A stretch of DNA of 64,000 bases, from NCBI GenBank assembly GCA_023667845.1, contig JAMPIU010000073.1, positions 1 through 64,000 of the forward strand, written 5' to 3'. Both the position numbers and the translations under genes were made by a program. Below the pieces are notes generated by a model. That model was not told the DNA's origin. It searched no databases and saw only the letters and a program-made list of their open reading frames with translations. The DNA is from Dehalobacter sp. Its GTDB lineage: Bacteria; Bacillota; Desulfitobacteriia; Desulfitobacteriales; Syntrophobotulaceae. Numbering within the stretch: position 1 is the first letter of the stretch; every line of letters begins with the position of its first letter. Below, in pieces: positions 1-64,000 of the stretch.

Positions 1-2023
1 CCTGTACAAGTTCATTATAAGACAGGATGACCAGGTGAGGAAGCTGACGCTCTGTCATTCTTTTTAAACTTATCCTGACCACAGGAGCACACAACATTAC
101 GGGATTGTGTCCCTGCAGCATGATTTTTTCCACTTGGGCACCTATTTTTTTTAAGAGCTTCTGCAAAACATTCGGATCAATATTTACGTAACTGCCATAG
201 TCCGAAGGACGAAGGTTATCTAAAATCATCTGCTCAATCCTCGGTTCAAGCGTGAGTACCGGCAATTTTTTTTGAGGATTCAGGAAGGGCTGTACAATCT
301 GGCGGGCCAAGCCTTGCCGGACATGTTCGGTAAGCCTGTCGATATCTTTTGTCAAAGGAGCACTATCCGCGAGCGTTTCCAGGATCGTCACCAGATCTCT
401 GACCGATACCCTTTCCCGCAGCAAATTGCTGAGCACCTTCTGAACCTGCCCCAGGCTGAGCAGGTCAGGAATAAGCTCTTCAACGACTGCCGGTGACTGT
501 TCCTTGGCATGGTCCATTAACTTCTTCACATCCTGCCGGCTGATAATCTCATGGGCATGCGTTTTAAGAATTTCCGTCAGATGGGTCGCGAGTACTGTCG
601 GTGCATCGACGACGGTATATCCGGAAAGTTCTGCCTGCTCTCTGACCGACGCACTAATCCATTTGGCATCAAGGCCAAAGGCCGGTTCTTTGGTCGGAAC
701 GCCCTGGATGGAATCATCCTCGATCCCCCCGCTGAAAGCCAGATAATGATCGGTCATCAGTTCCCCGGAAGCAACCTCAGCGCCTTTGAGTTTGATCGTA
801 TACTGATTCGGCTGCAGGTTCATATTATCCCTGACCCTGATCACCGGAACAATAAATCCAAGTTCCCCAGCCAGCTGCTTGCGGATCAGAATAATCCTGT
901 CCAAAAGATCCCCTCCCTGACCGGCGTCAACCAGCGAAATCAGCGCATAGCCGATCTCCAGCTCCATATGATCCATTCCAAGCATATTCATCACATTTTC
1001 AGGCTTTTTGGTTTCATCCATATCGTTTTTAACCGCCGCCGCCGATTCTATCTTGGCTGCCTGAGCAGTGCTGCGCTGAAGATAGTAACCCATGCCGGCA
1101 GTAGCTGCGGCAAACATCAGCATAGGTACACGAGGCATACCAAAAATAGCAAGGGCTATCAATACCCCGGAAGTAATATAGAGCGCCTTTGGCGTCCTGA
1201 AGAGCTGTTTGGCCAGATCCTGGCCAAGATTACTGTCCGATGCGGCTCTTGTCACGACGAGACCTGTGGCTGTGGAAATAAGCAGCGCCGGGATCTGGGT
1301 TACCAGACCGTCTCCGATCGTCAGCAGCGTATAGGTGTATAGCGCGTCGGTTACCGCCATGCCCTTGGTTACCATCCCGATAATGAAGCCACCGATAATG
1401 TTAATCAGCAGGATAATAATTGCCGCAATGGCATCCCCTTTGACAAACTTGCTGGCCCCGTCCATCGCGCCGTAAAAATCCGCTTCCTGCTGGATATTGT
1501 GTCTTCGGGTCCTGGCTTCCTGATCCGTGATGATGCCGGCGTTCAGGTCGGCATCGATGCTCATCTGTTTCCCAGGCATTGCATCCAGGGTAAAGCGAGC
1601 CCCGACTTCAGATACGCGTTCCGCGCCTTTGGTGATGACCAGAAACTGTACCACGACCAGGATACAGAACACAATAAAGCCAACAATCGGATTTCCCTGG
1701 ATGACAAACTCTCCAAACTGCTGAATGACCTGCCCCGCCTCAGCCTCAAGCAAAATCAGTTTCGTCGTGGAAAGGTTCAGGGCCAGTCGAAACAGTGTCA
1801 TGGTCAGCAGCAAAGAAGGCAGTACGGAAAACTCCAATGGATCCTTTGTAAAGACAGTCAGCAGAAGAATCAGAACTGATCCTGTAATGTTTAAGGTAAT
1901 AAGAAAATCAAGCCAGCCTGCGGGTACGCCAAGGACCATGACGACAATAATGCCGACGATGCCGATGGCTGCGATAATATCCGTATTTCTTGCTAATCCG
2001 CCCGCACGAGTTGTCGTGGCCAT
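1..2023 (-). CDS. flhA: Flagellar export gate protein FlhA, C-terminus cut by window edge
   Basis: FlhA forms the nonameric export gate of the flagellar type III secretion system in the cytoplasmic membrane. Its C-terminal cytoplasmic ring docks chaperone-substrate complexes. About 674 codons are visible, close to the usual length of about 690, so only some 15-20 residues are lost at the left edge. The N-terminal third is a string of hydrophobic segments, followed by the conserved FHIPEP-type region (around GAERVSEVGARFTLDAMPGKQM, split here as GAERVSEVGA and DAMPGKQM), then the soluble domain. The start ATG (2021-2023) has an AAGGAGG site upstream. It is the last gene of the operon in this window, separated from flhB by 553 bp that hold two repeat elements. 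Its expression may therefore be uncoupled from the rest of the operon. Confidence 0.97.
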   Translation of the reverse strand, partial: MATTTRAGGLARNTDIIAAIGIVGIIVVMVLGVPAGWLDFLITLNITGSVLILLLTVFTKDPLEFSVLPSLLLTMTLFRLALNLSTTKLILLEAEAGQVIQQFGEFVIQGNPIVGFIVFCILVVVQFLVITKGAERVSEVGARFTLDAMPGKQMSIDADLNAGIITDQEARTRRHNIQQEADFYGAMDGASKFVKGDAIAAIIILLINIIGGFIIGMVTKGMAVTDALYTYTLLTIGDGLVTQIPALLISTATGLVVTRAASDSNLGQDLAKQLFRTPKALYITSGVLIALAIFGMPRVPMLMFAAATAGMGYYLQRSTAQAAKIESAAAVKNDMDETKKPENVMNMLGMDHMELEIGYALISLVDAGQGGDLLDRIILIRKQLAGELGFIVPVIRVRDNMNLQPNQYTIKLKGAEVASGELMTDHYLAFSGGIEDDSIQGVPTKEPAFGLDAKWISASVREQAELSGYTVVDAPTVLATHLTEILKTHAHEIISRQDVKKLMDHAKEQSPAVVEELIPDLLSLGQVQKVLSNLLRERVSVRDLVTILETLADSAPLTKDIDRLTEHVRQGLARQIVQPFLNPQKKLPVLTLEPRIEQMILDNLRPSDYGSYVNIDPNVLQKLLKKIGAQVEKIMLQGHNPVMLCAPVVRISLKRMTERQLPHLVILSYNELVQ

Positions 2024-2121
2024 TTTGTCGTATCCTCCTTTACTTGATTCTGTGTTTTCGATAATGATCCTTGAATATATCTATTATACTATTGGCTAAA
2101 GAAAAATCGCTTTTCGGGTAG

Positions 2122-2226
2122 GTCTCCGTAATATATAGCCGCTTTCGGCCATTGCGTCCTCCTTGACGCAAAAGGCCGCGCTACGCACTCCATGCTCCGC
2201 TGACGCTGGCTATATATTACGGAGAC
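2122..2226 (+). repeat. 105-bp structured repeat element, copy 1
   Basis: This element is a near-complete fold-back. Perfect 19-bp arms lie at 2122-2140 and 2208-2226 (GTCTCCGTAATATATAGCC and its complement). Inside are a GCCG-CTTT-CGGC mini-hairpin and a nested stem: CGGCC pairs with GGCCG, and TTGCGTC pairs with GACGCAA around a 6-nt loop. Copy 2 at 2399-2503, read on the other strand, aligns over all 105 positions without a gap. The core is conserved, while the arms and the inner stem differ and yet remain paired. That is covariation, so the structure itself appears to be selected. No ORF, target duplication or known family could be assigned. Confidence 0.85.
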
Positions 2227-2398
2227 TTATCTCTGAAGCTATCTTTGTTTTGGGTATTTCTTCAAGAAGTTTACTGTTTGCATGTTCTCATAGCTTGGAA
2301 TGGATCTGCAAGTATAATACTCTTCAAATGACTACTAAGCTGATTAGAAAGCATAAACAATCTTCAGGATAAGACTTACATAAGCAATCATAAGATCA
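2227..2398. other. Spacer between the two 105-bp elements
   Basis: This 172-bp AT-rich stretch separates the two inverted elements in the flhB-flhA gap. I see no convincing gene, promoter pair or terminator in it. An 11-bp string AAGCAATCATA occurs at 2382-2392, just before copy 2, and again at 2546-2556, 43 bp after it. It might be a trace of insertion, but it does not abut the element ends. Confidence 0.5.
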
Positions 2399-2503
2399 GT
2401 CTGCGTGCCACAGTTCCGCGGCGAGCGGAGCCTGGATGGCGCAGCGCGGCCTTTTGTGCCATGGATGGCACAACGGCCGAAAGCGGAATTGTGGCACGCA
2501 GAC
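2399..2503 (-). repeat. 105-bp structured repeat element, copy 2 (inverted)
   Basis: This is the second copy, in the opposite orientation to copy 1 and of identical length. Its 21-bp arms at 2399-2419 and 2483-2503 pair with a single G-T wobble. The arm sequence (GTCTGCGTGCCACA...) is mostly unrelated to that of copy 1. The inner stem reads TTGTGCC/GGCACAA where copy 1 has TTGCGTC/GACGCAA, so pairing is kept by compensating changes. Shared core strings include CCGCTTTCGGCC, AAAAGGCCGCGCT and GCTCCGCT. Together with copy 1 it occupies most of the flhB-flhA gap. Confidence 0.85.
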
Positions 2504-2576
2504 TTGCCCTAGCAAAACGGTTTTGTAATAAAGGTTAAGTTAATCAAGCAATCATATCATGCAGTACTCGCTCCCG

Positions 2577-3644
2577 CTAAGCGGAATAGGATCGTCTCTT
2601 CTTGTTGAGACGGAAGACAAACGCGAGGACTTCGGCGACCGCCTTGTATAGCTCCCCCGGCACAACCTGTCCCAGTTCAACTTGGGAATAAAGCGATCTG
2701 GCCAAAGGCTTGTTTTCCATAATCACAATCTTGTTTTCCTTGGCAACCTCCCTGATTCTTAAAGCAATCTCGTTCTGACCTTTCGCAACCACATAAGGCG
2801 CAGGATATTTGGCTGTATCATATTTTAAGGCGACTGCATAATGCGTCGGGTTTGTAATGACGACATCTGCCTGCTTCAGGTCCTCCATCATTCTGCGCAT
2901 AGCCATCATGCGCTGGCGTTTCTTAATCTGGCTCTTAATGAGCGGATCTCCCTCAGTCTGTTTATATTCTTCTTTGATTTCTTCCTGGGACATTCTGAGG
3001 TTTTTCTCATAGTCCCACCATTGATAAAGGAAATCGGCAAATGCAATAACCAGAAAGGCCAGCGCTATTTTCCAGGCCATTTCAAACAACAACCCGCTTA
3101 GGAAAATGAGGGACTGACCAACTTCTGCTCCTTGCAGTGCCGAAAATACATCGATGTTCTTTCGAATGACATCGATAAGAAAATAACCAATCACCAGCAC
3201 TTTGAACAAGGACTTAACCAAATTGACCAGGGCCTTTAGACCAAACATTCTTTTGACCCCTTCAACAGGACTCATTCTTGAGAATTTCGGGATCATAGGC
3301 TCGGTAATGAACACCGGCCCCGTTTGCAGAAAATTTACGGCAAAGGCGATCACCAGCGCGGCAGCAAATACCGGAGCCAGGATCAGCAGGCACTGCCAGG
3401 AAACATCGATGACAACCTTCCAGAGGGACTGAATATTCCAGTCCACGGAGAGACTTGCTGTATACGTAAAAATGTTAGCTAACCTTTGAAACACATATGG
3501 CAGCCATATTTTCAGCAAACCGATAATTGCCAGAAGCATTACTGCCGAAGTCAGTTCCTGACTTTTAAGTATCTGGCCTTTTTTACGAGCGTCCTGCTTT
3601 TTCTTGGGAGTCGCCGGGAACCTTTTCTCAGCTATACACTCCAC
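2577..3644 (-). CDS. flhB: Flagellar export switch protein FlhB
   Basis: FlhB is the membrane component of the flagellar export apparatus. Its autocleavage switches secretion from rod/hook to filament substrates. The 355-residue length is typical. The N-terminus has the family's lysine-rich PKKKQDARKKGQ start, followed by four hydrophobic segments. The cytoplasmic domain carries the intact NPTH autocleavage motif (NPTHYAVALKYD). The GTG start lies inside the end of fliR, a 13-bp overlap that implies translational coupling. No better in-frame start is visible. The hook-length ruler FliK, its usual partner in substrate switching, is not encoded in the window. Confidence 0.96.
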   Translation of the reverse strand: MECIAEKRFPATPKKKQDARKKGQILKSQELTSAVMLLAIIGLLKIWLPYVFQRLANIFTYTASLSVDWNIQSLWKVVIDVSWQCLLILAPVFAAALVIAFAVNFLQTGPVFITEPMIPKFSRMSPVEGVKRMFGLKALVNLVKSLFKVLVIGYFLIDVIRKNIDVFSALQGAEVGQSLIFLSGLLFEMAWKIALAFLVIAFADFLYQWWDYEKNLRMSQEEIKEEYKQTEGDPLIKSQIKKRQRMMAMRRMMEDLKQADVVITNPTHYAVALKYDTAKYPAPYVVAKGQNEIALRIREVAKENKIVIMENKPLARSLYSQVELGQVVPGELYKAVAEVLAFVFRLNKKRRSYSA

Positions 3645-4411
3645 CCCCTGAACAGTTCAAAAATCCACTGCATCGTAATATCGAAAACTCTGGATACCGT
3701 ATCTCCAAAGAAAGCAATCATCAAATACAGCATGGCCAAGCCAAAAATGATCTTTACCGGGAATATCACGGAAAACATATTCAGCTGCGGTACGATCTTC
3801 GCTAAAAGGCCGACACCGACATCCGCCAGTAATATGGCGCCAAAGACCGGCATTGCAATCTGCAGCGATAAACTTAAGACCTTCCCGGTAATTTCAATAA
3901 AAAATTCTGCGCCATAGTTCACCCCGGCAGGATTGATCGGCAGAAACTCATAACTTTTGGTCACCGCAGCGATGATATAGTAATGGGAGTTTGTGGCCAG
4001 AAGCAGCATCGTTGCAATCATAGCCAGGAAACTTCCCGTCATCGGACTTTGCATACCGTTGATCGGATCGACAACATTCCCAGTCATAAACCCGAGTTGA
4101 AAATCAATCAGCTGCCCAGCTCCCTGCATGACCATGGAAAGCAAGTTGATAATGAATCCTATCGTAAGGCCCAGAAGCGTCTCCTTCACCAGTATCCCAA
4201 TCAAAGGGAGCAATTCATTCGGTATGACAGGGTTTTGGGCTTGAATCAGTGGGTATACTACAACGGACAGTCCTGCGGCGAGACCAAGTCTTATCATCGC
4301 CGGAACGCCTTTTGCGCCGAACACCGGAGCAAGCATGACCATTCCTGCCCAGCGGGAAAAGATAAGCATGAATAAAGTAAGATTCCACTGTAAGTAATCA
4401 GACAGGTTCAA
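3632..4411 (-). CDS. fliR: Flagellar export protein FliR
   Basis: FliR is an integral membrane component of the flagellar type III export core, which forms a FliP-FliQ-FliR helical assembly. The 259-residue product is strongly hydrophobic with about six membrane segments. It carries the family pattern of a small N-terminal soluble stretch followed by RWAGMVMLAPVFG. It sits between fliQ and flhB in the conserved fliOPQR-flhB order and overlaps flhB by 13 bp. Its length is normal for unfused FliR, unlike the FliR-FlhB fusions known in some clostridia. Confidence 0.95.
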   Translation of the reverse strand: MNLSDYLQWNLTLFMLIFSRWAGMVMLAPVFGAKGVPAMIRLGLAAGLSVVVYPLIQAQNPVIPNELLPLIGILVKETLLGLTIGFIINLLSMVMQGAGQLIDFQLGFMTGNVVDPINGMQSPMTGSFLAMIATMLLLATNSHYYIIAAVTKSYEFLPINPAGVNYGAEFFIEITGKVLSLSLQIAMPVFGAILLADVGVGLLAKIVPQLNMFSVIFPVKIIFGLAMLYLMIAFFGDTVSRVFDITMQWIFELFRGWSV

Positions 4412-4435
4412 ATTGCTTCCTCCATTGGGCTGCTT

Positions 4436-4708
4436 TTAATACCGGGCATATGTGGCAATCTCAGTAAAGAGCGTTGCCGTGTAAGTGGTCATGACATTTA
4501 GCATCCAGGGGCCCAAGATAAGCAGAATCACGGCAACTCCCAATAATTTTGGAATAAAGGAAAGCGTTTGCTCCTGTATTTGCGTCATGGCCTGAAAAAT
4601 ACTCACAATAAGACCGATAAGCAGGCTTACCGCCAGGACCGGTCCGCCAACAATGACTGCTATCGCTATTGCTTCTTTGGCCATAGCAAGAATTTGATTT
4701 TCAGACAT
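4436..4708 (-). CDS. fliQ: Flagellar export protein FliQ
   Basis: FliQ is a small two-helix membrane subunit of the flagellar export gate. The product is 90 residues from ATG 4706-4708, with AGAGGTG upstream. A longer in-frame reading to 4786 would overlap fliP and lacks homology. The sequence shows two hydrophobic hairpin segments and the family signature of VGGPVLAVSLLIGLIVS followed by QIQEQTLSFIPK. It lies 35 bp after fliP and 24 bp before fliR in the conserved order. Confidence 0.95.
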   Translation of the reverse strand: MSENQILAMAKEAIAIAVIVGGPVLAVSLLIGLIVSIFQAMTQIQEQTLSFIPKLLGVAVILLILGPWMLNVMTTYTATLFTEIATYARY

Positions 4709-4743
4709 TCCGTTCACCTCTGGCAAATTTCTTGGAAATCCAT

Positions 4744-5394
4744 TTAACTGAAACTTGAAACCAGAGACTTCACCACCAATGACCATCCGTCAACCAGAAC
4801 AAACAGTAATATCTTGAACGGCAGGGAAATCATCATCGGAGGCAGCATCATCATCCCCATCGACATCAGCGTACTCGATACAACCATATCGATAATAATA
4901 AAAGGAATAAAAATCGCAAAACCCATCTGGAAAGCCGTCTTTAATTCACTAATGACAAAAGCCGGGATTAAAACATACGTCGGGATATCCCCATACGTTT
5001 TGGGCTGCTCAATTTTTGCCATATTCACAAACAACGCCAGATCTTTTTCCCTGGTTTGTTTAAACATAAACGTTCGCAACGGCTGTTGGGCTTTGTCCAG
5101 GGCTTCCTCCTTCGTTATCTGGCTTTGCAGGTAAGGCTGAAGCGCATTGGTATTGATTTCATTGAACGTTGGCATCATGACAAAAAAAGTAAGAAATAAG
5201 GAAAGTCCGATAATGACTTGGGTAGGGGGCAGCGTTTGTGTTCCCAGCGCATTACGGACAAAAGATAAAACGACAACAATCCGGGTGAAAGAAGTCATTA
5301 ATACCAGAATAGCCGGTGCAAAGGAAAGGACAGTAACAAGTAAAAGGATCTGAACCGCTGAGCCAGTCTGCCCTACATCAAGTGTTATGTTCAT
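4744..5394 (-). CDS. fliP: Flagellar export protein FliP
   Basis: FliP forms the core pentamer of the flagellar export gate. The typical FliP signature is present: [19 protein letters not shown], followed by [18 protein letters not shown] and the C-terminal hydrophobic pair. At 216 residues it is shorter than enterobacterial FliP (about 245), mostly because there is no long cleavable signal peptide. The mature-like N-terminus begins about 15 residues before the first membrane helix. It overlaps the fliO stop by 4 bp (ATGA), which suggests translational coupling. Confidence 0.95.
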
Positions 5395-5867
5395 TTTTTC
5401 TCCTCCTTGAGATAGTACTCAAGTTCAGCAGAGAACGATTCATTCTTTTGCTTCCTTCTTAACCTCTTCCAGATGCCGGACATCCATCTGTCCATCTTTT
5501 CCTGCGGTTGTCGGGCAATTTCTTCAAGAATTTCAGCAGCAACATCAAGATCGTCAATCTCGGCCACCTTTGTGATATGATGATCCGTCCCGCCAAGCAC
5601 CTGAATCTTACCGGCAATTTCGACCAAATACAGGGTCTGTTGGCCGTTTAAGATCTGCCGGTCAAGGACTCTTACCCACGGAGATTGAATATTGCGCACC
5701 GAAAAGCGGTTCAGACGTTTCATCAGCCATAAGGCTACGGCGAGAATAATCAGAAAGACGACAATCATCCCGATCAGACCGGCCCAGGAAAAAGGTCCCG
5801 TTGCGGTTGTCGCTGATGCCGCAGCTTCTGAAGCACCCGGATAAGGCTGATTTTCATATCCGTTCAT
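5391..5867 (-). CDS. fliO: Flagellar biosynthesis protein FliO (FliZ-type)
   Basis: FliO assists assembly of the FliP-containing export core. The 158-residue product has a short periplasm-facing N-terminus rich in Ala/Ser/Thr, one membrane helix (about residues 27-50: [20 protein letters not shown]) and a cytoplasmic domain. The motif [21 protein letters not shown] is characteristic of the family (positions about 67-87). The tail is highly charged. It lies between cheY and fliP, as in other Firmicute fla/che operons. FliO is poorly conserved, so the call rests on both motif and synteny. Confidence 0.88.
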
Positions 5868-5869
5868 GG

Positions 5870-6232
5870 CTATTTCAGCGCCTTGGCGATCGCTTCAAGT
5901 ACTCTTTCCGCTTGGAAGGGTTTGACAATAAAATCTTTTGCTCCGGACTGGATAGCTTCAATAACCATGGCCTGCTGACCCATTGCACTACACATGATGA
6001 CTTTGGCCTGCGGATCCTTGGTTCTGATCTCTTTCACAGCCTGAAGCCCATCCATTTCGGGCATTGTAATGTCCATAACTGTGATATCCGGTTTCAATTC
6101 CATGTATTTGTCGACACCAACCATCCCGTTTTCTGCCTCACCGACAACCTGATAGCCATTATTGGCCAGGATATCTTTGAGCATCATTCTCATAAATGCA
6201 GCGTCATCAACAAGCAAAACTGTTTTACCCAC
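5870..6232 (-). CDS. cheY: Chemotaxis response regulator CheY
   Basis: This is a stand-alone receiver domain of 120 residues. When phosphorylated by CheA it binds the flagellar switch (FliM/FliY) to change rotation. The acidic pocket D9-D10, phospho-acceptor D54, and conserved K104 followed by proline (VKPF) are all present, so it should be functional. It is encoded directly after fliY and before fliO, the position seen in Bacillus-type operons. The cheA kinase and cheB lie upstream in the same operon. Confidence 0.97.
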   Translation of the reverse strand: MGKTVLLVDDAAFMRMMLKDILANNGYQVVGEAENGMVGVDKYMELKPDITVMDITMPEMDGLQAVKEIRTKDPQAKVIMCSAMGQQAMVIEAIQSGAKDFIVKPFQAERVLEAIAKALK

Positions 6233-6249
6233 TACTCTTCCTCCTTGAT

Positions 6250-7431
6250 CTAGTTTAATGTGTCGATTCTTTCATTTGGATTCACAATTTCTGTGATACG
6301 GATTCCAAAGGTCTCGTTGATTACGACAACCTCGCACTTGGCGATAAGTTTGCCGTTAACAATCATATCGACCGGCTCGCCTGCCAGGCGGTCAAGTTCA
6401 ACGACGGATCCGGGACCCAAATCCAGGATTTCCTTGATCGTTTTTATTGCTTTACCGAGCTCAACATTGACCTGGAGCGGAACATCATAAATCAGTCCCA
6501 GATTACTTGGCAGACCTGCGAGCCCCCCCGAAGAAAGCGGTGCAAACTGCGCCGGCTGCACAAAGGTCGGTTGAACCCTCTGGGAAGGGAAATCCACAGG
6601 CGGCTGCCATATTGTCTCCATCGGCGAAGGTGGCGGAGCCTGCGACTTCGGTATCTGCGGCTCAGGCTGTACAGACATGGCTGGTGCAGTGTATTGGGGC
6701 TCCGGCACTGTCTCCTGTACCGGCGAGGTATACATCTGTCCCAGAAGCCTGTCGGCCATGCCTTTGGCAACTTCAAACGGGAGCACCTGAATCAGAACGC
6801 TGTCAATGATTCCTTCTATGATCATTCTAAAAGAAACTCTGATCAATGGTTCATCGGCATTCAGATTCTTGCTTAACTCATAAACCTCATTCTCCTCCTC
6901 CGCTACGATGACGCGGGGAGGCGTGATGTCCACAACCGAATTGAACATCGTAGACATGGATGTGGCTGCCGATCCCATCATTTGATTCATGGCCTCTGAG
7001 ATACCGCTTAACTGGATATCGGATAGTTCATTTGTCGGACTCTTGCCCGTCCCCCCCATCATCAGATCCACAATAATGGAACCGTCTTCGCGGGAAAGAA
7101 CCAGCATATTGGATCCCTCAATCCCTTTTTTATATTTGACATCAATGAGAACATGCGGCACAGGATAATCTTCAAATATTTTCTGCGCTGTGGTCAGCTC
7201 AACTTTTGGAGCAGTTATCTCTACGCGCTTTCCGACAAGTTGAGATAAAGTTGTTGCCGCTGTCCCCATCGATATATTCGCAATTTCCCCCATGGCGTCT
7301 TTTTCCATATCGGTAAGCTGAATAGTCTGGCTGCTACCTGAAACAGGCTCGTCGGCCTCCTGGGAATTGATATCCATCGAGCCGGACAGCAAGGCATCTA
7401 TCTCCTCCTGCGAAAGCATTCCGTTACCCAT
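6250..7431 (-). CDS. fliY: Flagellar switch phosphatase FliY (CheC-FliN type)
   Basis: FliY is the Gram-positive switch component that combines a CheY-P phosphatase (CheC-like) with a C-terminal FliN/SpoA ring domain. The N-terminus has the CheY-binding motif LSQEEIDALLSG, also found in FliM. Two CheC-type helices follow, near residues 45-60 (EKDAMGEIANISMGTAAT) and 145-165 (ISEAMNQMMGSAATSMSTM). A proline-rich linker with four or more PQ/PP repeats leads to the FliN domain (VELGKAIKTIKEILDLGPGSVVELD). The start at 7431 follows GGGGGGA and overlaps the fliM stop by 8 bp. Confidence 0.96.
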   Translation of the reverse strand: MGNGMLSQEEIDALLSGSMDINSQEADEPVSGSSQTIQLTDMEKDAMGEIANISMGTAATTLSQLVGKRVEITAPKVELTTAQKIFEDYPVPHVLIDVKYKKGIEGSNMLVLSREDGSIIVDLMMGGTGKSPTNELSDIQLSGISEAMNQMMGSAATSMSTMFNSVVDITPPRVIVAEEENEVYELSKNLNADEPLIRVSFRMIIEGIIDSVLIQVLPFEVAKGMADRLLGQMYTSPVQETVPEPQYTAPAMSVQPEPQIPKSQAPPPSPMETIWQPPVDFPSQRVQPTFVQPAQFAPLSSGGLAGLPSNLGLIYDVPLQVNVELGKAIKTIKEILDLGPGSVVELDRLAGEPVDMIVNGKLIAKCEVVVINETFGIRITEIVNPNERIDTLN

Positions 7432-8416
7432 CCTCATTCCCCCCTTTTTTAATGACATCAGTAATCTGCACTGCCATTCTGTTTCCGAATAAACCAGGCA
7501 TCCCTCTGAATTTGATGTATTCTCCGACGTAGACAGCGAGAGGATCCTTGATGCCCTGATTCAGAGGGATCACGTCCCCCCGTTCCAGGTTGATCAGATC
7601 CTGTATGGTAATCTGGGCTTTGCCGATAATGGCTTTCATCGGTACTCTGGCCCATTCAATCTTTTGCCGGATCAACTCTCTTTCCTCAGGGGATATGACC
7701 TTCCCTCCCGAAGAAAACAGCAGCAGATTATTTAATTTTTCTAAAATTGGTTTCATAACAATATAAGGAAGACAAACATTGATCATCCCAGACTGCTCTT
7801 CAATCTTCACCTCCATGGTCACAACAACCACCATTTCGTTTGAAGCAACAATCTGGGTAAACTGGGAATTTGTCTCCACATTAATTAGCTGAGGATTACC
7901 TTCAAAAATTTCAGCCCAGGCTTCCCCCATTAACTGAACAATCTTACTGAGCCGGCTGACAATAATCTTACGTTCGATTTCCGTCAAATCACGGTTTTTG
8001 GCCGGTTCCATCCCATGTCCGCCGAGCAGTCTGTCCACCAGAATGAAGGCCAGTGAAGGACTGAGCTCGAGCAGACCGTTTCCTTCCAGCGGCGGCATGC
8101 TGAAAATTCCAAGGATTGTCGGATAGGGCAGAGAACGGATAAATTCATCATAAGTTACCTGCTCGGTAGACAGCACTTTGGCATCTACGGCAGTGTGCAT
8201 GTTCCCAGCCAGAAAAGTCGCCAGTGAGCGGCAAAAATTTTCATGGATATTCAGCAAGGAGTTCAACTGTCCTTTGGAAAACTTGTTGGGCCTTTTAAAA
8301 TCATAAACTTTAATTTTATGAGGGCTGGACATTTTTATGGTTTCTTCATCAACTGAGCCGTCTGATAATGCATTTAGCAAAGCATCGATTTCCGCCTGGG
8401 ATAATACTTCACCCAT
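7424..8416 (-). CDS. fliM: Flagellar motor switch protein FliM
   Basis: FliM is the middle C-ring protein that binds CheY-P and FliG. The 330-residue product begins with the CheY-binding peptide LSQAEIDALLNAL. It then has the CheC-like middle domain (containing the GGxG FliG-binding motif as LLGGHGM) and a C-terminal SpoA domain (IGKAQITIQDLINLERGDVI). A strong AAGGAGGAGGG site precedes the ATG. The gene lies between fliL and fliY in the canonical order. Confidence 0.97.
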   Translation of the reverse strand: MGEVLSQAEIDALLNALSDGSVDEETIKMSSPHKIKVYDFKRPNKFSKGQLNSLLNIHENFCRSLATFLAGNMHTAVDAKVLSTEQVTYDEFIRSLPYPTILGIFSMPPLEGNGLLELSPSLAFILVDRLLGGHGMEPAKNRDLTEIERKIIVSRLSKIVQLMGEAWAEIFEGNPQLINVETNSQFTQIVASNEMVVVVTMEVKIEEQSGMINVCLPYIVMKPILEKLNNLLLFSSGGKVISPEERELIRQKIEWARVPMKAIIGKAQITIQDLINLERGDVIPLNQGIKDPLAVYVGEYIKFRGMPGLFGNRMAVQITDVIKKGGNEDG

Positions 8417-8451
8417 CCAATCCCTCCTCCTTTTAAACCATTTGAGATTTG

Positions 8452-8886
8452 TTAATCATAAATGAAATTTTTGAACAATACTTCTTTGACCTGGTCACCG
8501 CAGACATTATTCAGCTCGGTCAGCAGCTCCTCTTTGAGTTTTTCACGTCCTTCATTTGTCCGAATATCGTCAATTCCTTTCGAACCAATCACGGAAATGA
8601 TACGGTCTCTCAAGAATATCTCTTTTGCAGTAATCTTCTCTTGAGATTTCTTGTTCACGCCTTCCAGCACAATATTCGTCTTTACCATTCCACCTCCGTC
8701 GAGGTTGATCATGAATTCGTCTTTCATTTCAATCAGCGGTCCGACTTCCTCCGTAACTTTTTCGACCTGTGCGGTGCCAGAACTGGAACCCGGGAAGATT
8801 TTATCTTTAGCAATCGTGCCGCCTACGCCAAGTCCTGCTCCGATAACAATAAAGATAAGGGGTACAATAATTCTTTTAATTTTCAT
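8452..8886 (-). CDS. fliL: Flagellar basal body-associated protein FliL
   Basis: FliL is a single-pass membrane protein around the stator that supports torque generation. From ATG 8884-8886, with GAGGAGG upstream, the product is 144 residues: MKIKR, one membrane helix (IIVPLIFIVIGAGLGVGGTI) and a periplasmic domain that ends in the typical DQVKEVLFKNFIYD-type tail. The longer in-frame reading to 8961 duplicates the end of flbD and lacks a ribosome site. The 11-bp overlap with flbD suggests coupled translation. Confidence 0.93.
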   Translation of the reverse strand: MKIKRIIVPLIFIVIGAGLGVGGTIAKDKIFPGSSSGTAQVEKVTEEVGPLIEMKDEFMINLDGGGMVKTNIVLEGVNKKSQEKITAKEIFLRDRIISVIGSKGIDDIRTNEGREKLKEELLTELNNVCGDQVKEVLFKNFIYD

Positions 8887-9091
8887 TACTACGGGTTCCT
8901 CCTCTGAATTCTGGATGGCAGCGTCTTCGAAATTCTGCAATCCTTTCGATGAGCTCATCAATGGATTCTTTGACGACGTATTTCTTTTCAGTGGTCAGTG
9001 TAATGACCGTGTCGGGAGTAGCCTCCGCCGTCTCAATCAAGTCGGGGTTTATTGTAAATTCTTTGTTGTTCAGTCTTGTCAAATAAATCAC
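8876..9091 (-). CDS. flbD: Flagellar protein FlbD/YlzI family
   Basis: This is a small soluble protein of the FlbD (SwrD) family; in Bacillus subtilis SwrD raises flagellar motor power. The GTG start at 9089-9091 gives IYLTRLNNKEFTINPDLIE, the near-invariant family N-terminus, six bases after AGGAGG. A longer reading to 9142 adds 17 residues that match nothing. Further family features are ATPDTVITLTT and YVVKES. The product is about 71 residues. It normally sits between flgE and motA/fliL. Here it directly follows fliJ, because fliK, flgD and flgE are missing from this position. Confidence 0.92.
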   Translation of the reverse strand: MIYLTRLNNKEFTINPDLIETAEATPDTVITLTTEKKYVVKESIDELIERIAEFRRRCHPEFRGGTRSNEN

Positions 9092-9104
9092 ATCAATCCT
9101 CCTG

Positions 9105-9536
9105 TCATTTCCAGCCTCTGAGGTTCTGGGCAATTTCATCAATCTCAGATTGTTCTTTTTTTAATTTTATCATATAAAAAAGTCTTATTTTTTTTTCTTT
9201 AAGCCTTTTGTATTTTTCTGTTTTAATTCGGCATTCCAGCAGCTTTTCCCTTTGTTTTTCGACCCGAATATTTTGTTCTTCGACTTCTTTTTCTCGCTTC
9301 AGCAAAATATTCTTTTGATCATAACAGTATCTTTGCCAGAGGTTCAGTGTCTGCGGCTCTTCAAGACAAGCTATTTTTTGTTTCTCGAAGGCCTTGTTCA
9401 AAAGCTGCGTTTGGAGATCCCTTTGTTCAGTCAAGTTGTGCAGCGTTCTGAGCTCCTGCGCCAGTAACCCCTGCTCGATGTCCATCTCCTGCTCGGCAAG
9501 CCGCAGAGAAGCCTCCAAACGGAATTTGAAAGGCAT
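9105..9536 (-). CDS. fliJ: Flagellar export chaperone FliJ
   Basis: FliJ is the coiled-coil stalk-like component of the flagellar export ATPase, placed inside the FliI hexamer. The product is 143 residues and almost entirely charged heptad-like helix, rich in Glu, Gln, Lys and Arg. It starts with PFKFRLEASLRLAEQEMD, which matches the family N-terminus. The ATG overlaps the fliI stop in the arrangement TGATG, so translation is probably coupled. Synteny (fliH-fliI-fliJ) makes the call firm despite low sequence conservation. Confidence 0.93.
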   Translation of the reverse strand: MPFKFRLEASLRLAEQEMDIEQGLLAQELRTLHNLTEQRDLQTQLLNKAFEKQKIACLEEPQTLNLWQRYCYDQKNILLKREKEVEEQNIRVEKQREKLLECRIKTEKYKRLKEKKIRLFYMIKLKKEQSEIDEIAQNLRGWK

Positions 9537-10849
9537 CACTTATCGCCCTCTTCAAAAACATTTTTCATGAAGCTCAGCATTTCGGCAAAACAGCATTTTT
9601 CATCCGTATTCTGACAGACGAAAGCGCATATTTTTTCATGATACTTGATAGCCTGGTCAATCCGACTGCTGCTTCCCGCCACATAGGCACCGATGTCAAT
9701 CAAGTCCTTGGCTTCGTGGTAGACTGCGAGATGCTCCCGGATTTTCCCGGCGAGTTCCCTGACCTGCGGATCCGCAACATCGCTCATTAAGCGGCTGATG
9801 GATTGCAGGATGTCGATGGACGGATAATGGTTTTTCGACGCCAGTTCCCTGGTCAGAACAATATGGCCGTCCAGTATTCCCCTTACAGCATCCGCAATCG
9901 GTTCATTATGGTCATCACCGTCAACAAGGACGGTATAGATCCCTGTAATACTGCCTTTTTCGGATAGACCAACCCTTTCCAACAGTTTTGGCAGCATGGC
10001 AAATACCGACGGAGGATATCCCCTGGTTGCCGGAGGTTCTCCGACTGTTAAGCCTATCTCCCGCTGGGCCATCGCGAAACGGGTCACGGAGTCCATCATG
10101 AACAGCACATTTTTACCTTTGTCGCGGAAATATTCGGCGACCGCAGTTGCCGTGAAGGCGGCTTTCATTCTGACGAGAGCAGGTTGGTCGGATGTCGCGA
10201 CAACGATCACAGACCGGGATAGACCCTCTTCTCCAAGGTCTTTCTCCATAAAATCCCGTAATTCCCGTCCGCGTTCCCCAACGAGCGCAATCACGTTCAC
10301 ATTGGCTTCCGAATTCCGGGCCATCATCCCCAAAAGGGTGCTTTTACCGACACCTGATCCGGCAAATATCCCCATTCTCTGGCCTCTGCCCATTGTCAGC
10401 AGCCCGTCGATGCCTCTAACCCCAACGTTAAGAGGCTCACGAATACGCGGTCTGAACAGCGCACTGGGTGGCTTATTATGAAGCGGGTACGATTGATCCG
10501 TATTCAAAGGTCTGCCATCAAGCGGCTGACCAAGTCCGTCAAGGATTCTGCCCAGCAATTCAGGCCCGACTTTGACATTCAGCGTTTCATCCTGGGGGAT
10601 CACCTTATCGCCCGGGGCTACACCTTCCAACTCCCCGAGAGGCATAAGCAGTGTTTTTGTTCCTCTGAAGCCAGCGACCTCAGCAGGGATCGCTTTGGAG
10701 TTCGAAGCCATAATATGGCAGTATTTTCCGACGCTGGCCCTCGGGCCATCCGCTTCAACCAAAAGGCCGCTGATTCTAGAGACTAATCCCCGGGCCGAAA
10801 TAGGCTCGTATTGTTCAATTTTCTGGGCAAGCGCCTTCCAGTCGGCCAT
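9536..10849 (-). CDS. fliI: Flagellum-specific ATPase FliI
   Basis: FliI is the ATPase that energises and organises substrate entry into the export apparatus; it is related to F1-ATPase beta. The 437-residue product has the Walker A loop in GIFAGSGVGKSTLLG, the catalytic-glutamate region VALVGERGRELRDFME, Walker B VLFMMDSVTRFA and the family segment PPATRGYPPSVFAMLPKLLER. AAGGAGG precedes the ATG. It overlaps fliH by 35 bp and fliJ by 1 bp, within the fliFGHIJ block. Confidence 0.97.
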   Translation of the reverse strand: MADWKALAQKIEQYEPISARGLVSRISGLLVEADGPRASVGKYCHIMASNSKAIPAEVAGFRGTKTLLMPLGELEGVAPGDKVIPQDETLNVKVGPELLGRILDGLGQPLDGRPLNTDQSYPLHNKPPSALFRPRIREPLNVGVRGIDGLLTMGRGQRMGIFAGSGVGKSTLLGMMARNSEANVNVIALVGERGRELRDFMEKDLGEEGLSRSVIVVATSDQPALVRMKAAFTATAVAEYFRDKGKNVLFMMDSVTRFAMAQREIGLTVGEPPATRGYPPSVFAMLPKLLERVGLSEKGSITGIYTVLVDGDDHNEPIADAVRGILDGHIVLTRELASKNHYPSIDILQSISRLMSDVADPQVRELAGKIREHLAVYHEAKDLIDIGAYVAGSSSRIDQAIKYHEKICAFVCQNTDEKCCFAEMLSFMKNVFEEGDK

Positions 10850-11681
10850 ACTTCAACTCCTCCTTGAGGTATTTCTCTATCTTTTCCAGCTGCAGTTCGA
10901 TCCGGGCATCAAATATTCCCTCGGAACATTCTAAAAATGCATCTCCGGCCTTGAGCGTTTCATCGACAATGACCGGATAACCAGGTTTGTACTCAGCCGG
11001 GAGATCTTTATACCAATCCCAATCTTTACTGGACAGGTGAATTTTTATGCTCTGTTTGTCACTGGGCAGCAGGGTAAGATTCTTGATGATGCCCAAAAGA
11101 ATTTCAGGATCGATGTCCAATGAGGTATGAATAATTCTGCTGCAAATCTTCAGGCAAAGGTCTGCCAGTTCCCTATCTGCTTTATTGAATTCATCCGCCA
11201 GGATCTTTTGGGCCATCTCCAGATAGTTTCTGGCCTGCTGGGTAATCACGTCGGCCTGAGACTGAGCTTCTTCAAGCCCCTTATTATAACCTTCCGTGAA
11301 AGCGACAGGTGCAATCTCGCTTTTGACTTTTTCCTGATACTCGACGGTTAAGGCTTCGCTTTCCTTCCGAGCATTTTCAATGATTTCAGCTGATGTTTTT
11401 TGGGCTTCGGCAATCAGCTCATCGGCTTCAGCCCTAGCTTTAGCCAGGATATCGGAAACCTCCGGTCCCCAGTCTTCCTCTGCAACCGAAGCCGTTTCAG
11501 TCACACACTGCTCCATGACCGTACGGTCCTCAGTAACGGACAGCACGGCCAAGGCAGACGAAGTATCGTAAACATTCGTCCTATTTCTGTATTTTTCCGG
11601 ATCCGGTGACTCCAGAATACGCGGAGAAGTAATTTCAATGACTTTGCTCTTCAGAACTGAGGTTTTAGTAGATAATTTCAT
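10815..11681 (-). CDS. fliH: Flagellar assembly protein FliH
   Basis: FliH is the peripheral-stalk-like regulator that binds FliI and links it to the C-ring. The 288-residue product has a divergent N-terminus, a long Ala/Glu-rich coiled coil (about residues 75-150, with repeats such as ILAKARAEADELIAEAQ) and a C-terminal domain containing LDIDPEILLGIIKN and AGDAFLECSEGIFDARIE. The ATG at 11681 has AGAGGTGG upstream. It lies 17 bp inside the end of fliG. The gene order and the coiled coil plus V-ATPase-E-like tail support the assignment. Confidence 0.92.
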   Translation of the reverse strand: MKLSTKTSVLKSKVIEITSPRILESPDPEKYRNRTNVYDTSSALAVLSVTEDRTVMEQCVTETASVAEEDWGPEVSDILAKARAEADELIAEAQKTSAEIIENARKESEALTVEYQEKVKSEIAPVAFTEGYNKGLEEAQSQADVITQQARNYLEMAQKILADEFNKADRELADLCLKICSRIIHTSLDIDPEILLGIIKNLTLLPSDKQSIKIHLSSKDWDWYKDLPAEYKPGYPVIVDETLKAGDAFLECSEGIFDARIELQLEKIEKYLKEELKYGRLEGACPEN

Positions 11682-12672
11682 CTGCACCACCTCTGGAGAT
11701 CACAATTGCTCCAGCTTCTTCCAGCTTACGAATTACTTTGACAATCTTCTGCTGGGCCTCTTCAACTTCACGCAGCCGAACGGGGCCCATAAACTGCATA
11801 TCTTCCTTCAGCATACCGGCAGATCTGCTGGACATATTCGTGAGAATCTTCTGCGTGACATCTTCGTTGGAACCTTTCAGGGCCAAGGCAAGGTCCTTGG
11901 TTTCAACTTCACGCAGCACCAGCTGAACAGAACGATCGTCAAGCAGGATGACATCATCAAATACAAACATCTGCCGCTTAATCTGTTCGGCGAGATCCGG
12001 ATCATCCATTTCCAGAACATCCATGACGGTTTTTAACGTACCAGGATCTGCCCTGTTAAGCATATCAACGACAGACTGCATCCCGCCTGAAGATGTATAA
12101 TCGGTCGGGGCAAGATTGGAGATTTTGTTTTCAAGGACCTTCTCAATTTCTTTCAGCACTTCCGGGCTTGTTCTTCCCATCAGGGCAATCCTTTTTGTGA
12201 CTTCAGCCTGCAGATCCTGAGGCAGACTCGCTAAAATCGTAGCCGCTTTGTCCGGCGGAAGGTGAGTCATAATTAAAGAAATTGTTTGCGGATGCTCGCC
12301 TTGGATAAAAGAAAACAGCTGTTTGGGATCCGTGCGGCGGACAATGTCAAACGGACGCATCTTCAAAGAAGAGGACAAGCGTCCAATAATATCAAACGCT
12401 CTTTGCTGTCCCAAAGCCCTTTCTAATACATCCCTGGCATATTCAATGCCGCCTTGTGCAATGTAATTGCTGGCCAGACACATTTTATGAAATTCATCAA
12501 TAACCGAGTCTCTCTGTTCCTCAGACACCTTGCGCATATTGGACATTTCCAGCGTAAGTTGTTCGATCTCCGGCTCCGAAAGAAATTTAATGATCTCCGA
12601 AGATCTTTCCGGACCCAAGGTAATCAGTAGTACTGCTGCTTTTTGTAATCCCGTAAAAATCCCGCTGCTCAT
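11665..12672 (-). CDS. fliG: Flagellar motor switch protein FliG
   Basis: FliG forms the upper C-ring that contacts the MS-ring and transmits torque from MotA. All three regions are visible in 335 residues: the N-terminal FliF-binding domain (GLQKAAVLLITLGPE), the EHPQTISLIMTHLPPDKAA middle domain, and the C-terminal torque helix with charged residues (DDRSVQLVLREVETKDLALALKG). Its start follows AGGAGCAATAAGG, two bases after fliF. The length and motifs are standard. Confidence 0.97.
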   Translation of the reverse strand: MSSGIFTGLQKAAVLLITLGPERSSEIIKFLSEPEIEQLTLEMSNMRKVSEEQRDSVIDEFHKMCLASNYIAQGGIEYARDVLERALGQQRAFDIIGRLSSSLKMRPFDIVRRTDPKQLFSFIQGEHPQTISLIMTHLPPDKAATILASLPQDLQAEVTKRIALMGRTSPEVLKEIEKVLENKISNLAPTDYTSSGGMQSVVDMLNRADPGTLKTVMDVLEMDDPDLAEQIKRQMFVFDDVILLDDRSVQLVLREVETKDLALALKGSNEDVTQKILTNMSSRSAGMLKEDMQFMGPVRLREVEEAQQKIVKVIRKLEEAGAIVISRGGADEIIY

Positions 12673-12674
12673 CC

Positions 12675-14276
12675 TTATTGCTCCTCAGTCAGCCAAGTTT
12701 TGACTAATCTTGCCACTTCATCCGGATTTTCCACCGTATATTTTTCGACTTCTTGACGGATCTTCTCTTTTTCGATTTCTTCCGTAGTTTTGGCTTTCTT
12801 CCGTGCAAGTTTCAAGTCGGCTTGACGTTCGGCCTCAATCTGCGACGCCAGGATCTGCTCAGCTTCCTGCAGCGTGACAAATCTCGATCCATCCGCCATA
12901 TTCATCGACTCGATCGCCAATTCTTTCTTTTTCGATCTGGACCGTAAGAATGCAATCAGAAGAGCAATCGCCAGCAGCACACCTCCGCCAATCTCCGCAT
13001 ACAGTAGAATTTGAGCCTTGCGGGCGGCTTCTTCTATCGCCGCTTGCTCTTCAAGCGCCGTCGTCTTTTCAAAAGGCAGTCTGGCCGCCTCAATCACATC
13101 ACCGCGATCCTGATTATAACCGACCGCGGAAGAAACAATATTTTTGATATTATCAAGCTGTTCATCCGTCACACTGTCCGAATCCGCCAGAACAGATACG
13201 GTCAGTCTTTTGATTTGCCCAGGACTTACGACCGTTTCTTCCTGGGTCATGCTTGGCTGGAAATTCTCCGTCAAACTGTTTTTTTCTGAAGTCGAAGTTG
13301 TGCCGTTCTGTCCGGTGACAGGATATCCGGGCACATTGGTTTCTGTCCCTGCAACACCGCCGTTAGAAGAAGTATTACTACTTTTCTCTGTGACTTCCTG
13401 ACGGCTGGTAACAGCCCCGGTTTCATTTTTTTGACTGGTAATCTTTTTTTGATCAAAGTCAATGGTAGCATTCGCTCTGACAATCGTTGTACCGGCCCCA
13501 AAGACTTTATCCAGCATCGTTTGCACGGAATTCTGAATGTCGTTTTCATATGTTTGCTGAACCTGAAGCTGGGTCGCGGATAATTTTTGCGGCGAAGTGC
13601 TGCTTCCGAGAATGTCGGATAAGACGTTGCCATCGGTATCAACAATCGTCACTTTATCAATACTAAGTCCTTCGACCGAATAAGATAAAAGATTTGCGAT
13701 TGCCCTAACCTGATCTTCCGACATCTCCTTTCCGTATTTTCGTTTGATCGTTACAGCAGCGGTTGTGTCTTTCTGTTGTTCGGAGAACAGCGCGTCTTCA
13801 GGCATAACAATATGAACCCTTGCATATTCCACACCGTCAAGCGTTCCAATCGTTTGTTCCAGTTCAGTCTGCAATCCCAATACATACCTCAGTTTACGGT
13901 CTTCGTCAGTTTCACCGATTCTCATCTGATTCAGATAATCAAAACTGAACTTGCTTTCACTGGGCAGGGCTTGATTGGCTAGCTGCAACCGGACTTCTGC
14001 AACATCCTTTTGAGGAACTTCGATAGTTGAACCCCCATCCGCCAGTTGATATTCAACATTCAATCCTTTGAGCGCCTCCGTGATCGCTCCGGCTTCCGTA
14101 GTTTCCAAATTGGAAAACAGAACCGTATACTGAGGACGGCTTGCCCAAAAGATAAGGCTGATCAAAGCAGTCGCAACAATAACCGGTGCGGCCACTAGAA
14201 TAATCCTTTGCGGGCTGGTCAGTTTTTCCCAAAAATTACGTACAGCATTCAGTATTTCCGTTAAGGAAAAATTCAA
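12675..14276 (-). CDS. fliF: Flagellar MS-ring protein FliF
   Basis: FliF assembles the membrane MS-ring on which the motor is built. The 533-residue product has an N-terminal membrane helix (about residues 24-46), ring-building motifs including VEYARVHIVMPEDALF, a Ser/Thr/Asn-rich central segment, a second membrane helix (ILLYAEIGGGVLLAIALLIAFL region) and a C-terminal cytoplasmic FliG-binding tail ending EVARLVKTWLTEE. Spacing to fliG is two bases. All features are typical. Confidence 0.97.
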   Translation of the reverse strand: MNFSLTEILNAVRNFWEKLTSPQRIILVAAPVIVATALISLIFWASRPQYTVLFSNLETTEAGAITEALKGLNVEYQLADGGSTIEVPQKDVAEVRLQLANQALPSESKFSFDYLNQMRIGETDEDRKLRYVLGLQTELEQTIGTLDGVEYARVHIVMPEDALFSEQQKDTTAAVTIKRKYGKEMSEDQVRAIANLLSYSVEGLSIDKVTIVDTDGNVLSDILGSSTSPQKLSATQLQVQQTYENDIQNSVQTMLDKVFGAGTTIVRANATIDFDQKKITSQKNETGAVTSRQEVTEKSSNTSSNGGVAGTETNVPGYPVTGQNGTTSTSEKNSLTENFQPSMTQEETVVSPGQIKRLTVSVLADSDSVTDEQLDNIKNIVSSAVGYNQDRGDVIEAARLPFEKTTALEEQAAIEEAARKAQILLYAEIGGGVLLAIALLIAFLRSRSKKKELAIESMNMADGSRFVTLQEAEQILASQIEAERQADLKLARKKAKTTEEIEKEKIRQEVEKYTVENPDEVARLVKTWLTEEQ

Positions 14277-14294
14277 CTACCTTTCCCCCTAGAA

Positions 14295-14615
14295 TTAGAT
14301 TTGCATCTGCATGATCTGATTATAAGCATCAACAACTTTATTGCGCACAGTAACCGCCAGTCCTAAAGCCAGGCTGGCTTTTTCCATCGCAATGACCGGC
14401 GTATGGAAATCATCGACTTGACCCGTGGCCAAATCTGCCGCAGCCTGTTCAGCTTCAGACTGCGTACTCTCAAGCTTATCGAGCGCGTCACTCAGGAAAG
14501 AAGAAAAATCAGCGGAACCATTGGTATTGTTCGCTTTGGATGTTTGGGAAGTACCAGAGTTATCCAAAGGGGAAAGCGGAATAATTGTCGTGAAGGGACC
14601 AATCGCATTACTCAT
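14295..14615 (-). CDS. fliE: Flagellar hook-basal body protein FliE
   Basis: FliE joins the MS-ring to the rod and is the first rod-type export substrate. The 106-residue product contains the conserved C-terminal half: SFLSDALDKLESTQSEAEQ, then FHTPVIAMEKASLALGLAV and RNKVVDAYNQIMQMQI. It is adjacent to flgC (3 bp) and fliF. In most Firmicutes the order is flgB-flgC-fliE; here flgB is not upstream. Confidence 0.96.
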   Translation of the reverse strand: MSNAIGPFTTIIPLSPLDNSGTSQTSKANNTNGSADFSSFLSDALDKLESTQSEAEQAAADLATGQVDDFHTPVIAMEKASLALGLAVTVRNKVVDAYNQIMQMQI

Positions 14616-14618
14616 TTT

Positions 14619-15101
14619 TTACCCCTTTCCAATCCCGAGGGCTGTGGAAGCCATCGCTTTACTCGCGTTCAGGGCGGTTACATTCGCTTCATAAGACCTG
14701 TTAGCTGAGATCATATCAACCATTTCCTCTACAAGGGTCACATTCGGATAGCGCACATATCCGACAGGGATCCCATCTTCGGCTGTTTTGGCCGCGTCCG
14801 GATTATTCGGATCGTATTCCAGCCTGAATTCATTGTTATCCTGAACAACAGCAGTGACCTGAACCCCTTCGCTTCTTAACTTGATGCGGGTATCCTTAAA
14901 TACATCTGCAAAATCTGTTTCAGATGGACGAGAAGAAAAGACGGCAACTTCGCGCTGATAAGGAATGGGGTTACCGGCCGCAGTTGTTTGTCCTGTATTG
15001 GCTGTATTGATATTGGCAATATTATTGGATATCAGATCAAGCCTAAGTTTTTGGGCGGTAAGACCAGAGGCACTGATATTCATACCGGTAAACAGACCCA
15101 T
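14619..15101 (-). CDS. flgC: Flagellar basal-body rod protein FlgC
   Basis: FlgC is a proximal rod subunit. The N-terminal rod signature GMNISASGLTAQKLRLDLISNNIANINT (split around residues 5-32) and the C-terminal NVTLVEEMVDMISANRSYEANVTALNASKAM are both clear. At 160 residues it is slightly longer than the usual 140-150, because of the middle section. The expected upstream gene flgB is replaced by cheB, 7 bp away. The rod would therefore need FlgB from another locus. Confidence 0.96.
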   Translation of the reverse strand: MGLFTGMNISASGLTAQKLRLDLISNNIANINTANTGQTTAAGNPIPYQREVAVFSSRPSETDFADVFKDTRIKLRSEGVQVTAVVQDNNEFRLEYDPNNPDAAKTAEDGIPVGYVRYPNVTLVEEMVDMISANRSYEANVTALNASKAMASTALGIGKG

Positions 15102-15108
15102 GTTTTTA

Positions 15109-16176
15109 CTACCTCCTTTTCACACACTCTATCATTGTATTCCCGATATCGGGAAGCATTTCGATTCTATCGGCCAACTTCGCTTCAATAATGGAGCGGG
15201 GCATGCCATAGACAATGCAGGTCTTTTCAGATTCGGCAATTGCATAAGCCCCTTTGGCCTTCAAGGCTTTCATGCCTGCCAGACCATCGTTCCCCATCCC
15301 TGTCATCACGACACCCAGCACACCGGCTCCGGCTTCTTTCGCCAGAGACAGAAACATTACATCGACAGAGGGCTTGTAAAGTGTGGCAATCGGCGATTCC
15401 GCGGTGACATTCGCGGTAAGCCCGCTGCTGTTTCTTGCCACCTGAAACTGTTTCCCGGCCTGTCCGATATAAACGGTACCTGCTTTCAGCAGCTCGCCGT
15501 GCTCAACTTCCTTCACTGTAACCTCACAGATACTGTTCAGCCTGGAAGCCAGGGAGGAGGTAAATCCAGCCGGCATATGCTGGGCAACGATTACGGGGAC
15601 CGGAAAATTTTTGGGCAGTTTGCTCAGAACATTCTGCAGGGCGCTTGGTCCGCCCGTCGAAGTACCAATTGCAACAACTTCTATTTTGCGGCCAATTGGC
15701 TGTATTTGCTGTTTGACAAACGTTAGCGCAGACCCCAGGCTTTTTTTGTTCAAACGGGTAGGATCTACCCCGGCGACACTCTTTATTTTCAAAACAATCT
15801 CTTCAGCCAGGGCCGAGAGATCATCTCCTTCTTTGCCCGAGGGTTTCGCGACAACATCAATAGCGCCAAGGTCAAAAGCTTTCATCGTCATCTTAGTGCC
15901 GTCAGTTGTTACGGAACTTAACACAATGACCGGCATCGGCTGCCAGCGCATAATCTCTTCCAGGGCTTCCAAGCCGTTCATCACCGGCATCTCAACATCC
16001 ATGGTCACGACATCCGGTTTTAGGGCCTGAAGCTTTAATATTCCTTCTTTCCCGTCCTGTGCAGTAGCCACTACTTGAATAGCCGGATCACTGCTCATAA
16101 TTTTTTTCAGGGACATCCTGATGAAAGGTGAATCATCAACAATCAGGACCTTGATCGGCTTAAGCAATTTGTTCAT
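15109..16176 (-). CDS. cheB: Chemotaxis protein-glutamate methylesterase CheB
   Basis: CheB removes methyl groups from (and deamidates) chemoreceptors when phosphorylated by CheA, giving adaptation opposite to CheR. The receiver domain has the D14-D15 acidic pair and phospho-acceptor D60 (VVTMDVEMP). The C-terminal methylesterase domain has the active serine in AIGTSTGGPSAL, the catalytic histidine in VAQHMPAGFT and the aspartate region VMTGMGNDG. The 355-residue length is normal. Its ATG lies within the end of cheW, which suggests coupling. The partner cheR is at 45.1 kb. Confidence 0.97.
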   Translation of the reverse strand: MNKLLKPIKVLIVDDSPFIRMSLKKIMSSDPAIQVVATAQDGKEGILKLQALKPDVVTMDVEMPVMNGLEALEEIMRWQPMPVIVLSSVTTDGTKMTMKAFDLGAIDVVAKPSGKEGDDLSALAEEIVLKIKSVAGVDPTRLNKKSLGSALTFVKQQIQPIGRKIEVVAIGTSTGGPSALQNVLSKLPKNFPVPVIVAQHMPAGFTSSLASRLNSICEVTVKEVEHGELLKAGTVYIGQAGKQFQVARNSSGLTANVTAESPIATLYKPSVDVMFLSLAKEAGAGVLGVVMTGMGNDGLAGMKALKAKGAYAIAESEKTCIVYGMPRSIIEAKLADRIEMLPDIGNTMIECVKRR

Positions 16177-16606
16177 TCATGCCATCTCCACCCATAAGTT
16201 GATCCAGCTTCAGGAGGATGAGCAGTCTTTCACTTATCTTGCCAACTCCGCGGATGTAATTTGAATCCATGCCAAGTGCAATCGGCGGGGGCGGTTCTAT
16301 TGCTTCGCTGTCCAACCGCAGCACTTCTGTCACGCTGTCAACCATAATGCCAAACACCCTGCTGTCGATTTGCAGAACAACGATCCTGCTTAAATCGGTT
16401 TCTTCCCCGGGGGGCATACCGAAGCGGGACCTGAGATTAACAATCGGGATGACGTTCCCGCGCAGGTTGATGACACCCTCAATATAGCTGCGGGCCTTCG
16501 GCACCCTGGTAACAGGAGGTATCCGGATGATTTCCTGGACTTTCATAATATCGACTCCAAATTCCTCCGAACCTAACGAAAAAGTAACCATTTGTTCTTC
16601 AGCCAT
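16160..16606 (-). CDS. cheW: Chemotaxis coupling protein CheW
   Basis: CheW is the adaptor that links chemoreceptors to CheA. The product is 148 residues from ATG 16606, with AAAGGTGG upstream. It is a single SH3-like CheW domain with the hallmark IEGVINLRGNVIPIVNLR and EEFGVDIMKVQEIIR segments. A GTG at 16621 is in frame but lies too close to the ribosome site. The gene lies between cheA and cheB. Confidence 0.95.
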   Translation of the reverse strand: MAEEQMVTFSLGSEEFGVDIMKVQEIIRIPPVTRVPKARSYIEGVINLRGNVIPIVNLRSRFGMPPGEETDLSRIVVLQIDSRVFGIMVDSVTEVLRLDSEAIEPPPPIALGMDSNYIRGVGKISERLLILLKLDQLMGGDGMNEQIA

Positions 16607-16626
16607 GTATTTGAGTACCACCTTTC

Positions 16627-18747
16627 TTAGCGCTTGATCAAAATATCCTGAAGAAGTGATCCGATGTCCAAAATCAATGTTACTTTGCCATCTCCGAGAA
16701 TCGTCGCTCCTGCAATCCCTGGCAAGCCGTTCAGATAATCCCCTAGAGACTTGATGACAACCTCCTGCTGGCCCTGTAGTTCATCGACAATAATTCCTAC
16801 GGTTTTATCGCCCAAGCCAACCACAACGACATAAACTTCCTCATTTATGGTTTCACTTTCGGGCAAATCAAATTTCTGTTTCAAGGAAATCAACGGCAGG
16901 GTATTCCCTCTGAGCTGAACCATCGGCAGGCTTCCGACACTCTTGATATCACGCTTGTTGACAAGCAGCGTCTCAACAACAGAAGACAACGGCACAGCAT
17001 AAGTCTCTTTGCCTACTTCAACGAGCAGCGCCTGAATAATCGCCAGCGTCAGCGGCAGCCGGATTATCATCGACGTTCCAACGCCTTTGCTTGTCTTAAT
17101 ATCAATGATGCCGCCCAAATTCGTTATGGCTTTTTTCACAACGTCCATGCCGACCCCGCGCCCGGAAATATCCGTCACTTGATCGGCCGTGCTGAATCCC
17201 GGCAGAAAAATGAGATTGGCTATATCGCTGTCGGATAGACCCTCCCTTTCACTGACAAGGCCCTTTTCCAAGGCTTTTTTGTAAATCTTGTCAATGTTAA
17301 GTCCTGAACCGTCATCCGAAACAATGATCGCAATATGGTTTCCTTCATGGTAGGCATCGAGCGTAATTGTTCCTACTCCAGATTTCCCGACTGTGAGTCT
17401 TTCTTCCGGTGCTTCTATGCCGTGGTCAACCGAGTTGCGGATAATATGCGTCAGCGGGTCACCAATCATTTCGATGACGGTCTTGTCCAGCTCTGTTTCT
17501 TCGCCGTGAATAACAAGTTCAATCCTTTTCCCGGTCTTCCGGCAGAAATCCCGGACGAGACGCGGATAACGGCTGAATACCGTGCCAATCGGCACCATAC
17601 GCAGCCTCATGACACTTTCCTGAAGATCATTCATCAGACGCCCGAGGTAGACATTTGCTTCATTAAGGCTTGCAACAAGCGGATCAGACTGGTTCTCCGT
17701 CTGCAGGTCCTGGCCGATTTTCACCAGTCTGGTTCTGGTAATTACCATTTCTCCAACAAGATTAATCAGATTATCCATTCTGGCTGTGTCCACACGAATC
17801 GTATGCACCTGATTAATATCTTTCTGGGGCTGTACATTCGTGTTCTGCTCAGTAGGCTGATTCGCTTGTTTAGAACGGCCCATTTGAATGGGTTCTTCAA
17901 CGTTCTTCTCTGTCCGGACAGGATTTGCCTCTTCAGCCTGAACGGTTAACCCGATCTCCGGAGCATCTGATTCCGGCAATGTGTAATTCGTGACTTGGGC
18001 GTCGTAAATTTCGGATACTTCAAGGATGTCCGCCCGAATGTCTTCCTGCGATTCATTGGTCACAAACAAAATATTGAACTCCAGCGCTTCACAAACTTCA
18101 AGCTCATCAATCGAGGGAATGATCTTCACGACATTGCCGAGCAGCTCCAGCCTTTGAATAACCATAACCGCCCTTACTGCCTTCATCATGGTATTCGGTT
18201 CAAGCGCCACGTTAAGCCAATAAACTGACTTACTTGTAAATGCTGCTTCACTGACCGTCCCAGTTTCCTCCGGTGACAGGGCAAAGTCAATCCCGGGCTT
18301 TTCTTCCTGTTCTTCCACCTGATTTTTTCCGGCAAACGGCTTGCTTTTTTGTGCCAGAGCTCCGGTCTCGGTGATGGTCCTCATCTGAGAGGTCAGATCA
18401 CCATAATCGACTGAAATATCTGAACGTTGCTCGACCTGCGCCAACATCATTTTTACTTTATCAGTTACCGCCAGCAGCACATCGATTATCTCGTTAGTGA
18501 CCAGCATCTTTCCCTGTCTCATTTTATCGAGCAGGTCTTCTGCGGCGTGCGTTAATTCAACGATCGGGGTAAATCCCATGGTTCCTGAGGCGCCCTTTAA
18601 GCTATGCGCACTTCTGAAAAGATCATTAACCAGTGAAATATTTTCGCCGTCTCTTTCCAACTGCAAAAGACCAGAGCCAAGCTTTTCAACCTGCTCCTGT
18701 GAATCAAGCAAGTAGAACTCCAGAAAGTCATCGAGGTCTATTCCCAT
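16627..18747 (-). CDS. cheA: Chemotaxis histidine kinase CheA
   Basis: CheA is the receptor-coupled kinase that phosphorylates CheY and CheB. It has the P1 HPt domain with phospho-acceptor H48 (RSAHSLKGASGTMGF), a weakly conserved P2 region and linker, the P3 dimerisation helix (DNLINLVGEMVITRTRL), the P4 ATPase with N-box HIIRNSVDHGIE and G-boxes DDGSGL and GRGVGMDVV, and a P5 CheW-like domain. The start is uncertain. ATG 18747 follows AAGGCGAG, TTG 18768 follows GGGGGGAG, and ATG 18792 has no ribosome site. It appears to be the first gene of the 18-kb operon. Confidence 0.95.
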   Translation of the reverse strand: MGIDLDDFLEFYLLDSQEQVEKLGSGLLQLERDGENISLVNDLFRSAHSLKGASGTMGFTPIVELTHAAEDLLDKMRQGKMLVTNEIIDVLLAVTDKVKMMLAQVEQRSDISVDYGDLTSQMRTITETGALAQKSKPFAGKNQVEEQEEKPGIDFALSPEETGTVSEAAFTSKSVYWLNVALEPNTMMKAVRAVMVIQRLELLGNVVKIIPSIDELEVCEALEFNILFVTNESQEDIRADILEVSEIYDAQVTNYTLPESDAPEIGLTVQAEEANPVRTEKNVEEPIQMGRSKQANQPTEQNTNVQPQKDINQVHTIRVDTARMDNLINLVGEMVITRTRLVKIGQDLQTENQSDPLVASLNEANVYLGRLMNDLQESVMRLRMVPIGTVFSRYPRLVRDFCRKTGKRIELVIHGEETELDKTVIEMIGDPLTHIIRNSVDHGIEAPEERLTVGKSGVGTITLDAYHEGNHIAIIVSDDGSGLNIDKIYKKALEKGLVSEREGLSDSDIANLIFLPGFSTADQVTDISGRGVGMDVVKKAITNLGGIIDIKTSKGVGTSMIIRLPLTLAIIQALLVEVGKETYAVPLSSVVETLLVNKRDIKSVGSLPMVQLRGNTLPLISLKQKFDLPESETINEEVYVVVVGLGDKTVGIIVDELQGQQEVVIKSLGDYLNGLPGIAGATILGDGKVTLILDIGSLLQDILIKR

Positions 18748-18792
18748 ATTCTTCTCGCCTTGGCTCAATTTTCTCCCCCCCTTTGTCATCAT

Positions 18793-19033
18793 TGTTGTTC
18801 CGACAAGTTCTTCATATAATTGTTTAAAGAAAACTAAAAATTTTATAATTAACCCAAATTACAAAGTTCGCCGTTTCTTGTTAAAATCCTCCAAATAGTC
18901 TAGATTATATGCAATTTTTCTGCAGCATTGTCGAAATTTATAGCTCATTTTATTTTAAGTTAAATCGTAAAATTTTCAAAGCCTAAAATCTAATGGTAAT
19001 AACATACAAACAATTTACAAACATTGGTTTTCT
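18793..19033 (-). promoter_or_regulatory. Non-coding leader and probable promoter region of the che/fla operon
   Basis: This AT-rich, gene-free stretch lies upstream of cheA and downstream of the fliT-like gene's terminator, so it most likely carries the operon promoter. On the minus strand a TATAAT box is followed further on by GGAGG that leads into no ORF. The sequence upstream (TCGACA, 19-nt spacer) is a poor -35. No sigma-28 box (TAAA-N15-GCCGATAA) is visible. The exact promoter is not resolved. Confidence 0.4.
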
Positions 19034-19063
19034 CCAAAAAAAAATCCCTTGCTCAGGATTTTC
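19034..19063 (-). terminator. Rho-independent terminator after the fliT-like gene
   Basis: On the minus strand AAAATCC pairs with GGATTTT (19041-19047 and 19056-19062) around an 8-nt loop, followed at once by a run of T. It lies 25 bp past the stop of the gene at 19088. It probably ends the flagellin/fliD/fliS transcript before the cheA operon. Confidence 0.7.
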
Positions 19064-19087
19064 TTTTGGGACCGTTTTATTGGAGAA

Positions 19088-19654
19088 CTATTTCGATTTG
19101 TCGATAAACCTTGGCTCACGGGACACTGGGCTACCATAGGCAAATTTCATCTTTTTTACCCCTCTGATACGGGAAAGCTCTATTTTCACAGATTCTAATT
19201 CTGTCTGGATTTTAGGTATGATCTGCTGATCTATCTCCCGAATCTTATCCAGGGAGATTCCCAGCGCATCATGAATCTCGCAGAACTGACAATATTCAGT
19301 ATCACTCAGATAAGGCTTCAGCAGCTCATTGCGAAATTGCAAAACGCCGATGGCCTGACAAAGTTCATTTTTCAGCTGTGATGATTTATCAATATCTGAT
19401 TTGAATTCGGCAAACGTCTGAGCCCTTGTTTCCGAAAACTTCTGAAGCAGTGCGTCAAATATTTCTTCCTGTTCGGTAAGCACAAGGGCGTCCGCTGTTT
19501 CCGGATGGGAAAGGGTCCTTTTATCCTGCTTGCTTGTCTGGTAATCATCCAATACTCTGTTATATTCCGTTAAAACCGCCAAGTGCTGCTCGCACTGCGG
19601 AAGAAGACGCTGATAGATTTCCAGTAAGGCACTGATCGTTTTTTTCGGCATCAT
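19088..19654 (-). CDS. Putative FliT-like flagellar chaperone
   Basis: This is a 188-residue, highly helical, charged protein with no membrane segment. It ends in a short basic tail (FIDKSK) like those of FliT/FlgN-type chaperones. Its place directly after fliS, with the start overlapping the fliS stop (ATGA), suggests a chaperone for FliD or another export substrate. It is larger than enterobacterial FliT (about 120 residues). A CxxC (YCQFC) occurs near residue 123. Sequence alone does not identify it, so the role is inferred from position and composition. Confidence 0.55.
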   Translation of the reverse strand: MMPKKTISALLEIYQRLLPQCEQHLAVLTEYNRVLDDYQTSKQDKRTLSHPETADALVLTEQEEIFDALLQKFSETRAQTFAEFKSDIDKSSQLKNELCQAIGVLQFRNELLKPYLSDTEYCQFCEIHDALGISLDKIREIDQQIIPKIQTELESVKIELSRIRGVKKMKFAYGSPVSREPRFIDKSK

Positions 19655-20061
19655 TTTGCCCCCAAGCGGCTGATCCTGGCTGCTTCGATCCAGACATCCC
19701 TGAATGCTTCAAAGAAGTTAAGCACGGGCGGCAAAAAGCTTGCGTCCTTTTTGACATTCGCCTTGATCGTTTCCATATAGTAAAACCGATAGAGCTCACG
19801 CAGGTTCTGCGCGATTTCACCGCCATTCTCCATATCCAGGGTCCTGTCCAACTCGCTGATAATATCCTGAACCCGCAGGAGATTGTTATGAATCTCTTCC
19901 AGCTTTTTTTCCTCAAAGGCTTTCTCCGTCTGATGCAAAAGCAGAATCACCTTCGAATAAAGCATTGTTATAAGCTTTTCGGGGGAGGAAGTCTCGACTG
20001 ACGCCTGCTTGTACGCAGTCTGAGAATTTTGATAGGCATTTTGTTGTAACGCTGTATTCAT
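19651..20061 (-). CDS. fliS: Flagellin export chaperone FliS
   Basis: FliS binds the C-terminus of flagellin, prevents premature polymerisation and delivers it to FlhA. From ATG 20061 (GGAGG seven bases upstream) the product is 136 residues. It has the family's YKQASVETSSPEKLITMLYSKVILLL region and the following four-helix pattern including LYRFYYMETIKAN. In Bacillus, FliS also takes part in the FliW-CsrA-flagellin circuit. Both partners are encoded at 36.8-37.5 kb. Confidence 0.95.
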   Translation of the reverse strand: MNTALQQNAYQNSQTAYKQASVETSSPEKLITMLYSKVILLLHQTEKAFEEKKLEEIHNNLLRVQDIISELDRTLDMENGGEIAQNLRELYRFYYMETIKANVKKDASFLPPVLNFFEAFRDVWIEAARISRLGAK

Positions 20062-20154
20062 TGCCCAGCCTCCTGACATAAATTAAACCAGTATTAAGTA
20101 ACCTGTATAAATGAACCTGCATATTTTGAGTCGTGCCTTGGTTTGATGATAATC

Positions 20155-21615
20155 TTAGCTTTTCGAGTCGGAGCTGGAACTGGAACTGCTCATCGAACTA
20201 AGCAGGGAGGTCATATAGGTGCTCTCCGAACTCAACGCTGAGAGCTGTGCTTCCAGCTTTGAATATTGGTTTGTAATCCTCTCCGTGTAGGCATCGATTT
20301 TTCCCTGGAAGTCTTTCATTCTGCTCTTCAGGTCACTGATCTGACTGGCATAGCCATCTTCTGTCTGGTCAAGAGACCCGCCATACTTCACCATCGGATT
20401 CAGATACTCTTCCAGAATGTTAGCCAGACCCTGGGCCTGCGTCGTTTCGGTTGTTTCTGTGACTGGGGTTACCCCGCCGGCTGTTGCACCGAACAAATTG
20501 GCAACACCGTCCGCATCCTCTTTTAGCGCTTCCGCAAATGCATCCGTATCAAACTCCAGCAAAGCACTCTTGCCGAAATTATCGGATGAAGTATCAATAC
20601 CGACATCCGATAGAAGACTGAACGTGCCACCCATGCTTCCCATCGAATCAGACAGGAGGGTTCTGAGCCTGCTCTGAATGCTCTGAACCGTCGGATCTCC
20701 AAATAAGACACCTTTTGTATTGGCCGCTTCATCATAGGCCAAATCTGTTTCAATTAAAGTTTGCAGGGAATTATACTGGTCGACAAAAGCCTGAACAGCT
20801 TTCTCCGCATCCGTATAATCCGCTGAAACCGTTACATTGACCGTCGTTCCGACGGCCTCTTTATTCAGGTTCAGGGTCAGTCCGTCAATCGCAGTGGTTA
20901 CGGTGTTCGACGAACTGGTGATATTCGTAATCCCGTTGATAGTCAGCTGCGCATCCTGAGCCGGCTGAACAACATTCAGCGTTCCGGTAGCAGACGGTTT
21001 GATCCCTAGAAAATCAAGCACGTTTCCCGTAGTATCCGTAAAATCAGCAGCATATTCTGTTCCGGTTTTTGATGATACCAGAGCAAGCTGATAGCCGCCG
21101 CTGACTTTGACGACCGAAGCATTCACGCCTGCTCCGGCATTGTTGATAGAAGTGGCAATATCCTGAAGACTTGCCCCGTCCGCTACGGAGATATCGGCCG
21201 TTGTGCTCCCGACACTGATTTGAAACGTCCCGGCTGTGAGTCCGGTAAGCGACGTGGAGGCGCTTGCAACATTCTGGACAGTACTTGCGGCCGTCTGTGC
21301 TTTAGCAAGCTGGATCACCTCGACCGCATAAACACCCTTCAGCGTCGAAGCGTCGCTGGAAGCTGTGAGGATGGTTTCATTACTCGATACCGCAGAAGTC
21401 CCTGTCCAGGTTGAAGACTTTTTCAAATCAGCCAGGGTGTTTTCCAGCGCCGACAACCGCGTATTGATATCCTGCCAGGCATATTTTTCTTCCTGAAGAC
21501 TGCTCAGGCTGTTTTGCATCGTCGTCAGCGGTTTGCTGTAGTTACTGATTAATGCTTCGGTGATCCCGCTGAAATCATATCCGGATATCCCGGAAAGTGA
21601 TAAACTCGATGTCAT
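20155..21615 (-). CDS. fliD: Flagellar filament cap protein FliD
   Basis: FliD forms the cap that folds flagellin at the filament tip. The 486-residue product has the FliD N-terminal domain (SLSLSGISGYDFSGITEALI, SLQEEKYAWQDINTRLSALE) and the conserved C-terminal coiled domain (DLKSRMKDFQGKIDAYTERITNQYSKLEAQLSAL). The middle is Thr/Ser/Ala-rich, as expected for a surface-exposed protein. The extreme C-terminus is a serine run. It lies between flaG and fliS, the common Firmicute order. Confidence 0.96.
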   Translation of the reverse strand: MTSSLSLSGISGYDFSGITEALISNYSKPLTTMQNSLSSLQEEKYAWQDINTRLSALENTLADLKKSSTWTGTSAVSSNETILTASSDASTLKGVYAVEVIQLAKAQTAASTVQNVASASTSLTGLTAGTFQISVGSTTADISVADGASLQDIATSINNAGAGVNASVVKVSGGYQLALVSSKTGTEYAADFTDTTGNVLDFLGIKPSATGTLNVVQPAQDAQLTINGITNITSSSNTVTTAIDGLTLNLNKEAVGTTVNVTVSADYTDAEKAVQAFVDQYNSLQTLIETDLAYDEAANTKGVLFGDPTVQSIQSRLRTLLSDSMGSMGGTFSLLSDVGIDTSSDNFGKSALLEFDTDAFAEALKEDADGVANLFGATAGGVTPVTETTETTQAQGLANILEEYLNPMVKYGGSLDQTEDGYASQISDLKSRMKDFQGKIDAYTERITNQYSKLEAQLSALSSESTYMTSLLSSMSSSSSSSDSKS

Positions 21616-21632
21616 GATGGGTATCCCCTTTC

Positions 21633-22004
21633 CTAGGCCTTTTTATCCACCAACAGGCCTACTGAATCCTGAACGGATTCAAGCATTTCGACAACTCTGG
21701 CAGGTGGAATTTCGCTCAGAATCTCGCCGCTTTCCTGATCAATGATTTTAACCACAATCCTGTTGGACTTTTCGTTCACTTCAAATTGCAGCTTTTTATT
21801 AAAAAGCCCCATCAACCGGTTCATTTTTTCCGCAGCCTGTTCGACTTCCTCCCGTGGAAGCTCTTCTCTGGCCGAAGCAGCATTGTCCTTCTTATCGACA
21901 ACCAGGCGGGGCGCCTCATTTTTGCCCTGCTCGAGTTTCTGGCCGGAAAACGTGTCCTGCGGCATAACCGGGCTCAGGTTAGTTGGCTGGATAGCGCTAA
22001 CCAT
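21633..22004 (-). CDS. flaG: Flagellar protein FlaG
   Basis: This FlaG/YvyC-family protein influences filament length in several bacteria. From ATG 22004 (GAGGAGG upstream) the product is 123 residues. It has a low-complexity N-terminus and the conserved C-terminal domain NKKLQFEVNEKSNRIVVKII and GEILSEIPPARVVEMLESVQ. It lies between fliC1 and fliD on the same strand. A hairpin after fliC1 may lower the amount of transcript that reaches it. Confidence 0.92.
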   Translation of the reverse strand: MVSAIQPTNLSPVMPQDTFSGQKLEQGKNEAPRLVVDKKDNAASAREELPREEVEQAAEKMNRLMGLFNKKLQFEVNEKSNRIVVKIIDQESGEILSEIPPARVVEMLESVQDSVGLLVDKKA

Positions 22005-22124
22005 CTTCAATTCCTCCTCATAACCATTTTTCTTGAATGTTTATATGATATAGAAAGCTGAGCCTATGTTAAATCAAAATGATGATTGTCTTCTTAATTT
22101 GCGATACGTTCTTTTTTGGAAGAA

Positions 22125-22152
22125 GAGCTGGCCGAGATGACCCGGCCAGCTC
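22125..22152 (-). terminator. Hairpin after flagellin gene fliC1, probable attenuating terminator
   Basis: GAGCTGGCCG (22125-22134) pairs perfectly with CGGCCAGCTC (22143-22152) around an 8-nt loop. On the minus strand it is followed by a broken pyrimidine tract, CTTCTTCC. This is a strong stem with a weak U-tract, 34 bp past the fliC1 stop. It may stabilise flagellin mRNA and allow partial read-through into flaG-fliD-fliS. Confidence 0.6.
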
Positions 22153-22185
22153 CTTATCATGCCGGCTATATCAGAAAACGAATCC

Positions 22186-23004
22186 TTATTGCAACAATTT
22201 AAGTACGTTCTGCGGAACCTGGTTGGCCTGAGCCAGCATCGCAACACCGGCCTGGCTGATAATCTGATTTTTTGTGAAATCCGACATTTCAGCAGCCATG
22301 TCGACGTCTTTAATGGTCGATCTGGCAGAAGACAGGTTCTCGGAAGCAACATTCAGGTTGGCAATGGTATGCTCAAGTCTGTTCTGGTTCGCACCAAGCT
22401 TGGCACGTTCGTCCGAAACTGACTTAATCGCAGTATCAATGATTGTAATTGCGGCTGCAGCTCCGGTCTGGGTAGTCAGCGTGATGGCTCCAGTGCCAAC
22501 GCCCAATGAAGTCGCATTCATTTGGCCAAGCGTAACGGCCAGGGTCTGTCCATTGTTGGCGCCGATCTGGAACGTGAAGGAATTGCTGGCAGTGTTCAGC
22601 AGGTTCTGTCCGTTGAACTGGGTTCTATTGGAAATATCCGTTATTTCTGTCTGCAGCTGAGTAATTTCAAGAGCGATTTCAGAACGGTCAGCGGATGTAT
22701 TGGTATCGGTGGCTGCCTGAACAGCAAGGGTTCTCATTCTCTGAAGAATGCTGTGTGTTTCAGTTAAAGCACCTTCTGCGGTTTGAATCAGGGTAATGGC
22801 ACTTTCAGCATTGTCAGTGGCCTGGTTCAAGCCGTTGATCTGGCTGGTCATCTTTTCGCTGATGGCCAGGCCTGCAGCATCGTCAGCTGCTTTGTTGATA
22901 CGGTAGCCGCTGGACAGTTTTTCCAAAGAACTCTGCATGGCCTTGTTGGTCGTATTAAGGCTTCTCTGAGCGCTCAAGCTCGATAAATTGGTGTTTACAA
23001 TCAT
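22186..23004 (-). CDS. fliC: Flagellin, copy 1
   Basis: This is the filament subunit, exported through the FlhA gate with FliS as chaperone. At 272 residues it is a compact flagellin: the D0/D1 N-terminus (NTNLSSLSAQRSLNTTNKAM), a very small central region and the C-terminal D1/D0 (SRINQA-type end replaced by ISQAGVAMLAQANQVPQNVL). There is little or no D2/D3. The start is ATG 23004, six bases after GGAGGG; a longer in-frame ATG at 23019 lies within the ribosome site. The gene is nearly identical to copy 2, differing mainly around residues 151-205. It is probably co-transcribed from the promoter upstream of copy 2. Nearby sugar genes suggest O-glycosylation. Confidence 0.97.
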   Translation of the reverse strand: MIVNTNLSSLSAQRSLNTTNKAMQSSLEKLSSGYRINKAADDAAGLAISEKMTSQINGLNQATDNAESAITLIQTAEGALTETHSILQRMRTLAVQAATDTNTSADRSEIALEITQLQTEITDISNRTQFNGQNLLNTASNSFTFQIGANNGQTLAVTLGQMNATSLGVGTGAITLTTQTGAAAAITIIDTAIKSVSDERAKLGANQNRLEHTIANLNVASENLSSARSTIKDVDMAAEMSDFTKNQIISQAGVAMLAQANQVPQNVLKLLQ

Positions 23005-23010
23005 TGTTCT

Positions 23011-23046
23011 TCCCTCCATGAAATCTGATGTTTCGCATCCATGCGA
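23011..23046 (-). promoter_or_regulatory. CsrA-type translational control leader of fliC1
   Basis: In the mRNA sense, a five-base-pair hairpin TCGCA-TGGA-TGCGA (23033-23046) places GGA in its loop. A second GGA lies in the ribosome site (CATGGAGGG, near 23012-23020), about two helical turns away. This two-site layout, one hairpin loop plus one overlapping the Shine-Dalgarno, is how CsrA represses the hag flagellin mRNA in Bacillus subtilis. csrA and its antagonist fliW are encoded at 36.8-37.5 kb. Confidence 0.65.
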
Positions 23047-23096
23047 TTTTTAATGATATTTGCTGTTATTTGTAGCAATTTTCAGAAAGTAAATTC

Positions 23097-23915
23097 TTAT
23101 TGTAATAATTTAAGCACGTTTTGCGGAACCTGGTTGGCCTGAGCCAGCATCGCAACACCGGCCTGACTGATAATCTGATTCTTGGTGAAATCCGACATTT
23201 CAGCAGCCATGTCGACGTCTTTAATGGTCGATCTGGCGGAAGACAGGTTCTCAGAAGCAACATTCAGGTTGGCAATGGTATGCTCAAGTCTGTTCTGGCT
23301 AGCACCGAGCTTGGCACGTTCATCGGAAACTGACTTAATCGCAGTATCAATGGTTGTAATCGCAGCTGCGGCACCGGTCTGTGAGCTCAGGTCGATAGAT
23401 GTACCACCGACGCCCAGTGAAGTCGCATTCATCTGGCCAAGCGTAACGGCCAATGTCTGTCCGCAGTTGGCGCCGATCTGGAATGTGAAGGAATTGCTGG
23501 CAGTGTTCAGCAGGTTCTGTCCGTTGAACTGGGTTCTATTGGAAATATCCGTTATTTCTGTCTGCAGCTGAGTAATTTCAAGAGCGATTTCAGAACGGTC
23601 AGCGGATGTATTGGTATCGGTGGCTGCCTGAACAGCAAGGGTTCTCATTCTCTGAAGAATGCTGTGTGTTTCAGTTAAAGCACCTTCTGCGGTTTGAATC
23701 AGGGTAATGGCACTTTCAGCATTGTCAGTGGCCTGGTTCAAGCCGTTGATCTGGCTGGTCATCTTTTCGCTGATGGCCAGGCCTGCAGCATCGTCAGCTG
23801 CTTTGTTGATACGGTAGCCGCTGGACAGTTTTTCCAAAGAACTCTGCATGGCCTTGTTGGTCGTATTAAGGCTTCTCTGAGCGCTCAGGCTCGATAAATT
23901 GGTGTTTACAATCAT
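23097..23915 (-). CDS. fliC: Flagellin, copy 2
   Basis: This is the upstream member of the tandem flagellin pair, also 272 residues. Its first 396 bases are essentially identical to copy 1 at the DNA level, and so is much of its C-terminal part, which suggests recent duplication or ongoing gene conversion. Differences cluster at residues 151-205. Residue 151 is Cys (codon 23463-23465, GANCGQT) where copy 1 has Asn; a cysteine in an exported filament protein is unusual. The start is ATG 23915 after GGAGGG. The only good promoter candidate of the pair lies upstream of this copy. Confidence 0.97.
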   Translation of the reverse strand: MIVNTNLSSLSAQRSLNTTNKAMQSSLEKLSSGYRINKAADDAAGLAISEKMTSQINGLNQATDNAESAITLIQTAEGALTETHSILQRMRTLAVQAATDTNTSADRSEIALEITQLQTEITDISNRTQFNGQNLLNTASNSFTFQIGANCGQTLAVTLGQMNATSLGVGGTSIDLSSQTGAAAAITTIDTAIKSVSDERAKLGASQNRLEHTIANLNVASENLSSARSTIKDVDMAAEMSDFTKNQIISQAGVAMLAQANQVPQNVLKLLQ

Positions 23916-23921
23916 TGTTTT

Positions 23922-23957
23922 TCCCTCCATGAAATTTGATATTTCGCATCCTTGCGA
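23922..23957 (-). promoter_or_regulatory. CsrA-type translational control leader of fliC2
   Basis: The mRNA hairpin TCGCA-AGGA-TGCGA (23944-23957) displays AGGA in a four-base loop, and CATGGAGGG covers the ribosome site. The loop sequence is closer to the CsrA consensus (A-N-GGA) than in copy 1 (TGGA). Stem bases are identical between copies while only the loop differs, so both genes should answer to CsrA/FliW, perhaps with different affinity. Confidence 0.68.
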
Positions 23958-23969
23958 TTTTCATTGTTT

Positions 23970-23996
23970 CAGGTTTCCGCCGGCAATGGAAACCTG
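23970..23996 (-). promoter_or_regulatory. Second 5'-leader hairpin upstream of fliC2
   Basis: CAGGTTTCC (23970-23978) pairs perfectly with GGAAACCTG (23988-23996) around a 9-nt loop, within the predicted fliC2 leader. No U-run follows, so it is not a terminator. It is absent before copy 1. It may stabilise the 5' end of the flagellin transcript. Confidence 0.55.
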
Positions 23997-24008
23997 CTCT
24001 CACTTATA

Positions 24009-24035
24009 TTTTCGTACATTTTATTTTTTTCTTTA
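24009..24035 (-). promoter_or_regulatory. Candidate sigma-28 (SigD/FliA) promoter for the flagellin genes
   Basis: On the minus strand TAAA (24032-24035) is followed after 15 bases by TACGAAAA (24009-24016). Compared with the sigma-28 consensus TAAA-N15-GCCGATAA this has an exact -35 and five of eight -10 bases. The predicted transcript would have a leader of about 85 bases carrying both hairpins. FlgM, the sigma-28 antagonist, is encoded at 41.2 kb. Confidence 0.45.
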
Positions 24036-24182
24036 ACTCAATATTTTGCCAACAGATTAGAATACATCTTAATTTATTTCATTCTCTCGCTTTTTCTCTA
24101 CTTTCCTACATTATTTATTTTTAATAAAGTCTTTTAACCTTTCCTATAGAACGATTATCTTCCATTGGTTTATACAATCCGG

Positions 24183-24881
24183 TTACATACTGATCCCCAA
24201 GAAGTTATCCTCTTCAAGTAATCTGCAATCCTCATTTTCGCCAAAAAATTCCGTTTCAAGCATCGAGCAAACTGCATGATAAATCGGCAAATGATACTCT
24301 TGTATGCGATAAGTTTCAGTAGAAGGCACTTTTATACAATAATCACTAATCAAAGACAATTCCCCACCCTTTTCACCGGTAAAAGCAATTGTTGTTAATT
24401 TTTTAACTTTTGCTGCCATAAAAGCATTGCATATATTTTTAGAAGTTCCCGATGTGGAGAATCCTACCAAAATATCACCTTGTTTTCCGTAGCCGTATAT
24501 TAATTGTGCAAACAAATATTCTGCGTGAACATCATTATTAAAAGCAGTAGCAATTGATGTCTGACTAACTAAAGAAATAGCTGGAAGTGCTTTTTGCAGG
24601 TTCTTCGCAATGTCTTCTCCTTTTTTTGCAAACAATTGCAAAAACACGAATTGCTCCTCCTCTGTTAGCTTTCTCGGTCTTTTAAATCCTTTCATTAATT
24701 CACCCACAGCATGTTCACAGTCGGAAGCACTTCCGCCGTTGCCACAAAAATAAACAGTTCCGTTCCGACGAAAGCAATGTGCCATATTATGAAAAACCTG
24801 AATGATATTACTTCGGATTGATTCCAATTCAGGATAATGTTTGAACAGAATTTCCAACTCATTTCTTACGGCATTTTTCAC
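24183..24881 (-). CDS. gmhA: Phosphoheptose isomerase-like SIS protein
   Basis: GmhA converts sedoheptulose 7-phosphate to D-glycero-D-manno-heptose 7-phosphate, the first step of nucleotide-activated heptose synthesis. The 232-residue product is one SIS domain with the sugar-phosphate motif CGNGGSASDCEHAVGELM near residue 47 and the second loop GFSTSGTSKNICNA. Typical GmhA is about 190-200 residues; the extra length lies in an insertion near residues 70-95 and in the C-terminus. Its neighbours hddA and hddC-gmhB complete the same pathway. It is the last gene of the glycan operon, and no clear terminator follows. Confidence 0.88.
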   Translation of the reverse strand: MKNAVRNELEILFKHYPELESIRSNIIQVFHNMAHCFRRNGTVYFCGNGGSASDCEHAVGELMKGFKRPRKLTEEEQFVFLQLFAKKGEDIAKNLQKALPAISLVSQTSIATAFNNDVHAEYLFAQLIYGYGKQGDILVGFSTSGTSKNICNAFMAAKVKKLTTIAFTGEKGGELSLISDYCIKVPSTETYRIQEYHLPIYHAVCSMLETEFFGENEDCRLLEEDNFLGISM

Positions 24882-24916
24882 GCTTACACCTCAATATTTT
24901 AATACGATTATATAAA

Positions 24917-26167
24917 TTAATAAGGGGCAACTTCAATAATTTGTTCGACAGCAGTAAAAAGTGACTCAGTGACAATATCTGCCCGTAATCGTTCTTTTCC
25001 CACATAAGCAGTTTTACATCCGGCCACCTTTCCTGCTTGGATGTCAGTTAAACCGTCTCCTACAATCCAAGAGGATTCCAAATCTATATGATATTGAGCA
25101 GCAGCTTTTAAGAGTAATCCGGGACTGGGCTTTCTACATTCACATTCAATCTTATACTCTGGACGTTCTCCCTTAAAACCTTTGTGCGGGTGATGGGGAC
25201 AAAAAAACAAATCATCAATATAGGCGCCATGCTCTCCAAGCAAGGCATCCATCATTTCATGAATTTTATCGAGTTCCTCCAGACTGCATTCACCTCGCGC
25301 AATAACTGGCTGATTTGTTACAACAATAGCAAGATAGCCACTTTGATTAATTTTAGCTATGGCTTCGCCTGCGTTAGACGTAAGAATAAATTGTTCAGGG
25401 GAAGAAATAAATCCTATATGTTCGTTAATGGTACCATCTCTATCTAAGAAAATCGCTTTTTGCGGCAGAGTTAGATTCCGTTTTTCAACAATTCCCTGAA
25501 CAAGATCTTTTTCAACTTGAGAAAATCGAGATGGGGTTCCAAGATCCCTCACATACTCTGGTGAACGATAGGTAAATATCAATTGTTTTGAAACCAATGG
25601 GCCAATTATATCCTTATCCAGATCAGCATAACCTCCATTTAATACCTCAAAGATTTCAGGTGATAAGAGGTGTACGCCTGCATTAACCAGGTTACGACCT
25701 TCCCCTCTCACACCCCATGCTACGACCATACCATTTTGATCTACTTTGCAAAGACGACTGTCATGGGGGTGAGAATTAGGATGAACCAAGAGAGTAGCCA
25801 CGCCATGGAATTGTTCCCGCATTCTTTTAAAGTCTATGTCAAAAATCAGGTCACCGTTAATGAGCAAAAAAGGTTCAGTGAGTTTGTCCTTCAAGTAGTA
25901 TAAGCCACCGGCAGTTCCAAGCGGCTCTTTTTCGATTATATATGAAATATTAACTCCCCATGCACTTCCATCTTGGAAATATGATTGAATTGATTCTCCT
26001 AAATAACCGATCACAAGAACAATTTCCAAGATATTATTTGCTTTAAGCCTTTCAATCTGATGCAAGAGCACAGGCTTTCCACATATTGGTGTCATGGGCT
26101 TTGGTAACTCACCAGAAACGGATTTGAGCCTAGTTCCCATTCCTCCAGCCATAATCACAGCAATCAA
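24917..26167 (-). CDS. Fused heptose-1-phosphate guanylyltransferase and heptose bisphosphate phosphatase
   Basis: This is a two-domain fusion. Residues about 1-225 are a nucleotidyltransferase (AVIMAGGMGTRLKS, GEWP-type LPKPMTPICGKPVL) like HddC, which makes GDP-heptose. Residues about 235-410 are a HAD-IIIA phosphatase like GmhB, with DRDGTINE, VTNQ, the zinc loop CPHHPH...CEC and KPSPGLLLKAA...GDGLTD. One polypeptide would perform both remaining steps after HddA. The TTG start at 26167 gives the canonical N-terminus IAVIMAGG after GAGGTGA; a GTG at 26176 is the alternative. The start overlaps or abuts the upstream stop, so translation is probably coupled. Confidence 0.88.
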   Translation of the reverse strand: MIAVIMAGGMGTRLKSVSGELPKPMTPICGKPVLLHQIERLKANNILEIVLVIGYLGESIQSYFQDGSAWGVNISYIIEKEPLGTAGGLYYLKDKLTEPFLLINGDLIFDIDFKRMREQFHGVATLLVHPNSHPHDSRLCKVDQNGMVVAWGVRGEGRNLVNAGVHLLSPEIFEVLNGGYADLDKDIIGPLVSKQLIFTYRSPEYVRDLGTPSRFSQVEKDLVQGIVEKRNLTLPQKAIFLDRDGTINEHIGFISSPEQFILTSNAGEAIAKINQSGYLAIVVTNQPVIARGECSLEELDKIHEMMDALLGEHGAYIDDLFFCPHHPHKGFKGERPEYKIECECRKPSPGLLLKAAAQYHIDLESSWIVGDGLTDIQAGKVAGCKTAYVGKERLRADIVTESLFTAVEQIIEVAPY

Positions 26168-26172
26168 ATTTA

Positions 26173-27183
26173 TCACCTCGTCAAGAATACTTCGCCCGAT
26201 GCTATACGACCACGCCAGTAATCCAGAAGGTCTTTCATAGTAGTTGAAAAAGGAATTTCCGGTTTCCATCCGGTATGTTCGGTAAATTTCGAGACGTCCG
26301 GGACCTGAAGATCCGCATCAATTGGACGAAGTCTGGACTCATCCATACGAACAGTAAGTTCATTTTTTAGTGTGGACATAGAAATTAGTGTATCCAGCAT
26401 CTCGCTAACTGTACAGGTAAAATTACCGCCAATATTGTAATATTCACCTTTTTGGGGATTAACTGTAACAAGTAAAAAGTAAGCTCTGACAGCATCACGT
26501 ACATCAGCCCAAGTTCTCAGAGAGTCAAGGTTACCAGTTCGAATAACAGGTGGTATCAATTTCGCCTCTGCCATAGCTATTTGTTTGGCAAAGGTCGATT
26601 CTACAAATACATCACCACGACGAGGTCCAGTATGTGTAAACATACGTGTTGTCATTACAGTGAGTCCGTAACTTTCAGCATAGTATCGTCCGAGAAGATC
26701 AGTCCCAACCTTGGAAATTGCATAAGGTGATGCCGGATGAAAAGTACACTCCTCATCAATGGGCAGTTTTTCTTTCGGAACCCTGCCAAAAACCTCGGAC
26801 GATGCACATATATGAATAACCGGATGCAATTGAAGTATTCGAACTGTTTCTAATAAACGGCATGTTCCCAGAATGTTTGTATTTAGGGTATCCAGTGGCG
26901 AGTCAAAGCTTGTTTTTGGGTAGCTCTGCGCTGCAAGGTGAAAAATGTAATCCGGCTGGACATCCCGTAAAATATGAATCAGTGACCCTTCATCGTTCAA
27001 ATCACCATAATGCAAAAATATTCTGTTTTTTTGCTCAATAATAGGCAAAAGATGAGAAATGTTATCAAGCGGACTGCGCCATCGAATTATACCATGTATT
27101 TCCCAATTGGTATGTGCAAGCAGATAATCAGCAAGATGGGACCCTACCATTCCGGTTAACCCAGTAATAAATACTTTGGTCAA
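26173..27183 (-). CDS. GDP-sugar 4,6-dehydratase (GMD/WcbK-like)
   Basis: This is an extended short-chain dehydrogenase that would form a GDP-4-keto-6-deoxy sugar. The Rossmann motif GLTGMVGSH, the catalytic SSE (ASSEVFG) and YxxxK (YAISK) are all intact in 336 residues. The body resembles GDP-mannose 4,6-dehydratase (FHLAAQSY, THTGPRRGD) but is shorter than classical Gmd (about 370), as are enzymes acting on GDP-manno-heptose. Heptose activation genes on both sides make GDP-D-glycero-D-manno-heptose the likely substrate; GDP-mannose cannot be excluded. Confidence 0.85.
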   Translation of the reverse strand: MTKVFITGLTGMVGSHLADYLLAHTNWEIHGIIRWRSPLDNISHLLPIIEQKNRIFLHYGDLNDEGSLIHILRDVQPDYIFHLAAQSYPKTSFDSPLDTLNTNILGTCRLLETVRILQLHPVIHICASSEVFGRVPKEKLPIDEECTFHPASPYAISKVGTDLLGRYYAESYGLTVMTTRMFTHTGPRRGDVFVESTFAKQIAMAEAKLIPPVIRTGNLDSLRTWADVRDAVRAYFLLVTVNPQKGEYYNIGGNFTCTVSEMLDTLISMSTLKNELTVRMDESRLRPIDADLQVPDVSKFTEHTGWKPEIPFSTTMKDLLDYWRGRIASGEVFLTR

Positions 27184-27185
27184 GA

Positions 27186-28178
27186 TTAAACACCCTCTCG
27201 ATAATAAATAGTTTGCGTCCCTAAATTCTCGAATGAAAATGGGATGTGAATGTATTCGGATAGACTTTTTAATAAGGCTTCCCGATTATGCGGCTGAACA
27301 AACAGCAACATAAATCCGCCCCCACCAGCACCTAATAGTTTTCCGCCGATTGCACCATTCTTACGTCCGATATCATAGATATCATCAATTTTAGAATTGG
27401 ATACTTTATCAGATAAATTTCTCTTTTTCATCCACGTCTCATGGAGTAGAGCACCGAATTCAGCAATATCCGTATTACTGTTTAGTATATTTACAGCATC
27501 ATTAACATAGCCCTGGATGTAAGTAAGGTCCTCCTGGTGACTGTTCATATTATTAATTTTTTCTCTTTCAATAGCATCCGCAGATCTTTGGAATCCTGTA
27601 AAAAGAAGCACAAGGTGATCATTTAATTCTTCGATCCTTTGTGGCCTCAGGGTCATAGGGTTGACTTCAAAAGTACCATCCCGACGAAACACTATTTGAT
27701 TGAATCCTCCATATGCTGCAGTTATCTGATCCTGACAGCCTACGGCCTCATGAATTAAATCCTGTTCAATATGAATAGAGTCTGAGGCTAACTTCTGATC
27801 TGAGGCCAATTTACCCATCTGGCCATAGAGTGCATTAAGAAAACCAACTGTAAAGGAAGAACTTGATCCAATCCCTGAACGGGCAGGAATGTCCGTATTA
27901 TAATGCATATCAATGCCGCCATCTATGTTAAGGAACTTAAGCGTCTCACGTATGGAAGGATGTTCTATTAAATTGATGTTATCAACCGTTTCTGTTTTTG
28001 AACCGTAAACAAACCGGTTTCGAAAATCCCAAAAAGGAGGCATCTCGCGCAATTGAATATATAGGTATTTATCAATCGTCGTCGAAAGCACATTACCTCC
28101 ATGCTCTGTATACCACTTTGGAATATCCGTTCCTCCTCCGAAGAAGGATATACGGAAAGGTGTTCGTGTAATAATCAT
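27186..28178 (-). CDS. hddA: D-glycero-D-manno-heptose 7-phosphate kinase (HddA-like)
   Basis: This GHMP-family kinase phosphorylates C1 of heptose 7-phosphate. The 330-residue product starts with the family motif ITRTPFRISFFGGGTD. It has the glycine/serine phosphate loop in SGIGSSSSFTVGFLNA and the C-terminal motif KLLGAGGGGFMLLF. It lies 2 bp before the dehydratase gene. With GmhA and HddC-GmhB it gives a complete set for GDP-heptose, the route known from S-layer glycans of Gram-positive bacteria. Confidence 0.9.
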   Translation of the reverse strand: MIITRTPFRISFFGGGTDIPKWYTEHGGNVLSTTIDKYLYIQLREMPPFWDFRNRFVYGSKTETVDNINLIEHPSIRETLKFLNIDGGIDMHYNTDIPARSGIGSSSSFTVGFLNALYGQMGKLASDQKLASDSIHIEQDLIHEAVGCQDQITAAYGGFNQIVFRRDGTFEVNPMTLRPQRIEELNDHLVLLFTGFQRSADAIEREKINNMNSHQEDLTYIQGYVNDAVNILNSNTDIAEFGALLHETWMKKRNLSDKVSNSKIDDIYDIGRKNGAIGGKLLGAGGGGFMLLFVQPHNREALLKSLSEYIHIPFSFENLGTQTIYYREGV

Positions 28179-28226
28179 AATAAACTCCTACACTACAATT
28201 TATTCTGCGTTATATCAAAACACAAA

Positions 28227-29393
28227 TTATACTTTATTCAATAACTTACATAACTGAATTATTTTTTCTTGTTCTAAGTCTGGGTAATTTCCAATGTATA
28301 AGCCAAAAAAATGAATATGATCAGTATTTTTGTACTTTTCAGGATATAATTCCGAGAAAGCGGAACGCACGTATGGCTGGCGAGTAATATTCCCACCGCC
28401 AGCAGTTCCGCGGCGAAACTCAACATTCTTTTCCCTAAGCATAGCAGTAATTTTATTAAAGGTATTTTTATTCTTTTCTTGCAAAATCAAAACAAATGCA
28501 TAATTACAGCTGCCTAAAGTATCAAATTGAGTAGCGAACTTTTCCCGGTCCAAATATGACAAAAACAATTCAAAGTTTGCTCTTCGCTTTTCATTATTTG
28601 CATCAAGCCGCTTCAATTGATTTCTGCCAATTACTGCATTAAGTTCTGTGCTACGCATATTAAATGCAGGTAAGGCAAAGATGAACTCTTCATTGAGATC
28701 TGGGTATTTATCAAGTATGCTTCGTTGATATTTTTCATCCCGACATTCCCGAAGTAATCCGTGGCTACGCGACATTCGAAAGGTTCTATACAATTCATCA
28801 CTATTTGTACAAATCATTCCCCCTTCAATCGTACTCATATGATGCGCATAATAAAATGAAAAATTTGATACTAATCCCCATGAACCAAGTTTTTTTGACT
28901 GAAACACTGCACCATGAGATTCACAAACATCTTCAATAAGCATAATATCTCGCTTTTGAAGCTCTTCTAGCAGATTTTCACTTAATCCGTTAAAGCCAAG
29001 GACATACGTCAAAAAAACAGCTTTTGTTTCAGGCGTTATAGCTTCAATAATCATTTCCTCGTCCATAGCTAAATTCTTCAAACAGCAATCAACAAAGATT
29101 GGTTTATGTCCAAAGTGAATAACACTTGCAATATCACTGGTCCATGTAAGAGTAGGAACAATCACTTCACAGGAACCGTAAAGGAAATAAAGAGCAGCCA
29201 TTGTCATAAAGTTAGCTGAGGCACCGGAATTAACAAACACACTATGTTTTACCCCAAGCCATTTACTCCATTCATGTTCGAAGCTTTCCACCTGTTTTCC
29301 CTGTGTAAAACTATCGCTTGTCTGTAAAAAATTTATTAGACAATCGATATCTTCCTTAAGAATGTTATTTTTCATTAATGGGATATTTAACAT
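28227..29393 (-). CDS. ColD-type GDP-4-keto-6-deoxy-sugar 3-dehydratase
   Basis: This is an aminotransferase-fold PLP enzyme of 388 residues in which the Schiff-base lysine is replaced by histidine. The site reads SFYYAHHMSTIEGGM, with H185 (codon 28839-28841) in the lysine position. PLP-binding D155 (IEDVCESHGA) is retained. This histidine swap marks ColD and RfbH, which remove the C3 hydroxyl of 4-keto-6-deoxy sugars rather than transaminating stably. ColD does this in GDP-colitose synthesis, and the pattern here is close to ColD. A plain aminotransferase is unlikely. Neighbours suggest a GDP-4-keto-6-deoxyheptose substrate. Confidence 0.85.
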   Translation of the reverse strand: MLNIPLMKNNILKEDIDCLINFLQTSDSFTQGKQVESFEHEWSKWLGVKHSVFVNSGASANFMTMAALYFLYGSCEVIVPTLTWTSDIASVIHFGHKPIFVDCCLKNLAMDEEMIIEAITPETKAVFLTYVLGFNGLSENLLEELQKRDIMLIEDVCESHGAVFQSKKLGSWGLVSNFSFYYAHHMSTIEGGMICTNSDELYRTFRMSRSHGLLRECRDEKYQRSILDKYPDLNEEFIFALPAFNMRSTELNAVIGRNQLKRLDANNEKRRANFELFLSYLDREKFATQFDTLGSCNYAFVLILQEKNKNTFNKITAMLREKNVEFRRGTAGGGNITRQPYVRSAFSELYPEKYKNTDHIHFFGLYIGNYPDLEQEKIIQLCKLLNKV

Positions 29394-29412
29394 TTTTATC
29401 CTTCCCGCTCTC

Positions 29413-30342
29413 TTATTTAGCTTTATATTTTAAAAACCAGCTGAATGTTTCCTCTAGCCCTCTTTTGAGTGACATTTCTGCTTTCCAGCCCAGCCCCTTA
29501 GCCTTTGAGCTGTCAAGTATCCTCCTAGGCATGCCGTCAGGTTTTGAAGTGTCAAAAATGAGTTTCCCTTTAAAACCTGTTAAATCTTTAATTATTAGAG
29601 CTAATTCATGAATAGATATATCTTCACCCGTCCCGATATTTATGACAGGTAATTCACTGTGTCTCATCATGAAAACTAGTGCTTTTGCAACATCGTCAAT
29701 ATAGATGAATTCTCTTCGTACATTACCGCTTCCCCATATTGTAATAGCTTCAGTATTCGTTTTTACTGCCTCATAAAACCTTTGAAACAATGCAGAAATG
29801 ACATGCCCATTCTCAGGGTCAAAATGATCTCTCGGGCCATAGGTATTTGCTGGGATACAACTAATAAAACATTCTCCATACTGCTGTTGGAAATAAACAC
29901 ATTGGCGTACTCCCAGAAGTTTCGCGAGTGCGAACCCTTCATTTGTAGGTTCTGGTATACCTGTAAGTAATGCTTTCTCCGTAATCGGTTGTGGGCATTC
30001 ACGAGGGTAAATACAAGAAGACCCTAAATATAGAAATTTCTTTACTTTATATTTGTGTGCTGACGAAATCGTATTCATAGTTATATAGGCATTTTCCATT
30101 GCAAAATCCGCCATATAGCGTTGATTAGCCTGAATACCGCCCACGTGTCCGGCACACATAAAAACATAGTCGGGACGCATCAGTTTAAAAAAATCATCCG
30201 TTGCCTGCTGACTGAGCAAATCTAAATCCTGATGGTTAATTAAAATTAGATTCTCATATCCCAATACCTTTAGGTGTTGCGTAACCGCATGCCCTATCAA
30301 TCCCGTATGCCCAGCGATATAAATTCTTGATTCTTTTTTCAC
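29413..30342 (-). CDS. GDP-fucose-synthase-like epimerase lacking the catalytic tyrosine
   Basis: This is a member of the GDP-L-fucose/GDP-colitose synthase family (C3/C5 epimerisation followed by C4 reduction). The Rossmann motif GHTGLIGHA, S108/S109-C110 (LGSSCIYP), K141 and H180 (GHVISAL) are in place; Cys and His are the epimerisation residues. The catalytic Tyr of the YxxxK motif is Phe137 (EGFALAK, codon TTC at 29932-29934). If this reading is right, the protein could epimerise but probably not reduce the C4 ketone. That would suit the next proposed step, which needs the ketone. The 309-residue length is normal. Confidence 0.82.
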   Translation of the reverse strand: MKKESRIYIAGHTGLIGHAVTQHLKVLGYENLILINHQDLDLLSQQATDDFFKLMRPDYVFMCAGHVGGIQANQRYMADFAMENAYITMNTISSAHKYKVKKFLYLGSSCIYPRECPQPITEKALLTGIPEPTNEGFALAKLLGVRQCVYFQQQYGECFISCIPANTYGPRDHFDPENGHVISALFQRFYEAVKTNTEAITIWGSGNVRREFIYIDDVAKALVFMMRHSELPVINIGTGEDISIHELALIIKDLTGFKGKLIFDTSKPDGMPRRILDSSKAKGLGWKAEMSLKRGLEETFSWFLKYKAK

Positions 30343-30352
30343 CTTAAGCCTC

Positions 30353-31291
30353 CTAAAATACTCCCCGACTTTGGATTGGATTAATAACCCATTTATCTTT
30401 TTTTGTATTTAAAAGTGCTGCAAGATATCCATAAACACTTGAACAAAGAACCATGCCATCGCACATTGCCATCAACTGCATATCACAATGATTATTTTTG
30501 CTGGTGCGTTTTTCTTCGCAATAGACTAGGCGATCCTGAGGAAGTAAAAAACCATACTCTTTTGCATTCATTTTGCAATGTTCAATATCATCAGAGAAAA
30601 TAAAGAATCGCAAATCCCTTTTTTTGTTAAACTTTTTCATTATTTTGCTGATAGCATCTTTAAAGTACGAAGGTTGTAGTGATCTATTAAGCAGTGCATA
30701 GCCTCCTCTACGAACGTGAATCGCAATAGCGTAAGAATCCTCAATTTTTTTAGACATCTCTAGGTCCGATTCTGATTCCAAAGGAGGCAAGGCCAATTCT
30801 TTACGAAACATATCCTCATACTGCATAAACCATCCGCCATTTGTAAAATATCCCCAGTAATATACATTTCCCTGTGATTGAAGCATTTCCGGTATGTGGT
30901 GATAGTATGGCATTCTTGCAATCATCCCGTCAAAAATATAAGTTGGGCATTCTGCAATCATAAAAAACTCCAATCCGCTGTCTTTTAAAATCTGGGGCAT
31001 ATGGCTACCGCCAAGGAGCGGTGGCTTTTTTCGTGCAATGCTTACAATTTCTTCCCAGACATCCGGTGTAAAATAGGATGAAAGGAGCGTTGGTTTTGTA
31101 CCTGTGTACTTATGCAATTGATAGCTATGATGTTCTTGGCTTTCAACACTTTCCGCCAAATCTCCATGTTCAAGGTAAAACCACAAATCATCCAAATAAA
31201 CCTTATCGCCAGTTGCTTCCTCTAGACATCTGGCAAAAATGTACTGTGTAGTTTGATTTGCAAGGGCTCCATCTAACAATACAATTTTCAA
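30353..31291 (-). CDS. Alpha-1,2-fucosyltransferase-family glycosyltransferase (GT11)
   Basis: This is a GT11-type glycosyltransferase of 312 residues that probably transfers the GDP-sugar made by the neighbouring enzymes. The N-terminus reads GALANQTTQYIFAR, an altered form of the family motif GGLGNQMFQYA. The donor-binding motif HxRRG is intact (IAIHVRRGGY). The C-terminal part has the FSDD and SSVYGYLAALLN-type motifs of the family. GT11 enzymes use GDP-fucose or GDP-colitose, which fits a GDP-dideoxy-sugar donor. No membrane segment is visible, so it probably acts in the cytoplasm. Confidence 0.82.
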   Translation of the reverse strand: MKIVLLDGALANQTTQYIFARCLEEATGDKVYLDDLWFYLEHGDLAESVESQEHHSYQLHKYTGTKPTLLSSYFTPDVWEEIVSIARKKPPLLGGSHMPQILKDSGLEFFMIAECPTYIFDGMIARMPYYHHIPEMLQSQGNVYYWGYFTNGGWFMQYEDMFRKELALPPLESESDLEMSKKIEDSYAIAIHVRRGGYALLNRSLQPSYFKDAISKIMKKFNKKRDLRFFIFSDDIEHCKMNAKEYGFLLPQDRLVYCEEKRTSKNNHCDMQLMAMCDGMVLCSSVYGYLAALLNTKKDKWVINPIQSRGVF

Positions 31292-31332
31292 AGATAATCC
31301 CCCTAATCAATTTCTATAAACTAAAATGTCCA

Positions 31333-32373
31333 CTAAAAAGGTCCTTTAAACTTATTCTCATATGAGTAGAAATCTTCTTCGGAAAGATCTATCGGATCCA
31401 ACCCTAATATTTTTTCCGCAGCTCGAATTATTTGTTCCGCTCCGCTATAAAAAAGGTTTTCCAGCGGTCTTGTACATGGACAGGGAACAGGCGCAAAACC
31501 TATCCTGGCAATGGGCGATTTCAAGCTTGAAAAACATTGATCATAGACTCTTGATGAAATTTCTGATGAAAAACCACAATGTAACCAGTCATTATCCGCA
31601 ATAATACAGCGCTTTGTTTTTTTAACAGAAGATATAATTGGCTTCTCATTGAATGGAGAAACTGACCTCACATCAATTACTTGGGTACTTACGCCATATT
31701 TTTTTAAGATGTCTGCAGCCTGGATCGCTTCCACATTCATCCATGAAGTAGCTGCAATCGTTAAATCTTCTCCTTCACGCAATATCTGAGGTGTTTCCAA
31801 GTCAAGATCTTCAGTATAGCCAGTAACATCCCCTTCAACGTCATACAGAAACCGGTGTTCTAAAAGAACAACTGGATCATCCTGACGAATAGCAAAAATC
31901 AACATATTTTTTGCATCTGACGGCGTAGAAGGCATATAAACTTTAAGCCCAGGAATATGAGCAAATATAGACTGTAAAGATTTGCTGTGCTGAGCCGATT
32001 GTCCCCAGCCACGGCCAATTATAGCCCGTATAACTATGGGAGCTGTCATTTTCCCATTAGTACTGTATCGAATTGTTGAGATCATGTTTGCTAATTGGTT
32101 CATGGCTAAAAGCAAAAAATCTACGCGAATATGAACATGGATCGGTCTGAGCCCATTCATTGCCGCTCCTAAGCCAAATCCAGTCATTGCCTCCTCAGAT
32201 ATAGGCGTAGCAAAACACCGATCTGTTCCAAATTCCTCCAGTAGGTGAGCTGTACTGCCAAAAATCCGTTTATGATCCGCTACATCTAATCCATATATAA
32301 ATATACGATCATCCCTGCGCATCTCTTCAATTAGGGCTTGGTTAATAGCCTCACGATATGACATCTTACTCAC
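31333..32373 (-). CDS. Thiamine-diphosphate E1 beta-like subunit
   Basis: This resembles the beta subunit of pyruvate/acetoin dehydrogenase E1 (transketolase C-terminal type). In 346 residues it has the pyrimidine-binding domain with FATPISEEAMTGFGLGAAMNGLRP and the C-terminal transketolase fold (VIDVRSVSPFNEKPI). It pairs with the alpha subunit encoded 2 bp upstream. No E2 or E3 gene is nearby, so a full 2-oxoacid dehydrogenase complex is unlikely from this locus. In avilamycin synthesis, AviB1/AviB2 of this type add a two-carbon branch to a sugar, and I infer a similar role. The start may be GTG 32373 or the ATG nine bases later. Confidence 0.85.
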   Translation of the reverse strand: MSKMSYREAINQALIEEMRRDDRIFIYGLDVADHKRIFGSTAHLLEEFGTDRCFATPISEEAMTGFGLGAAMNGLRPIHVHIRVDFLLLAMNQLANMISTIRYSTNGKMTAPIVIRAIIGRGWGQSAQHSKSLQSIFAHIPGLKVYMPSTPSDAKNMLIFAIRQDDPVVLLEHRFLYDVEGDVTGYTEDLDLETPQILREGEDLTIAATSWMNVEAIQAADILKKYGVSTQVIDVRSVSPFNEKPIISSVKKTKRCIIADNDWLHCGFSSEISSRVYDQCFSSLKSPIARIGFAPVPCPCTRPLENLFYSGAEQIIRAAEKILGLDPIDLSEEDFYSYENKFKGPF

Positions 32374-32375
32374 TG

Positions 32376-33317
32376 CTATTCATATACCCCCTTATAGAGT
32401 TCTTCAGAGGAAGCGAACGGTGCTTCTTTTGCTTTTCTCACACTGAGATCAATTTGGCAATTCACATCTTCTTCGATCTCCTCGGCAATAGAAATATCCA
32501 ATTTGCTTCTAAAAGTTAAAACAGGATCCTTCCTATTCCAGATTTCAAATTCATCACGAGAACGATAACCTGCATTAAAATCAAAATTAATACCAACATG
32601 TTCATAATAACGATAGTATTTTGAACAAAGAACTGCAGGTTTTTGTTTTTCGGATATAGCTCTCATCGCTGCACTTGCTACGTGATATATTTCTTCAGCG
32701 TCAGTTGAATCTCCAGTATCATACAGGAGACAATTGTATTGCATTATAATGTTCTGAAAGGAATCATAACCCTTCCGGGTACTAAAATCAGCATGAATCG
32801 CCAGCCCATTATCTTCATACACAAAAAGGACAGGCAAATGCATGAGGCAAGCAACATTCAAGCTTTCCCAAAATACGCCTTCTTCTACTGCCCCATCTCC
32901 CATAAAGCATGCAGTAATAATTGGCTTATTCAAGCGCTTATTTGCATATGCGGCACCAACGGCGAGGGAAATTGTCGATGCTACAATTGCGCTTGAATAC
33001 AAAAGTCCTGACTGTGGATTAGACAAATGCATAGAACCAGCTTTGCCATTGGCAATATAACCCGATTTTCCATAAAGTTCTAAGAAGAATAGATCTGTCT
33101 CTTCGGCCATAGCGATATAGAGAGCGTGACTTCTAAAAGTCCCAAAGGCTTGTCCTGATGGTTTTAAAGCTTCTACTACACCACTAATAATTGCTTCTTC
33201 CCCAATAGACAAATGTACAGGCGTCTTCATATCATCTTCATTATAAAGAGCAATAATTTTTTGTTCTGCCGCTCGAATCCTATAAAGGTGTCTGTATAAA
33301 TTTTTTTTTAAATTCAT
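32376..33317 (-). CDS. Thiamine-diphosphate E1 alpha-like subunit
   Basis: This resembles the alpha subunit of pyruvate/acetoin dehydrogenase E1, which carries the thiamine-diphosphate site. The cofactor motif GDG (140-142) and a closing Asn near residue 170 (YEDN) are present, with HLSIGEEA and GKAGSMHLS family segments. At 313 residues it is at the short end for the family. A run of nine A lies at codons 3-6 (33301-33309), a possible slippage site just after the start. Context is purely sugar biosynthesis, with GT11 and dideoxysugar enzymes downstream and glycosyltransferases upstream. Confidence 0.85.
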   Translation of the reverse strand: MNLKKNLYRHLYRIRAAEQKIIALYNEDDMKTPVHLSIGEEAIISGVVEALKPSGQAFGTFRSHALYIAMAEETDLFFLELYGKSGYIANGKAGSMHLSNPQSGLLYSSAIVASTISLAVGAAYANKRLNKPIITACFMGDGAVEEGVFWESLNVACLMHLPVLFVYEDNGLAIHADFSTRKGYDSFQNIIMQYNCLLYDTGDSTDAEEIYHVASAAMRAISEKQKPAVLCSKYYRYYEHVGINFDFNAGYRSRDEFEIWNRKDPVLTFRSKLDISIAEEIEEDVNCQIDLSVRKAKEAPFASSEELYKGVYE

Positions 33318-33351
33318 AAACCATTCCCCTAAGTATATTTTATAGAAAATC

Positions 33352-35436
33352 CTAACTTTGTTCCGAAATCCTAATATTTAATTTAAAATTGGCAATTTCC
33401 GGATCATTTGAAATAATTTCCTCATAGCCCTGAATAATTTCCCTGGCTTCTTTGAACATCCCGTTTTGAATAAACTGTTTCAGATTTGATTTCACAATCC
33501 GTGCATATTCCTGCATTTCAGCGCTGACAGCAGGCGGCGTCTGATCGTCCATCTTTTGCGTCAGCCTGTTCAGGAGTATTTCTATTCCTTTTTTCATATC
33601 AGGATACTCAAGGAGTGCTTTTTTCAAACACCTGACGTATTGGGCCTGATCGAAATTCTCAACGGAACGGGCTTTATCAAGATAGTAGAAAAATATTTCT
33701 TCCTTATTGGCCAGGAGATAAGGTTTGTCATTTTCAAATAGTTCCGGGCGGTAGATTTGCCTGATATAGACGATCCCCTCTTTGATATACCTATCCAGCA
33801 CCTGATCATACTTTGCTTCATCAAGGTGTTCCGCTTCAAGAATGATCCTTCGTAATATTTTGTGGATTCTTTTTTCTTCAATCGCTGCTTCTTCATCCTG
33901 ACTCAGCAGGTAGGCATAACAATCCTGAACAAAATCCAGATATTTTTCAGTCAGATATTTGAAGAACAATTCGAGCTCCTGCTCCTGAATTTTAAGGTTA
34001 ACACTGCCTAAGGGGAGCTTCCTTTTTATAAGGAAATAGAACACATCTCCATAATAAAACCCGAGCTCATTAAGCGGAAGGTTCTTGATCCCATCCAGCA
34101 GCTGGCTGCTTACATTTTCCGGCTCCCAGAGCCTGATTTTGTTTAACAAGCCATACTCCGAATCTTCACTCTGGAAAAATCCGGCTGCTTCTTTCCTTTT
34201 ATCGTCATTCTCACTCAGCAATAAAGACTCTAACGCCAGGCAAAAACTTTTTTCCAGGTCTTTCTTGGCAAATGCTTTTATTTTATTGTAAAAACCTTTA
34301 ATCCCTTTATATTTTTCGAGGCTTAAATAAAGCGCGATTTGATGAGGAACAGCTTTTTCGACCAATTCGATGGATTCGATCTTCTCCAGTACTTCCAGCG
34401 CATCTGCTTTCTGATACATTTCCTTGTACATAACACCCAAGTCATAGTACACTTCTTCTGTTTTGGAGATCGAATTCGCCAAAATTCTTGGGTCTTTTCC
34501 GAGATACTGTTCATAGTTCTCAGCGTAATATAAAAACTTCTGGTAACTTGCAATGGCTTCCTGGTATTTCTTCAACATCCCCTGGGCTTTAGCGAGACAA
34601 AACCATAAGTCAATGGCCCATTCCCTGTATTCGAGGCCTTCCTGAGCTATTTCTACAGTCTTCTTGTACTCACCATTATCGTTGTATAAAATAGCCAGGG
34701 TACCATACACATAGAAATACTCTACTGGATCCGAGTTCTTTCTTTTGGCAGTTTCGTAAGCTCTGATTGCGGGCTCCAGGGCGTCCTTATGATTTTTAAA
34801 TGTGGCAATCGTATTGGAAAGATAAAATAATAAGCCAATATTCTCAGGGTCCTTCTCGATGGCTTGCTGTAGGATGGGCTCGTAAAGCTTAAACTTCCGC
34901 TTCTTAAGTTCCGGATCATCGGCAGGATAGCCATAATGAAGCAGTACGGTATCAATGACTGCCAGGGGCGGGTTGAAGATAGGCTCTTCGTGAATAACGC
35001 CACGAAAGCCAAATTTGGCGGTCTTGCGAAATAGCCGTGTTACGACGCCGGTGCCAATTTTGCTTGGTTCATTAAAATGATAAATATTGTTAATTTTGAT
35101 CGCTGCTGCGTTGATATTTTTAGATGCCTTTGTTGTTAAAAATTGAACAATCGGCTTATGATCCACCAGCTCTTCATCGGCATCTACAAACATGAACCAG
35201 TCCCCCCGGGTGTACTGCACCGTTATATTCCTCATTTTCGAATAGTCATCTTCCCAAGGATGAAAGTATATTTTATCCGTGTATTTTCTGGCGATTTCCA
35301 CTGTCTGATCCATTGAGCCCGTATCCACAATGATGAGTTCCGAAGATACTGCGTTTAAAAGTGGCTTAAGGCTTTCTAAACATCTTTCCAGATTTTTTTC
35401 CTCATTTTTTACCATCATACCGATGCTTAATTTCAA
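33352..35436 (-). CDS. GT2 glycosyltransferase with long TPR-like helical tail
   Basis: This is a 694-residue fusion. Residues 1 to about 230 are a GT-A family 2 transferase (SIGMMVKNEEKNLERCL, DTGSMDQT, D85-A-D87). The remainder is helical with TPR-like pairs (KYQEAIASYQKFLYYAENY, YDLGVMYKEMYQKADALEVL). Such GT2-TPR proteins are common in Firmicute flagellar glycosylation islands, where the repeats may hold the protein acceptor. It has no membrane helix. It is the first gene of the run leading through E1 alpha/beta to gmhA. Acceptor and sugar cannot be told from sequence. Confidence 0.8.
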   Translation of the reverse strand: MKLSIGMMVKNEEKNLERCLESLKPLLNAVSSELIIVDTGSMDQTVEIARKYTDKIYFHPWEDDYSKMRNITVQYTRGDWFMFVDADEELVDHKPIVQFLTTKASKNINAAAIKINNIYHFNEPSKIGTGVVTRLFRKTAKFGFRGVIHEEPIFNPPLAVIDTVLLHYGYPADDPELKKRKFKLYEPILQQAIEKDPENIGLLFYLSNTIATFKNHKDALEPAIRAYETAKRKNSDPVEYFYVYGTLAILYNDNGEYKKTVEIAQEGLEYREWAIDLWFCLAKAQGMLKKYQEAIASYQKFLYYAENYEQYLGKDPRILANSISKTEEVYYDLGVMYKEMYQKADALEVLEKIESIELVEKAVPHQIALYLSLEKYKGIKGFYNKIKAFAKKDLEKSFCLALESLLLSENDDKRKEAAGFFQSEDSEYGLLNKIRLWEPENVSSQLLDGIKNLPLNELGFYYGDVFYFLIKRKLPLGSVNLKIQEQELELFFKYLTEKYLDFVQDCYAYLLSQDEEAAIEEKRIHKILRRIILEAEHLDEAKYDQVLDRYIKEGIVYIRQIYRPELFENDKPYLLANKEEIFFYYLDKARSVENFDQAQYVRCLKKALLEYPDMKKGIEILLNRLTQKMDDQTPPAVSAEMQEYARIVKSNLKQFIQNGMFKEAREIIQGYEEIISNDPEIANFKLNIRISEQS

Positions 35437-35546
35437 AACGACCCACTTCCTTTAGCAAATGTCAGTCATCAATTCTTAAATAATTTTTTCACTAGTTCCT
35501 GCCCCCAGGATATCAAAGATTTAGCGTTTACATGATACTAAATATA

Positions 35547-35554
35547 ATATCGGC
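35547..35554 (-). promoter_or_regulatory. Isolated sigma-28 -10-like box ahead of the glycan operon
   Basis: On the minus strand the octamer GCCGATAT matches the Bacillus SigD -10 exactly, 111 bp before the GT2-TPR start. The bases 15 upstream read CCAG, not TAAA, so the -35 is missing. Spacings of 14 and 16 also give no TAAA. It may be a chance match, or a weak late-flagellar promoter that would tie glycan synthesis to filament assembly. Confidence 0.3.
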
Positions 35555-35625
35555 TATACTCCTGTCTTTCTGGAGAATAAATTCTGTTAAAAAGCAAATC
35601 AATACCCGGCCAGAATTAATATTTT

Positions 35626-36708
35626 TTAAATCCCTGGCTTCAGATCCGCAATACGGGTTAAAGCAGGTTTATATCCTTCTGATGTAGCTCTGGTATAATA
35701 TTCTTTCGCCTTGACCATGTCACCGGTTGTTTCATAGTACACGCCCAGATTATAGGCTGCCAGGAAACTTCCCGTTCCGGTCATTGTACTGTACTTATCT
35801 GTCTCTCCCAGTTGAAGACAGGTTTTATACTCCCGTTCAATCTCCGGAAACAAGTGAATATATTTGTTCACATCTGAAAAAACAAGCTCCATATAGAAAA
35901 GAGCGCATACAAAATGAAAATCCGGATAATCGGCAAACTGCGCTCTTTCTTTTTCGATCATGCCGAGTCCTTTAAGTAGTTTCCCGGTGGCAAGAATATT
36001 GTAAAGATAGTCAATCACAACAAGATCTCTATAGCCTGCGTTTAGACCCAGAAATTGATAGCATTTTTTGAAATAGCTGTTTGCCGTCTGATATTGGCCG
36101 GATAATTTGTATTGTTTGGCTGTCTGGTAAAGAAGATAAGGGTCACAAGGATGATCGTCCAATTCGAGAAGCAATAAACGTAAATTTCGGCCCGTTTTGT
36201 CCGTTTCGTAGTAGCCGTCATGATTCACTTCGATTTCCGTATTGACCCGTGGAAGGTTTGATTTAATTTGCTCATGAACTCTGCCTTCAAAATAAATTCC
36301 TTTCGGGATCAACCTGGAAACCCAAGTGCTGGAAGTTCTTATTTCATGATCCTGCCTAATCTTACTGACCACTTTGATTCTGCCGATGGCCTCAGGCTGC
36401 TCGATAAAGTGCCGAATACTCTCTTTCGTTCCCTGTGTAAGTACTTCATCAGCATCGAGGATTAGATTCCAATCCCCTGCCGCGTAACTCAGCGCAAAAT
36501 TCCGGGCCTTGGCAAAGTCATCCTCCCAAACATAATCGCATACTTTAGCACCATAAGCGTGAGCAATTTTTTTCGTATCATCCGTGGAACCCGTATCCGC
36601 AACAATCATTTCATCAACAAGATGTTTAACACTGTCCAAACATCTGGCTAAGACCTTCTCTTCATTTTTAACAATCATGACCAACGATAGCTTTCTCATC
36701 TTGCTCAC
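35626..36708 (-). CDS. GT2 glycosyltransferase with TPR-like tail
   Basis: This 360-residue protein has an N-terminal family 2 glycosyltransferase domain (LVMIVKNEEKVLARCLDSV, ADTGSTDDTKKIA, DAD at LILDADEVL). A helical C-terminal half has a TPR-like last repeat (AAYNLGVYYETTGDMVKAKEYYTRA). It is a shorter relative of the gene at 33352. It lies between the csrA terminator and the glycan operon, and probably modifies flagellin or another surface protein. The start may be GTG 36708 or ATG 36699; both follow GGAGTTAA. Confidence 0.8.
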   Translation of the reverse strand: MSKMRKLSLVMIVKNEEKVLARCLDSVKHLVDEMIVADTGSTDDTKKIAHAYGAKVCDYVWEDDFAKARNFALSYAAGDWNLILDADEVLTQGTKESIRHFIEQPEAIGRIKVVSKIRQDHEIRTSSTWVSRLIPKGIYFEGRVHEQIKSNLPRVNTEIEVNHDGYYETDKTGRNLRLLLLELDDHPCDPYLLYQTAKQYKLSGQYQTANSYFKKCYQFLGLNAGYRDLVVIDYLYNILATGKLLKGLGMIEKERAQFADYPDFHFVCALFYMELVFSDVNKYIHLFPEIEREYKTCLQLGETDKYSTMTGTGSFLAAYNLGVYYETTGDMVKAKEYYTRATSEGYKPALTRIADLKPGI

Positions 36709-36754
36709 TTAACTCCAAAAATTTATCTTTTAACGAGTAACCAAAAATTTTTAT

Positions 36755-36785
36755 TAAAAATCAAACTCTCCAAAAAAGAGAGTTT
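36755..36785 (-). terminator. Rho-independent terminator after csrA
   Basis: AAACTCTC (36763-36770) pairs with GAGAGTTT (36778-36785) around a 7-nt A-rich loop. On the minus strand it is followed by GATTTTT. It lies 16 bp past the csrA stop and ends the flgM-to-csrA transcript. Confidence 0.8.
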
Positions 36786-36800
36786 TTTATCGTATGCTCT

Positions 36801-37061
36801 TTATTCTTTATCCCTGGGCAAATTCCCCTTTAGCATTTGTTTCAACTGCTCGGATAAATCCGCTTCCGAAAGCTTGGATGCAGCGGAAGCCTTCACATTT
36901 TGATTCTGCACTTCTTCATAGACTTCGCTACGCAGAATCTTAATATCTTTGGGTGCTTCAATGCCAATCCTGACCTGATCTCCGACTACCGCAACCACCA
37001 CAACTTCAATATCGTCGCCGATCATAATTCTTTCATTGATTTTCCGTGATAAAACCAGCAT
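36801..37061 (-). CDS. csrA: Translational regulator CsrA
   Basis: CsrA is an RNA-binding dimer that blocks ribosome access at GGA motifs; in Bacillus subtilis its main target is flagellin mRNA. The first 50 residues match the family (LVLSRKINERIMIGDDIEVV, IEAPKDIKILRSEVYEE). The 86-residue product has an extended charged C-terminus. It overlaps the fliW stop by one base, so the antagonist pair is co-translated. Predicted targets are the leaders at 23011-23046 and 23922-23957. Confidence 0.96.
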   Translation of the reverse strand: MLVLSRKINERIMIGDDIEVVVVAVVGDQVRIGIEAPKDIKILRSEVYEEVQNQNVKASAASKLSEADLSEQLKQMLKGNLPRDKE

Positions 37062-37513
37062 CAGTCCACAGCTCCTTCTTCATCGTTTTTTGTAGCGATA
37101 GAATCCTGCTGTGTTGGAAACAGCGGCTGTCTGGATGAATGAATCTCCTCGTTCAGAATCAATTGAACCCCTTTACCAGTCCTCGGATTCAAAATAAGAG
37201 GAGCACGCAGGTTAACAGTGGACTGAACCAGATCATTGGCGTGCACCGTAATGATATTCCAAACGTCCACCTGATCAGAGGTTCCAATCTCCAAAATCTC
37301 TGTTTCACGCGGGCTCAAGTCCACTTTAGGCAAATAGTCCGGGAAAAAGAGCTGTGACCGGACCAGGAAAAAAGCAATTTCCCGGTTGGCGGTAGCCTCC
37401 AGCCGAGCCAGAAAAGTATCCTCTTCGATATTCAGAGAGAATTCTTTTAACTCTTCAAATCCCGGTATTCCCTCAGGGAAAAAGATGGCTGATTCCATTC
37501 CCATGTCTCCCAT
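37061..37513 (-). CDS. fliW: Flagellar assembly factor FliW
   Basis: FliW binds CsrA, and is released when flagellin titrates it away, so flagellin translation matches secretion. The 150-residue product has the family pattern: FPEGIPGFEELKEFSL, then LFFPDYLPKVDLS, and VHANDLVQSTVNLRAPLILN. The start follows AAGGAGG. It has a polar C-terminal extension of about 15 residues. It lies immediately before csrA and after the DUF6470 gene, as in Bacillus. Confidence 0.95.
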   Translation of the reverse strand: MGDMGMESAIFFPEGIPGFEELKEFSLNIEEDTFLARLEATANREIAFFLVRSQLFFPDYLPKVDLSPRETEILEIGTSDQVDVWNIITVHANDLVQSTVNLRAPLILNPRTGKGVQLILNEEIHSSRQPLFPTQQDSIATKNDEEGAVD

Positions 37514-37568
37514 TATTTATTCTTCCTCCTTGGTATGTTTCATACTCATCTCATTTTCTTTTTCATTC

Positions 37569-38129
37569 TCATTGTTTGATATCAATGGCTTGTCCTATTG
37601 CTTTGATTTCGAGGTAGGCCTGCTGCTCAATATAAGAACGAACAGACGGATACGTAAAACCGTCTATCGATACCTTGCCCAAATCGGCGGAATATTGAAC
37701 ATCGCCCTGCTGAAGGCTGGAATGCACTTCAGCCGATGTATACTGAATTTCAATGGGTGCAAGCGCAGCAATCGTGACCTCGCTCTCGGGCGGGGCCATC
37801 GTTTCAAACACGACCTGTCCAATTGGCACATCATTTTCAATCTCGCCGATTCGGCGCCCCGTTTGAACGATCGTTTCCAGATCCTGCTGAAATTCGGCAT
37901 CGGCATTTGCTTTAAGGTTTTGTATGATAAACCAAATATTTCCAAATCCCATCGATTCGCGCATCAGACTGGAGTCAATTTCGAGGTTCGGTTGTGATGT
38001 TTGAACCTGAACATTCGGATGAATCTGGTCGATCTGTAAATTGGGCTGCTTTTTATTCAGTTCATAGCTGGCATCCTTGATATTCAAGCCGATCCTGGCA
38101 AACTGCTGGTTAATTTGCAGGGTAATCAT
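37569..38129 (-). CDS. DUF6470 (YviE-like) flagellar-operon protein
   Basis: This is a conserved protein of unknown function found between flgL and fliW in many Firmicutes. The 186-residue product, from ATG 38129 after GGGAGGTG, has three near-repeats of the form QPNLQID, HPNVQVQTSQPNLEIDSS, and the region RESMGFGNIWFIIQNLKANADAEF. The C-terminal half is beta-rich and ends in AIGQAIDIKQ. It has no signal peptide or membrane helix. Position is the main clue to a flagellar role. Confidence 0.8.
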   Translation of the reverse strand: MITLQINQQFARIGLNIKDASYELNKKQPNLQIDQIHPNVQVQTSQPNLEIDSSLMRESMGFGNIWFIIQNLKANADAEFQQDLETIVQTGRRIGEIENDVPIGQVVFETMAPPESEVTIAALAPIEIQYTSAEVHSSLQQGDVQYSADLGKVSIDGFTYPSVRSYIEQQAYLEIKAIGQAIDIKQ

Positions 38130-38171
38130 ACCGGCACCTCCCGGCAATCATTTTTTTGAAGAGAGCACGCT

Positions 38172-39062
38172 TTATCGGAGAAAATCAACCAAAGAAGGCT
38201 GGATAATTTGGGCACCGACCGACAACGCCGCCCGGTACGTATTCATGGTGGAGTTATAATCCACGATCGCTGCTGCCAGGTCCGTATCCCGAAGATTGGA
38301 CAGGTTCGTCTGTGCATTGATGATACTGGTCTCAAGGTTGTTATTGATTGTTTCTACCCTGCTGATCTTCGCTCCGAGTTCTGCCCGGCCATCGATAAAC
38401 GAGCTTAATAGCGAATCAAGATCAGAGATGGAATTACCGACTGCGGCGTAATCACCATTATTCAGTGCCGTTGAAAAATTATTCAGCGCTGTAAAAAAAT
38501 CGCTGACCCCGGTCGCAGAATTGACGCCAAAAAGCTGCTGGCCATTGATCGAAATATCAAAACTGACATTGGCGCCCAGTTCGACGGACAGTGATTCGGT
38601 ATTGCCTGTCCAAAGGCCCGTTCCCGGCCAGGGGGCTGTGTCCGTATTTGTTCCGCTGAAAATATAGCGCGAACCGACTTGGCTGTTGGCCATGACGCCG
38701 AGTTGTTCAATAATCTGATCAGCTTCCTTCTTAATTTCACCCAGATCTTCCGGGGAATTGGTCTGGTTGGACCCCTGGACCGCAAGCCCTCTTAACCGCT
38801 GCAGCATCGAAGTCATGTTGGCAGTTACCGATTCAACACTGGACATATAGTCAAGTGCCTGGCTGGCATTGTCCTTCCATTGCTCCATCGATGTAATATT
38901 CGTCTTCAGCCCTAGAATAGCCGTAATTTTGGACGGATCATCCGAGGGTTTCGATATTGCTTCGCCTGTGGAAATGTTGTTCTGGAGATCAATCATTTTA
39001 TTGCTGGATTTTTGCAGATTTGACAAAAGGTTGCTGCTGAGAATATTATTCGTTATGCGCAT
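38172..39062 (-). CDS. flgL: Hook-filament junction protein FlgL (HAP3)
   Basis: FlgL forms the second junction zone between hook and filament. The 296-residue flagellin-like product has the N-terminal helix RITNNILSSNLLSNLQKSSNKM, family segments GEAISKPSDDPSK and QLGVMANSQVGSRYIFSGT, and a C-terminal helix ending NSTMNTYRAALSVGAQIIQPSLVDFL. It is 12 bp downstream of flgK. All features are standard. Confidence 0.96.
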   Translation of the reverse strand: MRITNNILSSNLLSNLQKSSNKMIDLQNNISTGEAISKPSDDPSKITAILGLKTNITSMEQWKDNASQALDYMSSVESVTANMTSMLQRLRGLAVQGSNQTNSPEDLGEIKKEADQIIEQLGVMANSQVGSRYIFSGTNTDTAPWPGTGLWTGNTESLSVELGANVSFDISINGQQLFGVNSATGVSDFFTALNNFSTALNNGDYAAVGNSISDLDSLLSSFIDGRAELGAKISRVETINNNLETSIINAQTNLSNLRDTDLAAAIVDYNSTMNTYRAALSVGAQIIQPSLVDFLR

Positions 39063-39074
39063 CGCTTATTCCTC

Positions 39075-40601
39075 CTATTTCGTGACACCCATGCCCAGAA
39101 GTGATTCCAGCATGGTATCCAGCACTGTCACAACTCTGGCTGCCGAACTGTACCCTTTCTGGAACCTGATCATATCGATCATCTCTTCATCCAAAGAAAC
39201 CCCTGACAGCGCTTCCCTGGAATTACTGAGCTGCGTGGCAAGTACACTCTGGCCTTCAGCCATTCTGGTGCTTTGTTCCACATCAGAACCAAGCTCTGCC
39301 GTTAACCCTTCGTAGTAGTCCAAGATTGAACTGGCTCCCAGCACAGTGATGCTGGCCGGCACGGAAGCATAAGTTGTCAGGCTGTCCCAGCCAGATGACA
39401 GTGCAGAGATAGCCAGGGCAATGCTGCTGTCACCGGACGAGACTCCCGTAGCATCCGCAATCCCGGTCGCAATGAGATTGACGTCATCCTGAATGTCTTG
39501 ATTCACAATAATATTCGCGGCCGTTATCGGGCTGGTTAAATCCGAGCTGGTAAAGAAGTCCAGTCCCGTATCTGTCGTGAGTCCCTGACCTGACTGGTGA
39601 AGCGCATTGACTGAATCGGCGATAACTATAACCAGTGTATTCAAATTGCCCCTAAATTCGCTCAGATACGTATCCCGCATTTCGATATCGGCTTGAAGAG
39701 AACCCATGCCGTTCCCGAGATCAACCTCAGCGGCAGTTTTTGTCCCGTCTGCGGAAGCTTCCCACCACACCTCGCTAAAACCTGTGGCTGCATCTGTCGG
39801 AACCGGGTTTTCCTGCAGGTGATATGCTGAGCCGTTTGTGACGAGCACACTATCGGCAGCAGTAGAATTCCCAATTCTCACCGTATAATTTCCTACGGAT
39901 CTGTCCGTAAAATTGGGATCCAAGGACTCCTCAACGGTAACCGGCACAATTTTGGATAGTTCATCAACAATTTGGTCTCTCTGGTCCTTTAAATCATTTG
40001 GGTTGTCCCCTCTGATCTCAGCATTCCGGATTTGATTATTCAGCAGCTGTATCTGATCGGAAAATGTATTAATCTTCGTGATCGTTGTATCAACGCTGTT
40101 ATTAAGGTCATTCTGCAAAGAAGTGATCTGCTGATCAATATTATGAAAAGTTTCCGTGAGCGATACTGCTTTTTCCCTGACAACGATACGAGAGGCACTT
40201 TCCTCCGGAGAATTAGCCAGATCACTCCAGGCATTCCAAAATTCCGACATATCGGAGCTAAGGCTGTAATTCGAAGTTTCATTAAAAAACTGCTCAGTCA
40301 GACTTAAGGTTGCTTCCTTTCCAGACCAATATTCGTATTGTGATGTTTCCCTGCGGTACTGCTGGTCGAGATAAGCATCTCTCACCCTTGTGATATCCCT
40401 TAAAAAAGAACCCGTACCAATGCTCAAATCCTTGCTGTTAGCAGTAATCGTCAGCGGTGTTGTTGCCTGCATATTGGCGATCTGTCTCGAATAGCCCGTG
40501 GTACTGGCATTGGAAATATTTTGACCGGTTGTATCGATGGCCGCCTGAGATGTAATTAAGGCTCTATAGGCCGTTTCCAGCCCCATAAATGTTGAGTACA
40601 T
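39075..40601 (-). CDS. flgK: Hook-filament junction protein FlgK (HAP1)
   Basis: FlgK is the first junction protein. The product is 508 residues from ATG 40601 (AAGGAG upstream; longer readings add unrelated residues). It starts STFMGLETAYRALITSQAAI with the rod/hook motif NISNASTTGYSRQ and ends with MIRFQKGYSSAARVVTVLDTMLESLLGMG. The middle is Thr/Ser-rich. It is encoded downstream of flgM-flgN in the late operon, and FlgN is its export chaperone. Confidence 0.96.
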   Translation of the reverse strand: MYSTFMGLETAYRALITSQAAIDTTGQNISNASTTGYSRQIANMQATTPLTITANSKDLSIGTGSFLRDITRVRDAYLDQQYRRETSQYEYWSGKEATLSLTEQFFNETSNYSLSSDMSEFWNAWSDLANSPEESASRIVVREKAVSLTETFHNIDQQITSLQNDLNNSVDTTITKINTFSDQIQLLNNQIRNAEIRGDNPNDLKDQRDQIVDELSKIVPVTVEESLDPNFTDRSVGNYTVRIGNSTAADSVLVTNGSAYHLQENPVPTDAATGFSEVWWEASADGTKTAAEVDLGNGMGSLQADIEMRDTYLSEFRGNLNTLVIVIADSVNALHQSGQGLTTDTGLDFFTSSDLTSPITAANIIVNQDIQDDVNLIATGIADATGVSSGDSSIALAISALSSGWDSLTTYASVPASITVLGASSILDYYEGLTAELGSDVEQSTRMAEGQSVLATQLSNSREALSGVSLDEEMIDMIRFQKGYSSAARVVTVLDTMLESLLGMGVTK

Positions 40602-40680
40602 ACCCGTGTTACTCCTTTTTATCAAGTCCTTGAGCTTATTGCAGAAAACCCTGTCGTGTTTGAATCTTACGAATTAAAAG

Positions 40681-41160
40681 TCAGATGCTCTTATTAATCA
40701 AATTATTTTGACTGAATTCATTTTTTACACCTTTAGGATTTGAGTATGTTGTATGCTTTTGGCCCGTTAGAAGTCTCAGTGTAAAATCGGCAATACTCAA
40801 AGCACTTTTAAGCAATTTGGCATTGATCTCATGTAAATTTTTAAGTTGGCTGATGACTTTTTCGAATTCCTGGCCAATCGGCTCAAAGCCCGGAGAATAT
40901 TGGATCAGATCCATTAAGGTAATATCCTCTGCTTTCTTGCCAACCTCTTTACCAAAAAATTCCGCCCAGTAAAGTCTTTCCTCTTCCAACTGTCCGACTT
41001 CGAGCAGAATTTTTTCTTCCTGAGCGGTGATGCTTTCTATTCTCTCAATAACATTGTCCACGAGCGCTTTCTGCTTTTCCTGTTCTAATTCGACCAACTG
41101 CCGATAGAAAGCAATTTGCTGTTGTAGGTTATTTTCCAGACCTGCTACATATTCTGCCAC
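40681..41160 (-). CDS. flgN: FlgN-family flagellar chaperone
   Basis: FlgN is the export chaperone for FlgK and FlgL. The 159-residue product is almost all helix, with a heptad-rich first half (ENNLQQQIAFYRQLVELEQEKQ, ITAQEEKILLEVGQLEEER) typical of the family. It lies between flgM and flgK, the conserved place. The start abuts the flgM stop. Sequence conservation in the family is low, so synteny is important. Confidence 0.87.
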   Translation of the reverse strand: MAEYVAGLENNLQQQIAFYRQLVELEQEKQKALVDNVIERIESITAQEEKILLEVGQLEEERLYWAEFFGKEVGKKAEDITLMDLIQYSPGFEPIGQEFEKVISQLKNLHEINAKLLKSALSIADFTLRLLTGQKHTTYSNPKGVKNEFSQNNLINKSI

Positions 41161-41445
41161 TTATTTTCCCTCCATCCCGCTTGGAGAAAGAATTCCTTCT
41201 GCAATAGAAGCTGCATCAAGATTAAATTCACCATTGGCGATTTGTTCCGAGATTGCCCTGACCCTATCATCTCTGATGTCCGGCATTTCTTTCATCTTTT
41301 GCAGCAGCTTTTGAAAAACTTGCGCATTTTCAGATACGGCCAACTGATCCTTTTCTAAAACCGTATTGACCTTACCCGTCTGCGATACCCGGGTCGCAGC
41401 CTGGACACTACCGACGGGGGAAATCGAAGTACCATCTATTTTCAT
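41161..41445 (-). CDS. flgM: Anti-sigma-28 factor FlgM
   Basis: FlgM inhibits sigma-28 until the hook is complete and is then exported. From ATG 41445 the product is 94 residues, with the family pattern MKIDGTS near the start, a disordered middle, and a sigma-binding C-terminal part (VRAISEQIANGEFNLDAASIAEGIL). A longer in-frame reading to 41526 lacks a good ribosome site. The matching sigma-28 gene (fliA) is not in the window. It is the first gene of the late operon. Confidence 0.9.
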   Translation of the reverse strand: MKIDGTSISPVGSVQAATRVSQTGKVNTVLEKDQLAVSENAQVFQKLLQKMKEMPDIRDDRVRAISEQIANGEFNLDAASIAEGILSPSGMEGK

Positions 41446-41794
41446 CACATTCACCAACCTGACTGTTTTATCTTTTTTAGTTTTATACAGTTTTCTTATC
41501 GTCCAGCAGCCCAGTAATCTGAACAACCCCCATGGATCATTAAGGCCGATTATCTCTTAATATCTCTTAATCTTTCCTAATATCACGATATTATGCCCAT
41601 TTATAAAGTTTGGAATAATCTTTCTCGTGTCATTATCCGGCAGAATGCTGTATAATATTGGTTGGCTCAATAAAAAACGATCAGAAGCCCTAATGTTTTC
41701 GGTTAAGAATTACGTTATTAATAGTGTATAAACGTATGAAGGATTATCTGCAAAGCAGTCATTAATGAAGATTACACAGGAGGAACATCGGTCA
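41446..41794. promoter_or_regulatory. Divergent flgM / motA intergenic region
   Basis: This gene-free stretch of about 350 bp must hold promoters for the flgM operon (minus) and motA (plus). On plus, TATAAT in CTGTATAATATT (near 41651) lies 18 bases after GTGTCA, a fair sigma-A-type pair for motA. On minus, GCCGGATAA resembles the sigma-28 -10 with one inserted base, but no TAAA is correctly spaced. Neither assignment is firm. Confidence 0.4.
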
Positions 41795-42595
41795 ATGGAT
41801 ATAACTACCATCTTGGGGCTTGTCCTGGGATTTTTCGGTATCTTATTCGGTTTTGTCTTAGAGGGCGGGCATCTTGGTTCTTTGTTTGCTGTATCTCCCA
41901 TATTTATTGTTGTTTTCGGCACACTGGGCGCTACGGTAATCGGTATCCCTTTAGACGAGCTTAAGAAATTGTCCAAATGGGTAAAGATTGCTTTCATGAA
42001 TCAATCCTTCGGTGTGGAGAAAGCCTATTTCACCCTGGTTCATTTTTCCGAGAAAGCCCGTCAGGAAGGACTTTTAAGCCTTGAGCAGGAATTGGAAACC
42101 GTCGATGACAAATTTACCAAACAGGGCATGCAGTTGGTTATTGACGGTACAGACCCGGAAATCACCAGAAGCATCCTGGAATCAAATATTGCTGTTTTGG
42201 AAAACAGGCATAAGGTTGGGATCACCTTTTTCGAGTCCGCAGGTGGTTACAGCCCGACTTTGGGGATTATCGGAACAGTTATGGGTCTGGTTCACGTTCT
42301 TGGCAATCTGACGGATCCCGACAGTCTTTCCGGTTCGATTGCCGCAGCCTTTATTGCTACCCTCTACGGTGTTTGTCTGGCTAACCTGGTCTATCTGCCG
42401 ATCGCAGCCAAGCTGAAAATAAAAAACCAAATGGAAGTGCAGACCATGGAAATGATTCTTGACGGGATTATTTCGATTCAATCCGGAGAGAACCCCGCGA
42501 TCCTGAAAGAAAAACTCAAAACTCACCTCGGTTATATGCCCGAGAAAGAAACTAAATTTGAAGGTGCATTTGAAGCCAGTGAAGTGAATTATTAA
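41795..42595 (+). CDS. motA: Flagellar stator protein MotA
   Basis: MotA is the proton-channel stator subunit that pushes on FliG. The product is 266 residues from the ATG after ACAGGAGG; an in-frame ATG at 41765 lacks a ribosome site. It has four membrane segments, the TILGLVLGFFGILFGFVLEGG start, the cytoplasmic charged loop, and the conserved third/fourth helix region SAGGYSPTLGIIGTVMGLVHVL with prolines. It is paired with motB 38 bp downstream. It lies away from the main fla operon, as in Bacillus. Confidence 0.96.
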   Translation: MDITTILGLVLGFFGILFGFVLEGGHLGSLFAVSPIFIVVFGTLGATVIGIPLDELKKLSKWVKIAFMNQSFGVEKAYFTLVHFSEKARQEGLLSLEQELETVDDKFTKQGMQLVIDGTDPEITRSILESNIAVLENRHKVGITFFESAGGYSPTLGIIGTVMGLVHVLGNLTDPDSLSGSIAAAFIATLYGVCLANLVYLPIAAKLKIKNQMEVQTMEMILDGIISIQSGENPAILKEKLKTHLGYMPEKETKFEGAFEASEVNY

Positions 42596-42633
42596 TAAAG
42601 TACTAAAAGCATTAGAACAGAAGCGGTGATAAA

Positions 42634-43509
42634 ATGAGAAGGCATAAAACACAAGATGGCCACCCCCCTGGTCAGGAACGGTGGCTTGTCACCTACTCGG
42701 ACCTCATTACGCTATTAATGATTTTTTTTATTGTGATGTATTCGATGAGTCAGGTTGACGCCAGTAAATTCAGGGCAATGGCCCAATCCCTGAGCATAAC
42801 GCTTGGTGGTGCGGCACCTTCTGCGGTTAACCTGTCGGAAACACAGGCCGGGGATTCTTTCATTGAAAGCGGGAGTACTGAAGATTCAACTTCGACAGGC
42901 CAGGATGACCAGCAAGGAATCGAGCAGGAGACCACCCCTTCAGAAGGAACCGGTCAAGGAGATACGGACTATCAGGAAAACCTTACGATCGAGGGCATCA
43001 AAGCCAAACTGGACCAGTTTGCGAAAGAAAATGGAATTGAAAATAAGCTCGTATCATCCATTGAGGAACGAGGCCTGGTCATCAGTATTCAGGACACCTT
43101 GCTGTTTAACAGCGGCTCGGCAGAAATATCAACGAATTCACGGGCCATCCTGAAAAAAATCAGCACGGTCCTGTCCGCCTCACCGAATTTTATAAAAGTA
43201 GAAGGACACACCTGCAACCTGCCAATCCATACCGCAGAATTTCGAAGCAATTGGGAACTGTCCGTACTCAGGGCGACCAATGTCGTCCATATTCTTGTCG
43301 ACGACGGTGAGATCGATCCCCTTCGGCTGTCAGCAGCAGGGTACGGTGAATACCGCCCGGTCGCCGATAACAGCACAGAACAGGGAAGGATCACCAACCG
43401 CAGAGTTGACCTGGTTATCCTGCGTTCCAAGTATGATCTGCTCGAACCGGGCAGCAGCAGTAGCAATACGGCTACAGGTGCCGACAGCAACGGAAACAGC
43501 AGCAACTAG
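42634..43509 (+). CDS. motB: Flagellar stator protein MotB with altered peptidoglycan-binding motif
   Basis: MotB anchors the stator to peptidoglycan and carries the channel aspartate. The 291-residue product has a short basic N-terminus, one membrane helix with the proton-accepting D23 (TYSDLITLLMIFFIVMYSMS), an acidic Ser/Thr-rich linker of about 70 residues and an OmpA/MotB domain (FNSGSAEISTNSR, FRSNWELSVLRA, ITNRRVDLVI). The domain's GHTDN motif reads GHTCN: Asp is replaced by Cys194 (TGC at 43213-43215). That Asp normally contacts peptidoglycan. Otherwise the gene is intact. Confidence 0.95.
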   Translation: MRRHKTQDGHPPGQERWLVTYSDLITLLMIFFIVMYSMSQVDASKFRAMAQSLSITLGGAAPSAVNLSETQAGDSFIESGSTEDSTSTGQDDQQGIEQETTPSEGTGQGDTDYQENLTIEGIKAKLDQFAKENGIENKLVSSIEERGLVISIQDTLLFNSGSAEISTNSRAILKKISTVLSASPNFIKVEGHTCNLPIHTAEFRSNWELSVLRATNVVHILVDDGEIDPLRLSAAGYGEYRPVADNSTEQGRITNRRVDLVILRSKYDLLEPGSSSSNTATGADSNGNSSN

Positions 43510-43539
43510 CAGGTCGATTCTAAATGAATGATTACCGCT

Positions 43540-44583
43540 TTAGTAAGCCAGGCTTTTGATGGCCCTATAGATAATATTGCACGTCATTTCTAGTTTCTCT
43601 TCGTTGACTGCGGATATTTTGTCTTCCGGCGTATGATTGTTCACCAGCCACTCCTTGCCCAGAATGGTTACCGCAGGGATGTCGGTGCCTGTAAAGGATA
43701 TTTCATCGCTATGATGGCTGCCGCCAGAAACATGCTCAAGGACCGCCCCATTTACCCTACCTGCTTCTTTCATGGTCTCAATCAAAGTCTGAGAGCTTTC
43801 ACCGGCTGACCAGAGAATATACTCTCCTACGGCACCATTGCCGACCGTATCAGCGTTAATAACCGCCTTTATTTCGGAGAGCGGGATCAGAGGATTCTGT
43901 ATAAAATATTTGGAGCCCAGAAAGCCCATTTCTTCAGCGCTCCAAAAAGCCACTGCAATATTGATTTTAGGCGCAAAACCGTCCTGTGCTTCCTTCACCA
44001 GCTGACGCATGACTTGAAGAATGCAGCCTACACCAGAAGCATTGTCATTCGCACCCGGATAGACTTCCCCGTTATAAATACCAAGATGGTCAAAATGGGC
44101 AGAGAGGATAAGTGTCTGTTCCGGGTTACTCCCGGTAATACCAGCTAAGATATTGGCCGCCGGGACCCGAAGTGTATCCGTTTCATCAGGTCGAAAGAGC
44201 GCTCTGCCGTCAATCATCTTTTCTTTCATCGAAGGAATTGAAAAGAGCTGCCAGTAGTTGTCCGCGCTAAAAGACTCCAGCAGCAAGGCCTTGAATTGTC
44301 CTTCCAGGTAAACAAGCGCTTTGGTCTCTCCCGCAGTTCCCGCCCGCCGGCCTTCGAGATTGGCATGAGACAAGTACTGGATATCTTCGATGGCTTTTCT
44401 GGAAACCGCCTTGGTTGAGGGCACCCAAACAGTACCTTCGCCTGAAGCAAATTCAATACTGGAAGACGGAATTCCCAGAAGGCTTCCGAGTTTCTGCCCC
44501 CAGGCCCCAGGTAGGACCGTCCAGGGGATAACAAATGCCGCCATTCCGGCTGCAATTTTTAAAAAAGTCCGGCGTGATTTCAT
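43540..44583 (-). CDS. Tat-exported M28-family zinc aminopeptidase
   Basis: This is a secreted peptidase of 347 residues. The N-terminus KSRRTFLKIAAGMAAFVIPW is a twin-arginine signal, so it is probably exported folded with its metal. The metal ligands of M28 co-catalytic zinc enzymes are recognisable: SAHFDHLG, GANDNASGVG, SAEEMGFLG, NADTVG and the late His in GGSHHSDEISF. It has no obvious link to motility. It lies convergent to motB and diverges from yaaR. Substrate unknown. Confidence 0.88.
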   Translation of the reverse strand: MKSRRTFLKIAAGMAAFVIPWTVLPGAWGQKLGSLLGIPSSSIEFASGEGTVWVPSTKAVSRKAIEDIQYLSHANLEGRRAGTAGETKALVYLEGQFKALLLESFSADNYWQLFSIPSMKEKMIDGRALFRPDETDTLRVPAANILAGITGSNPEQTLILSAHFDHLGIYNGEVYPGANDNASGVGCILQVMRQLVKEAQDGFAPKINIAVAFWSAEEMGFLGSKYFIQNPLIPLSEIKAVINADTVGNGAVGEYILWSAGESSQTLIETMKEAGRVNGAVLEHVSGGSHHSDEISFTGTDIPAVTILGKEWLVNNHTPEDKISAVNEEKLEMTCNIIYRAIKSLAY

Positions 44584-44612
44584 ATTTTAGATCCTTTCAC
44601 GGAGGAAGTAAC

Positions 44613-45053
44613 ATGTCACTAAAAATCAACAGTTCGACCCAAAAAAATAACTTTGGGATTGACCTTCATCAAGCTTCAGAAAAAAAGGAAAACAGCTTCA
44701 GCAATATTTTATCACATTCCCGTCAACTTCAAAGCCAGGAAATGCAACTTTTTCTGGAACGTCTTGAAAAGCAAGGGCAAAAGCTCTCTGAGAACAGATC
44801 TTTGGAAAATCTGACGGAATTTAAAACCATGGTCAAAAGTTTTCTTCAGTCAACCTTTGGAAAAAGCAGAAATATGCAGGAGGAAACCTTTTGGGATTAC
44901 CGAGGCCAGCCGAAAGTCATGGCCAGGGTAACGAAGATCAACAAGGCACTAGAAGAATTGGGTGAACAAGTACTCTCTTCTCAGTCTGAACCTTTAAAAA
45001 TCCTGGAAAAAATCCATGAAATTAAAGGACTTATTATCGATCTATTCACCTGA
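44613..45053 (+). CDS. DUF327 (YaaR-family) protein
   Basis: This is a small helical cytoplasmic protein of 146 residues, matching the YaaR/DUF327 family (FLERLEKQGQKLSENRSLENL, EFKTMVKSFLQSTFGKS, ILEKIHEIKGLIIDLFT). In many Firmicutes it is found near flagellar or chemotaxis genes, but its function is not known. The start at 44613 has GGAGG seven bases upstream; a longer in-frame reading lacks homology. It precedes cheR by 80 bp on the same strand. Confidence 0.82.
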   Translation: MSLKINSSTQKNNFGIDLHQASEKKENSFSNILSHSRQLQSQEMQLFLERLEKQGQKLSENRSLENLTEFKTMVKSFLQSTFGKSRNMQEETFWDYRGQPKVMARVTKINKALEELGEQVLSSQSEPLKILEKIHEIKGLIIDLFT

Positions 45054-45133
45054 TATTAAAAACGAGTTGGTCTTTACAATATTTTGGAAAGTTATTTAAA
45101 AACGTTGTACCAGCGAAAGGAGTAATAAAAAGA

Positions 45134-45928
45134 ATGATGAACAGCACTGGCATGATTACGGATTATCCTAGATTCGTTAAATCTTTCCAAAATGTCAGCG
45201 GTCTTGACTTGAACTATTATAAAGAAAACCAGATGAAAAGGCGAATCCTGAACTTCATGAGCACCAGGGGGTATCAGGAAGATTATACGGACTTCCTGAA
45301 AGATCTCAGTCTTAAACCTGACCTCTACGATGCGTTTTTTAAACATCTGACCATCAATGTCACGCAGTTTTTCCGCGATGTCAAGCAATGGGATGTCTTT
45401 AGGGAAAAAATTATCCCCGACCTGTTAAAGACCAGATCTTCCTTGAAAATATGGAGCGCGGGCTGCTCAGCAGGCCAGGAAGCGTGTACCATGGCGATCA
45501 TCATGGCAGAATATTTTCCTGGAATAAACTTCAGTATCCTAGGAACAGATATTGACATCAACGTCTTAAAGCAGGCCCAGTCGGGTATTTATGACGAGCG
45601 TGATTTCGCCAGCACCCCCCCCCATCTTCTCGATAAGTACTTCAACAAGTCTGAAAAGAAGTTCCAGATCAAAAACACGCTGACCAGGAATCTGACTTTC
45701 AAGGCGCAGAACCTGCTTACCGACAAGTTTGACCGAGGCTTTGATCTGATTGCCTGCCGCAATGTCGTGATCTATTTTACCGATGAAGCGAAGGATGTGC
45801 TGTACAAAAAATTTGCAGACTCCTTGAACCCGAAAGGGATACTTTTCACAGGCTGTACAGAGCATTTATTCGGCCAAAGCCAGCACGGCCTTAAATCCGT
45901 TTCCTCGTTCTTTTATCAAAAATTATAA
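45134..45928 (+). CDS. cheR: Chemoreceptor methyltransferase CheR
   Basis: CheR methylates receptor glutamates with S-adenosylmethionine, opposing CheB. The 264-residue product has the N-terminal helical domain (FQNVSGLDLNYYKENQMKRR, TINVTQFFRD) and the SAM-binding fold with WSAGCSAGQEACTMAI, and ends FTGCTEHLFGQSQHGLKSV. AAGGAG precedes the start. An uninterrupted run of nine C (45615-45623) encodes Thr-Pro-Pro within the gene and could be a slippage site. The frame is intact here. Confidence 0.96.
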   Translation: MMNSTGMITDYPRFVKSFQNVSGLDLNYYKENQMKRRILNFMSTRGYQEDYTDFLKDLSLKPDLYDAFFKHLTINVTQFFRDVKQWDVFREKIIPDLLKTRSSLKIWSAGCSAGQEACTMAIIMAEYFPGINFSILGTDIDINVLKQAQSGIYDERDFASTPPHLLDKYFNKSEKKFQIKNTLTRNLTFKAQNLLTDKFDRGFDLIACRNVVIYFTDEAKDVLYKKFADSLNPKGILFTGCTEHLFGQSQHGLKSVSSFFYQKL

Positions 45929-45986
45929 AAAAGCTGCTCCCCTCTAAAATCTTACTAAACCTTAAACGAGAGCACAAACCGAATAA

Positions 45987-46026
45987 GATGCTGCTAATAG
46001 TTTACAAACTCTTGGCAGCATCTTTT
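45987..46026 (+). terminator. Terminator between cheR and rmlB
   Basis: GATGCTGC (45987-45994) pairs with GCAGCATC (46015-46022), followed by TTTTT. A second small pairing (AGTTT/AAACT) closes the loop. It lies about 60 bp past cheR and 6 bp before the convergent rmlB stop, so it may end both transcripts, though the minus-side T tract is poorer. Confidence 0.8.
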
Positions 46027-46031
46027 TGAAT

Positions 46032-47039
46032 TCATCCCAGCGGGTTTATGCTGTCAGGTTTATCCCACCAGGCTCGGTTGTCCCGATACCATTGAATCGT
46101 ATCCCGAATTCCCTCGTTAAGATGATACCGGCATTGCCAACCCAGCTTCGTTTTCAGCTTCGTGCTGTCCAGCGCGTATCTCCAGTCGTGTCCGGGCCTG
46201 TCGGCTACCTGAACCAGCGCATCCGCCGGTTTACCCAGCATGTTCAGTATGGTCCGGGCCATCTCTAGGTTCGATGTTTCCTCCCCGCTCCCAATATTAT
46301 ATACCTCTCCTGGTTCCCCGTCCGAAAGTATCTCCGCAAGCGCCGCACAATGGTCCAGTACGTGGATCCATTCACGTTTATGGGACCCATCCCCATAGAC
46401 AGTCAGCGGCATATCCTGTAAAACCTGAATGATACTATGCGGAATAAATTTTTCTTTATCCTGATTGGGTCCGTAGTTATTGCAGCACCGGGTCACGATC
46501 ACCGGAAAGCCGTAAGTTCTGGCAAAAGCCCTGGCCATTAAATCAGCAGCTGCTTTGGAAGCCGAATATGGGCTGTTTGGACGAATCATGGAATGCTCCG
46601 AAAACTGTTCTGCCTCATTATCAAGACTTCCGTATACTTCATCGGTGGAAACCTGAATAAAGCGTTTTCCCGTAAAGCCGTTCTTCTCCCAATGTTCCTT
46701 GAAACAATGAAGCAGCGTTAAAGTCCCCATCAAATTGCTTCGGCCGAAAACCAGAGGATCGGTAATACTTCTGTCCACATGCGATTCGGCAGCAAAATTA
46801 ATCACATCATCGGGGTCACATTCCTGAATAATGCGTTTGACCTCTTTCGCAGTACTGATATCCCCCTGCGTAAAATAATACCTTGGATGAGCTGCCAGGT
46901 CTTGAAGATTTTCCACCTTTCCTGCGTAAGTCAGTTTATCAAAATTAATGACGATAACATCCTGGTTGCGCTGCAAAATATATTTAATAAAATTGCTTCC
47001 GATAAAGCCTGCGCCACCGGTAACCATAAGAACTCTCAT
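46032..47039 (-). CDS. rfbB: dTDP-glucose 4,6-dehydratase
   Basis: RmlB/RfbB converts dTDP-glucose to dTDP-4-keto-6-deoxyglucose. The 335-residue product has the NAD motif GGAGFIGSN, active-site SSTDE-type sequence VSTDEVYGSL, YSASK (Tyr and Lys intact), and the substrate region RCCNNYGPNQ. It is encoded 46 bp after rfbA on the same strand. No rmlC or rmlD lies nearby. The keto sugar is therefore more likely passed to the VioA-like aminotransferase at 49.2 kb than made into rhamnose. Confidence 0.95.
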   Translation of the reverse strand: MRVLMVTGGAGFIGSNFIKYILQRNQDVIVINFDKLTYAGKVENLQDLAAHPRYYFTQGDISTAKEVKRIIQECDPDDVINFAAESHVDRSITDPLVFGRSNLMGTLTLLHCFKEHWEKNGFTGKRFIQVSTDEVYGSLDNEAEQFSEHSMIRPNSPYSASKAAADLMARAFARTYGFPVIVTRCCNNYGPNQDKEKFIPHSIIQVLQDMPLTVYGDGSHKREWIHVLDHCAALAEILSDGEPGEVYNIGSGEETSNLEMARTILNMLGKPADALVQVADRPGHDWRYALDSTKLKTKLGWQCRYHLNEGIRDTIQWYRDNRAWWDKPDSINPLG

Positions 47040-47085
47040 ATTCTACACCTCAAATTATATTTTTTCGGCCAGCTCAACTGGCAAA

Positions 47086-48111
47086 CTAGAGATCGATCTG
47101 ACAGTGGTCCCCAAGAAAAAAAGTACTGACTAAAGAGCTGTTTTCGGGGCTGCCTTGAATGGAAACCTGGTTTCCGATTAAGCTTCCGCTGATTTTCTTG
47201 GAGACATTGGCAAGTTGCGTATCCTCTAGGATAATACAATTTTCGATCTCACATTCTGTAATCCGGGTTCTCCTGCCCACTGTCGTATACGGTCCGATAA
47301 AGCTGTCCGTAATGACAGCATCATCGTCCAGATGAACTGGCCCCTGAATAATACTGTTCCGAATGGTCACATTGTTTCCCATTTGAACTTTTTCGGCCAG
47401 CGCTGCATCAAACATCAAGCGATTTGCTTCAAGAATGTCGTTTAATTTTCCTGTATCCTTCCACCATCCCCGGACCAGATCGCAAGTGACCCTGGCCCCG
47501 TTTTTCAATTGATTTTGGATTGCATCGGTAATCTCAAGTTCTCCCCGGCGGGACGGTTTGATTCTGTCAATCGCTGCAAAAATGCTGTGGTCAAAGGCAT
47601 AGACCCCTGTGATGATCAAGTTACTGATATACTTCTCAGGCTTTTCGTAAAGCGCTGTTACAAATCCGTCTTTCACCACCGCAACCCCGAATTGGGAAGG
47701 ATTGCTGACCGTATGAAGCAATACGCTGGTGTTGGCCTTTTGCTGGTAGAAATTTTGAATGAAGCTATCCAGCTCCATATTGAAGATGTTGTCTCCAAGG
47801 ATCATCACAAAATCATCGCGGCCAAGAAAGTCGGCCGCAGTCCGAACAGCATGGGCGAGCCCCAGGGATTTATGCTGATGAATATAGGTGATTGCCGTGC
47901 CCCACGCTTCTCCGCTGCCGACCGTTTTTTTTACTTGTTCCTGCGTATCCCCAACGATAATCCCAATATCATGGATACCTGCCCTGGCTATCTTTTCAAT
48001 AAGATAGATCAGTACTGGTTTGTTGACCAAGGGAAGAAGCTGTTTCGCCTTGGAATAGGTCAGCGGTCTGAGCCTTGTTCCTGTTCCTCCGCTTAAAATC
48101 AGAGCTTTCAA
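47086..48111 (-). CDS. rfbA: Glucose-1-phosphate thymidylyltransferase, long form
   Basis: This enzyme makes dTDP-glucose from glucose 1-phosphate and dTTP. The N-terminal domain has the nucleotidyl motif LSGGTGTRLRPLTYSKAKQL and LGDNIF. At 341 residues it is the long type with a C-terminal left-handed helix (repeats such as VTIRNSIIQGPVHLDDDAVI), like the StrD-class enzymes, rather than the 290-residue RmlA. The start is 190 bp from the divergent glycosyltransferase gene. Confidence 0.92.
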   Translation of the reverse strand: MKALILSGGTGTRLRPLTYSKAKQLLPLVNKPVLIYLIEKIARAGIHDIGIIVGDTQEQVKKTVGSGEAWGTAITYIHQHKSLGLAHAVRTAADFLGRDDFVMILGDNIFNMELDSFIQNFYQQKANTSVLLHTVSNPSQFGVAVVKDGFVTALYEKPEKYISNLIITGVYAFDHSIFAAIDRIKPSRRGELEITDAIQNQLKNGARVTCDLVRGWWKDTGKLNDILEANRLMFDAALAEKVQMGNNVTIRNSIIQGPVHLDDDAVITDSFIGPYTTVGRRTRITECEIENCIILEDTQLANVSKKISGSLIGNQVSIQGSPENSSLVSTFFLGDHCQIDL

Positions 48112-48301
48112 ATTATTCTCCTGCCTTTAACCGGTAAGATTTTCTATAAAGAGAGGGTTGTCTTTCTAATATAATATTGCGCAAGAACCGCAATGGTGTA
48201 ACCACGGACAACTCCTCCCATATAATAAAGTGATAGTTGCCCTATCAGAACCTAAAGGGATGATCAAGTAAAAAGACGATTAAGTGGAGGGAGATATAGG
48301 A
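48112..48301. promoter_or_regulatory. Divergent promoter region between rfbA and a glycosyltransferase gene
   Basis: This AT-rich intergenic stretch of 190 bp carries TATAAT-like strings in both directions (for example TATAATATTG and CATATAATAAAG). No -35 partner is convincing. A box GACGATTA just before the glycosyltransferase resembles a sigma-28 -10 but is too close to the ribosome site to serve it. Confidence 0.35.
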
Positions 48302-49213
48302 ATGGTAGCGCCGCTCCTAAGCTATGTAACCTTTAACCGCCTGGGCCAGACAATCAGGAGCCTTTCAAGTGTCCTTGAAACGCCGGAAAACTTTGAATTA
48401 GCAATTGTTGATAATAATTCCACAGACGGGACCTGGAAATATATCCAAAGTCTGAAGGATAGGCGGATTAAATTCAAAACAAGGCTCCCTGTCAATCTAG
48501 GGCAGGTCTACGCCTCAAATCTGAATCTGTCTAAGAGAAGAGATGATCAATATTTTATCGCTGTCGATCAGGATGTTGTGATTGAAAGCAAAAATTGGCT
48601 GACCTACATCCTAAGGGTGTCTAAAAGTACTCCGGATATCGGCTTACTCAGTATTCATGCCGGTTTTCCGCCCCCAAATATGCCCCCTACTACCCCTGTC
48701 ATCAAAAATGATTTGGTTTATCTGGAATTGACCAAAAACAGGTCTGATTATTTGCAGGATTATATTCCCGGCAGCATCCTGGCCTTGAGCCCTAATCTTA
48801 TCTCTAAAATTGGCTTTTGGAGTGAAGAAAATAATTTTGGCAGCAGAGAGCTGTTTCTAAGGGCTAATCATTTTACAGCGTTTAAAACAGGAATTCTGAT
48901 GAACGTGAATATTTCTATCCCGCAACAAATAACTTGCGGCAAATGCCCCGGTCAGTCCTTCTGCCGTCTGTCAAAAAACGGAGAGACCAAAACCGGAGAA
49001 ACCTGTTTTACCATCTACGAAAAATTAAACCAAAATAAATTATTTCGAGAACAATACCGCTGGAAATTTGACGAAACAGTTAAGGATCTGCAGAGCGGTG
49101 CCCGTTCCCCATACTGCACTTCATTATTCAGCTGTAACTCCACTGCGGAGGAAAACTACAACCTTGACTGGGCAACCGAAAACTTTCAGTTCTATGCATC
49201 CAAAGCCAACTGA
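48302..49213 (+). CDS. GT2-like glycosyltransferase with four-cysteine motif, copy A
   Basis: This 303-residue protein has a GT-A fold start (LSYVTFNRLGQTIRSLSSVL, DNNSTDGTWKYI) and an acidic metal site in AVDQDV. After the transferase core comes a cysteine cluster C212-x2-C215-x5-C221-x13-C235 (CGKCPGQSFC ... TCF), probably a metal site, then a further helical region. A paralogue with the same cluster is at 51117. The ATG at 48302 follows GGAGGGAG. It starts the run GT-VioA-NeuD-GT. Donor sugar unknown; dTDP-acylviosamine is a reasonable guess. Confidence 0.78.
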   Translation: MVAPLLSYVTFNRLGQTIRSLSSVLETPENFELAIVDNNSTDGTWKYIQSLKDRRIKFKTRLPVNLGQVYASNLNLSKRRDDQYFIAVDQDVVIESKNWLTYILRVSKSTPDIGLLSIHAGFPPPNMPPTTPVIKNDLVYLELTKNRSDYLQDYIPGSILALSPNLISKIGFWSEENNFGSRELFLRANHFTAFKTGILMNVNISIPQQITCGKCPGQSFCRLSKNGETKTGETCFTIYEKLNQNKLFREQYRWKFDETVKDLQSGARSPYCTSLFSCNSTAEENYNLDWATENFQFYASKAN

Positions 49214-49235
49214 ATATTTGCCAGGGGAGAAAAAA

Positions 49236-50375
49236 ATGTTAAACAATGATGATTTTTCTGAACCGGTCTATGTTACCGAACCTTTGCTTCCAGACTTGGA
49301 GGAGACTTACAGCATGCTCGAAATAATATGGCAAAGCAGGCAGCTCAGCAATAACGGGAAGATGGTCCAAGAACTAGAAAGAAAACTGACTGCTTTCCTG
49401 GGTGCCCAATATTTATCGGTTTTTGCAAATGGCACGAATGCCTTGCAAATTGCGTGCAAGACCCTGGATCTGTCCGGGGAAGTCATCACGACACCGTTTA
49501 CCTTTGCCGCTACGGCCAACGCGCTGGCCTGGAATCATCTTACGCCAGTCTTCTGCGACATTGAAGAAGCCACGTTTAATATTGACGCCGACCGTATCGA
49601 GTCCCTGATTACGGATAAAACAACTGCCATCCTGCCGGTACACGTTTTCGGCCATCCGTGCGAGGTCGAAAAGATTGACCGGATTGCGGCAAGGCACAAC
49701 CTGAAAGTACTTTATGACGGCGCCCACGCTTTTGGTGTGAAAATAAAGGGTAAGCCAATTGGCGCCTATGGAGATATCACCATGTTCAGCTTTCATGCCA
49801 CCAAAATCTTTCACACCGTCGAAGGCGGCGCACTTATCTTTCGGGATCAGGACCTCCAGCAGAAAGCCAAGTGTTTGAGAAATTTTGGTCTAAAAGAAGA
49901 CTACAGTGTGGACGAACCCGGTATAAACGGTAAACTGAACGAATTACAAGCCGCTGTCGGCATTTTGCTCTTAAAAGAAGTGGAAGCTGAAATAGCCCAA
50001 AGGAAATATCTTACCAACCAGTACCGGCAAGTTCTGGCTGATGTCCCAGGCATAACCGTCTCCCAGGAGGCTGAAGAAATTACAGCCAATTATCCGTATT
50101 TTGTTATCCGGGTTGATCCGGCTGCGTACGGTATCTCCCGGGACGAGCTCTATAGCCGATTTTCAAGCTTCAATATTTTTTGCCGAAAATATTTTTACCC
50201 GCTCTGCAGCAATTTCAAGTGTTTTAAAGGTCTTCCTTCATCCTCCGCAGACAATCTAGCCACAGCCAACAAAGTCGCGGAAAGTGTTCTGGCTCTGCCA
50301 CTTCACGGAAGAATGTCAGCGTCCGACGTTCAAAAAATAGGCGATATCATCAGAAAAATAAGAAAAGAAGAATAG
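49236..50375 (+). CDS. VioA-like dTDP-4-keto-6-deoxyglucose aminotransferase
   Basis: This is a PLP sugar aminotransferase of the DegT/DnrJ/EryC1 class, 379 residues from ATG 49236 (CAGGGGAG upstream). It has the intact Schiff-base lysine in MFSFHATKIFHTVEGGAL and the PLP region VLYDGAHAFGV. The N-terminal pattern (VTEPLLPDLEE, LSNNGKMVQELE, ANGTNALQIA) is close to VioA, which makes dTDP-viosamine (4-amino-4,6-dideoxyglucose). With RfbA, RfbB and the acyltransferase next door it gives a plausible dTDP-N-acyl-viosamine route. Modified viosamine occurs on Pseudomonas syringae flagellin. Confidence 0.82.
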   Translation: MLNNDDFSEPVYVTEPLLPDLEETYSMLEIIWQSRQLSNNGKMVQELERKLTAFLGAQYLSVFANGTNALQIACKTLDLSGEVITTPFTFAATANALAWNHLTPVFCDIEEATFNIDADRIESLITDKTTAILPVHVFGHPCEVEKIDRIAARHNLKVLYDGAHAFGVKIKGKPIGAYGDITMFSFHATKIFHTVEGGALIFRDQDLQQKAKCLRNFGLKEDYSVDEPGINGKLNELQAAVGILLLKEVEAEIAQRKYLTNQYRQVLADVPGITVSQEAEEITANYPYFVIRVDPAAYGISRDELYSRFSSFNIFCRKYFYPLCSNFKCFKGLPSSSADNLATANKVAESVLALPLHGRMSASDVQKIGDIIRKIRKEE

Positions 50376-50427
50376 AAAACAAATAGACTGAGACAAAAAA
50401 TCAATAAATGAATTGAGCGTGTGATCA

Positions 50428-51120
50428 TTGGCCATAAAAGATCTCGTCATTTTTGGAGCCGGCGGCTTTGGCCGGGAAGCTACCGAACTCGTCGAAGATA
50501 TCAATACAGAAAAAAAGCAGTGGAACCTGCTGGGCTATATCGACCAAACTCCAGCCAAACAAGGAAAGGTTATCAATAACTATCCTATTCTGGGTAACCT
50601 GGACTGGCTCGAAAAAAACACAGGGCACCCTCTCTGGATTGTATGTGCGGTCGCCAGACCGACGGATAAATACCGTCTAATCGCCAGCCTGTCCAGTTTT
50701 CAGCTATATTTTGCCAACCTGATTCATCCCGCTGCCCGAATAAGCCGCTCCGTTCAATTGGGCTGCGGCAATATCATCTGCTGGAATAGTTTTCTGTCGA
50801 CGGATGTCAGGATAGGCAGTCACGTAGCCTTAAATCCAGGCTGCAGGATTGGTCACGATACGGCTGTCCAGGACTACTCCTCTTTATACTGGGACATCAC
50901 CCTGGCCGGAAACGTGCAGGTTCATGAAGGTTGTGAAATCGGTTCCAAAACTGTGGTGATTCCCGAAAAAGAGATTGGCAGGTGGAGCATCATCGGGGCT
51001 GGCGCTACCGTCACCCACGATATCCCGGAATACTGCACGGCCGTCGGCGTCCCTGCCCGACCGATTAAACATTTAAAAAATTTGGTTGAGACCCATTCAC
51101 CTAAAGGACTGATGATATGA
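50428..51120 (+). CDS. NeuD/PglD-like sugar O/N-acyltransferase
   Basis: This acyltransferase has an N-terminal Rossmann-like domain (DLVIFGAGGFGREATELVEDI) and a C-terminal left-handed beta-helix of hexapeptide repeats (IGSHVALNPGCRIGHDTAVQD; IGAGATVTHDIP; GVPARPIK). The catalytic histidine is probably in IGHD. In 230 residues it matches NeuD/PglD-type enzymes that acetylate 4-amino sugars. It likely acylates the amino sugar made by the VioA-like enzyme. The only in-frame start is a TTG preceded by a weak ribosome site. Its stop overlaps the next start (ATGA). Confidence 0.85.
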   Translation: MAIKDLVIFGAGGFGREATELVEDINTEKKQWNLLGYIDQTPAKQGKVINNYPILGNLDWLEKNTGHPLWIVCAVARPTDKYRLIASLSSFQLYFANLIHPAARISRSVQLGCGNIICWNSFLSTDVRIGSHVALNPGCRIGHDTAVQDYSSLYWDITLAGNVQVHEGCEIGSKTVVIPEKEIGRWSIIGAGATVTHDIPEYCTAVGVPARPIKHLKNLVETHSPKGLMI

Positions 51121-52292
51121 AGGAACTTTCTTCTATTTTGATCAAAACTGCGATACAGCTTGTTATCGAAGCCATTAGTCAGGCCCAAACCTCTGCCCCG
51201 CAAAAACGCATTAGCCCCTTCCCTGTTCAGGAAGCCGCTGACACTCCTGCTGTGGAAATTTCTCAACAGGCGGTTCCAAAAAACATTGACTGGGAAGAAT
51301 TAGACGACGCCACCATCCTTCAACAGATTCTGGATCCTGGGATCCTGGAAGAAATCATTGAACCTTCTGTACAGAACACGATAGACAGTAGCTCCCCTCC
51401 TCCTTTTATCAGCTATGTTACCTTGAATCGTCTCGGGCTTACCATGCAGAACCTAAACAAGATTTTGGATTCGGACGAAGATTTTGAAATGCATATCATC
51501 GACTGCAACTCCAAAGATAATACCTGGAATTATATCAAAAGCCTTCAGGACAAAAGAATTAAATCCAAAACACGCTTTAAGGTTAACCGGGGACCGATCT
51601 ATGTCCTGAACTACAACCTCAGAAAAAGAAAACCCAACCAGTATTTCTTCACGATTGACAGCGATGTCTATATCAAGACCAAAAACTGGCTGACCAGGTA
51701 TATGGAAATATTTGAAGCTTTTCCGGAAGTGGGTCTCTTAGGAATCATGCGGGATAACCCTTATCCGAGATTTCTCCCTCCCGTCATTCCTCAGGTCAAG
51801 AATGATCTGTCCTATCTTCAGCTGAGAAATGCCGGCATTGATGTAATCATGGATTTTATTCCGGGATGTCTTCAGGGGTTACGGCCCGAGCTCATTGACC
51901 GGATCGGTTATTGGAATGAGGAATGCGGGTATGGCGATGCTGAATTATCACCAAGGATTGTGCATTATACACCTTTCAAAGTCGGCTTTGTCACGACCGT
52001 GGAAATTGATATGACCCAGTTCATCGGCTGTGACAAGTGTCAGGCCCAAAACCTCTGCACGCTGAACAGAAGCATAAAAACCTGCTTTATGCTGGCCAAG
52101 CAAGCCAACAGTAACGAAAGCTTTGCCAAAAAGGCTAAATGGAAATACCTCGAAGTATTTCAAGAGCTAGCCGATGGAAAAAGAACAGCCTATTGCGCCT
52201 CACTTTTGGACCCTGCATCCCGGGAAGGGAATTTGTACCATGATGCCTGGGCACTCGAGAATTTTGAATATTATTTGAGAAGATCGAACTGA
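51117..52292 (+). CDS. GT2-like glycosyltransferase with four-cysteine motif, copy B
   Basis: This 391-residue paralogue of the gene at 48302 has an extra N-terminal region of about 95 residues (hydrophobic helix ILIKTAIQLVIEAI, then Pro/Ala/Ser-rich). The core keeps ISYVTLNRLGLTMQNLNKIL, NSKDNTWNYI and the acidic site TIDSDV. The cysteine cluster C305-x2-C308-x5-C314-x8-C323 repeats the spacing of copy A except for the last gap. It is translationally coupled to the acyltransferase. The N-terminal helix might tether it to membrane or partner. Function inferred only as a transferase. Confidence 0.77.
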   Translation: MKELSSILIKTAIQLVIEAISQAQTSAPQKRISPFPVQEAADTPAVEISQQAVPKNIDWEELDDATILQQILDPGILEEIIEPSVQNTIDSSSPPPFISYVTLNRLGLTMQNLNKILDSDEDFEMHIIDCNSKDNTWNYIKSLQDKRIKSKTRFKVNRGPIYVLNYNLRKRKPNQYFFTIDSDVYIKTKNWLTRYMEIFEAFPEVGLLGIMRDNPYPRFLPPVIPQVKNDLSYLQLRNAGIDVIMDFIPGCLQGLRPELIDRIGYWNEECGYGDAELSPRIVHYTPFKVGFVTTVEIDMTQFIGCDKCQAQNLCTLNRSIKTCFMLAKQANSNESFAKKAKWKYLEVFQELADGKRTAYCASLLDPASREGNLYHDAWALENFEYYLRRSN

Positions 52293-52376
52293 TCTTTACA
52301 AAATATGAACGGAGATGCTATACTTCTTTTCTAGACACAATCCGGTTGATCAGGATTTCTCAGATTTCAATTAAAA

Positions 52377-52382
52377 TATAAT
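52377..52382 (+). promoter_or_regulatory. TATAAT box ahead of the riboswitch
   Basis: A perfect -10 hexamer lies about 15 bases before the riboswitch aptamer. The -35 region is not clear (TTGATC lies 25 bases upstream, too far). It would start transcription just before the aptamer, as expected for a riboswitch leader. Confidence 0.4.
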
Positions 52383-52394
52383 ATGGTTTTTAAT

Positions 52395-52535
52395 GTGTTG
52401 GGGCAAACTTCACGAAAGTGAAGGACGCTAAAGTCATGGGTCTAAATCAGGGAATTTGAAATGCATGCAATACAAAATGAATGGAATCCAAATGCATTTC
52501 CAGGATATTCTGACAGGATTGCCAGACTACAAGGA
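52395..52535 (+). promoter_or_regulatory. Cyclic-di-GMP-I (GEMM-I) riboswitch aptamer
   Basis: The diagnostic P2 domain is present: GGGCAAAC, a stem CTTCAC-GAAA-GTGAAG capped by the GNRA loop, then GGACGCTAAAGTC and GGGTCTAA. A P3-like tip TCTGACAGGATTGCCAGA follows about 65 bases later. Between them is an unusual extra stem, GAAATGCAT (52458-52466) pairing with ATGCATTTC (52492-52500). A terminator lies just downstream, so transcription control is likely. Class I aptamers sense c-di-GMP and commonly control motility, surface or matrix genes. Here the downstream gene is a transporter. Confidence 0.82.
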
Positions 52536-52554
52536 TTTTGAACTTCTCAGGGGA

Positions 52555-52586
52555 GAGCAGTTCCTTTTATGGATCTGCTCTTTTTA
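52555..52586 (+). terminator. Riboswitch expression-platform terminator
   Basis: GAGCAG(T)TCC (52555-52564) pairs with GGA(T)CTGCTC (52571-52580) with one T-T mismatch, followed by TTTTTATTT. It lies 20 bases after the aptamer and about 75 bases before the transporter start. That is the usual place for a ligand-controlled terminator. Confidence 0.85.
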
Positions 52587-52661
52587 TTTCAACTATTTTG
52601 TATATTCTAACCGGTTAGGCCAATAAAAATTGACCACACTAATGATGGAGGTGTACGATTC

Positions 52662-53936
52662 ATGACCTTGATTCTGACCCTTGTTATTTTTGTAGCTACG
52701 TATGCACTGATCGTAACGGAGAAAATCCCGCGGGCTGTCGCCGCGGCCCTCGGTGCCTGTCTCCTGATTCTTTTGGGTGTGTTCCCGCAGGAAACTGCTG
52801 TCGAACACATCAACTGGAATACGCTGGGCTTACTTATCGGCATGATGATCATTGTCGATCTGACCAGACGTTCCGGTGTCTTCGGCTTTCTGGCTATTTG
52901 GGTCGCCAAGAAAGTCAAAGGCAATCCAATCAGACTGCTGATCTCTTTGGCTATACTGACTGCCGTTTTATCGGCTTTTCTGGATAACGTGACAACTGTT
53001 TTGCTGGTCGTTCCGGTTTCCATTGTGATTGCTGAAACCTTGAAATTAAACCCAATACCTTTTTTGATTACCCAGATTCTAGCCAGCAACATCGGGGGAA
53101 CCGCGACCCTGATCGGTGATCCGCCGAATATCATGATTGCCGGACCGGCAGAGCTTACTTTTATGGATTTCATGGTGAACCTGGCACCTGTGACGATTGT
53201 GATCTTGGCTGTTACCCTATTGGGCTTTTATTTTCTTTATCGCCAAAAGCTAAAGACCGATAAGGAATCCATCGCCCTGCTGCTGTCGCAAAATGAATAC
53301 AACTATATTAAAGACTGGGCCCAGCTCAAAAGAAGCCTGGCCGTGCTCTCTCTGACCATTGTCGGTTTTATGCTGCACGCCGTCATCCATGTTGAGACCG
53401 CTACGATTGCACTGGCCGGAGGCATGCTGCTCATGGTGCTGAGCCGCGAGGAACCGGAAGAAGTATTTCTGGCGATTGAATGGCCGACGATCTTCTTCTT
53501 TACCGGATTATTTGTTTTAGTCGGAGGATTGGTCGAAGTCGGCGTCCTGGACAAGATTGCTGAATGGAGCCTTGGGCTTACCGGCGGTGTGCCGGTCGTC
53601 ATGGCGATGCTGATTGTCTGGCTTTCCGCTATTTTTTCAGCTTTCGTCGATAATATTCCATTCGTGGCCACCATGATCCCGTTGATTCAAAAAATCGGGG
53701 TCCTCGGTGGGCTGACACCGGAACAACTCCAGCCGCTCTGGTGGTCTCTGGCTCTGGGCGCCTGCCTGGGCGGAAACGGCACCATTGTCGGTGCCTCGGC
53801 CAACGTCATTGTCTCAGGGATTGCCGAAAAAAACGGCTATACGATCAGCTACAAAAAATATTTCCTGATCGGATTTCCGTTCATGCTTCTATCCATTGTG
53901 ATCGCCTCGGCGTATATTTTGCTGCGGTACTATTAG
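52662..53936 (+). CDS. ArsB/NhaD-type ion transporter under riboswitch control
   Basis: This is a membrane transporter of the ion transporter superfamily (ArsB/NhaD/P-protein type), 424 residues with about ten to twelve membrane helices. The duplicated signature of the fold is clear: SAFLDNVTTVLLVVP and GGTATLIGDPPNIMIAGP in the first half, SAFVDNIPFVATMIPL and LGGNGTIVGASANVIVSGIA in the second. Substrate could be Na+/H+, arsenite or an organic anion; no ars genes are nearby. GGAGG precedes the start. Its tail overlaps the convergent hydrogenase gene by 4 bp. Transcription is probably set by the c-di-GMP riboswitch. Confidence 0.88.
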   Translation: MTLILTLVIFVATYALIVTEKIPRAVAAALGACLLILLGVFPQETAVEHINWNTLGLLIGMMIIVDLTRRSGVFGFLAIWVAKKVKGNPIRLLISLAILTAVLSAFLDNVTTVLLVVPVSIVIAETLKLNPIPFLITQILASNIGGTATLIGDPPNIMIAGPAELTFMDFMVNLAPVTIVILAVTLLGFYFLYRQKLKTDKESIALLLSQNEYNYIKDWAQLKRSLAVLSLTIVGFMLHAVIHVETATIALAGGMLLMVLSREEPEEVFLAIEWPTIFFFTGLFVLVGGLVEVGVLDKIAEWSLGLTGGVPVVMAMLIVWLSAIFSAFVDNIPFVATMIPLIQKIGVLGGLTPEQLQPLWWSLALGACLGGNGTIVGASANVIVSGIAEKNGYTISYKKYFLIGFPFMLLSIVIASAYILLRYY

Positions 53937-55717
53937 ATTCTTTCTCTCTCTTCAAAATGAGTATGAAGCAATCTGTGGGCAGTGTCACTGAAAGGCTGTC
54001 CCAGATATTCCTGATAAATTTTCTGGATTTCTGAATTCTCATGAGATTTTCTGATCTTTTTATTTTTATCTTCCTGATAGATGGCTTCCTGACGCTTGCG
54101 GACAATTTCAAAATTGCCGTGATGGTAGGGCTGCCCACCTCCGGCAACACAGCCCCCGGGACAAGCCATAATTTCAATGGCTTCGTACTGATTCTTACCG
54201 TCCCTGATTTCCTCGAGCAGAGTCCGGGCGTTTCCGAGCCCGCTGGCAATGCCTATCCGTAGCATCTTGTCGCCGATTTGAACTGTGGCCTTTCGCAAGC
54301 CTCCATCTCCCCGGAGCTGCTCGAACTCAACTTTCTGTAATTCTTCACCGGTCAGCCACTCATAAGCTGTCCGGAGCGCAGCTTCGATAACCCCGCCGCT
54401 GGTTCCAAAGATCACTGAGGCACCTGTGGTTTCACCCAATGGTTTGTCATATTCACTCGAAGGCAGATTGATAAAATCCAGACCGGCTTCTTTGATCATT
54501 AGGCCAAGTTCACGGGTCGTGACGACAATATCGACGTTATTATGCTCATCCTTAGTTAGTTCCGGACGCTTGGCCTCGGCTTTCTTGGCAATACAGGGCA
54601 TGACGGAGACCACTACAATATTGTCCGGGTCAATGCCATTCTTCTCGGCATAATAAGTTTTAACGATTGTACCGAACATAATATGCGGTGACTTGCAGGT
54701 GGAAGGCACTTCCAACAATTCAGGGAACTGATGCTCAATAAATTTGACCCAGGCCGGACAGCAGCTCGTGAGTATCGGAAGTGTTTTATTGTTCTGCAGA
54801 CGGTAGATCAGTTCTGAGGCTTCTTCCATAATTGTCAAGTCCGCTCCAAAATCCGTATCGAAAACTGCGTTAAATCCGATACGCTTTAAGGCGGTTACAA
54901 GCTGGCCGGTTGCAATCGTCCCCGGTTCCATATCAAATATTTCTCCGATGGCTACGCGGATAGCCGGAGCAGTTTGGACAATCACATATTTATCCGGATC
55001 ATTTAAAGCTTCCCATACTTTATCGGTATGATTAATTTCCGTAAGCGCTGCTGTAGGGCATACCTGAACACATTGCCCGCAGTAAGTACAAGAAGACTCT
55101 ACCATCGGAATATTAAAGGCAGGGCCAACGAAGGCTTCAAATCCGCGGCCGATCCCTGACAGGATACCGCAGGTTTGGACCTTATTGCACATCGTTTCAC
55201 AACGCCGGCAGTAAATGCACTTGTTGGCGTCTTTGACGATCGCCTCACTGGATACGTCCTTCGGATAATTCATCCGTTCACCTTCCCAGCGGATATGCCG
55301 GACCCCTAATTCTGCGGCTAAGGCCTGAAGCTCACATTCTCCGTTTTTGGGACAGGTAAAGCATTCATTGGGATGATTCGATAACAGGAGTTCAACCGCC
55401 ATTCTTCTGGCTGTAATTGCTGTAAGCGTATGCGTGAGTACTTCCATTCCATCCGTAATGGTGGTTACGCACGCCGGGACAAGTTTATTCCGGTTTGTCT
55501 TCTCATCGATTAGCTCAACCATGCAGACCCTGCAGGAAGCCGTCTGATTGACCATTTTGATATCATGCAAATCCAGATGACATAAAGTTGGAATCCGAAC
55601 TCTTGCTTTATGGGCGGCTTCCAAAATGGTGATACCTTCAGGGACCCTTAGATATTGATGATTAATTTTAAAATCAATCATTTTTTTAGCAGGATGCGTT
55701 TGTTGAACGTGGGTCAT
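53933..55717 (-). CDS. hndD: [FeFe]-hydrogenase catalytic subunit, HndD/HydA type
   Basis: This is the catalytic subunit of a multimeric NAD(P)-linked [FeFe]-hydrogenase, 594 residues. In order it has: an N-terminal [2Fe-2S] domain (CHLDLHDI, CRVCMVEL), a His-ligated [4Fe-4S] domain (HPNECFTCPKNGECELQ), two [4Fe-4S] motifs (CIYCRRCETMC, CTYCGQCVQVCPTAAL), then the H-cluster signatures TSCCPAW, MPCIAKK and MACPGGCVAGGGQ, and a small-subunit-like tail. All H-cluster cysteines are present. The start follows AGGAGG. Fourth gene of the hndABCD order; cytoplasmic. Confidence 0.96.
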   Translation of the reverse strand: MTHVQQTHPAKKMIDFKINHQYLRVPEGITILEAAHKARVRIPTLCHLDLHDIKMVNQTASCRVCMVELIDEKTNRNKLVPACVTTITDGMEVLTHTLTAITARRMAVELLLSNHPNECFTCPKNGECELQALAAELGVRHIRWEGERMNYPKDVSSEAIVKDANKCIYCRRCETMCNKVQTCGILSGIGRGFEAFVGPAFNIPMVESSCTYCGQCVQVCPTAALTEINHTDKVWEALNDPDKYVIVQTAPAIRVAIGEIFDMEPGTIATGQLVTALKRIGFNAVFDTDFGADLTIMEEASELIYRLQNNKTLPILTSCCPAWVKFIEHQFPELLEVPSTCKSPHIMFGTIVKTYYAEKNGIDPDNIVVVSVMPCIAKKAEAKRPELTKDEHNNVDIVVTTRELGLMIKEAGLDFINLPSSEYDKPLGETTGASVIFGTSGGVIEAALRTAYEWLTGEELQKVEFEQLRGDGGLRKATVQIGDKMLRIGIASGLGNARTLLEEIRDGKNQYEAIEIMACPGGCVAGGGQPYHHGNFEIVRKRQEAIYQEDKNKKIRKSHENSEIQKIYQEYLGQPFSDTAHRLLHTHFEERERI

Positions 55718-55728
55718 GGTTAGCCTCC

Positions 55729-57060
55729 TTATGATTTCAGACCAATTTTATTCTTTGCTTGATAATGGCCTTCCCCTCGAGGATGGTCAATGTCTTTGAT
55801 CAGGGCCAGGTATTCGTCCCAAAAATATTTCATGGTACTGATGACCGGGCTGGGCGCAGTCTGACCAAGCCCGCAGAGCGAACTACCTTTAACCATGTAA
55901 GCGAGCTGTTTGATGGCATCTAAATCCGCCATCGTTCCTTTGCGGCGGGTAATTAGATTCAGCTTTTCATATAACCGCTTGGTACCGATCCGGCAGGGGG
56001 TGCAGCGGCCACAGGATTCATCCATCGTAAACTCCAGGTAAAACTTGGCGATATTGACCATATTATCGGTTTCATCCATGATGATCATGCCCCCTGATCC
56101 CATCATGGACCCGATACTGAGCAGGTTATCATAGTCTAAAGGAATGTCCAGGTGTTTCTCCGGGATCACGCCTCCGGACGGTCCCCCTGTTTGAACGGCT
56201 TTGAATTTGTGGCCGTTGGGGATACCTCCGCCAATTTGAAAGATAATTTCTCGTAAGGTTGTTCCCATGGGGACTTCGACCAGGCCAACATTTTTGACTT
56301 TACCGACCAACGCAAAAACCTTGGTCCCTTTACTTTTCTCAGTGCCAATGGAAGCGAACCAACTGCTCCCTTTGAGGATAATCGGAGAAATATTGGCAAA
56401 CGTCTCCACATTGTTTACACAGGTCGGACAGCCCCAATATCCTTCTTCCGCAGGATAAGGCGGTTTAAAATTTGGCTCACCGCGTTTTCCTTCACAGGAG
56501 TTAATGAGCGCTGTTTCTTCCCCGCAGACAAAAGCCCCAGCTCCATATTTCAACTGGATATCAAAGGAAAAAGACGTGTTGAAAATATTTTCGCCCAGGA
56601 AGCCCAATTCTCGGGCCTGCCGCAAAGCAATTTGCAGCCTAGAAATTGCCAACGGGTATTCGGCCCGAATGTAAATGAATCCAGTGGTGGCGCCAATCGC
56701 ATAGCCACCGATCACCATGGCCTCTAAAACGGAATGAGGATCGCCCTCCAGGATGCTCCGGTCCATGAAGGCCCCGGGGTCACCTTCGTCTGCATTGCAA
56801 ATAATATATTTGTCCTTGTTTTCTTGATTCTTTGTAATTTCCCATTTGAGACCTGTGGGGAATCCTCCGCCGCCGCGGCCTCGCAGCCCGGATTTTTTTA
56901 TTTCGTCTATGACCTGATCCTGGGACATTGTTGTCAGCACTCTTCCCAAGGCCTCATAGCCTCCGACCGCAATATAATCCAAGATATTTTCCGGGTTAAT
57001 CAGACCGCAATTGCGCAGGGCAATTCGGTACTGTTTCAGATTTTTTGCTGTTTCTGACAT
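55729..57060 (-). CDS. hndC: NuoF-like flavin subunit of the hydrogenase (HndC type)
   Basis: This NAD(P)/FMN-binding subunit relates to complex I NuoF and HydB. It carries the FMN motif GLRGRGGGGFPTGLKW, NAD motif CNADEGDPGAFMDR, GAGAYICGEETAL-type sequence GAGAFVCGEETALI, and the [4Fe-4S] ligands SCGRCTPC plus a later Cys in SSLCGLG. At 443 residues it equals the bare NuoF core. The N-terminal thioredoxin-like and C-terminal ferredoxin domains of Thermotoga-type HydB (about 625 residues) are missing. The start ATG 57060 follows GGAGG. It lies 11 bp before hndD. Confidence 0.93.
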   Translation of the reverse strand: MSETAKNLKQYRIALRNCGLINPENILDYIAVGGYEALGRVLTTMSQDQVIDEIKKSGLRGRGGGGFPTGLKWEITKNQENKDKYIICNADEGDPGAFMDRSILEGDPHSVLEAMVIGGYAIGATTGFIYIRAEYPLAISRLQIALRQARELGFLGENIFNTSFSFDIQLKYGAGAFVCGEETALINSCEGKRGEPNFKPPYPAEEGYWGCPTCVNNVETFANISPIILKGSSWFASIGTEKSKGTKVFALVGKVKNVGLVEVPMGTTLREIIFQIGGGIPNGHKFKAVQTGGPSGGVIPEKHLDIPLDYDNLLSIGSMMGSGGMIIMDETDNMVNIAKFYLEFTMDESCGRCTPCRIGTKRLYEKLNLITRRKGTMADLDAIKQLAYMVKGSSLCGLGQTAPSPVISTMKYFWDEYLALIKDIDHPRGEGHYQAKNKIGLKS

Positions 57061-57106
57061 CATAGCCTCCAAACAAATTTACGTACTTTGTAATCTGTGC
57101 CCGCTT

Positions 57107-57499
57107 CTACACCCGGTCAAAGTTTATTTCCAAAGAGAGATTTTCAACTGCTTTGCCGTTCTTAATATGCTGCTCCATAATTTCCCGAACCTTGTCTTTG
57201 GTTACATTGCCATAGAGAACCGGTTGTTCGCCCGGTTTATTTACCTGAACAGTTGGTTCCGAGTGACAGCAGCCAATGCAGCCAACTGGAACAACTTTAG
57301 CATTGGTTATGTTCTGGGCAGTGATCTCATCCAAAAAAGTATTGTAGGTCTCCCTTGAACCTGATGAGATGCCGCAGGTGCCCATCCCCACAAGAATTTT
57401 GATTTGTCCTTCCGGCGTTTGGCCGCCTTGTCCTATATTTATATTTTTTTGGTATTCTTCTTTAATTCTTCTTAAGTCCTCCAACGAACCAACCTTCAT
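57107..57499 (-). CDS. hndB: Thioredoxin-like [2Fe-2S] hydrogenase subunit (HndB type)
   Basis: This small ferredoxin-like subunit of 130 residues is related to HndB of NADP-reducing hydrogenase. Cluster ligands are visible as GMGTCGISSG and VGCIGCCHSEP. It supplies, as a separate polypeptide, a domain that is fused to the flavin subunit in other bifurcating hydrogenases. Its ATG overlaps the stop of hndA (ATGA) with AAGGAG upstream. Fits the hndA-hndB-hndC-hndD order. Confidence 0.9.
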   Translation of the reverse strand: MKVGSLEDLRRIKEEYQKNINIGQGGQTPEGQIKILVGMGTCGISSGSRETYNTFLDEITAQNITNAKVVPVGCIGCCHSEPTVQVNKPGEQPVLYGNVTKDKVREIMEQHIKNGKAVENLSLEINFDRV

Positions 57500-58023
57500 A
57501 CCTGTATCTCCTTCCGGCGGTATGATTCGAGGATGGTATCCAGGTCCTCTTCTCTCACCCGGCCAAATACTTTGTCATCAATCATCATAACGGGAGCCAT
57601 GCCGCAAGTGCCGATGCAACGAACATCTTTCAGACCGAAAAGACCGTCAGGTGTAATTTCATTGGATTCAATACCAAGCTTTTCTTTCAGTCTTTCCATA
57701 ATTTTATCCGCCCCTTTGACAAAGCAAGCAGTCCCCATACAGACACTGATCGTATGTTTTCCCCTTGGCTTAGTTGTAAAGTAGGAATAAAAGCTGACGA
57801 CTCCGAATACTTCCGCTCCCGGAATTCCTAATTTCCGGGCAATAAAAAGTTGTACATCCCTCGGTAAATAACTGAAAATATTCTGGGCCTTATGTAAGAT
57901 TTCAATCAGAGCGCTTTTCGTTGTTGGTAAACTGTTAATAAAAGCTTCCAGTTCCTCGAATTTTTCTCTGGGCAGATTTTCATTGGTTGGTTCCATAACA
58001 TCGATTGCCTGTGGCTTAGTCAT
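57496..58023 (-). CDS. hndA: NuoE-like [2Fe-2S] hydrogenase subunit (HndA type)
   Basis: This is a thioredoxin-like [2Fe-2S] subunit, 175 residues, first gene of the hydrogenase operon. It has an N-terminal helical part (LIEILHKAQNIFSYLPRDVQ) and cluster ligands CMGTACFVKGA and CIGTCGMAP, as in NuoE and HydC. It passes electrons between the flavin subunit and other clusters. An A/G-rich GGAAAGGA lies 14 bases before the ATG, rather far. Function is tied to hndB-D by overlap and order. Confidence 0.94.
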   Translation of the reverse strand: MTKPQAIDVMEPTNENLPREKFEELEAFINSLPTTKSALIEILHKAQNIFSYLPRDVQLFIARKLGIPGAEVFGVVSFYSYFTTKPRGKHTISVCMGTACFVKGADKIMERLKEKLGIESNEITPDGLFGLKDVRCIGTCGMAPVMMIDDKVFGRVREEDLDTILESYRRKEIQV

Positions 58024-58166
58024 AGCAGGTACACGATCCTTTCCGATAACAGCAATGATTTTTCTGATCGTTTCAAGACGTGGTTATTTTCAGGGCAAAG
58101 AACTATTCAGTAATAGTTTGGAAAAATAGCATAGATTTATTCAGACAAGAGCGCGGGCATAAAATA
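58024..58166 (-). promoter_or_regulatory. Upstream region of the hydrogenase operon
   Basis: The hydrogenase operon promoter should be here or just upstream, since the next feature is a hairpin that separates it from the prepilin peptidase gene. TTGAAA followed 19 bases later by TGTTAT is the best but weak pair on the minus strand. I see no operator or riboswitch. Confidence 0.3.
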
Positions 58167-58196
58167 ATGCAATGAACTTCTGCATGTTCATTGCAT
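58167..58196 (-). terminator. Hairpin between prepilin peptidase and hydrogenase operon
   Basis: ATGCAATGAAC (58167-58177) pairs perfectly with GTTCATTGCAT (58186-58196) around an 8-nt loop. On the minus strand TATTTTAT follows, a passable U tract. It probably terminates the prepilin peptidase transcript about 115 bp past its stop. Confidence 0.6.
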
Positions 58197-58309
58197 TTCT
58201 GGTCAGCCATTATCTTGTTTTCTTCATTACTCATATCGTCATTCTCAAATTATTTACATTATTATAGAACGTATTACTCATATACTATCCGTATTCCGTC
58301 TATTTCCCA

Positions 58310-59071
58310 TTATACTGACACAGCGGATAGAAAGATCTGCTCTCCAAAGATCATTGCGGTAAATATTCCGAGGGACAGAAACGGTCCGAAAGGAATCTCT
58401 GATTTCGGGGATCTTTTTTTGACTGTGATCAGTAACAGCGCAGTAAGACCTGCATACAACGAACCAAGGAACAACGCCAACAGCACCGACGGGCCCATAA
58501 AAAGCCCTGCTGCGGCCATCAGCTTGATATCTCCTCCGCCTAGGCCATCGGGGAAAAACAAGCTCAGAAGAAAAAGCGGTACGGAAGCCGCAAAAAAACC
58601 AATGGCCCAGGTATACCACGCAGCTCCAAAATACACGCTCTGATAAACGCCGTGTAAAACACTTAAGCCCAACAAAAAAACGACCAGCTTATTCGGAATC
58701 ACCCTTTTCTGCCAGTCAATAAACGACACGACAATCAGCACAGACAAAAGCATTGCCAGAAAAACACTTTCCAGGCTCAGTCCATTGGTAAACCAGACAA
58801 TCAGGTACAAGACCCCGTTCAGCAGTTCGACTGCGGGATAGACCGGGGAGATCGGGCCCCGGCAGTTTTTGCAGCGCCCCTGCAGAAAGAAGTAGCTGAA
58901 AACAGGGATGTTCAGATACCACGGAATCAGCGTATCACAGTGCGGGCAATAGGATCTGCCACTGACAACGCTTTTTCCTATTGGAATCCGGTAAATGCAC
59001 ACATTCAGAAAACTGCCGATGACCAAACCATACAGCAGCACAATGAAAGAAATGATAATATTTCCGTTCAA
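58310..59071 (-). CDS. Type IV prepilin peptidase (A24 family)
   Basis: This is a membrane aspartic protease and N-methyltransferase that processes type IV pilin-like signal peptides. The 253-residue product has the N-terminal GLVIGSFLNVCIYRIP, a zinc-type CPHC...CKNC pair in the cytoplasmic loop, and the two catalytic Asp regions FIDWQKRVIPN and GGGDIKLMAAAG. About seven membrane helices are visible. The start appears to be TTG with AAAGGTGG upstream. No pilin genes are adjacent, so its substrates lie elsewhere. Confidence 0.93.
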   Translation of the reverse strand: MNGNIIISFIVLLYGLVIGSFLNVCIYRIPIGKSVVSGRSYCPHCDTLIPWYLNIPVFSYFFLQGRCKNCRGPISPVYPAVELLNGVLYLIVWFTNGLSLESVFLAMLLSVLIVVSFIDWQKRVIPNKLVVFLLGLSVLHGVYQSVYFGAAWYTWAIGFFAASVPLFLLSLFFPDGLGGGDIKLMAAAGLFMGPSVLLALFLGSLYAGLTALLLITVKKRSPKSEIPFGPFLSLGIFTAMIFGEQIFLSAVSV

Positions 59072-59110
59072 GACAGTACCACCTTTTTAATGTTGGAATT
59101 AATTAAAGGC

Positions 59111-59377
59111 CTAATGCGGATAAACAATCTCAGCCACAGTCCAGGAGATAATCAGCAATCCTACAAGTATTGGCAGAAACACCAGGATCGCCCTTTCCTT
59201 TTTCCCAATGATTGCCGCAATTCCGGCAATAAAGCCTGCTAATCCCAATGCAGCTACTGCAAACGTCGGAAAAGGCAGTGCGCCCATCATTTTCAGCATG
59301 ATCAATACAATAAAAGCAATGCTCAGTCCAGCCGACCATTGGCCGGAACGGGATTGGGGCCATAACTTCGCCTTCAT
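59111..59377 (-). CDS. Small membrane protein, unknown function (paralogue A)
   Basis: This protein has about 88 residues and three hydrophobic segments: GLSIAFIVLIMLKMMG, then FAVAALGLAGFIAGIAAIIG, and ILVFLPILVGLLIISW. The motif KKERAILVFLPILVG recurs as KKERSVLVFLVILIG in the gene at 59544, so the two are related. The ATG at 59377 lies after GGAAGGGATG; a longer reading to 59398 is possible. The family is unknown to me. It lies 39 bp upstream of the prepilin peptidase on the same strand. Confidence 0.65.
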   Translation of the reverse strand: MKAKLWPQSRSGQWSAGLSIAFIVLIMLKMMGALPFPTFAVAALGLAGFIAGIAAIIGKKERAILVFLPILVGLLIISWTVAEIVYPH

Positions 59378-59398
59378 ATAATCATCCCTTCCTGTCAC

Positions 59399-59543
59399 TT
59401 AATACCTTCAACCTTATTATTGTATATACTCGGAAAATTATTTTGCTCATTTCTAATCATTGATAAATAAGCTGTGCAGCAAAAGAAACAGAATCGTACA
59501 AGATCCCAAAATGATGGATAGAACCTAGCTTTTACTGAGGTGT
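59399..59543. other. Short intergenic stretch between the two small membrane protein genes
   Basis: This AT-rich stretch of 145 bp contains no gene, terminator or repeat that I can support. Confidence 0.5.
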
Positions 59544-59864
59544 TTAGCTAAAAAACACGTTCACAGCGACGCCGCAAAAACTCAGGATATAATACACGCC
59601 GATCAAAATCACCAGAAAAACCAGAACCGACCGCTCTTTCTTCCTGATAACAGCTTTCAGTCCAATAATGGCCGCTGCAATGCCTGCGGCAAAAATCAGA
59701 ATGGTAATGACAACCTGCAGGGGATTATTCAAGATCAGTTCTAAGCCGGAATATCCTTCCTTATATGGAAGTACGGAACCCACGACAAACAAAATCCAGC
59801 TGACAATCACCAGGATGAAGGATTTTCTGCCGGATTTGCTTTTGGGTAAAATCGTGATTCTCAT
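59544..59864 (-). CDS. Small membrane protein, unknown function (paralogue B)
   Basis: The product is 106 residues from ATG 59864, with AAAAGGGG eight bases upstream. It has a basic N-terminus (ILPKSKSGRKS) and three hydrophobic segments, with the motif VIRKKERSVLVFLVILIG shared with the neighbour at 59111. The layout (one helix, a loop, two helices flanking the KKER turn) is common to both. No catalytic motif is seen. Function unknown. Confidence 0.65.
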   Translation of the reverse strand: MRITILPKSKSGRKSFILVIVSWILFVVGSVLPYKEGYSGLELILNNPLQVVITILIFAAGIAAAIIGLKAVIRKKERSVLVFLVILIGVYYILSFCGVAVNVFFS

Positions 59865-59936
59865 GACATTCACCCCTTTTTATAAAGAAAACTTAGCTGG
59901 TGCCAAGTCTTTGGCGGCTGCTTTGTTGCACTTAGA

Positions 59937-59974
59937 TATATCAGAAAGTAATAGTAATTATACTTTCTGATATA
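59937..59974. repeat. 14-bp perfect inverted repeat
   Basis: TATATCAGAAAGTA (59937-59950) and its exact complement (59961-59974) flank a 10-bp AT loop. No T-run follows on either strand, so it is not a standard terminator. It lies between guaA and the small membrane protein gene and may be an operator or a small mobile remnant. Confidence 0.55.
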
Positions 59975-60039
59975 CCCATAAAACCGACCTTGTTAAGCGT
60001 TTAGACTTGGTTGTTTCAATATTAATATGCCATGGCTTA

Positions 60040-60063
60040 CTGATATGCCTATAGGCTTATCAG
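60040..60063 (+). terminator. Weak hairpin with T-run beside the guaA stop
   Basis: CTGATA-T-GCC pairs with GGC-T-TATCAG around TATA, with TTTTT just after it on plus. The T-run is on the wrong side for guaA (minus), which ends at 60067. It could stop antisense transcription into guaA. Confidence 0.35.
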
Positions 60064-60066
60064 TTT

Positions 60067-61599
60067 TTATTCCCACTCAATCGTTCCGGGGGGTTTAGAG
60101 GTAATGTCATAAACCACGCGGTTCACACCGTGGACTTCATTGACGATCCTGTTTGAGATGACTTCGAGCAGTTCATACGGCAGCTTTGCCCAGTCGGCCG
60201 TCATCGCGTCGTCGCTCGTGACCGCCCTCAAGACGATCGGATAACCGTATGTGCGTCCATCTCCCATCACGCCGACACTACGGATAGAGGGCAACACCGC
60301 AAAGTATTGCCATACCTCCATGTGGAGTCCGGCTTTAATAATCTCTTCCCTGACAATTGCATCCGCTTCTCTTAAATAATCCAGCTTTTCCGGCGTGATT
60401 TCGCCAATGATACGGATTGCAAGCCCCGGGCCTGGGAATGGCTGGCGCCAGACAATCTCTTCCGGCAAGCCAAGTTCCAGTCCGACTTCCCGGACTTCAT
60501 CCTTGAAAAGCATCCGTAAAGGTTCGATCAGTTCAAACTGCATATCTTCAGGCAGCCCGCCAACATTGTGGTGCGTTTTAATGGTTTCAGCTGTTTCGGT
60601 GCCGCTTTCTACAATATCCGGATAAAGCGTACCCTGTACCAGAAAATCAATCTGGCCTAACTTACGGGCTTCATCTTCGAACAGCCTGATAAATTCATTG
60701 CCAATCCGTTTGCGTTTTTCTTCCGGTTCGGAAATTCCTTTCACCTTAGCCATAAAACGTCCCGAAGCATCGACGAAATCCAGATTCAGGTGAAACTTTC
60801 CAATAAACGTATCCTTGACCTGCTCCGATTCATTCTTGCGCATAAATCCATGATCGACATAAATACAGGTCAGCTGATCCCCGATCGCTCTATGAACAAG
60901 TACTGCGGCGACAGAAGAATCGACCCCGCCGCTTAACGCGCATAAGACCTTTTTATCTCCGGCTCTCTTCCTGATCTCCTGTACCTGGGATTCAATAAAG
61001 GATTCCATGGTCCAGTTGCCTTGGCAGCCGCATACCCTGTACAGGAAGTTTTCAAGCATTGCCTGTCCTTCCGGGGTATGTTTGACTTCCGGATGAAATT
61101 GAACACCATAAAAGTTCTTTTCCGGACAGTAGATTCCCGCAACCGGCGTATTGGGAGTAAAGGCAGCCCGGATGAAACCGGCAGGCAGTTCCAGAACTGA
61201 GTCCCCATGACTCATCCAACACTGACGAGCACCTTTGAGTCCGTGCCAGACCCCTTCATTATATTCAATCGTGATTTCTGTTTTCCCATATTCATGGGCC
61301 TGTGGTCTCTCCACACGTCCGCCAAGCTGTACGGTCATCAGCTGCATGCCATAACAGATTCCGAGTATCGGTATCCCCAGTTCATAGATTGCAGGGTCAA
61401 TGAAAGGCGCGCCCTCCTGATTAACACTGGCAGGACCTCCCGAGAAAATAATTCCTTTCGGGGCCATGGCTTTAATCTTTTCTATAGGGGTCTTATATGA
61501 AATCATCTCTGAATATACTTTTGCTTCTCTAACCCGGCGCGCAATCAGCTGATTATACTGTCCACCAAAGTCAAGAACCAACACCAGTTCACGTTCCAT
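60067..61599 (-). CDS. guaA: GMP synthase (glutamine-hydrolysing)
   Basis: GuaA converts XMP to GMP using glutamine. The N-terminal class I amidotransferase domain has the nucleophile C82 (GICYGMQL) and the HPEV histidine ([10 protein letters not shown]). The ATP pyrophosphatase domain has the P-loop [11 protein letters not shown], and the C-terminal dimerisation domain ends [10 protein letters not shown]. Product about 510 residues. Three ATG codons cluster at the start; 61599 is best spaced from AAAGGA. It lies downstream of hpt on the same strand. No guanine riboswitch is seen. Confidence 0.97.
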
Positions 61600-61686
61600 T
61601 TGCATCATCCTTTCAACATTTCAGTACTGAGACTTATGATATGATTTTTCTTAACTGGCAGTAAAATGGAGCAATCTCTTTTGATT

Positions 61687-62226
61687 TTATTTCTCATAAA
61701 CCTCGGGCTTCAAAACGCCAATATACGTTAGGTTCCTGTACATTTCGTCATAATCAAGCCCATAGCCGACTGCAAACTCATTTGGTATCACAAAGCCATT
61801 GTAATCAGGCTGAATATCGACCTGTCTCCGCTCCGGCTTGTCCAAAAGCGTGACAATCTTCAGGCTTAAGGGTTGTCTCCTGAGAAGGTTTTCCTTCAAG
61901 TATTTCAGCGTAAGCCCTGTATCAACAATATCCTCAACAATCAGGACGTGTTTGTCTTCGACACTGGTTTCCAGATCCTTCAGCAGTCTGACGGCTCCTG
62001 AAGAACGGTTGGAGCTCCCATAGCTTGAAACGGCCATAAAATCATATCTCAACGGAATTCTGATTTGCCGGATCAAATCTGCAAAAAAAGGCACAGCCCC
62101 TTTAAAAATACCAATGGTCAGAAGATCCTTGCCAAAATATTCGTTGGTAATCTGTTCACCCAGTTCGGCCACCCTTTTTTTTAGCTGTTTCTCGGTTATC
62201 AGCACCTTCGCAATCTTTCTTTCCAT
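61687..62226 (-). CDS. hpt: Hypoxanthine phosphoribosyltransferase
   Basis: Hpt salvages hypoxanthine and guanine with PRPP. The 179-residue product has the PRPP-binding motif [14 protein letters not shown], the PP-loop region [14 protein letters not shown], and the flexible-loop tyrosine ([11 protein letters not shown]). The end [27 protein letters not shown] is typical for bacterial HPRT. The start ATG 62226 has GGAG eight bases upstream. It pairs with guaA in a purine-salvage transcript. Confidence 0.96.
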
Positions 62227-62283
62227 TTCTACCACTCCATCAAGCTATTACCACTGAATTATATCACAAGTTGAATAGGATAA

Positions 62284-62339
62284 AAAAGAAGGTACTGCAA
62301 AAACTGCATACGAACAGCGTTTTTGCAGTACCTTCTTTT
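62284..62339 (-). terminator. Strong bidirectional-looking terminator
   Basis: A perfect 21-bp stem lies at 62284-62304 and 62319-62339 with a 14-nt loop, and T-runs on the minus side (TTTTTTAT). It lies 15 bp past the stop of the gene at 62354 and before hpt. It ends that transcript, so hpt likely has its own promoter in the 60 bp between. Confidence 0.88.
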
Positions 62340-62353
62340 ATGAAGCCAGACAT

Positions 62354-63019
62354 TTACTCTGCCGTTTCAGGCGGCTGGATTGAAATCTTTCTTCCGATAT
62401 CCTTAAATTCCAGGATCAGGGTCATCGGTTCTCCGGTTTCTTTGTTTTGCGCTCTCACTTCAACCTGCGTTACAGTTTTGGTGCTTCTGGTGATATAGAG
62501 CGTGTACTCAAAACCGGTCCATAGGGTTTCCATCATCTGATTCTGTACACTTGGTTTTAGCGTGCATACCCAGCATTTCTTGCTGTTTAGTTCTTTCTCT
62601 CCTTTAAGCATCACCTCACCGATCTCTTTCAACTGCAGACTGGCCAAAGGGTTAAGCTCCACCAGAAAGACTTTTTGGGCAACTGATACATCGCTGAATT
62701 TTACCCACGCTTTGCTGAAAGGGTCCTTGTTGTAGAGAACATCACCCACCTTAATCATTTCAACTTTGCTTCCCGCCAGCTGACCCTGAATCTGAATGTT
62801 TTCACCGCTCTTATAGCCGGTAATCCTCGTCAGTAACCGCGCTTTGCCATCCACTGTCTGCTGCTGCGTTAAAACATAAGAAAATGAATTGGCTTTGTTC
62901 AGGTTTCCCAGGCCCAGGATAACCAGCTGCTGCGGATCGGGCTGACGCATTATGGTAATCATTCCTCCAATGACGAACAAAAAAATGATGATGGAACCAA
63001 CAATAATTTTCTTTTTCAT
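62354..63019 (-). CDS. Secreted or membrane-anchored LolA/LppX-like protein, unknown
   Basis: The product is 221 residues with an N-terminal hydrophobic helix (KKKIIVGSIIIFLFVIGGMI) that anchors or exports it; no lipobox cysteine is present. The rest is beta-rich with patterns typical of the LolA/LppX sheet fold (VDGKARLLTRITGYKSGENI, IKVGDVLYNKDPFSKAWVKF, LYITRSTKTVTQVEVR). I cannot assign a substrate. A pair of cysteines lies in KKCWVCTLKP near residue 147. Its neighbours give no pathway clue. Confidence 0.6.
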   Translation of the reverse strand: MKKKIIVGSIIIFLFVIGGMITIMRQPDPQQLVILGLGNLNKANSFSYVLTQQQTVDGKARLLTRITGYKSGENIQIQGQLAGSKVEMIKVGDVLYNKDPFSKAWVKFSDVSVAQKVFLVELNPLASLQLKEIGEVMLKGEKELNSKKCWVCTLKPSVQNQMMETLWTGFEYTLYITRSTKTVTQVEVRAQNKETGEPMTLILEFKDIGRKISIQPPETAE

Positions 63020-63147
63020 GCCTTGCCCTCCTGGCGGAGTTCTTACTTAATATTATGACCGGCTAAATCAAGGTATTACTGGTAATTCCTGTTTAAGCTG
63101 AATTATTGATTATACGATTGCATATTGGCAAATCCGAAATCAATGAA

Positions 63148-63462
63148 TCAAATGCCGGGAGCCGCCATATCCACACCGGAAATTTGATGTCGGTGGCCGT
63201 TGTCTACGGTCGTGTAGAAATCCCAATTATGCGCATGCCATCCATTCTTCAGCGGAATTGAAACGCTCGAAACAGCTTTGTAATAATGCGTATGTCCATG
63301 CTCATACAAAACGAAATTTTCTGAATGATGAACATGACTATCACCGGTTGGAATAGCTATTCCCGAAATATCCAAGCATTGATGAGAATGCCCGTAATCG
63401 CAGGATGTATGCGTTGAACTTCCATGATTATGGTTTGACGGGCTTTTCGCAGTTTGCACCAT
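63148..63462 (-). CDS. YmaF-family histidine-rich protein
   Basis: This is a 104-residue soluble protein with many His-x-His pairs (HNHGSSTHTSC, YGHSHQC, GDSHVHHSEN, YEHGHTHYYK, WHAHNWD, NGHRHQISGVD), as in the YmaF family of Bacillus. The repeats suggest metal binding, and the function is unknown. The start ATG 63462 lies after AGAGGAGG; a longer reading to 63516 is unlikely. The ribosome site is part of a hairpin (63473-63503). Confidence 0.8.
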   Translation of the reverse strand: MVQTAKSPSNHNHGSSTHTSCDYGHSHQCLDISGIAIPTGDSHVHHSENFVLYEHGHTHYYKAVSSVSIPLKNGWHAHNWDFYTTVDNGHRHQISGVDMAAPGI

Positions 63463-63472
63463 AAAAGATAAC

Positions 63473-63503
63473 CTCCTCTTTCGATAAAATATTTTCAGAG
63501 GAG
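63473..63503 (-). promoter_or_regulatory. Hairpin that sequesters the ymaF ribosome site
   Basis: On the minus strand an upstream CTCCTCT (63497-63503) is complementary to AGAGGAG (63473-63479) of the ymaF Shine-Dalgarno, with a 17-nt AT-rich loop. If it forms, translation would be reduced. This may be simple chance given the purine-rich site. Confidence 0.4.
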
Positions 63504-63823
63504 ATTTTTTGAGCATATTCTATTCTTCCATTTTTAACCAAATAAGTATTTAAGGTGCCCTCCCGCTTTTTAATATGACTAAATTAGTAGGCCAAGTTCC
63601 TCTGCAAAGTTTTTTTGCGAGGAAAGATTATTTGGCCATTCCTGACCTGTCCCCGAAAACAACGAAGATACCCAAAGACGTTCACCGAACTCTCTAAAAA
63701 GACCATCCATCTCGGGCAGTCTACTTAATTCTTAAGACAAACATTTTAAGTCTAAACTTGTATAACTAGCATATATACTACTACAAATATATTTAGAATA
63801 ATAAATTTCTAAAGGTAAAGCAA
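63504..63823. other. Gene-poor stretch before the small toxin-like ORF
   Basis: About 320 bp with no convincing ORF longer than 25 codons. TTGTATAACTAG near 63760 contains an extended -10-like TATAAC that could drive the small ORF, but no good -35 is seen. An antisense RNA might be encoded here, as in type I toxin systems; sequence alone does not show it. Confidence 0.3.
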
Positions 63824-63850
63824 CCAATTCTTCTTGAGAGGAGGAATTGG
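63824..63850 (+). promoter_or_regulatory. Hairpin that sequesters the ribosome site of the small ORF
   Basis: CCAATTCTTC (63824-63833) pairs with GAGGAATTGG (63841-63850), ten base pairs with one G-U wobble and a 7-nt loop. The stem and loop bury the GAGAGGAGGA ribosome site of the ORF starting at 63854. Sequestered ribosome sites are characteristic of type I toxin mRNAs. Confidence 0.65.
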
Positions 63851-63853
63851 ACT

Positions 63854-63955
63854 ATGACAAAACTCTATCAGACAATGATGATCATTTTTGGTTCCTGTTC
63901 CCTTCTTGTAAGCCTGATCGCTTTGATTATCCAAATAATTAAACTATGTATCTAA
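63854..63955 (+). CDS. 33-residue membrane peptide, holin-like toxin type
   Basis: A very short ORF: MTKLYQTMMII, then a single hydrophobic helix (FGSCSLLVSLIALIIQIIKL) and a two-residue end. Start spacing to GAGGAGG is good. The composition and pattern resemble the putative holin-like toxin family of small Firmicute peptides (Y, M-I-x-FG, then L/I-rich helix ending in K). It may be a type I toxin. The family call is by pattern only; it could also be a random small hydrophobic ORF. Confidence 0.5.
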   Translation: MTKLYQTMMIIFGSCSLLVSLIALIIQIIKLCI

Positions 63956-64000
63956 TTAAAAACTTGCCTAGATCTAGCCTTATGTGTAAAAAGTAGCCGC

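Follow-up and report, generated by a model that had tools for sequence, protein, structure and literature searches.

The synthesis of GDP-3,6-dideoxy-heptoses has been characterized in Campylobacter jejuni (PMC10440746, PMC10680097). In C. jejuni HS:5/HS:11, these sugars are made by 4,6-dehydration, pyridoxal phosphate (PLP)-dependent C3-dehydration, C5-epimerisation and C4-reduction (PMC10440746). YerE, the thiamine enzyme of yersiniose A synthesis, acts on CDP-3,6-dideoxy-4-keto-glucose and adds a two-carbon unit from pyruvate to the C4 ketone of this nucleotide sugar (PMC12247030). Some thiamine enzymes that branch sugars are two-subunit E1 proteins that work without an E2 acyltransferase. 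Examples include AviB1/AviB2, Pau11/Pau12 and KbDH, which form a two-carbon branch on keto sugars of actinobacterial antibiotics; the sugars are TDP-hexoses in paulomycin (PMC4425429, PMC12247030). With KbDH alpha/beta, pyruvate is joined to analogues of the pyranone (PMC12247030), loss of pau11 abolishes paulomycins, and two-subunit branching is also backed by aldgamycin feeding and knock-outs (PMC12247030, PMC4425429). According to a review, two-subunit ketone-branching thiamine enzymes belong mainly to antimicrobial natural products, with YerE-like enzymes found in cell-surface sugars (PMC12247030).

We compared these systems with a locus in a 64,000-nucleotide stretch of Dehalobacter DNA (the window). 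Nine ORFs follow one another at 24183-33317, with 2-48 bp between neighbours or an overlap of 4 nt, between the second of two tandem flagellin genes (22186-23019 and 23097-23930) and a gene for a GT2 glycosyltransferase with TPR repeats (33352-35436; PF00535 and TPR matches). All of these genes are on the reverse strand. In order of transcription, the ORFs encode an E1-alpha subunit (32376-33317), an E1-beta subunit (31333-32373), a GT11 family glycosyltransferase (30353-31291; PF01531, 50 bits against a cut-off of 23.9), a GDP-fucose synthase (Fcl) homologue (29413-30342), a ColD-type PLP 3-dehydratase (28227-29393), an HddA-type GHMP kinase that would act on heptose-7-phosphate (27186-28178), a heptose-type 4,6-dehydratase (26173-27183), an HddC-GmhB fusion of a sugar-1-phosphate nucleotidyltransferase and a heptose-1,7-bisphosphate phosphatase (24917-26176; NTP_transferase and GmhB-type HAD domains) and a GmhA-like sedoheptulose-7-phosphate isomerase with a SIS domain (24183-24881). 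The fusion most likely starts at the GTG at 26176 rather than at the upstream ATG at 26269, because the GTG overlaps the stop codon of the dehydratase gene. Scans for promoters and terminators did not settle the ends of the operon; predicted promoters showed no excess (43, against 41.7 in shuffled sequences). Gene identities and active-site residues were assigned from sequence, and family scans returned the same nine genes that an initial annotation of this DNA had named.

The colitose route (ColD, ColC) starts from a hexose and includes a C4 reduction. It is GDP-linked and joins a ColD-type 3-dehydratase to an Fcl-type enzyme, as the operon does. Unlike the colitose route, the operon has a heptose start and a Phe in place of the reductive Tyr of Fcl. 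The operon also resembles C. jejuni HS:5/HS:11, where GmhA, HddA, HddC, a heptose 4,6-dehydratase and a PLP C3-dehydratase are found in one GDP-linked cluster. In contrast to the operon, C. jejuni uses separate enzymes for C5-epimerisation and C4-reduction and lacks an E1 pair, and its cluster serves the capsule instead of occupying a flagellin site. YerE is a single-chain, decarboxylase-type enzyme working on a CDP-hexose, whereas the operon has a two-subunit E1 and a GDP-heptose start. The E1 pair is likened to AviB1/AviB2, Pau11/Pau12 and KbDH by their published descriptions. Flagellin glycosylation islands of Geobacillus also tie sugar genes to flagellin genes in a Gram-positive bacterium; the sugar pathway, as outlined there, differs (PMC5109656).

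Homologues of GmhA, HddA and HddC, the proteins of heptose activation, and of GmhB are all present, with scores below the curated equivalog cut-offs. The best solved relatives of GmhA are phosphoheptose isomerases (2xbl, 125 bits). HddA is the top NCBIfam model for the kinase, and the solved HddA homologues 4n3o and 3k85 are among its best matches. For the HddC domain, mannose-1-phosphate guanylyltransferases score slightly above solved HddC-type proteins, and the sequence does not fix the nucleotide. The dehydratase appears to be a heptose-specific enzyme of the C. jejuni type, as 7us5 is its best solved relative (359 bits, E 1.8e-106) and other dehydratases and reductases reach 163-188 bits (188 for the next match and 163 for E. 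coli GMD, 1db3). Sequence thus supports the GDP-heptose start and the heptose-type dehydratase that had been proposed earlier. The heptose dehydratase is not universal to ColD/E1 modules: when ten genomes with a ColD of the window type were searched for it, eight gave matches of only 32-36% identity, one gave a 43% match and one gave none. Hence the acceptor may differ between organisms, since most of the genomes with a window-type ColD and E1 have ordinary GMD-like dehydratases only.

For the PLP protein, the best alignments are with ColD (2gms, E 3.9e-52; 3gr9). It has His184 at the position of the ColD catalytic His, which is the site of the PLP-binding Lys in aminotransferases. This is the His-for-Lys replacement of the C. 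jejuni C3-dehydratase, and an aminotransferase reading was rejected on this ground. The C3-dehydratase assignment of the initial annotation is thereby supported. The Fcl homologue (E. coli Fcl 1bsv, E 3.2e-88) retains Ser108, Cys110, Lys141 and His180 and has Phe137 (codon TTC) at the reductive Tyr. An Fcl-type short-chain dehydrogenase without this Tyr could retain C5-epimerase activity but would be expected to be a poor reductase, so that a ketone would remain for the E1 pair. The loss of the Tyr is real. It is also private to this genome, as 15 of 15 close Fcl relatives from other E1 loci keep the Tyr. It is therefore ruled out as a family trait and lends weak support to the earlier interpretation, and a retained C4 ketone would be no general feature of these loci. 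The Fcl homologue is the sole candidate C4-reductase in the operon, and a separate C5-epimerase with a His/Tyr dyad is absent among the operon ORFs.

The E1 pair has the features of a two-subunit sugar-branching enzyme. Both subunits are present, E1-alpha retains the GDG...N thiamine motif and E1-beta retains the catalytic Glu60. An E2 acyltransferase (PF00198) was not found in the genome sequence, which is 99.95% complete; it is present in 10 of 14 control genomes. Having no E2 partner, the pair does not belong to a dehydrogenase complex, and the thiamine pair of the initial annotation can now be described as stand-alone. Other E1-beta-like matches in the genome are weak (23-25% identity). 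Two further features of E1-beta, a WGQ motif and an FxGPF tail, occur together in 76 of 81 E1-beta matches of the collected loci and are missing from the PDH-type E1-betas examined.

An alignment scan with E1-beta, using one genome per species, returned 584 relatives, and the best 80 loci of these were kept. Among these best 80, the neighbourhoods contain HddA in 36 cases, a heptose-type dehydratase in 20 and a ColD homologue in 39; at 40 loci, a member of the DegT family carries the ColD-type His. A maximum-likelihood tree places the window in a clade of 23 rows (100/100) within a group of 63 rows (100/97). HddA or the heptose dehydratase is found at 44 of 58 loci inside the larger group and at 0 of 22 outside it (Fisher p = 1.4e-10, indicative only, as the rows are mutually related and similarity was scored against the window's own proteins). 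Restricting the comparison to loci of 12 kb or more gives 41 of 49 and 0 of 15. A ColD homologue is found at 37 of the 58 loci. The initial annotation had suggested a database search for the same gene set, and the whole set (both E1 subunits, HddA, the dehydratase and homologues of the ColD-type enzyme and of Fcl) was found at two loci from other phyla, one of Omnitrophota (L077) and one of Alphaproteobacteria (L078). A module of HddA, Fcl, E1-alpha, E1-beta and ColD recurs at six further loci (L076, L081, L111, L112, L113 and L118). In a genome of the same class (G461), E1 subunits 61% and 52% identical to those of the window adjoin GmhA, HddC and GmhB. HddA and a heptose-type dehydratase lie further along, the latter partial at the edge of the examined stretch.

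Several other observations were made at these loci. In G461, a second split thiamine pair, which is transketolase-like, lies directly downstream of the heptose-linked E1 pair (L035:11231-13047). A protein with a B12-binding domain recurs next to or near E1/ColD or E1/heptose genes (L111:12720-14258, L112:12235-12918, L035:7857-9788). At L111 and L035 it also has a radical SAM domain, and it possibly performs a further sugar-modifying step. The nearest relatives of the window's E1-beta are from candidate-phylum bacteria (Microgenomates, Levybacteria), and the clade includes a Nanoarchaeota metagenome-assembled genome (MAG) (L044, L045, L048, L049, L050, L056, L059 and L063), which suggests horizontal transfer of the cassette. 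A scan of viral contigs with E1-beta found no relative. Plasmid matches came from Azospirillum, at loci that combine E1 with genes of the ColD type, and from Streptomyces, in a cluster of the polyketide/peptide type; the Streptomyces E1 lies outside the heptose group.

The operon lies in what has the features of a flagellin glycosylation island, with conserved flanks and content that varies between relatives. In genomes of the same genus, the flagellins are 96-97% (G003) and 91% (G005) identical to those of the window. The GT2-TPR protein is 89% identical in G003 and 80% in G005, and a second GT2 glycosyltransferase (35626-36708, reverse strand; SunS-like NCBIfam matches) is 95% identical in G005. 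Between these flanks, different sugar genes occupy 18 kb in G003 and 7 kb in G005. The G005 island encodes a glucose-1-phosphate cytidylyltransferase and a CDP-glucose 4,6-dehydratase, both above NCBIfam cut-offs. The operon genes have a GC content of 35-42%, against 45% for the window. The flagellin-adjacent setting that was noted at the outset is thus seen to be a conserved one with exchangeable content. The best solved relative of a thiamine enzyme in G003 is JanthE (8rph, 339 bits, against 233 for acetolactate synthase), which is YerE-like and joins donors to ketones. A close relative thus appears to have, at the corresponding flagellin site, a thiamine enzyme of a sugar-branching type from another superfamily, which speaks for branching as well as for a flagellin role. 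The G003 cassette (L143:10229-18103; G003:C1:1557500-1577400) has, besides the YerE-like enzyme, a CDP-glucose 4,6-dehydratase, a split transketolase-like pair and three FkbM methyltransferases. In the window, the proteins of the tandem flagellin genes (22186-23930) are 96% identical to each other. A second sugar cluster at 46032-52292, with names taken from the translations, has dTDP-glucose 4,6-dehydratase-like and RmlA-like genes, a DegT aminotransferase in which the Lys is retained, an acyltransferase-like gene and two glycosyltransferase-like genes that resemble each other.

We propose, at about even probability, that the operon makes a GDP-3,6-dideoxy-heptose with a two-carbon branch at the 4-keto carbon, destined for a flagellin glycan. 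The operon would be an exchangeable sugar cassette of the flagellin-glycosylation island, and its putative reactions would run in the following order. The heptose-type dehydratase would form GDP-6-deoxy-4-keto-heptose, the presumed substrate from which the ColD-type enzyme would remove O3. The Fcl homologue would invert C5 and leave the C4 ketone. The E1 pair, acting without an E2, would decarboxylate a donor, presumably pyruvate, on thiamine diphosphate and add the two-carbon unit to the C4 ketone. The predicted product is GDP-3,6-dideoxy-4-C-acetyl-heptose. It would probably be L-configured, as GDP-L-fucose is, if Fcl inverts C5. GDP-L-fucose is the usual donor of GT11 enzymes, and the GT11 would transfer the branched sugar to a flagellin glycan begun by the neighbouring GT2 enzymes. 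This branched-heptose reading draws on the match of the dehydratase and the ColD-type His to the C. jejuni route (PMC10440746), on YerE, which takes the same order of a 3,6-dideoxy-4-keto sugar followed by branching, on the two-subunit E1 enzymes that branch keto sugars with pyruvate in antibiotics (PMC12247030, PMC4425429), on the absence of an E2 from the genome, and on the E1-beta group with its tie to HddA and the heptose dehydratase and the whole set in L077 and L078. A reductase for the branch ketone is not evident, and this counts against it, as do the Tyr kept by the 15 close Fcl relatives, the ordinary GMD-like dehydratases of most genomes with a window-type ColD and E1, and an HddC domain whose sequence does not fix the nucleotide.

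Four other explanations were weighed. The E1 pair may form its carbon-carbon bond on a sugar derived from GDP-heptose but give a different product, using a carbon other than C4, a 2-oxo acid other than pyruvate or a 4-keto-heptose that is not dideoxygenated. Among the two-subunit enzymes already described, branching takes place at C3 or C4, although only with two-carbon units (PMC12247030). In the window's own group of 21 E1 loci, HddA or the dehydratase (17 loci) is commoner than ColD (7), and some modules have no heptose dehydratase. The ColD-type enzyme here would remove O3, which makes C4 the evident ketone, and we regard this variant as unlikely. The same branching may instead follow transfer, with the GT11 moving a 4-keto-heptose first and E1 alpha/beta branching the attached sugar, the order proposed for methyleurekanate in avilamycin and paulomycose in paulomycin (PMC4425429). 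YerE works on a nucleotide sugar, nucleotide-sugar genes repeatedly accompany the E1 genes and GT11 is outside the gene set common to the E1 loci, all of which makes this order distinctly unlikely. C. jejuni performs every step to the 3,6-dideoxy-4-keto sugar without an E1 (PMC10440746), and the operon could yield a plain unbranched GDP-3,6-dideoxy-heptose or a colitose-like sugar, with the E1 pair in an unrelated role. This we judge improbable, given that the E1 genes are inside the operon and tied to heptose genes across phyla, that the operon appears to have no intact C4 reductase and that the genome has no E2. The Pfam and NCBIfam names, taken from PDH E1, would assign the pair to a pyruvate or acetoin dehydrogenase complex, as an E1 component placed here by chance, a candidate that was rejected as highly improbable because the genome has no E2 and because E1-beta lies outside the PDH/AcoB group, with a C-terminal tail foreign to the PDH-type proteins examined.

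The branched-heptose reading, which is partly supported here, had first been put forward as having no described counterpart. The open-access literature searched yielded no branched-heptose pathway, no branched sugar on flagellin and no account of this combination of genes. The dideoxy-heptose part is not new, as GDP-3,6-dideoxy-heptose synthesis is known from C. jejuni (PMC10440746), and hence the novelty lies in the E1 pair, a two-subunit type already known to branch keto sugars in antibiotics (PMC12247030, PMC4425429). The heptose start, the C3-dehydratase, the lone E1, the island and the recurrence of the set all favour the reading. A wider proposal, which we advance tentatively and hold at slightly below even probability, is that a distinct two-subunit thiamine clade, spread over many phyla and a nanoarchaeal MAG, is dedicated to two-carbon branching of GDP-heptose-derived keto sugars, giving nine-carbon products for surface glycans, and that the flagellin islands of one genus swap this cassette for a YerE-type one at the same site. 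If so, E1-type sugar branching would not be mainly an antibiotic trait, contrary to the review (PMC12247030). It would be a common route from GDP-heptose to surface and flagellar sugars. It would also suggest that many annotations of "aminotransferase" and "pyruvate dehydrogenase" at such loci are wrong. The proposal would define a testable enzyme clade and predict a new class of branched nine-carbon flagellar sugar.
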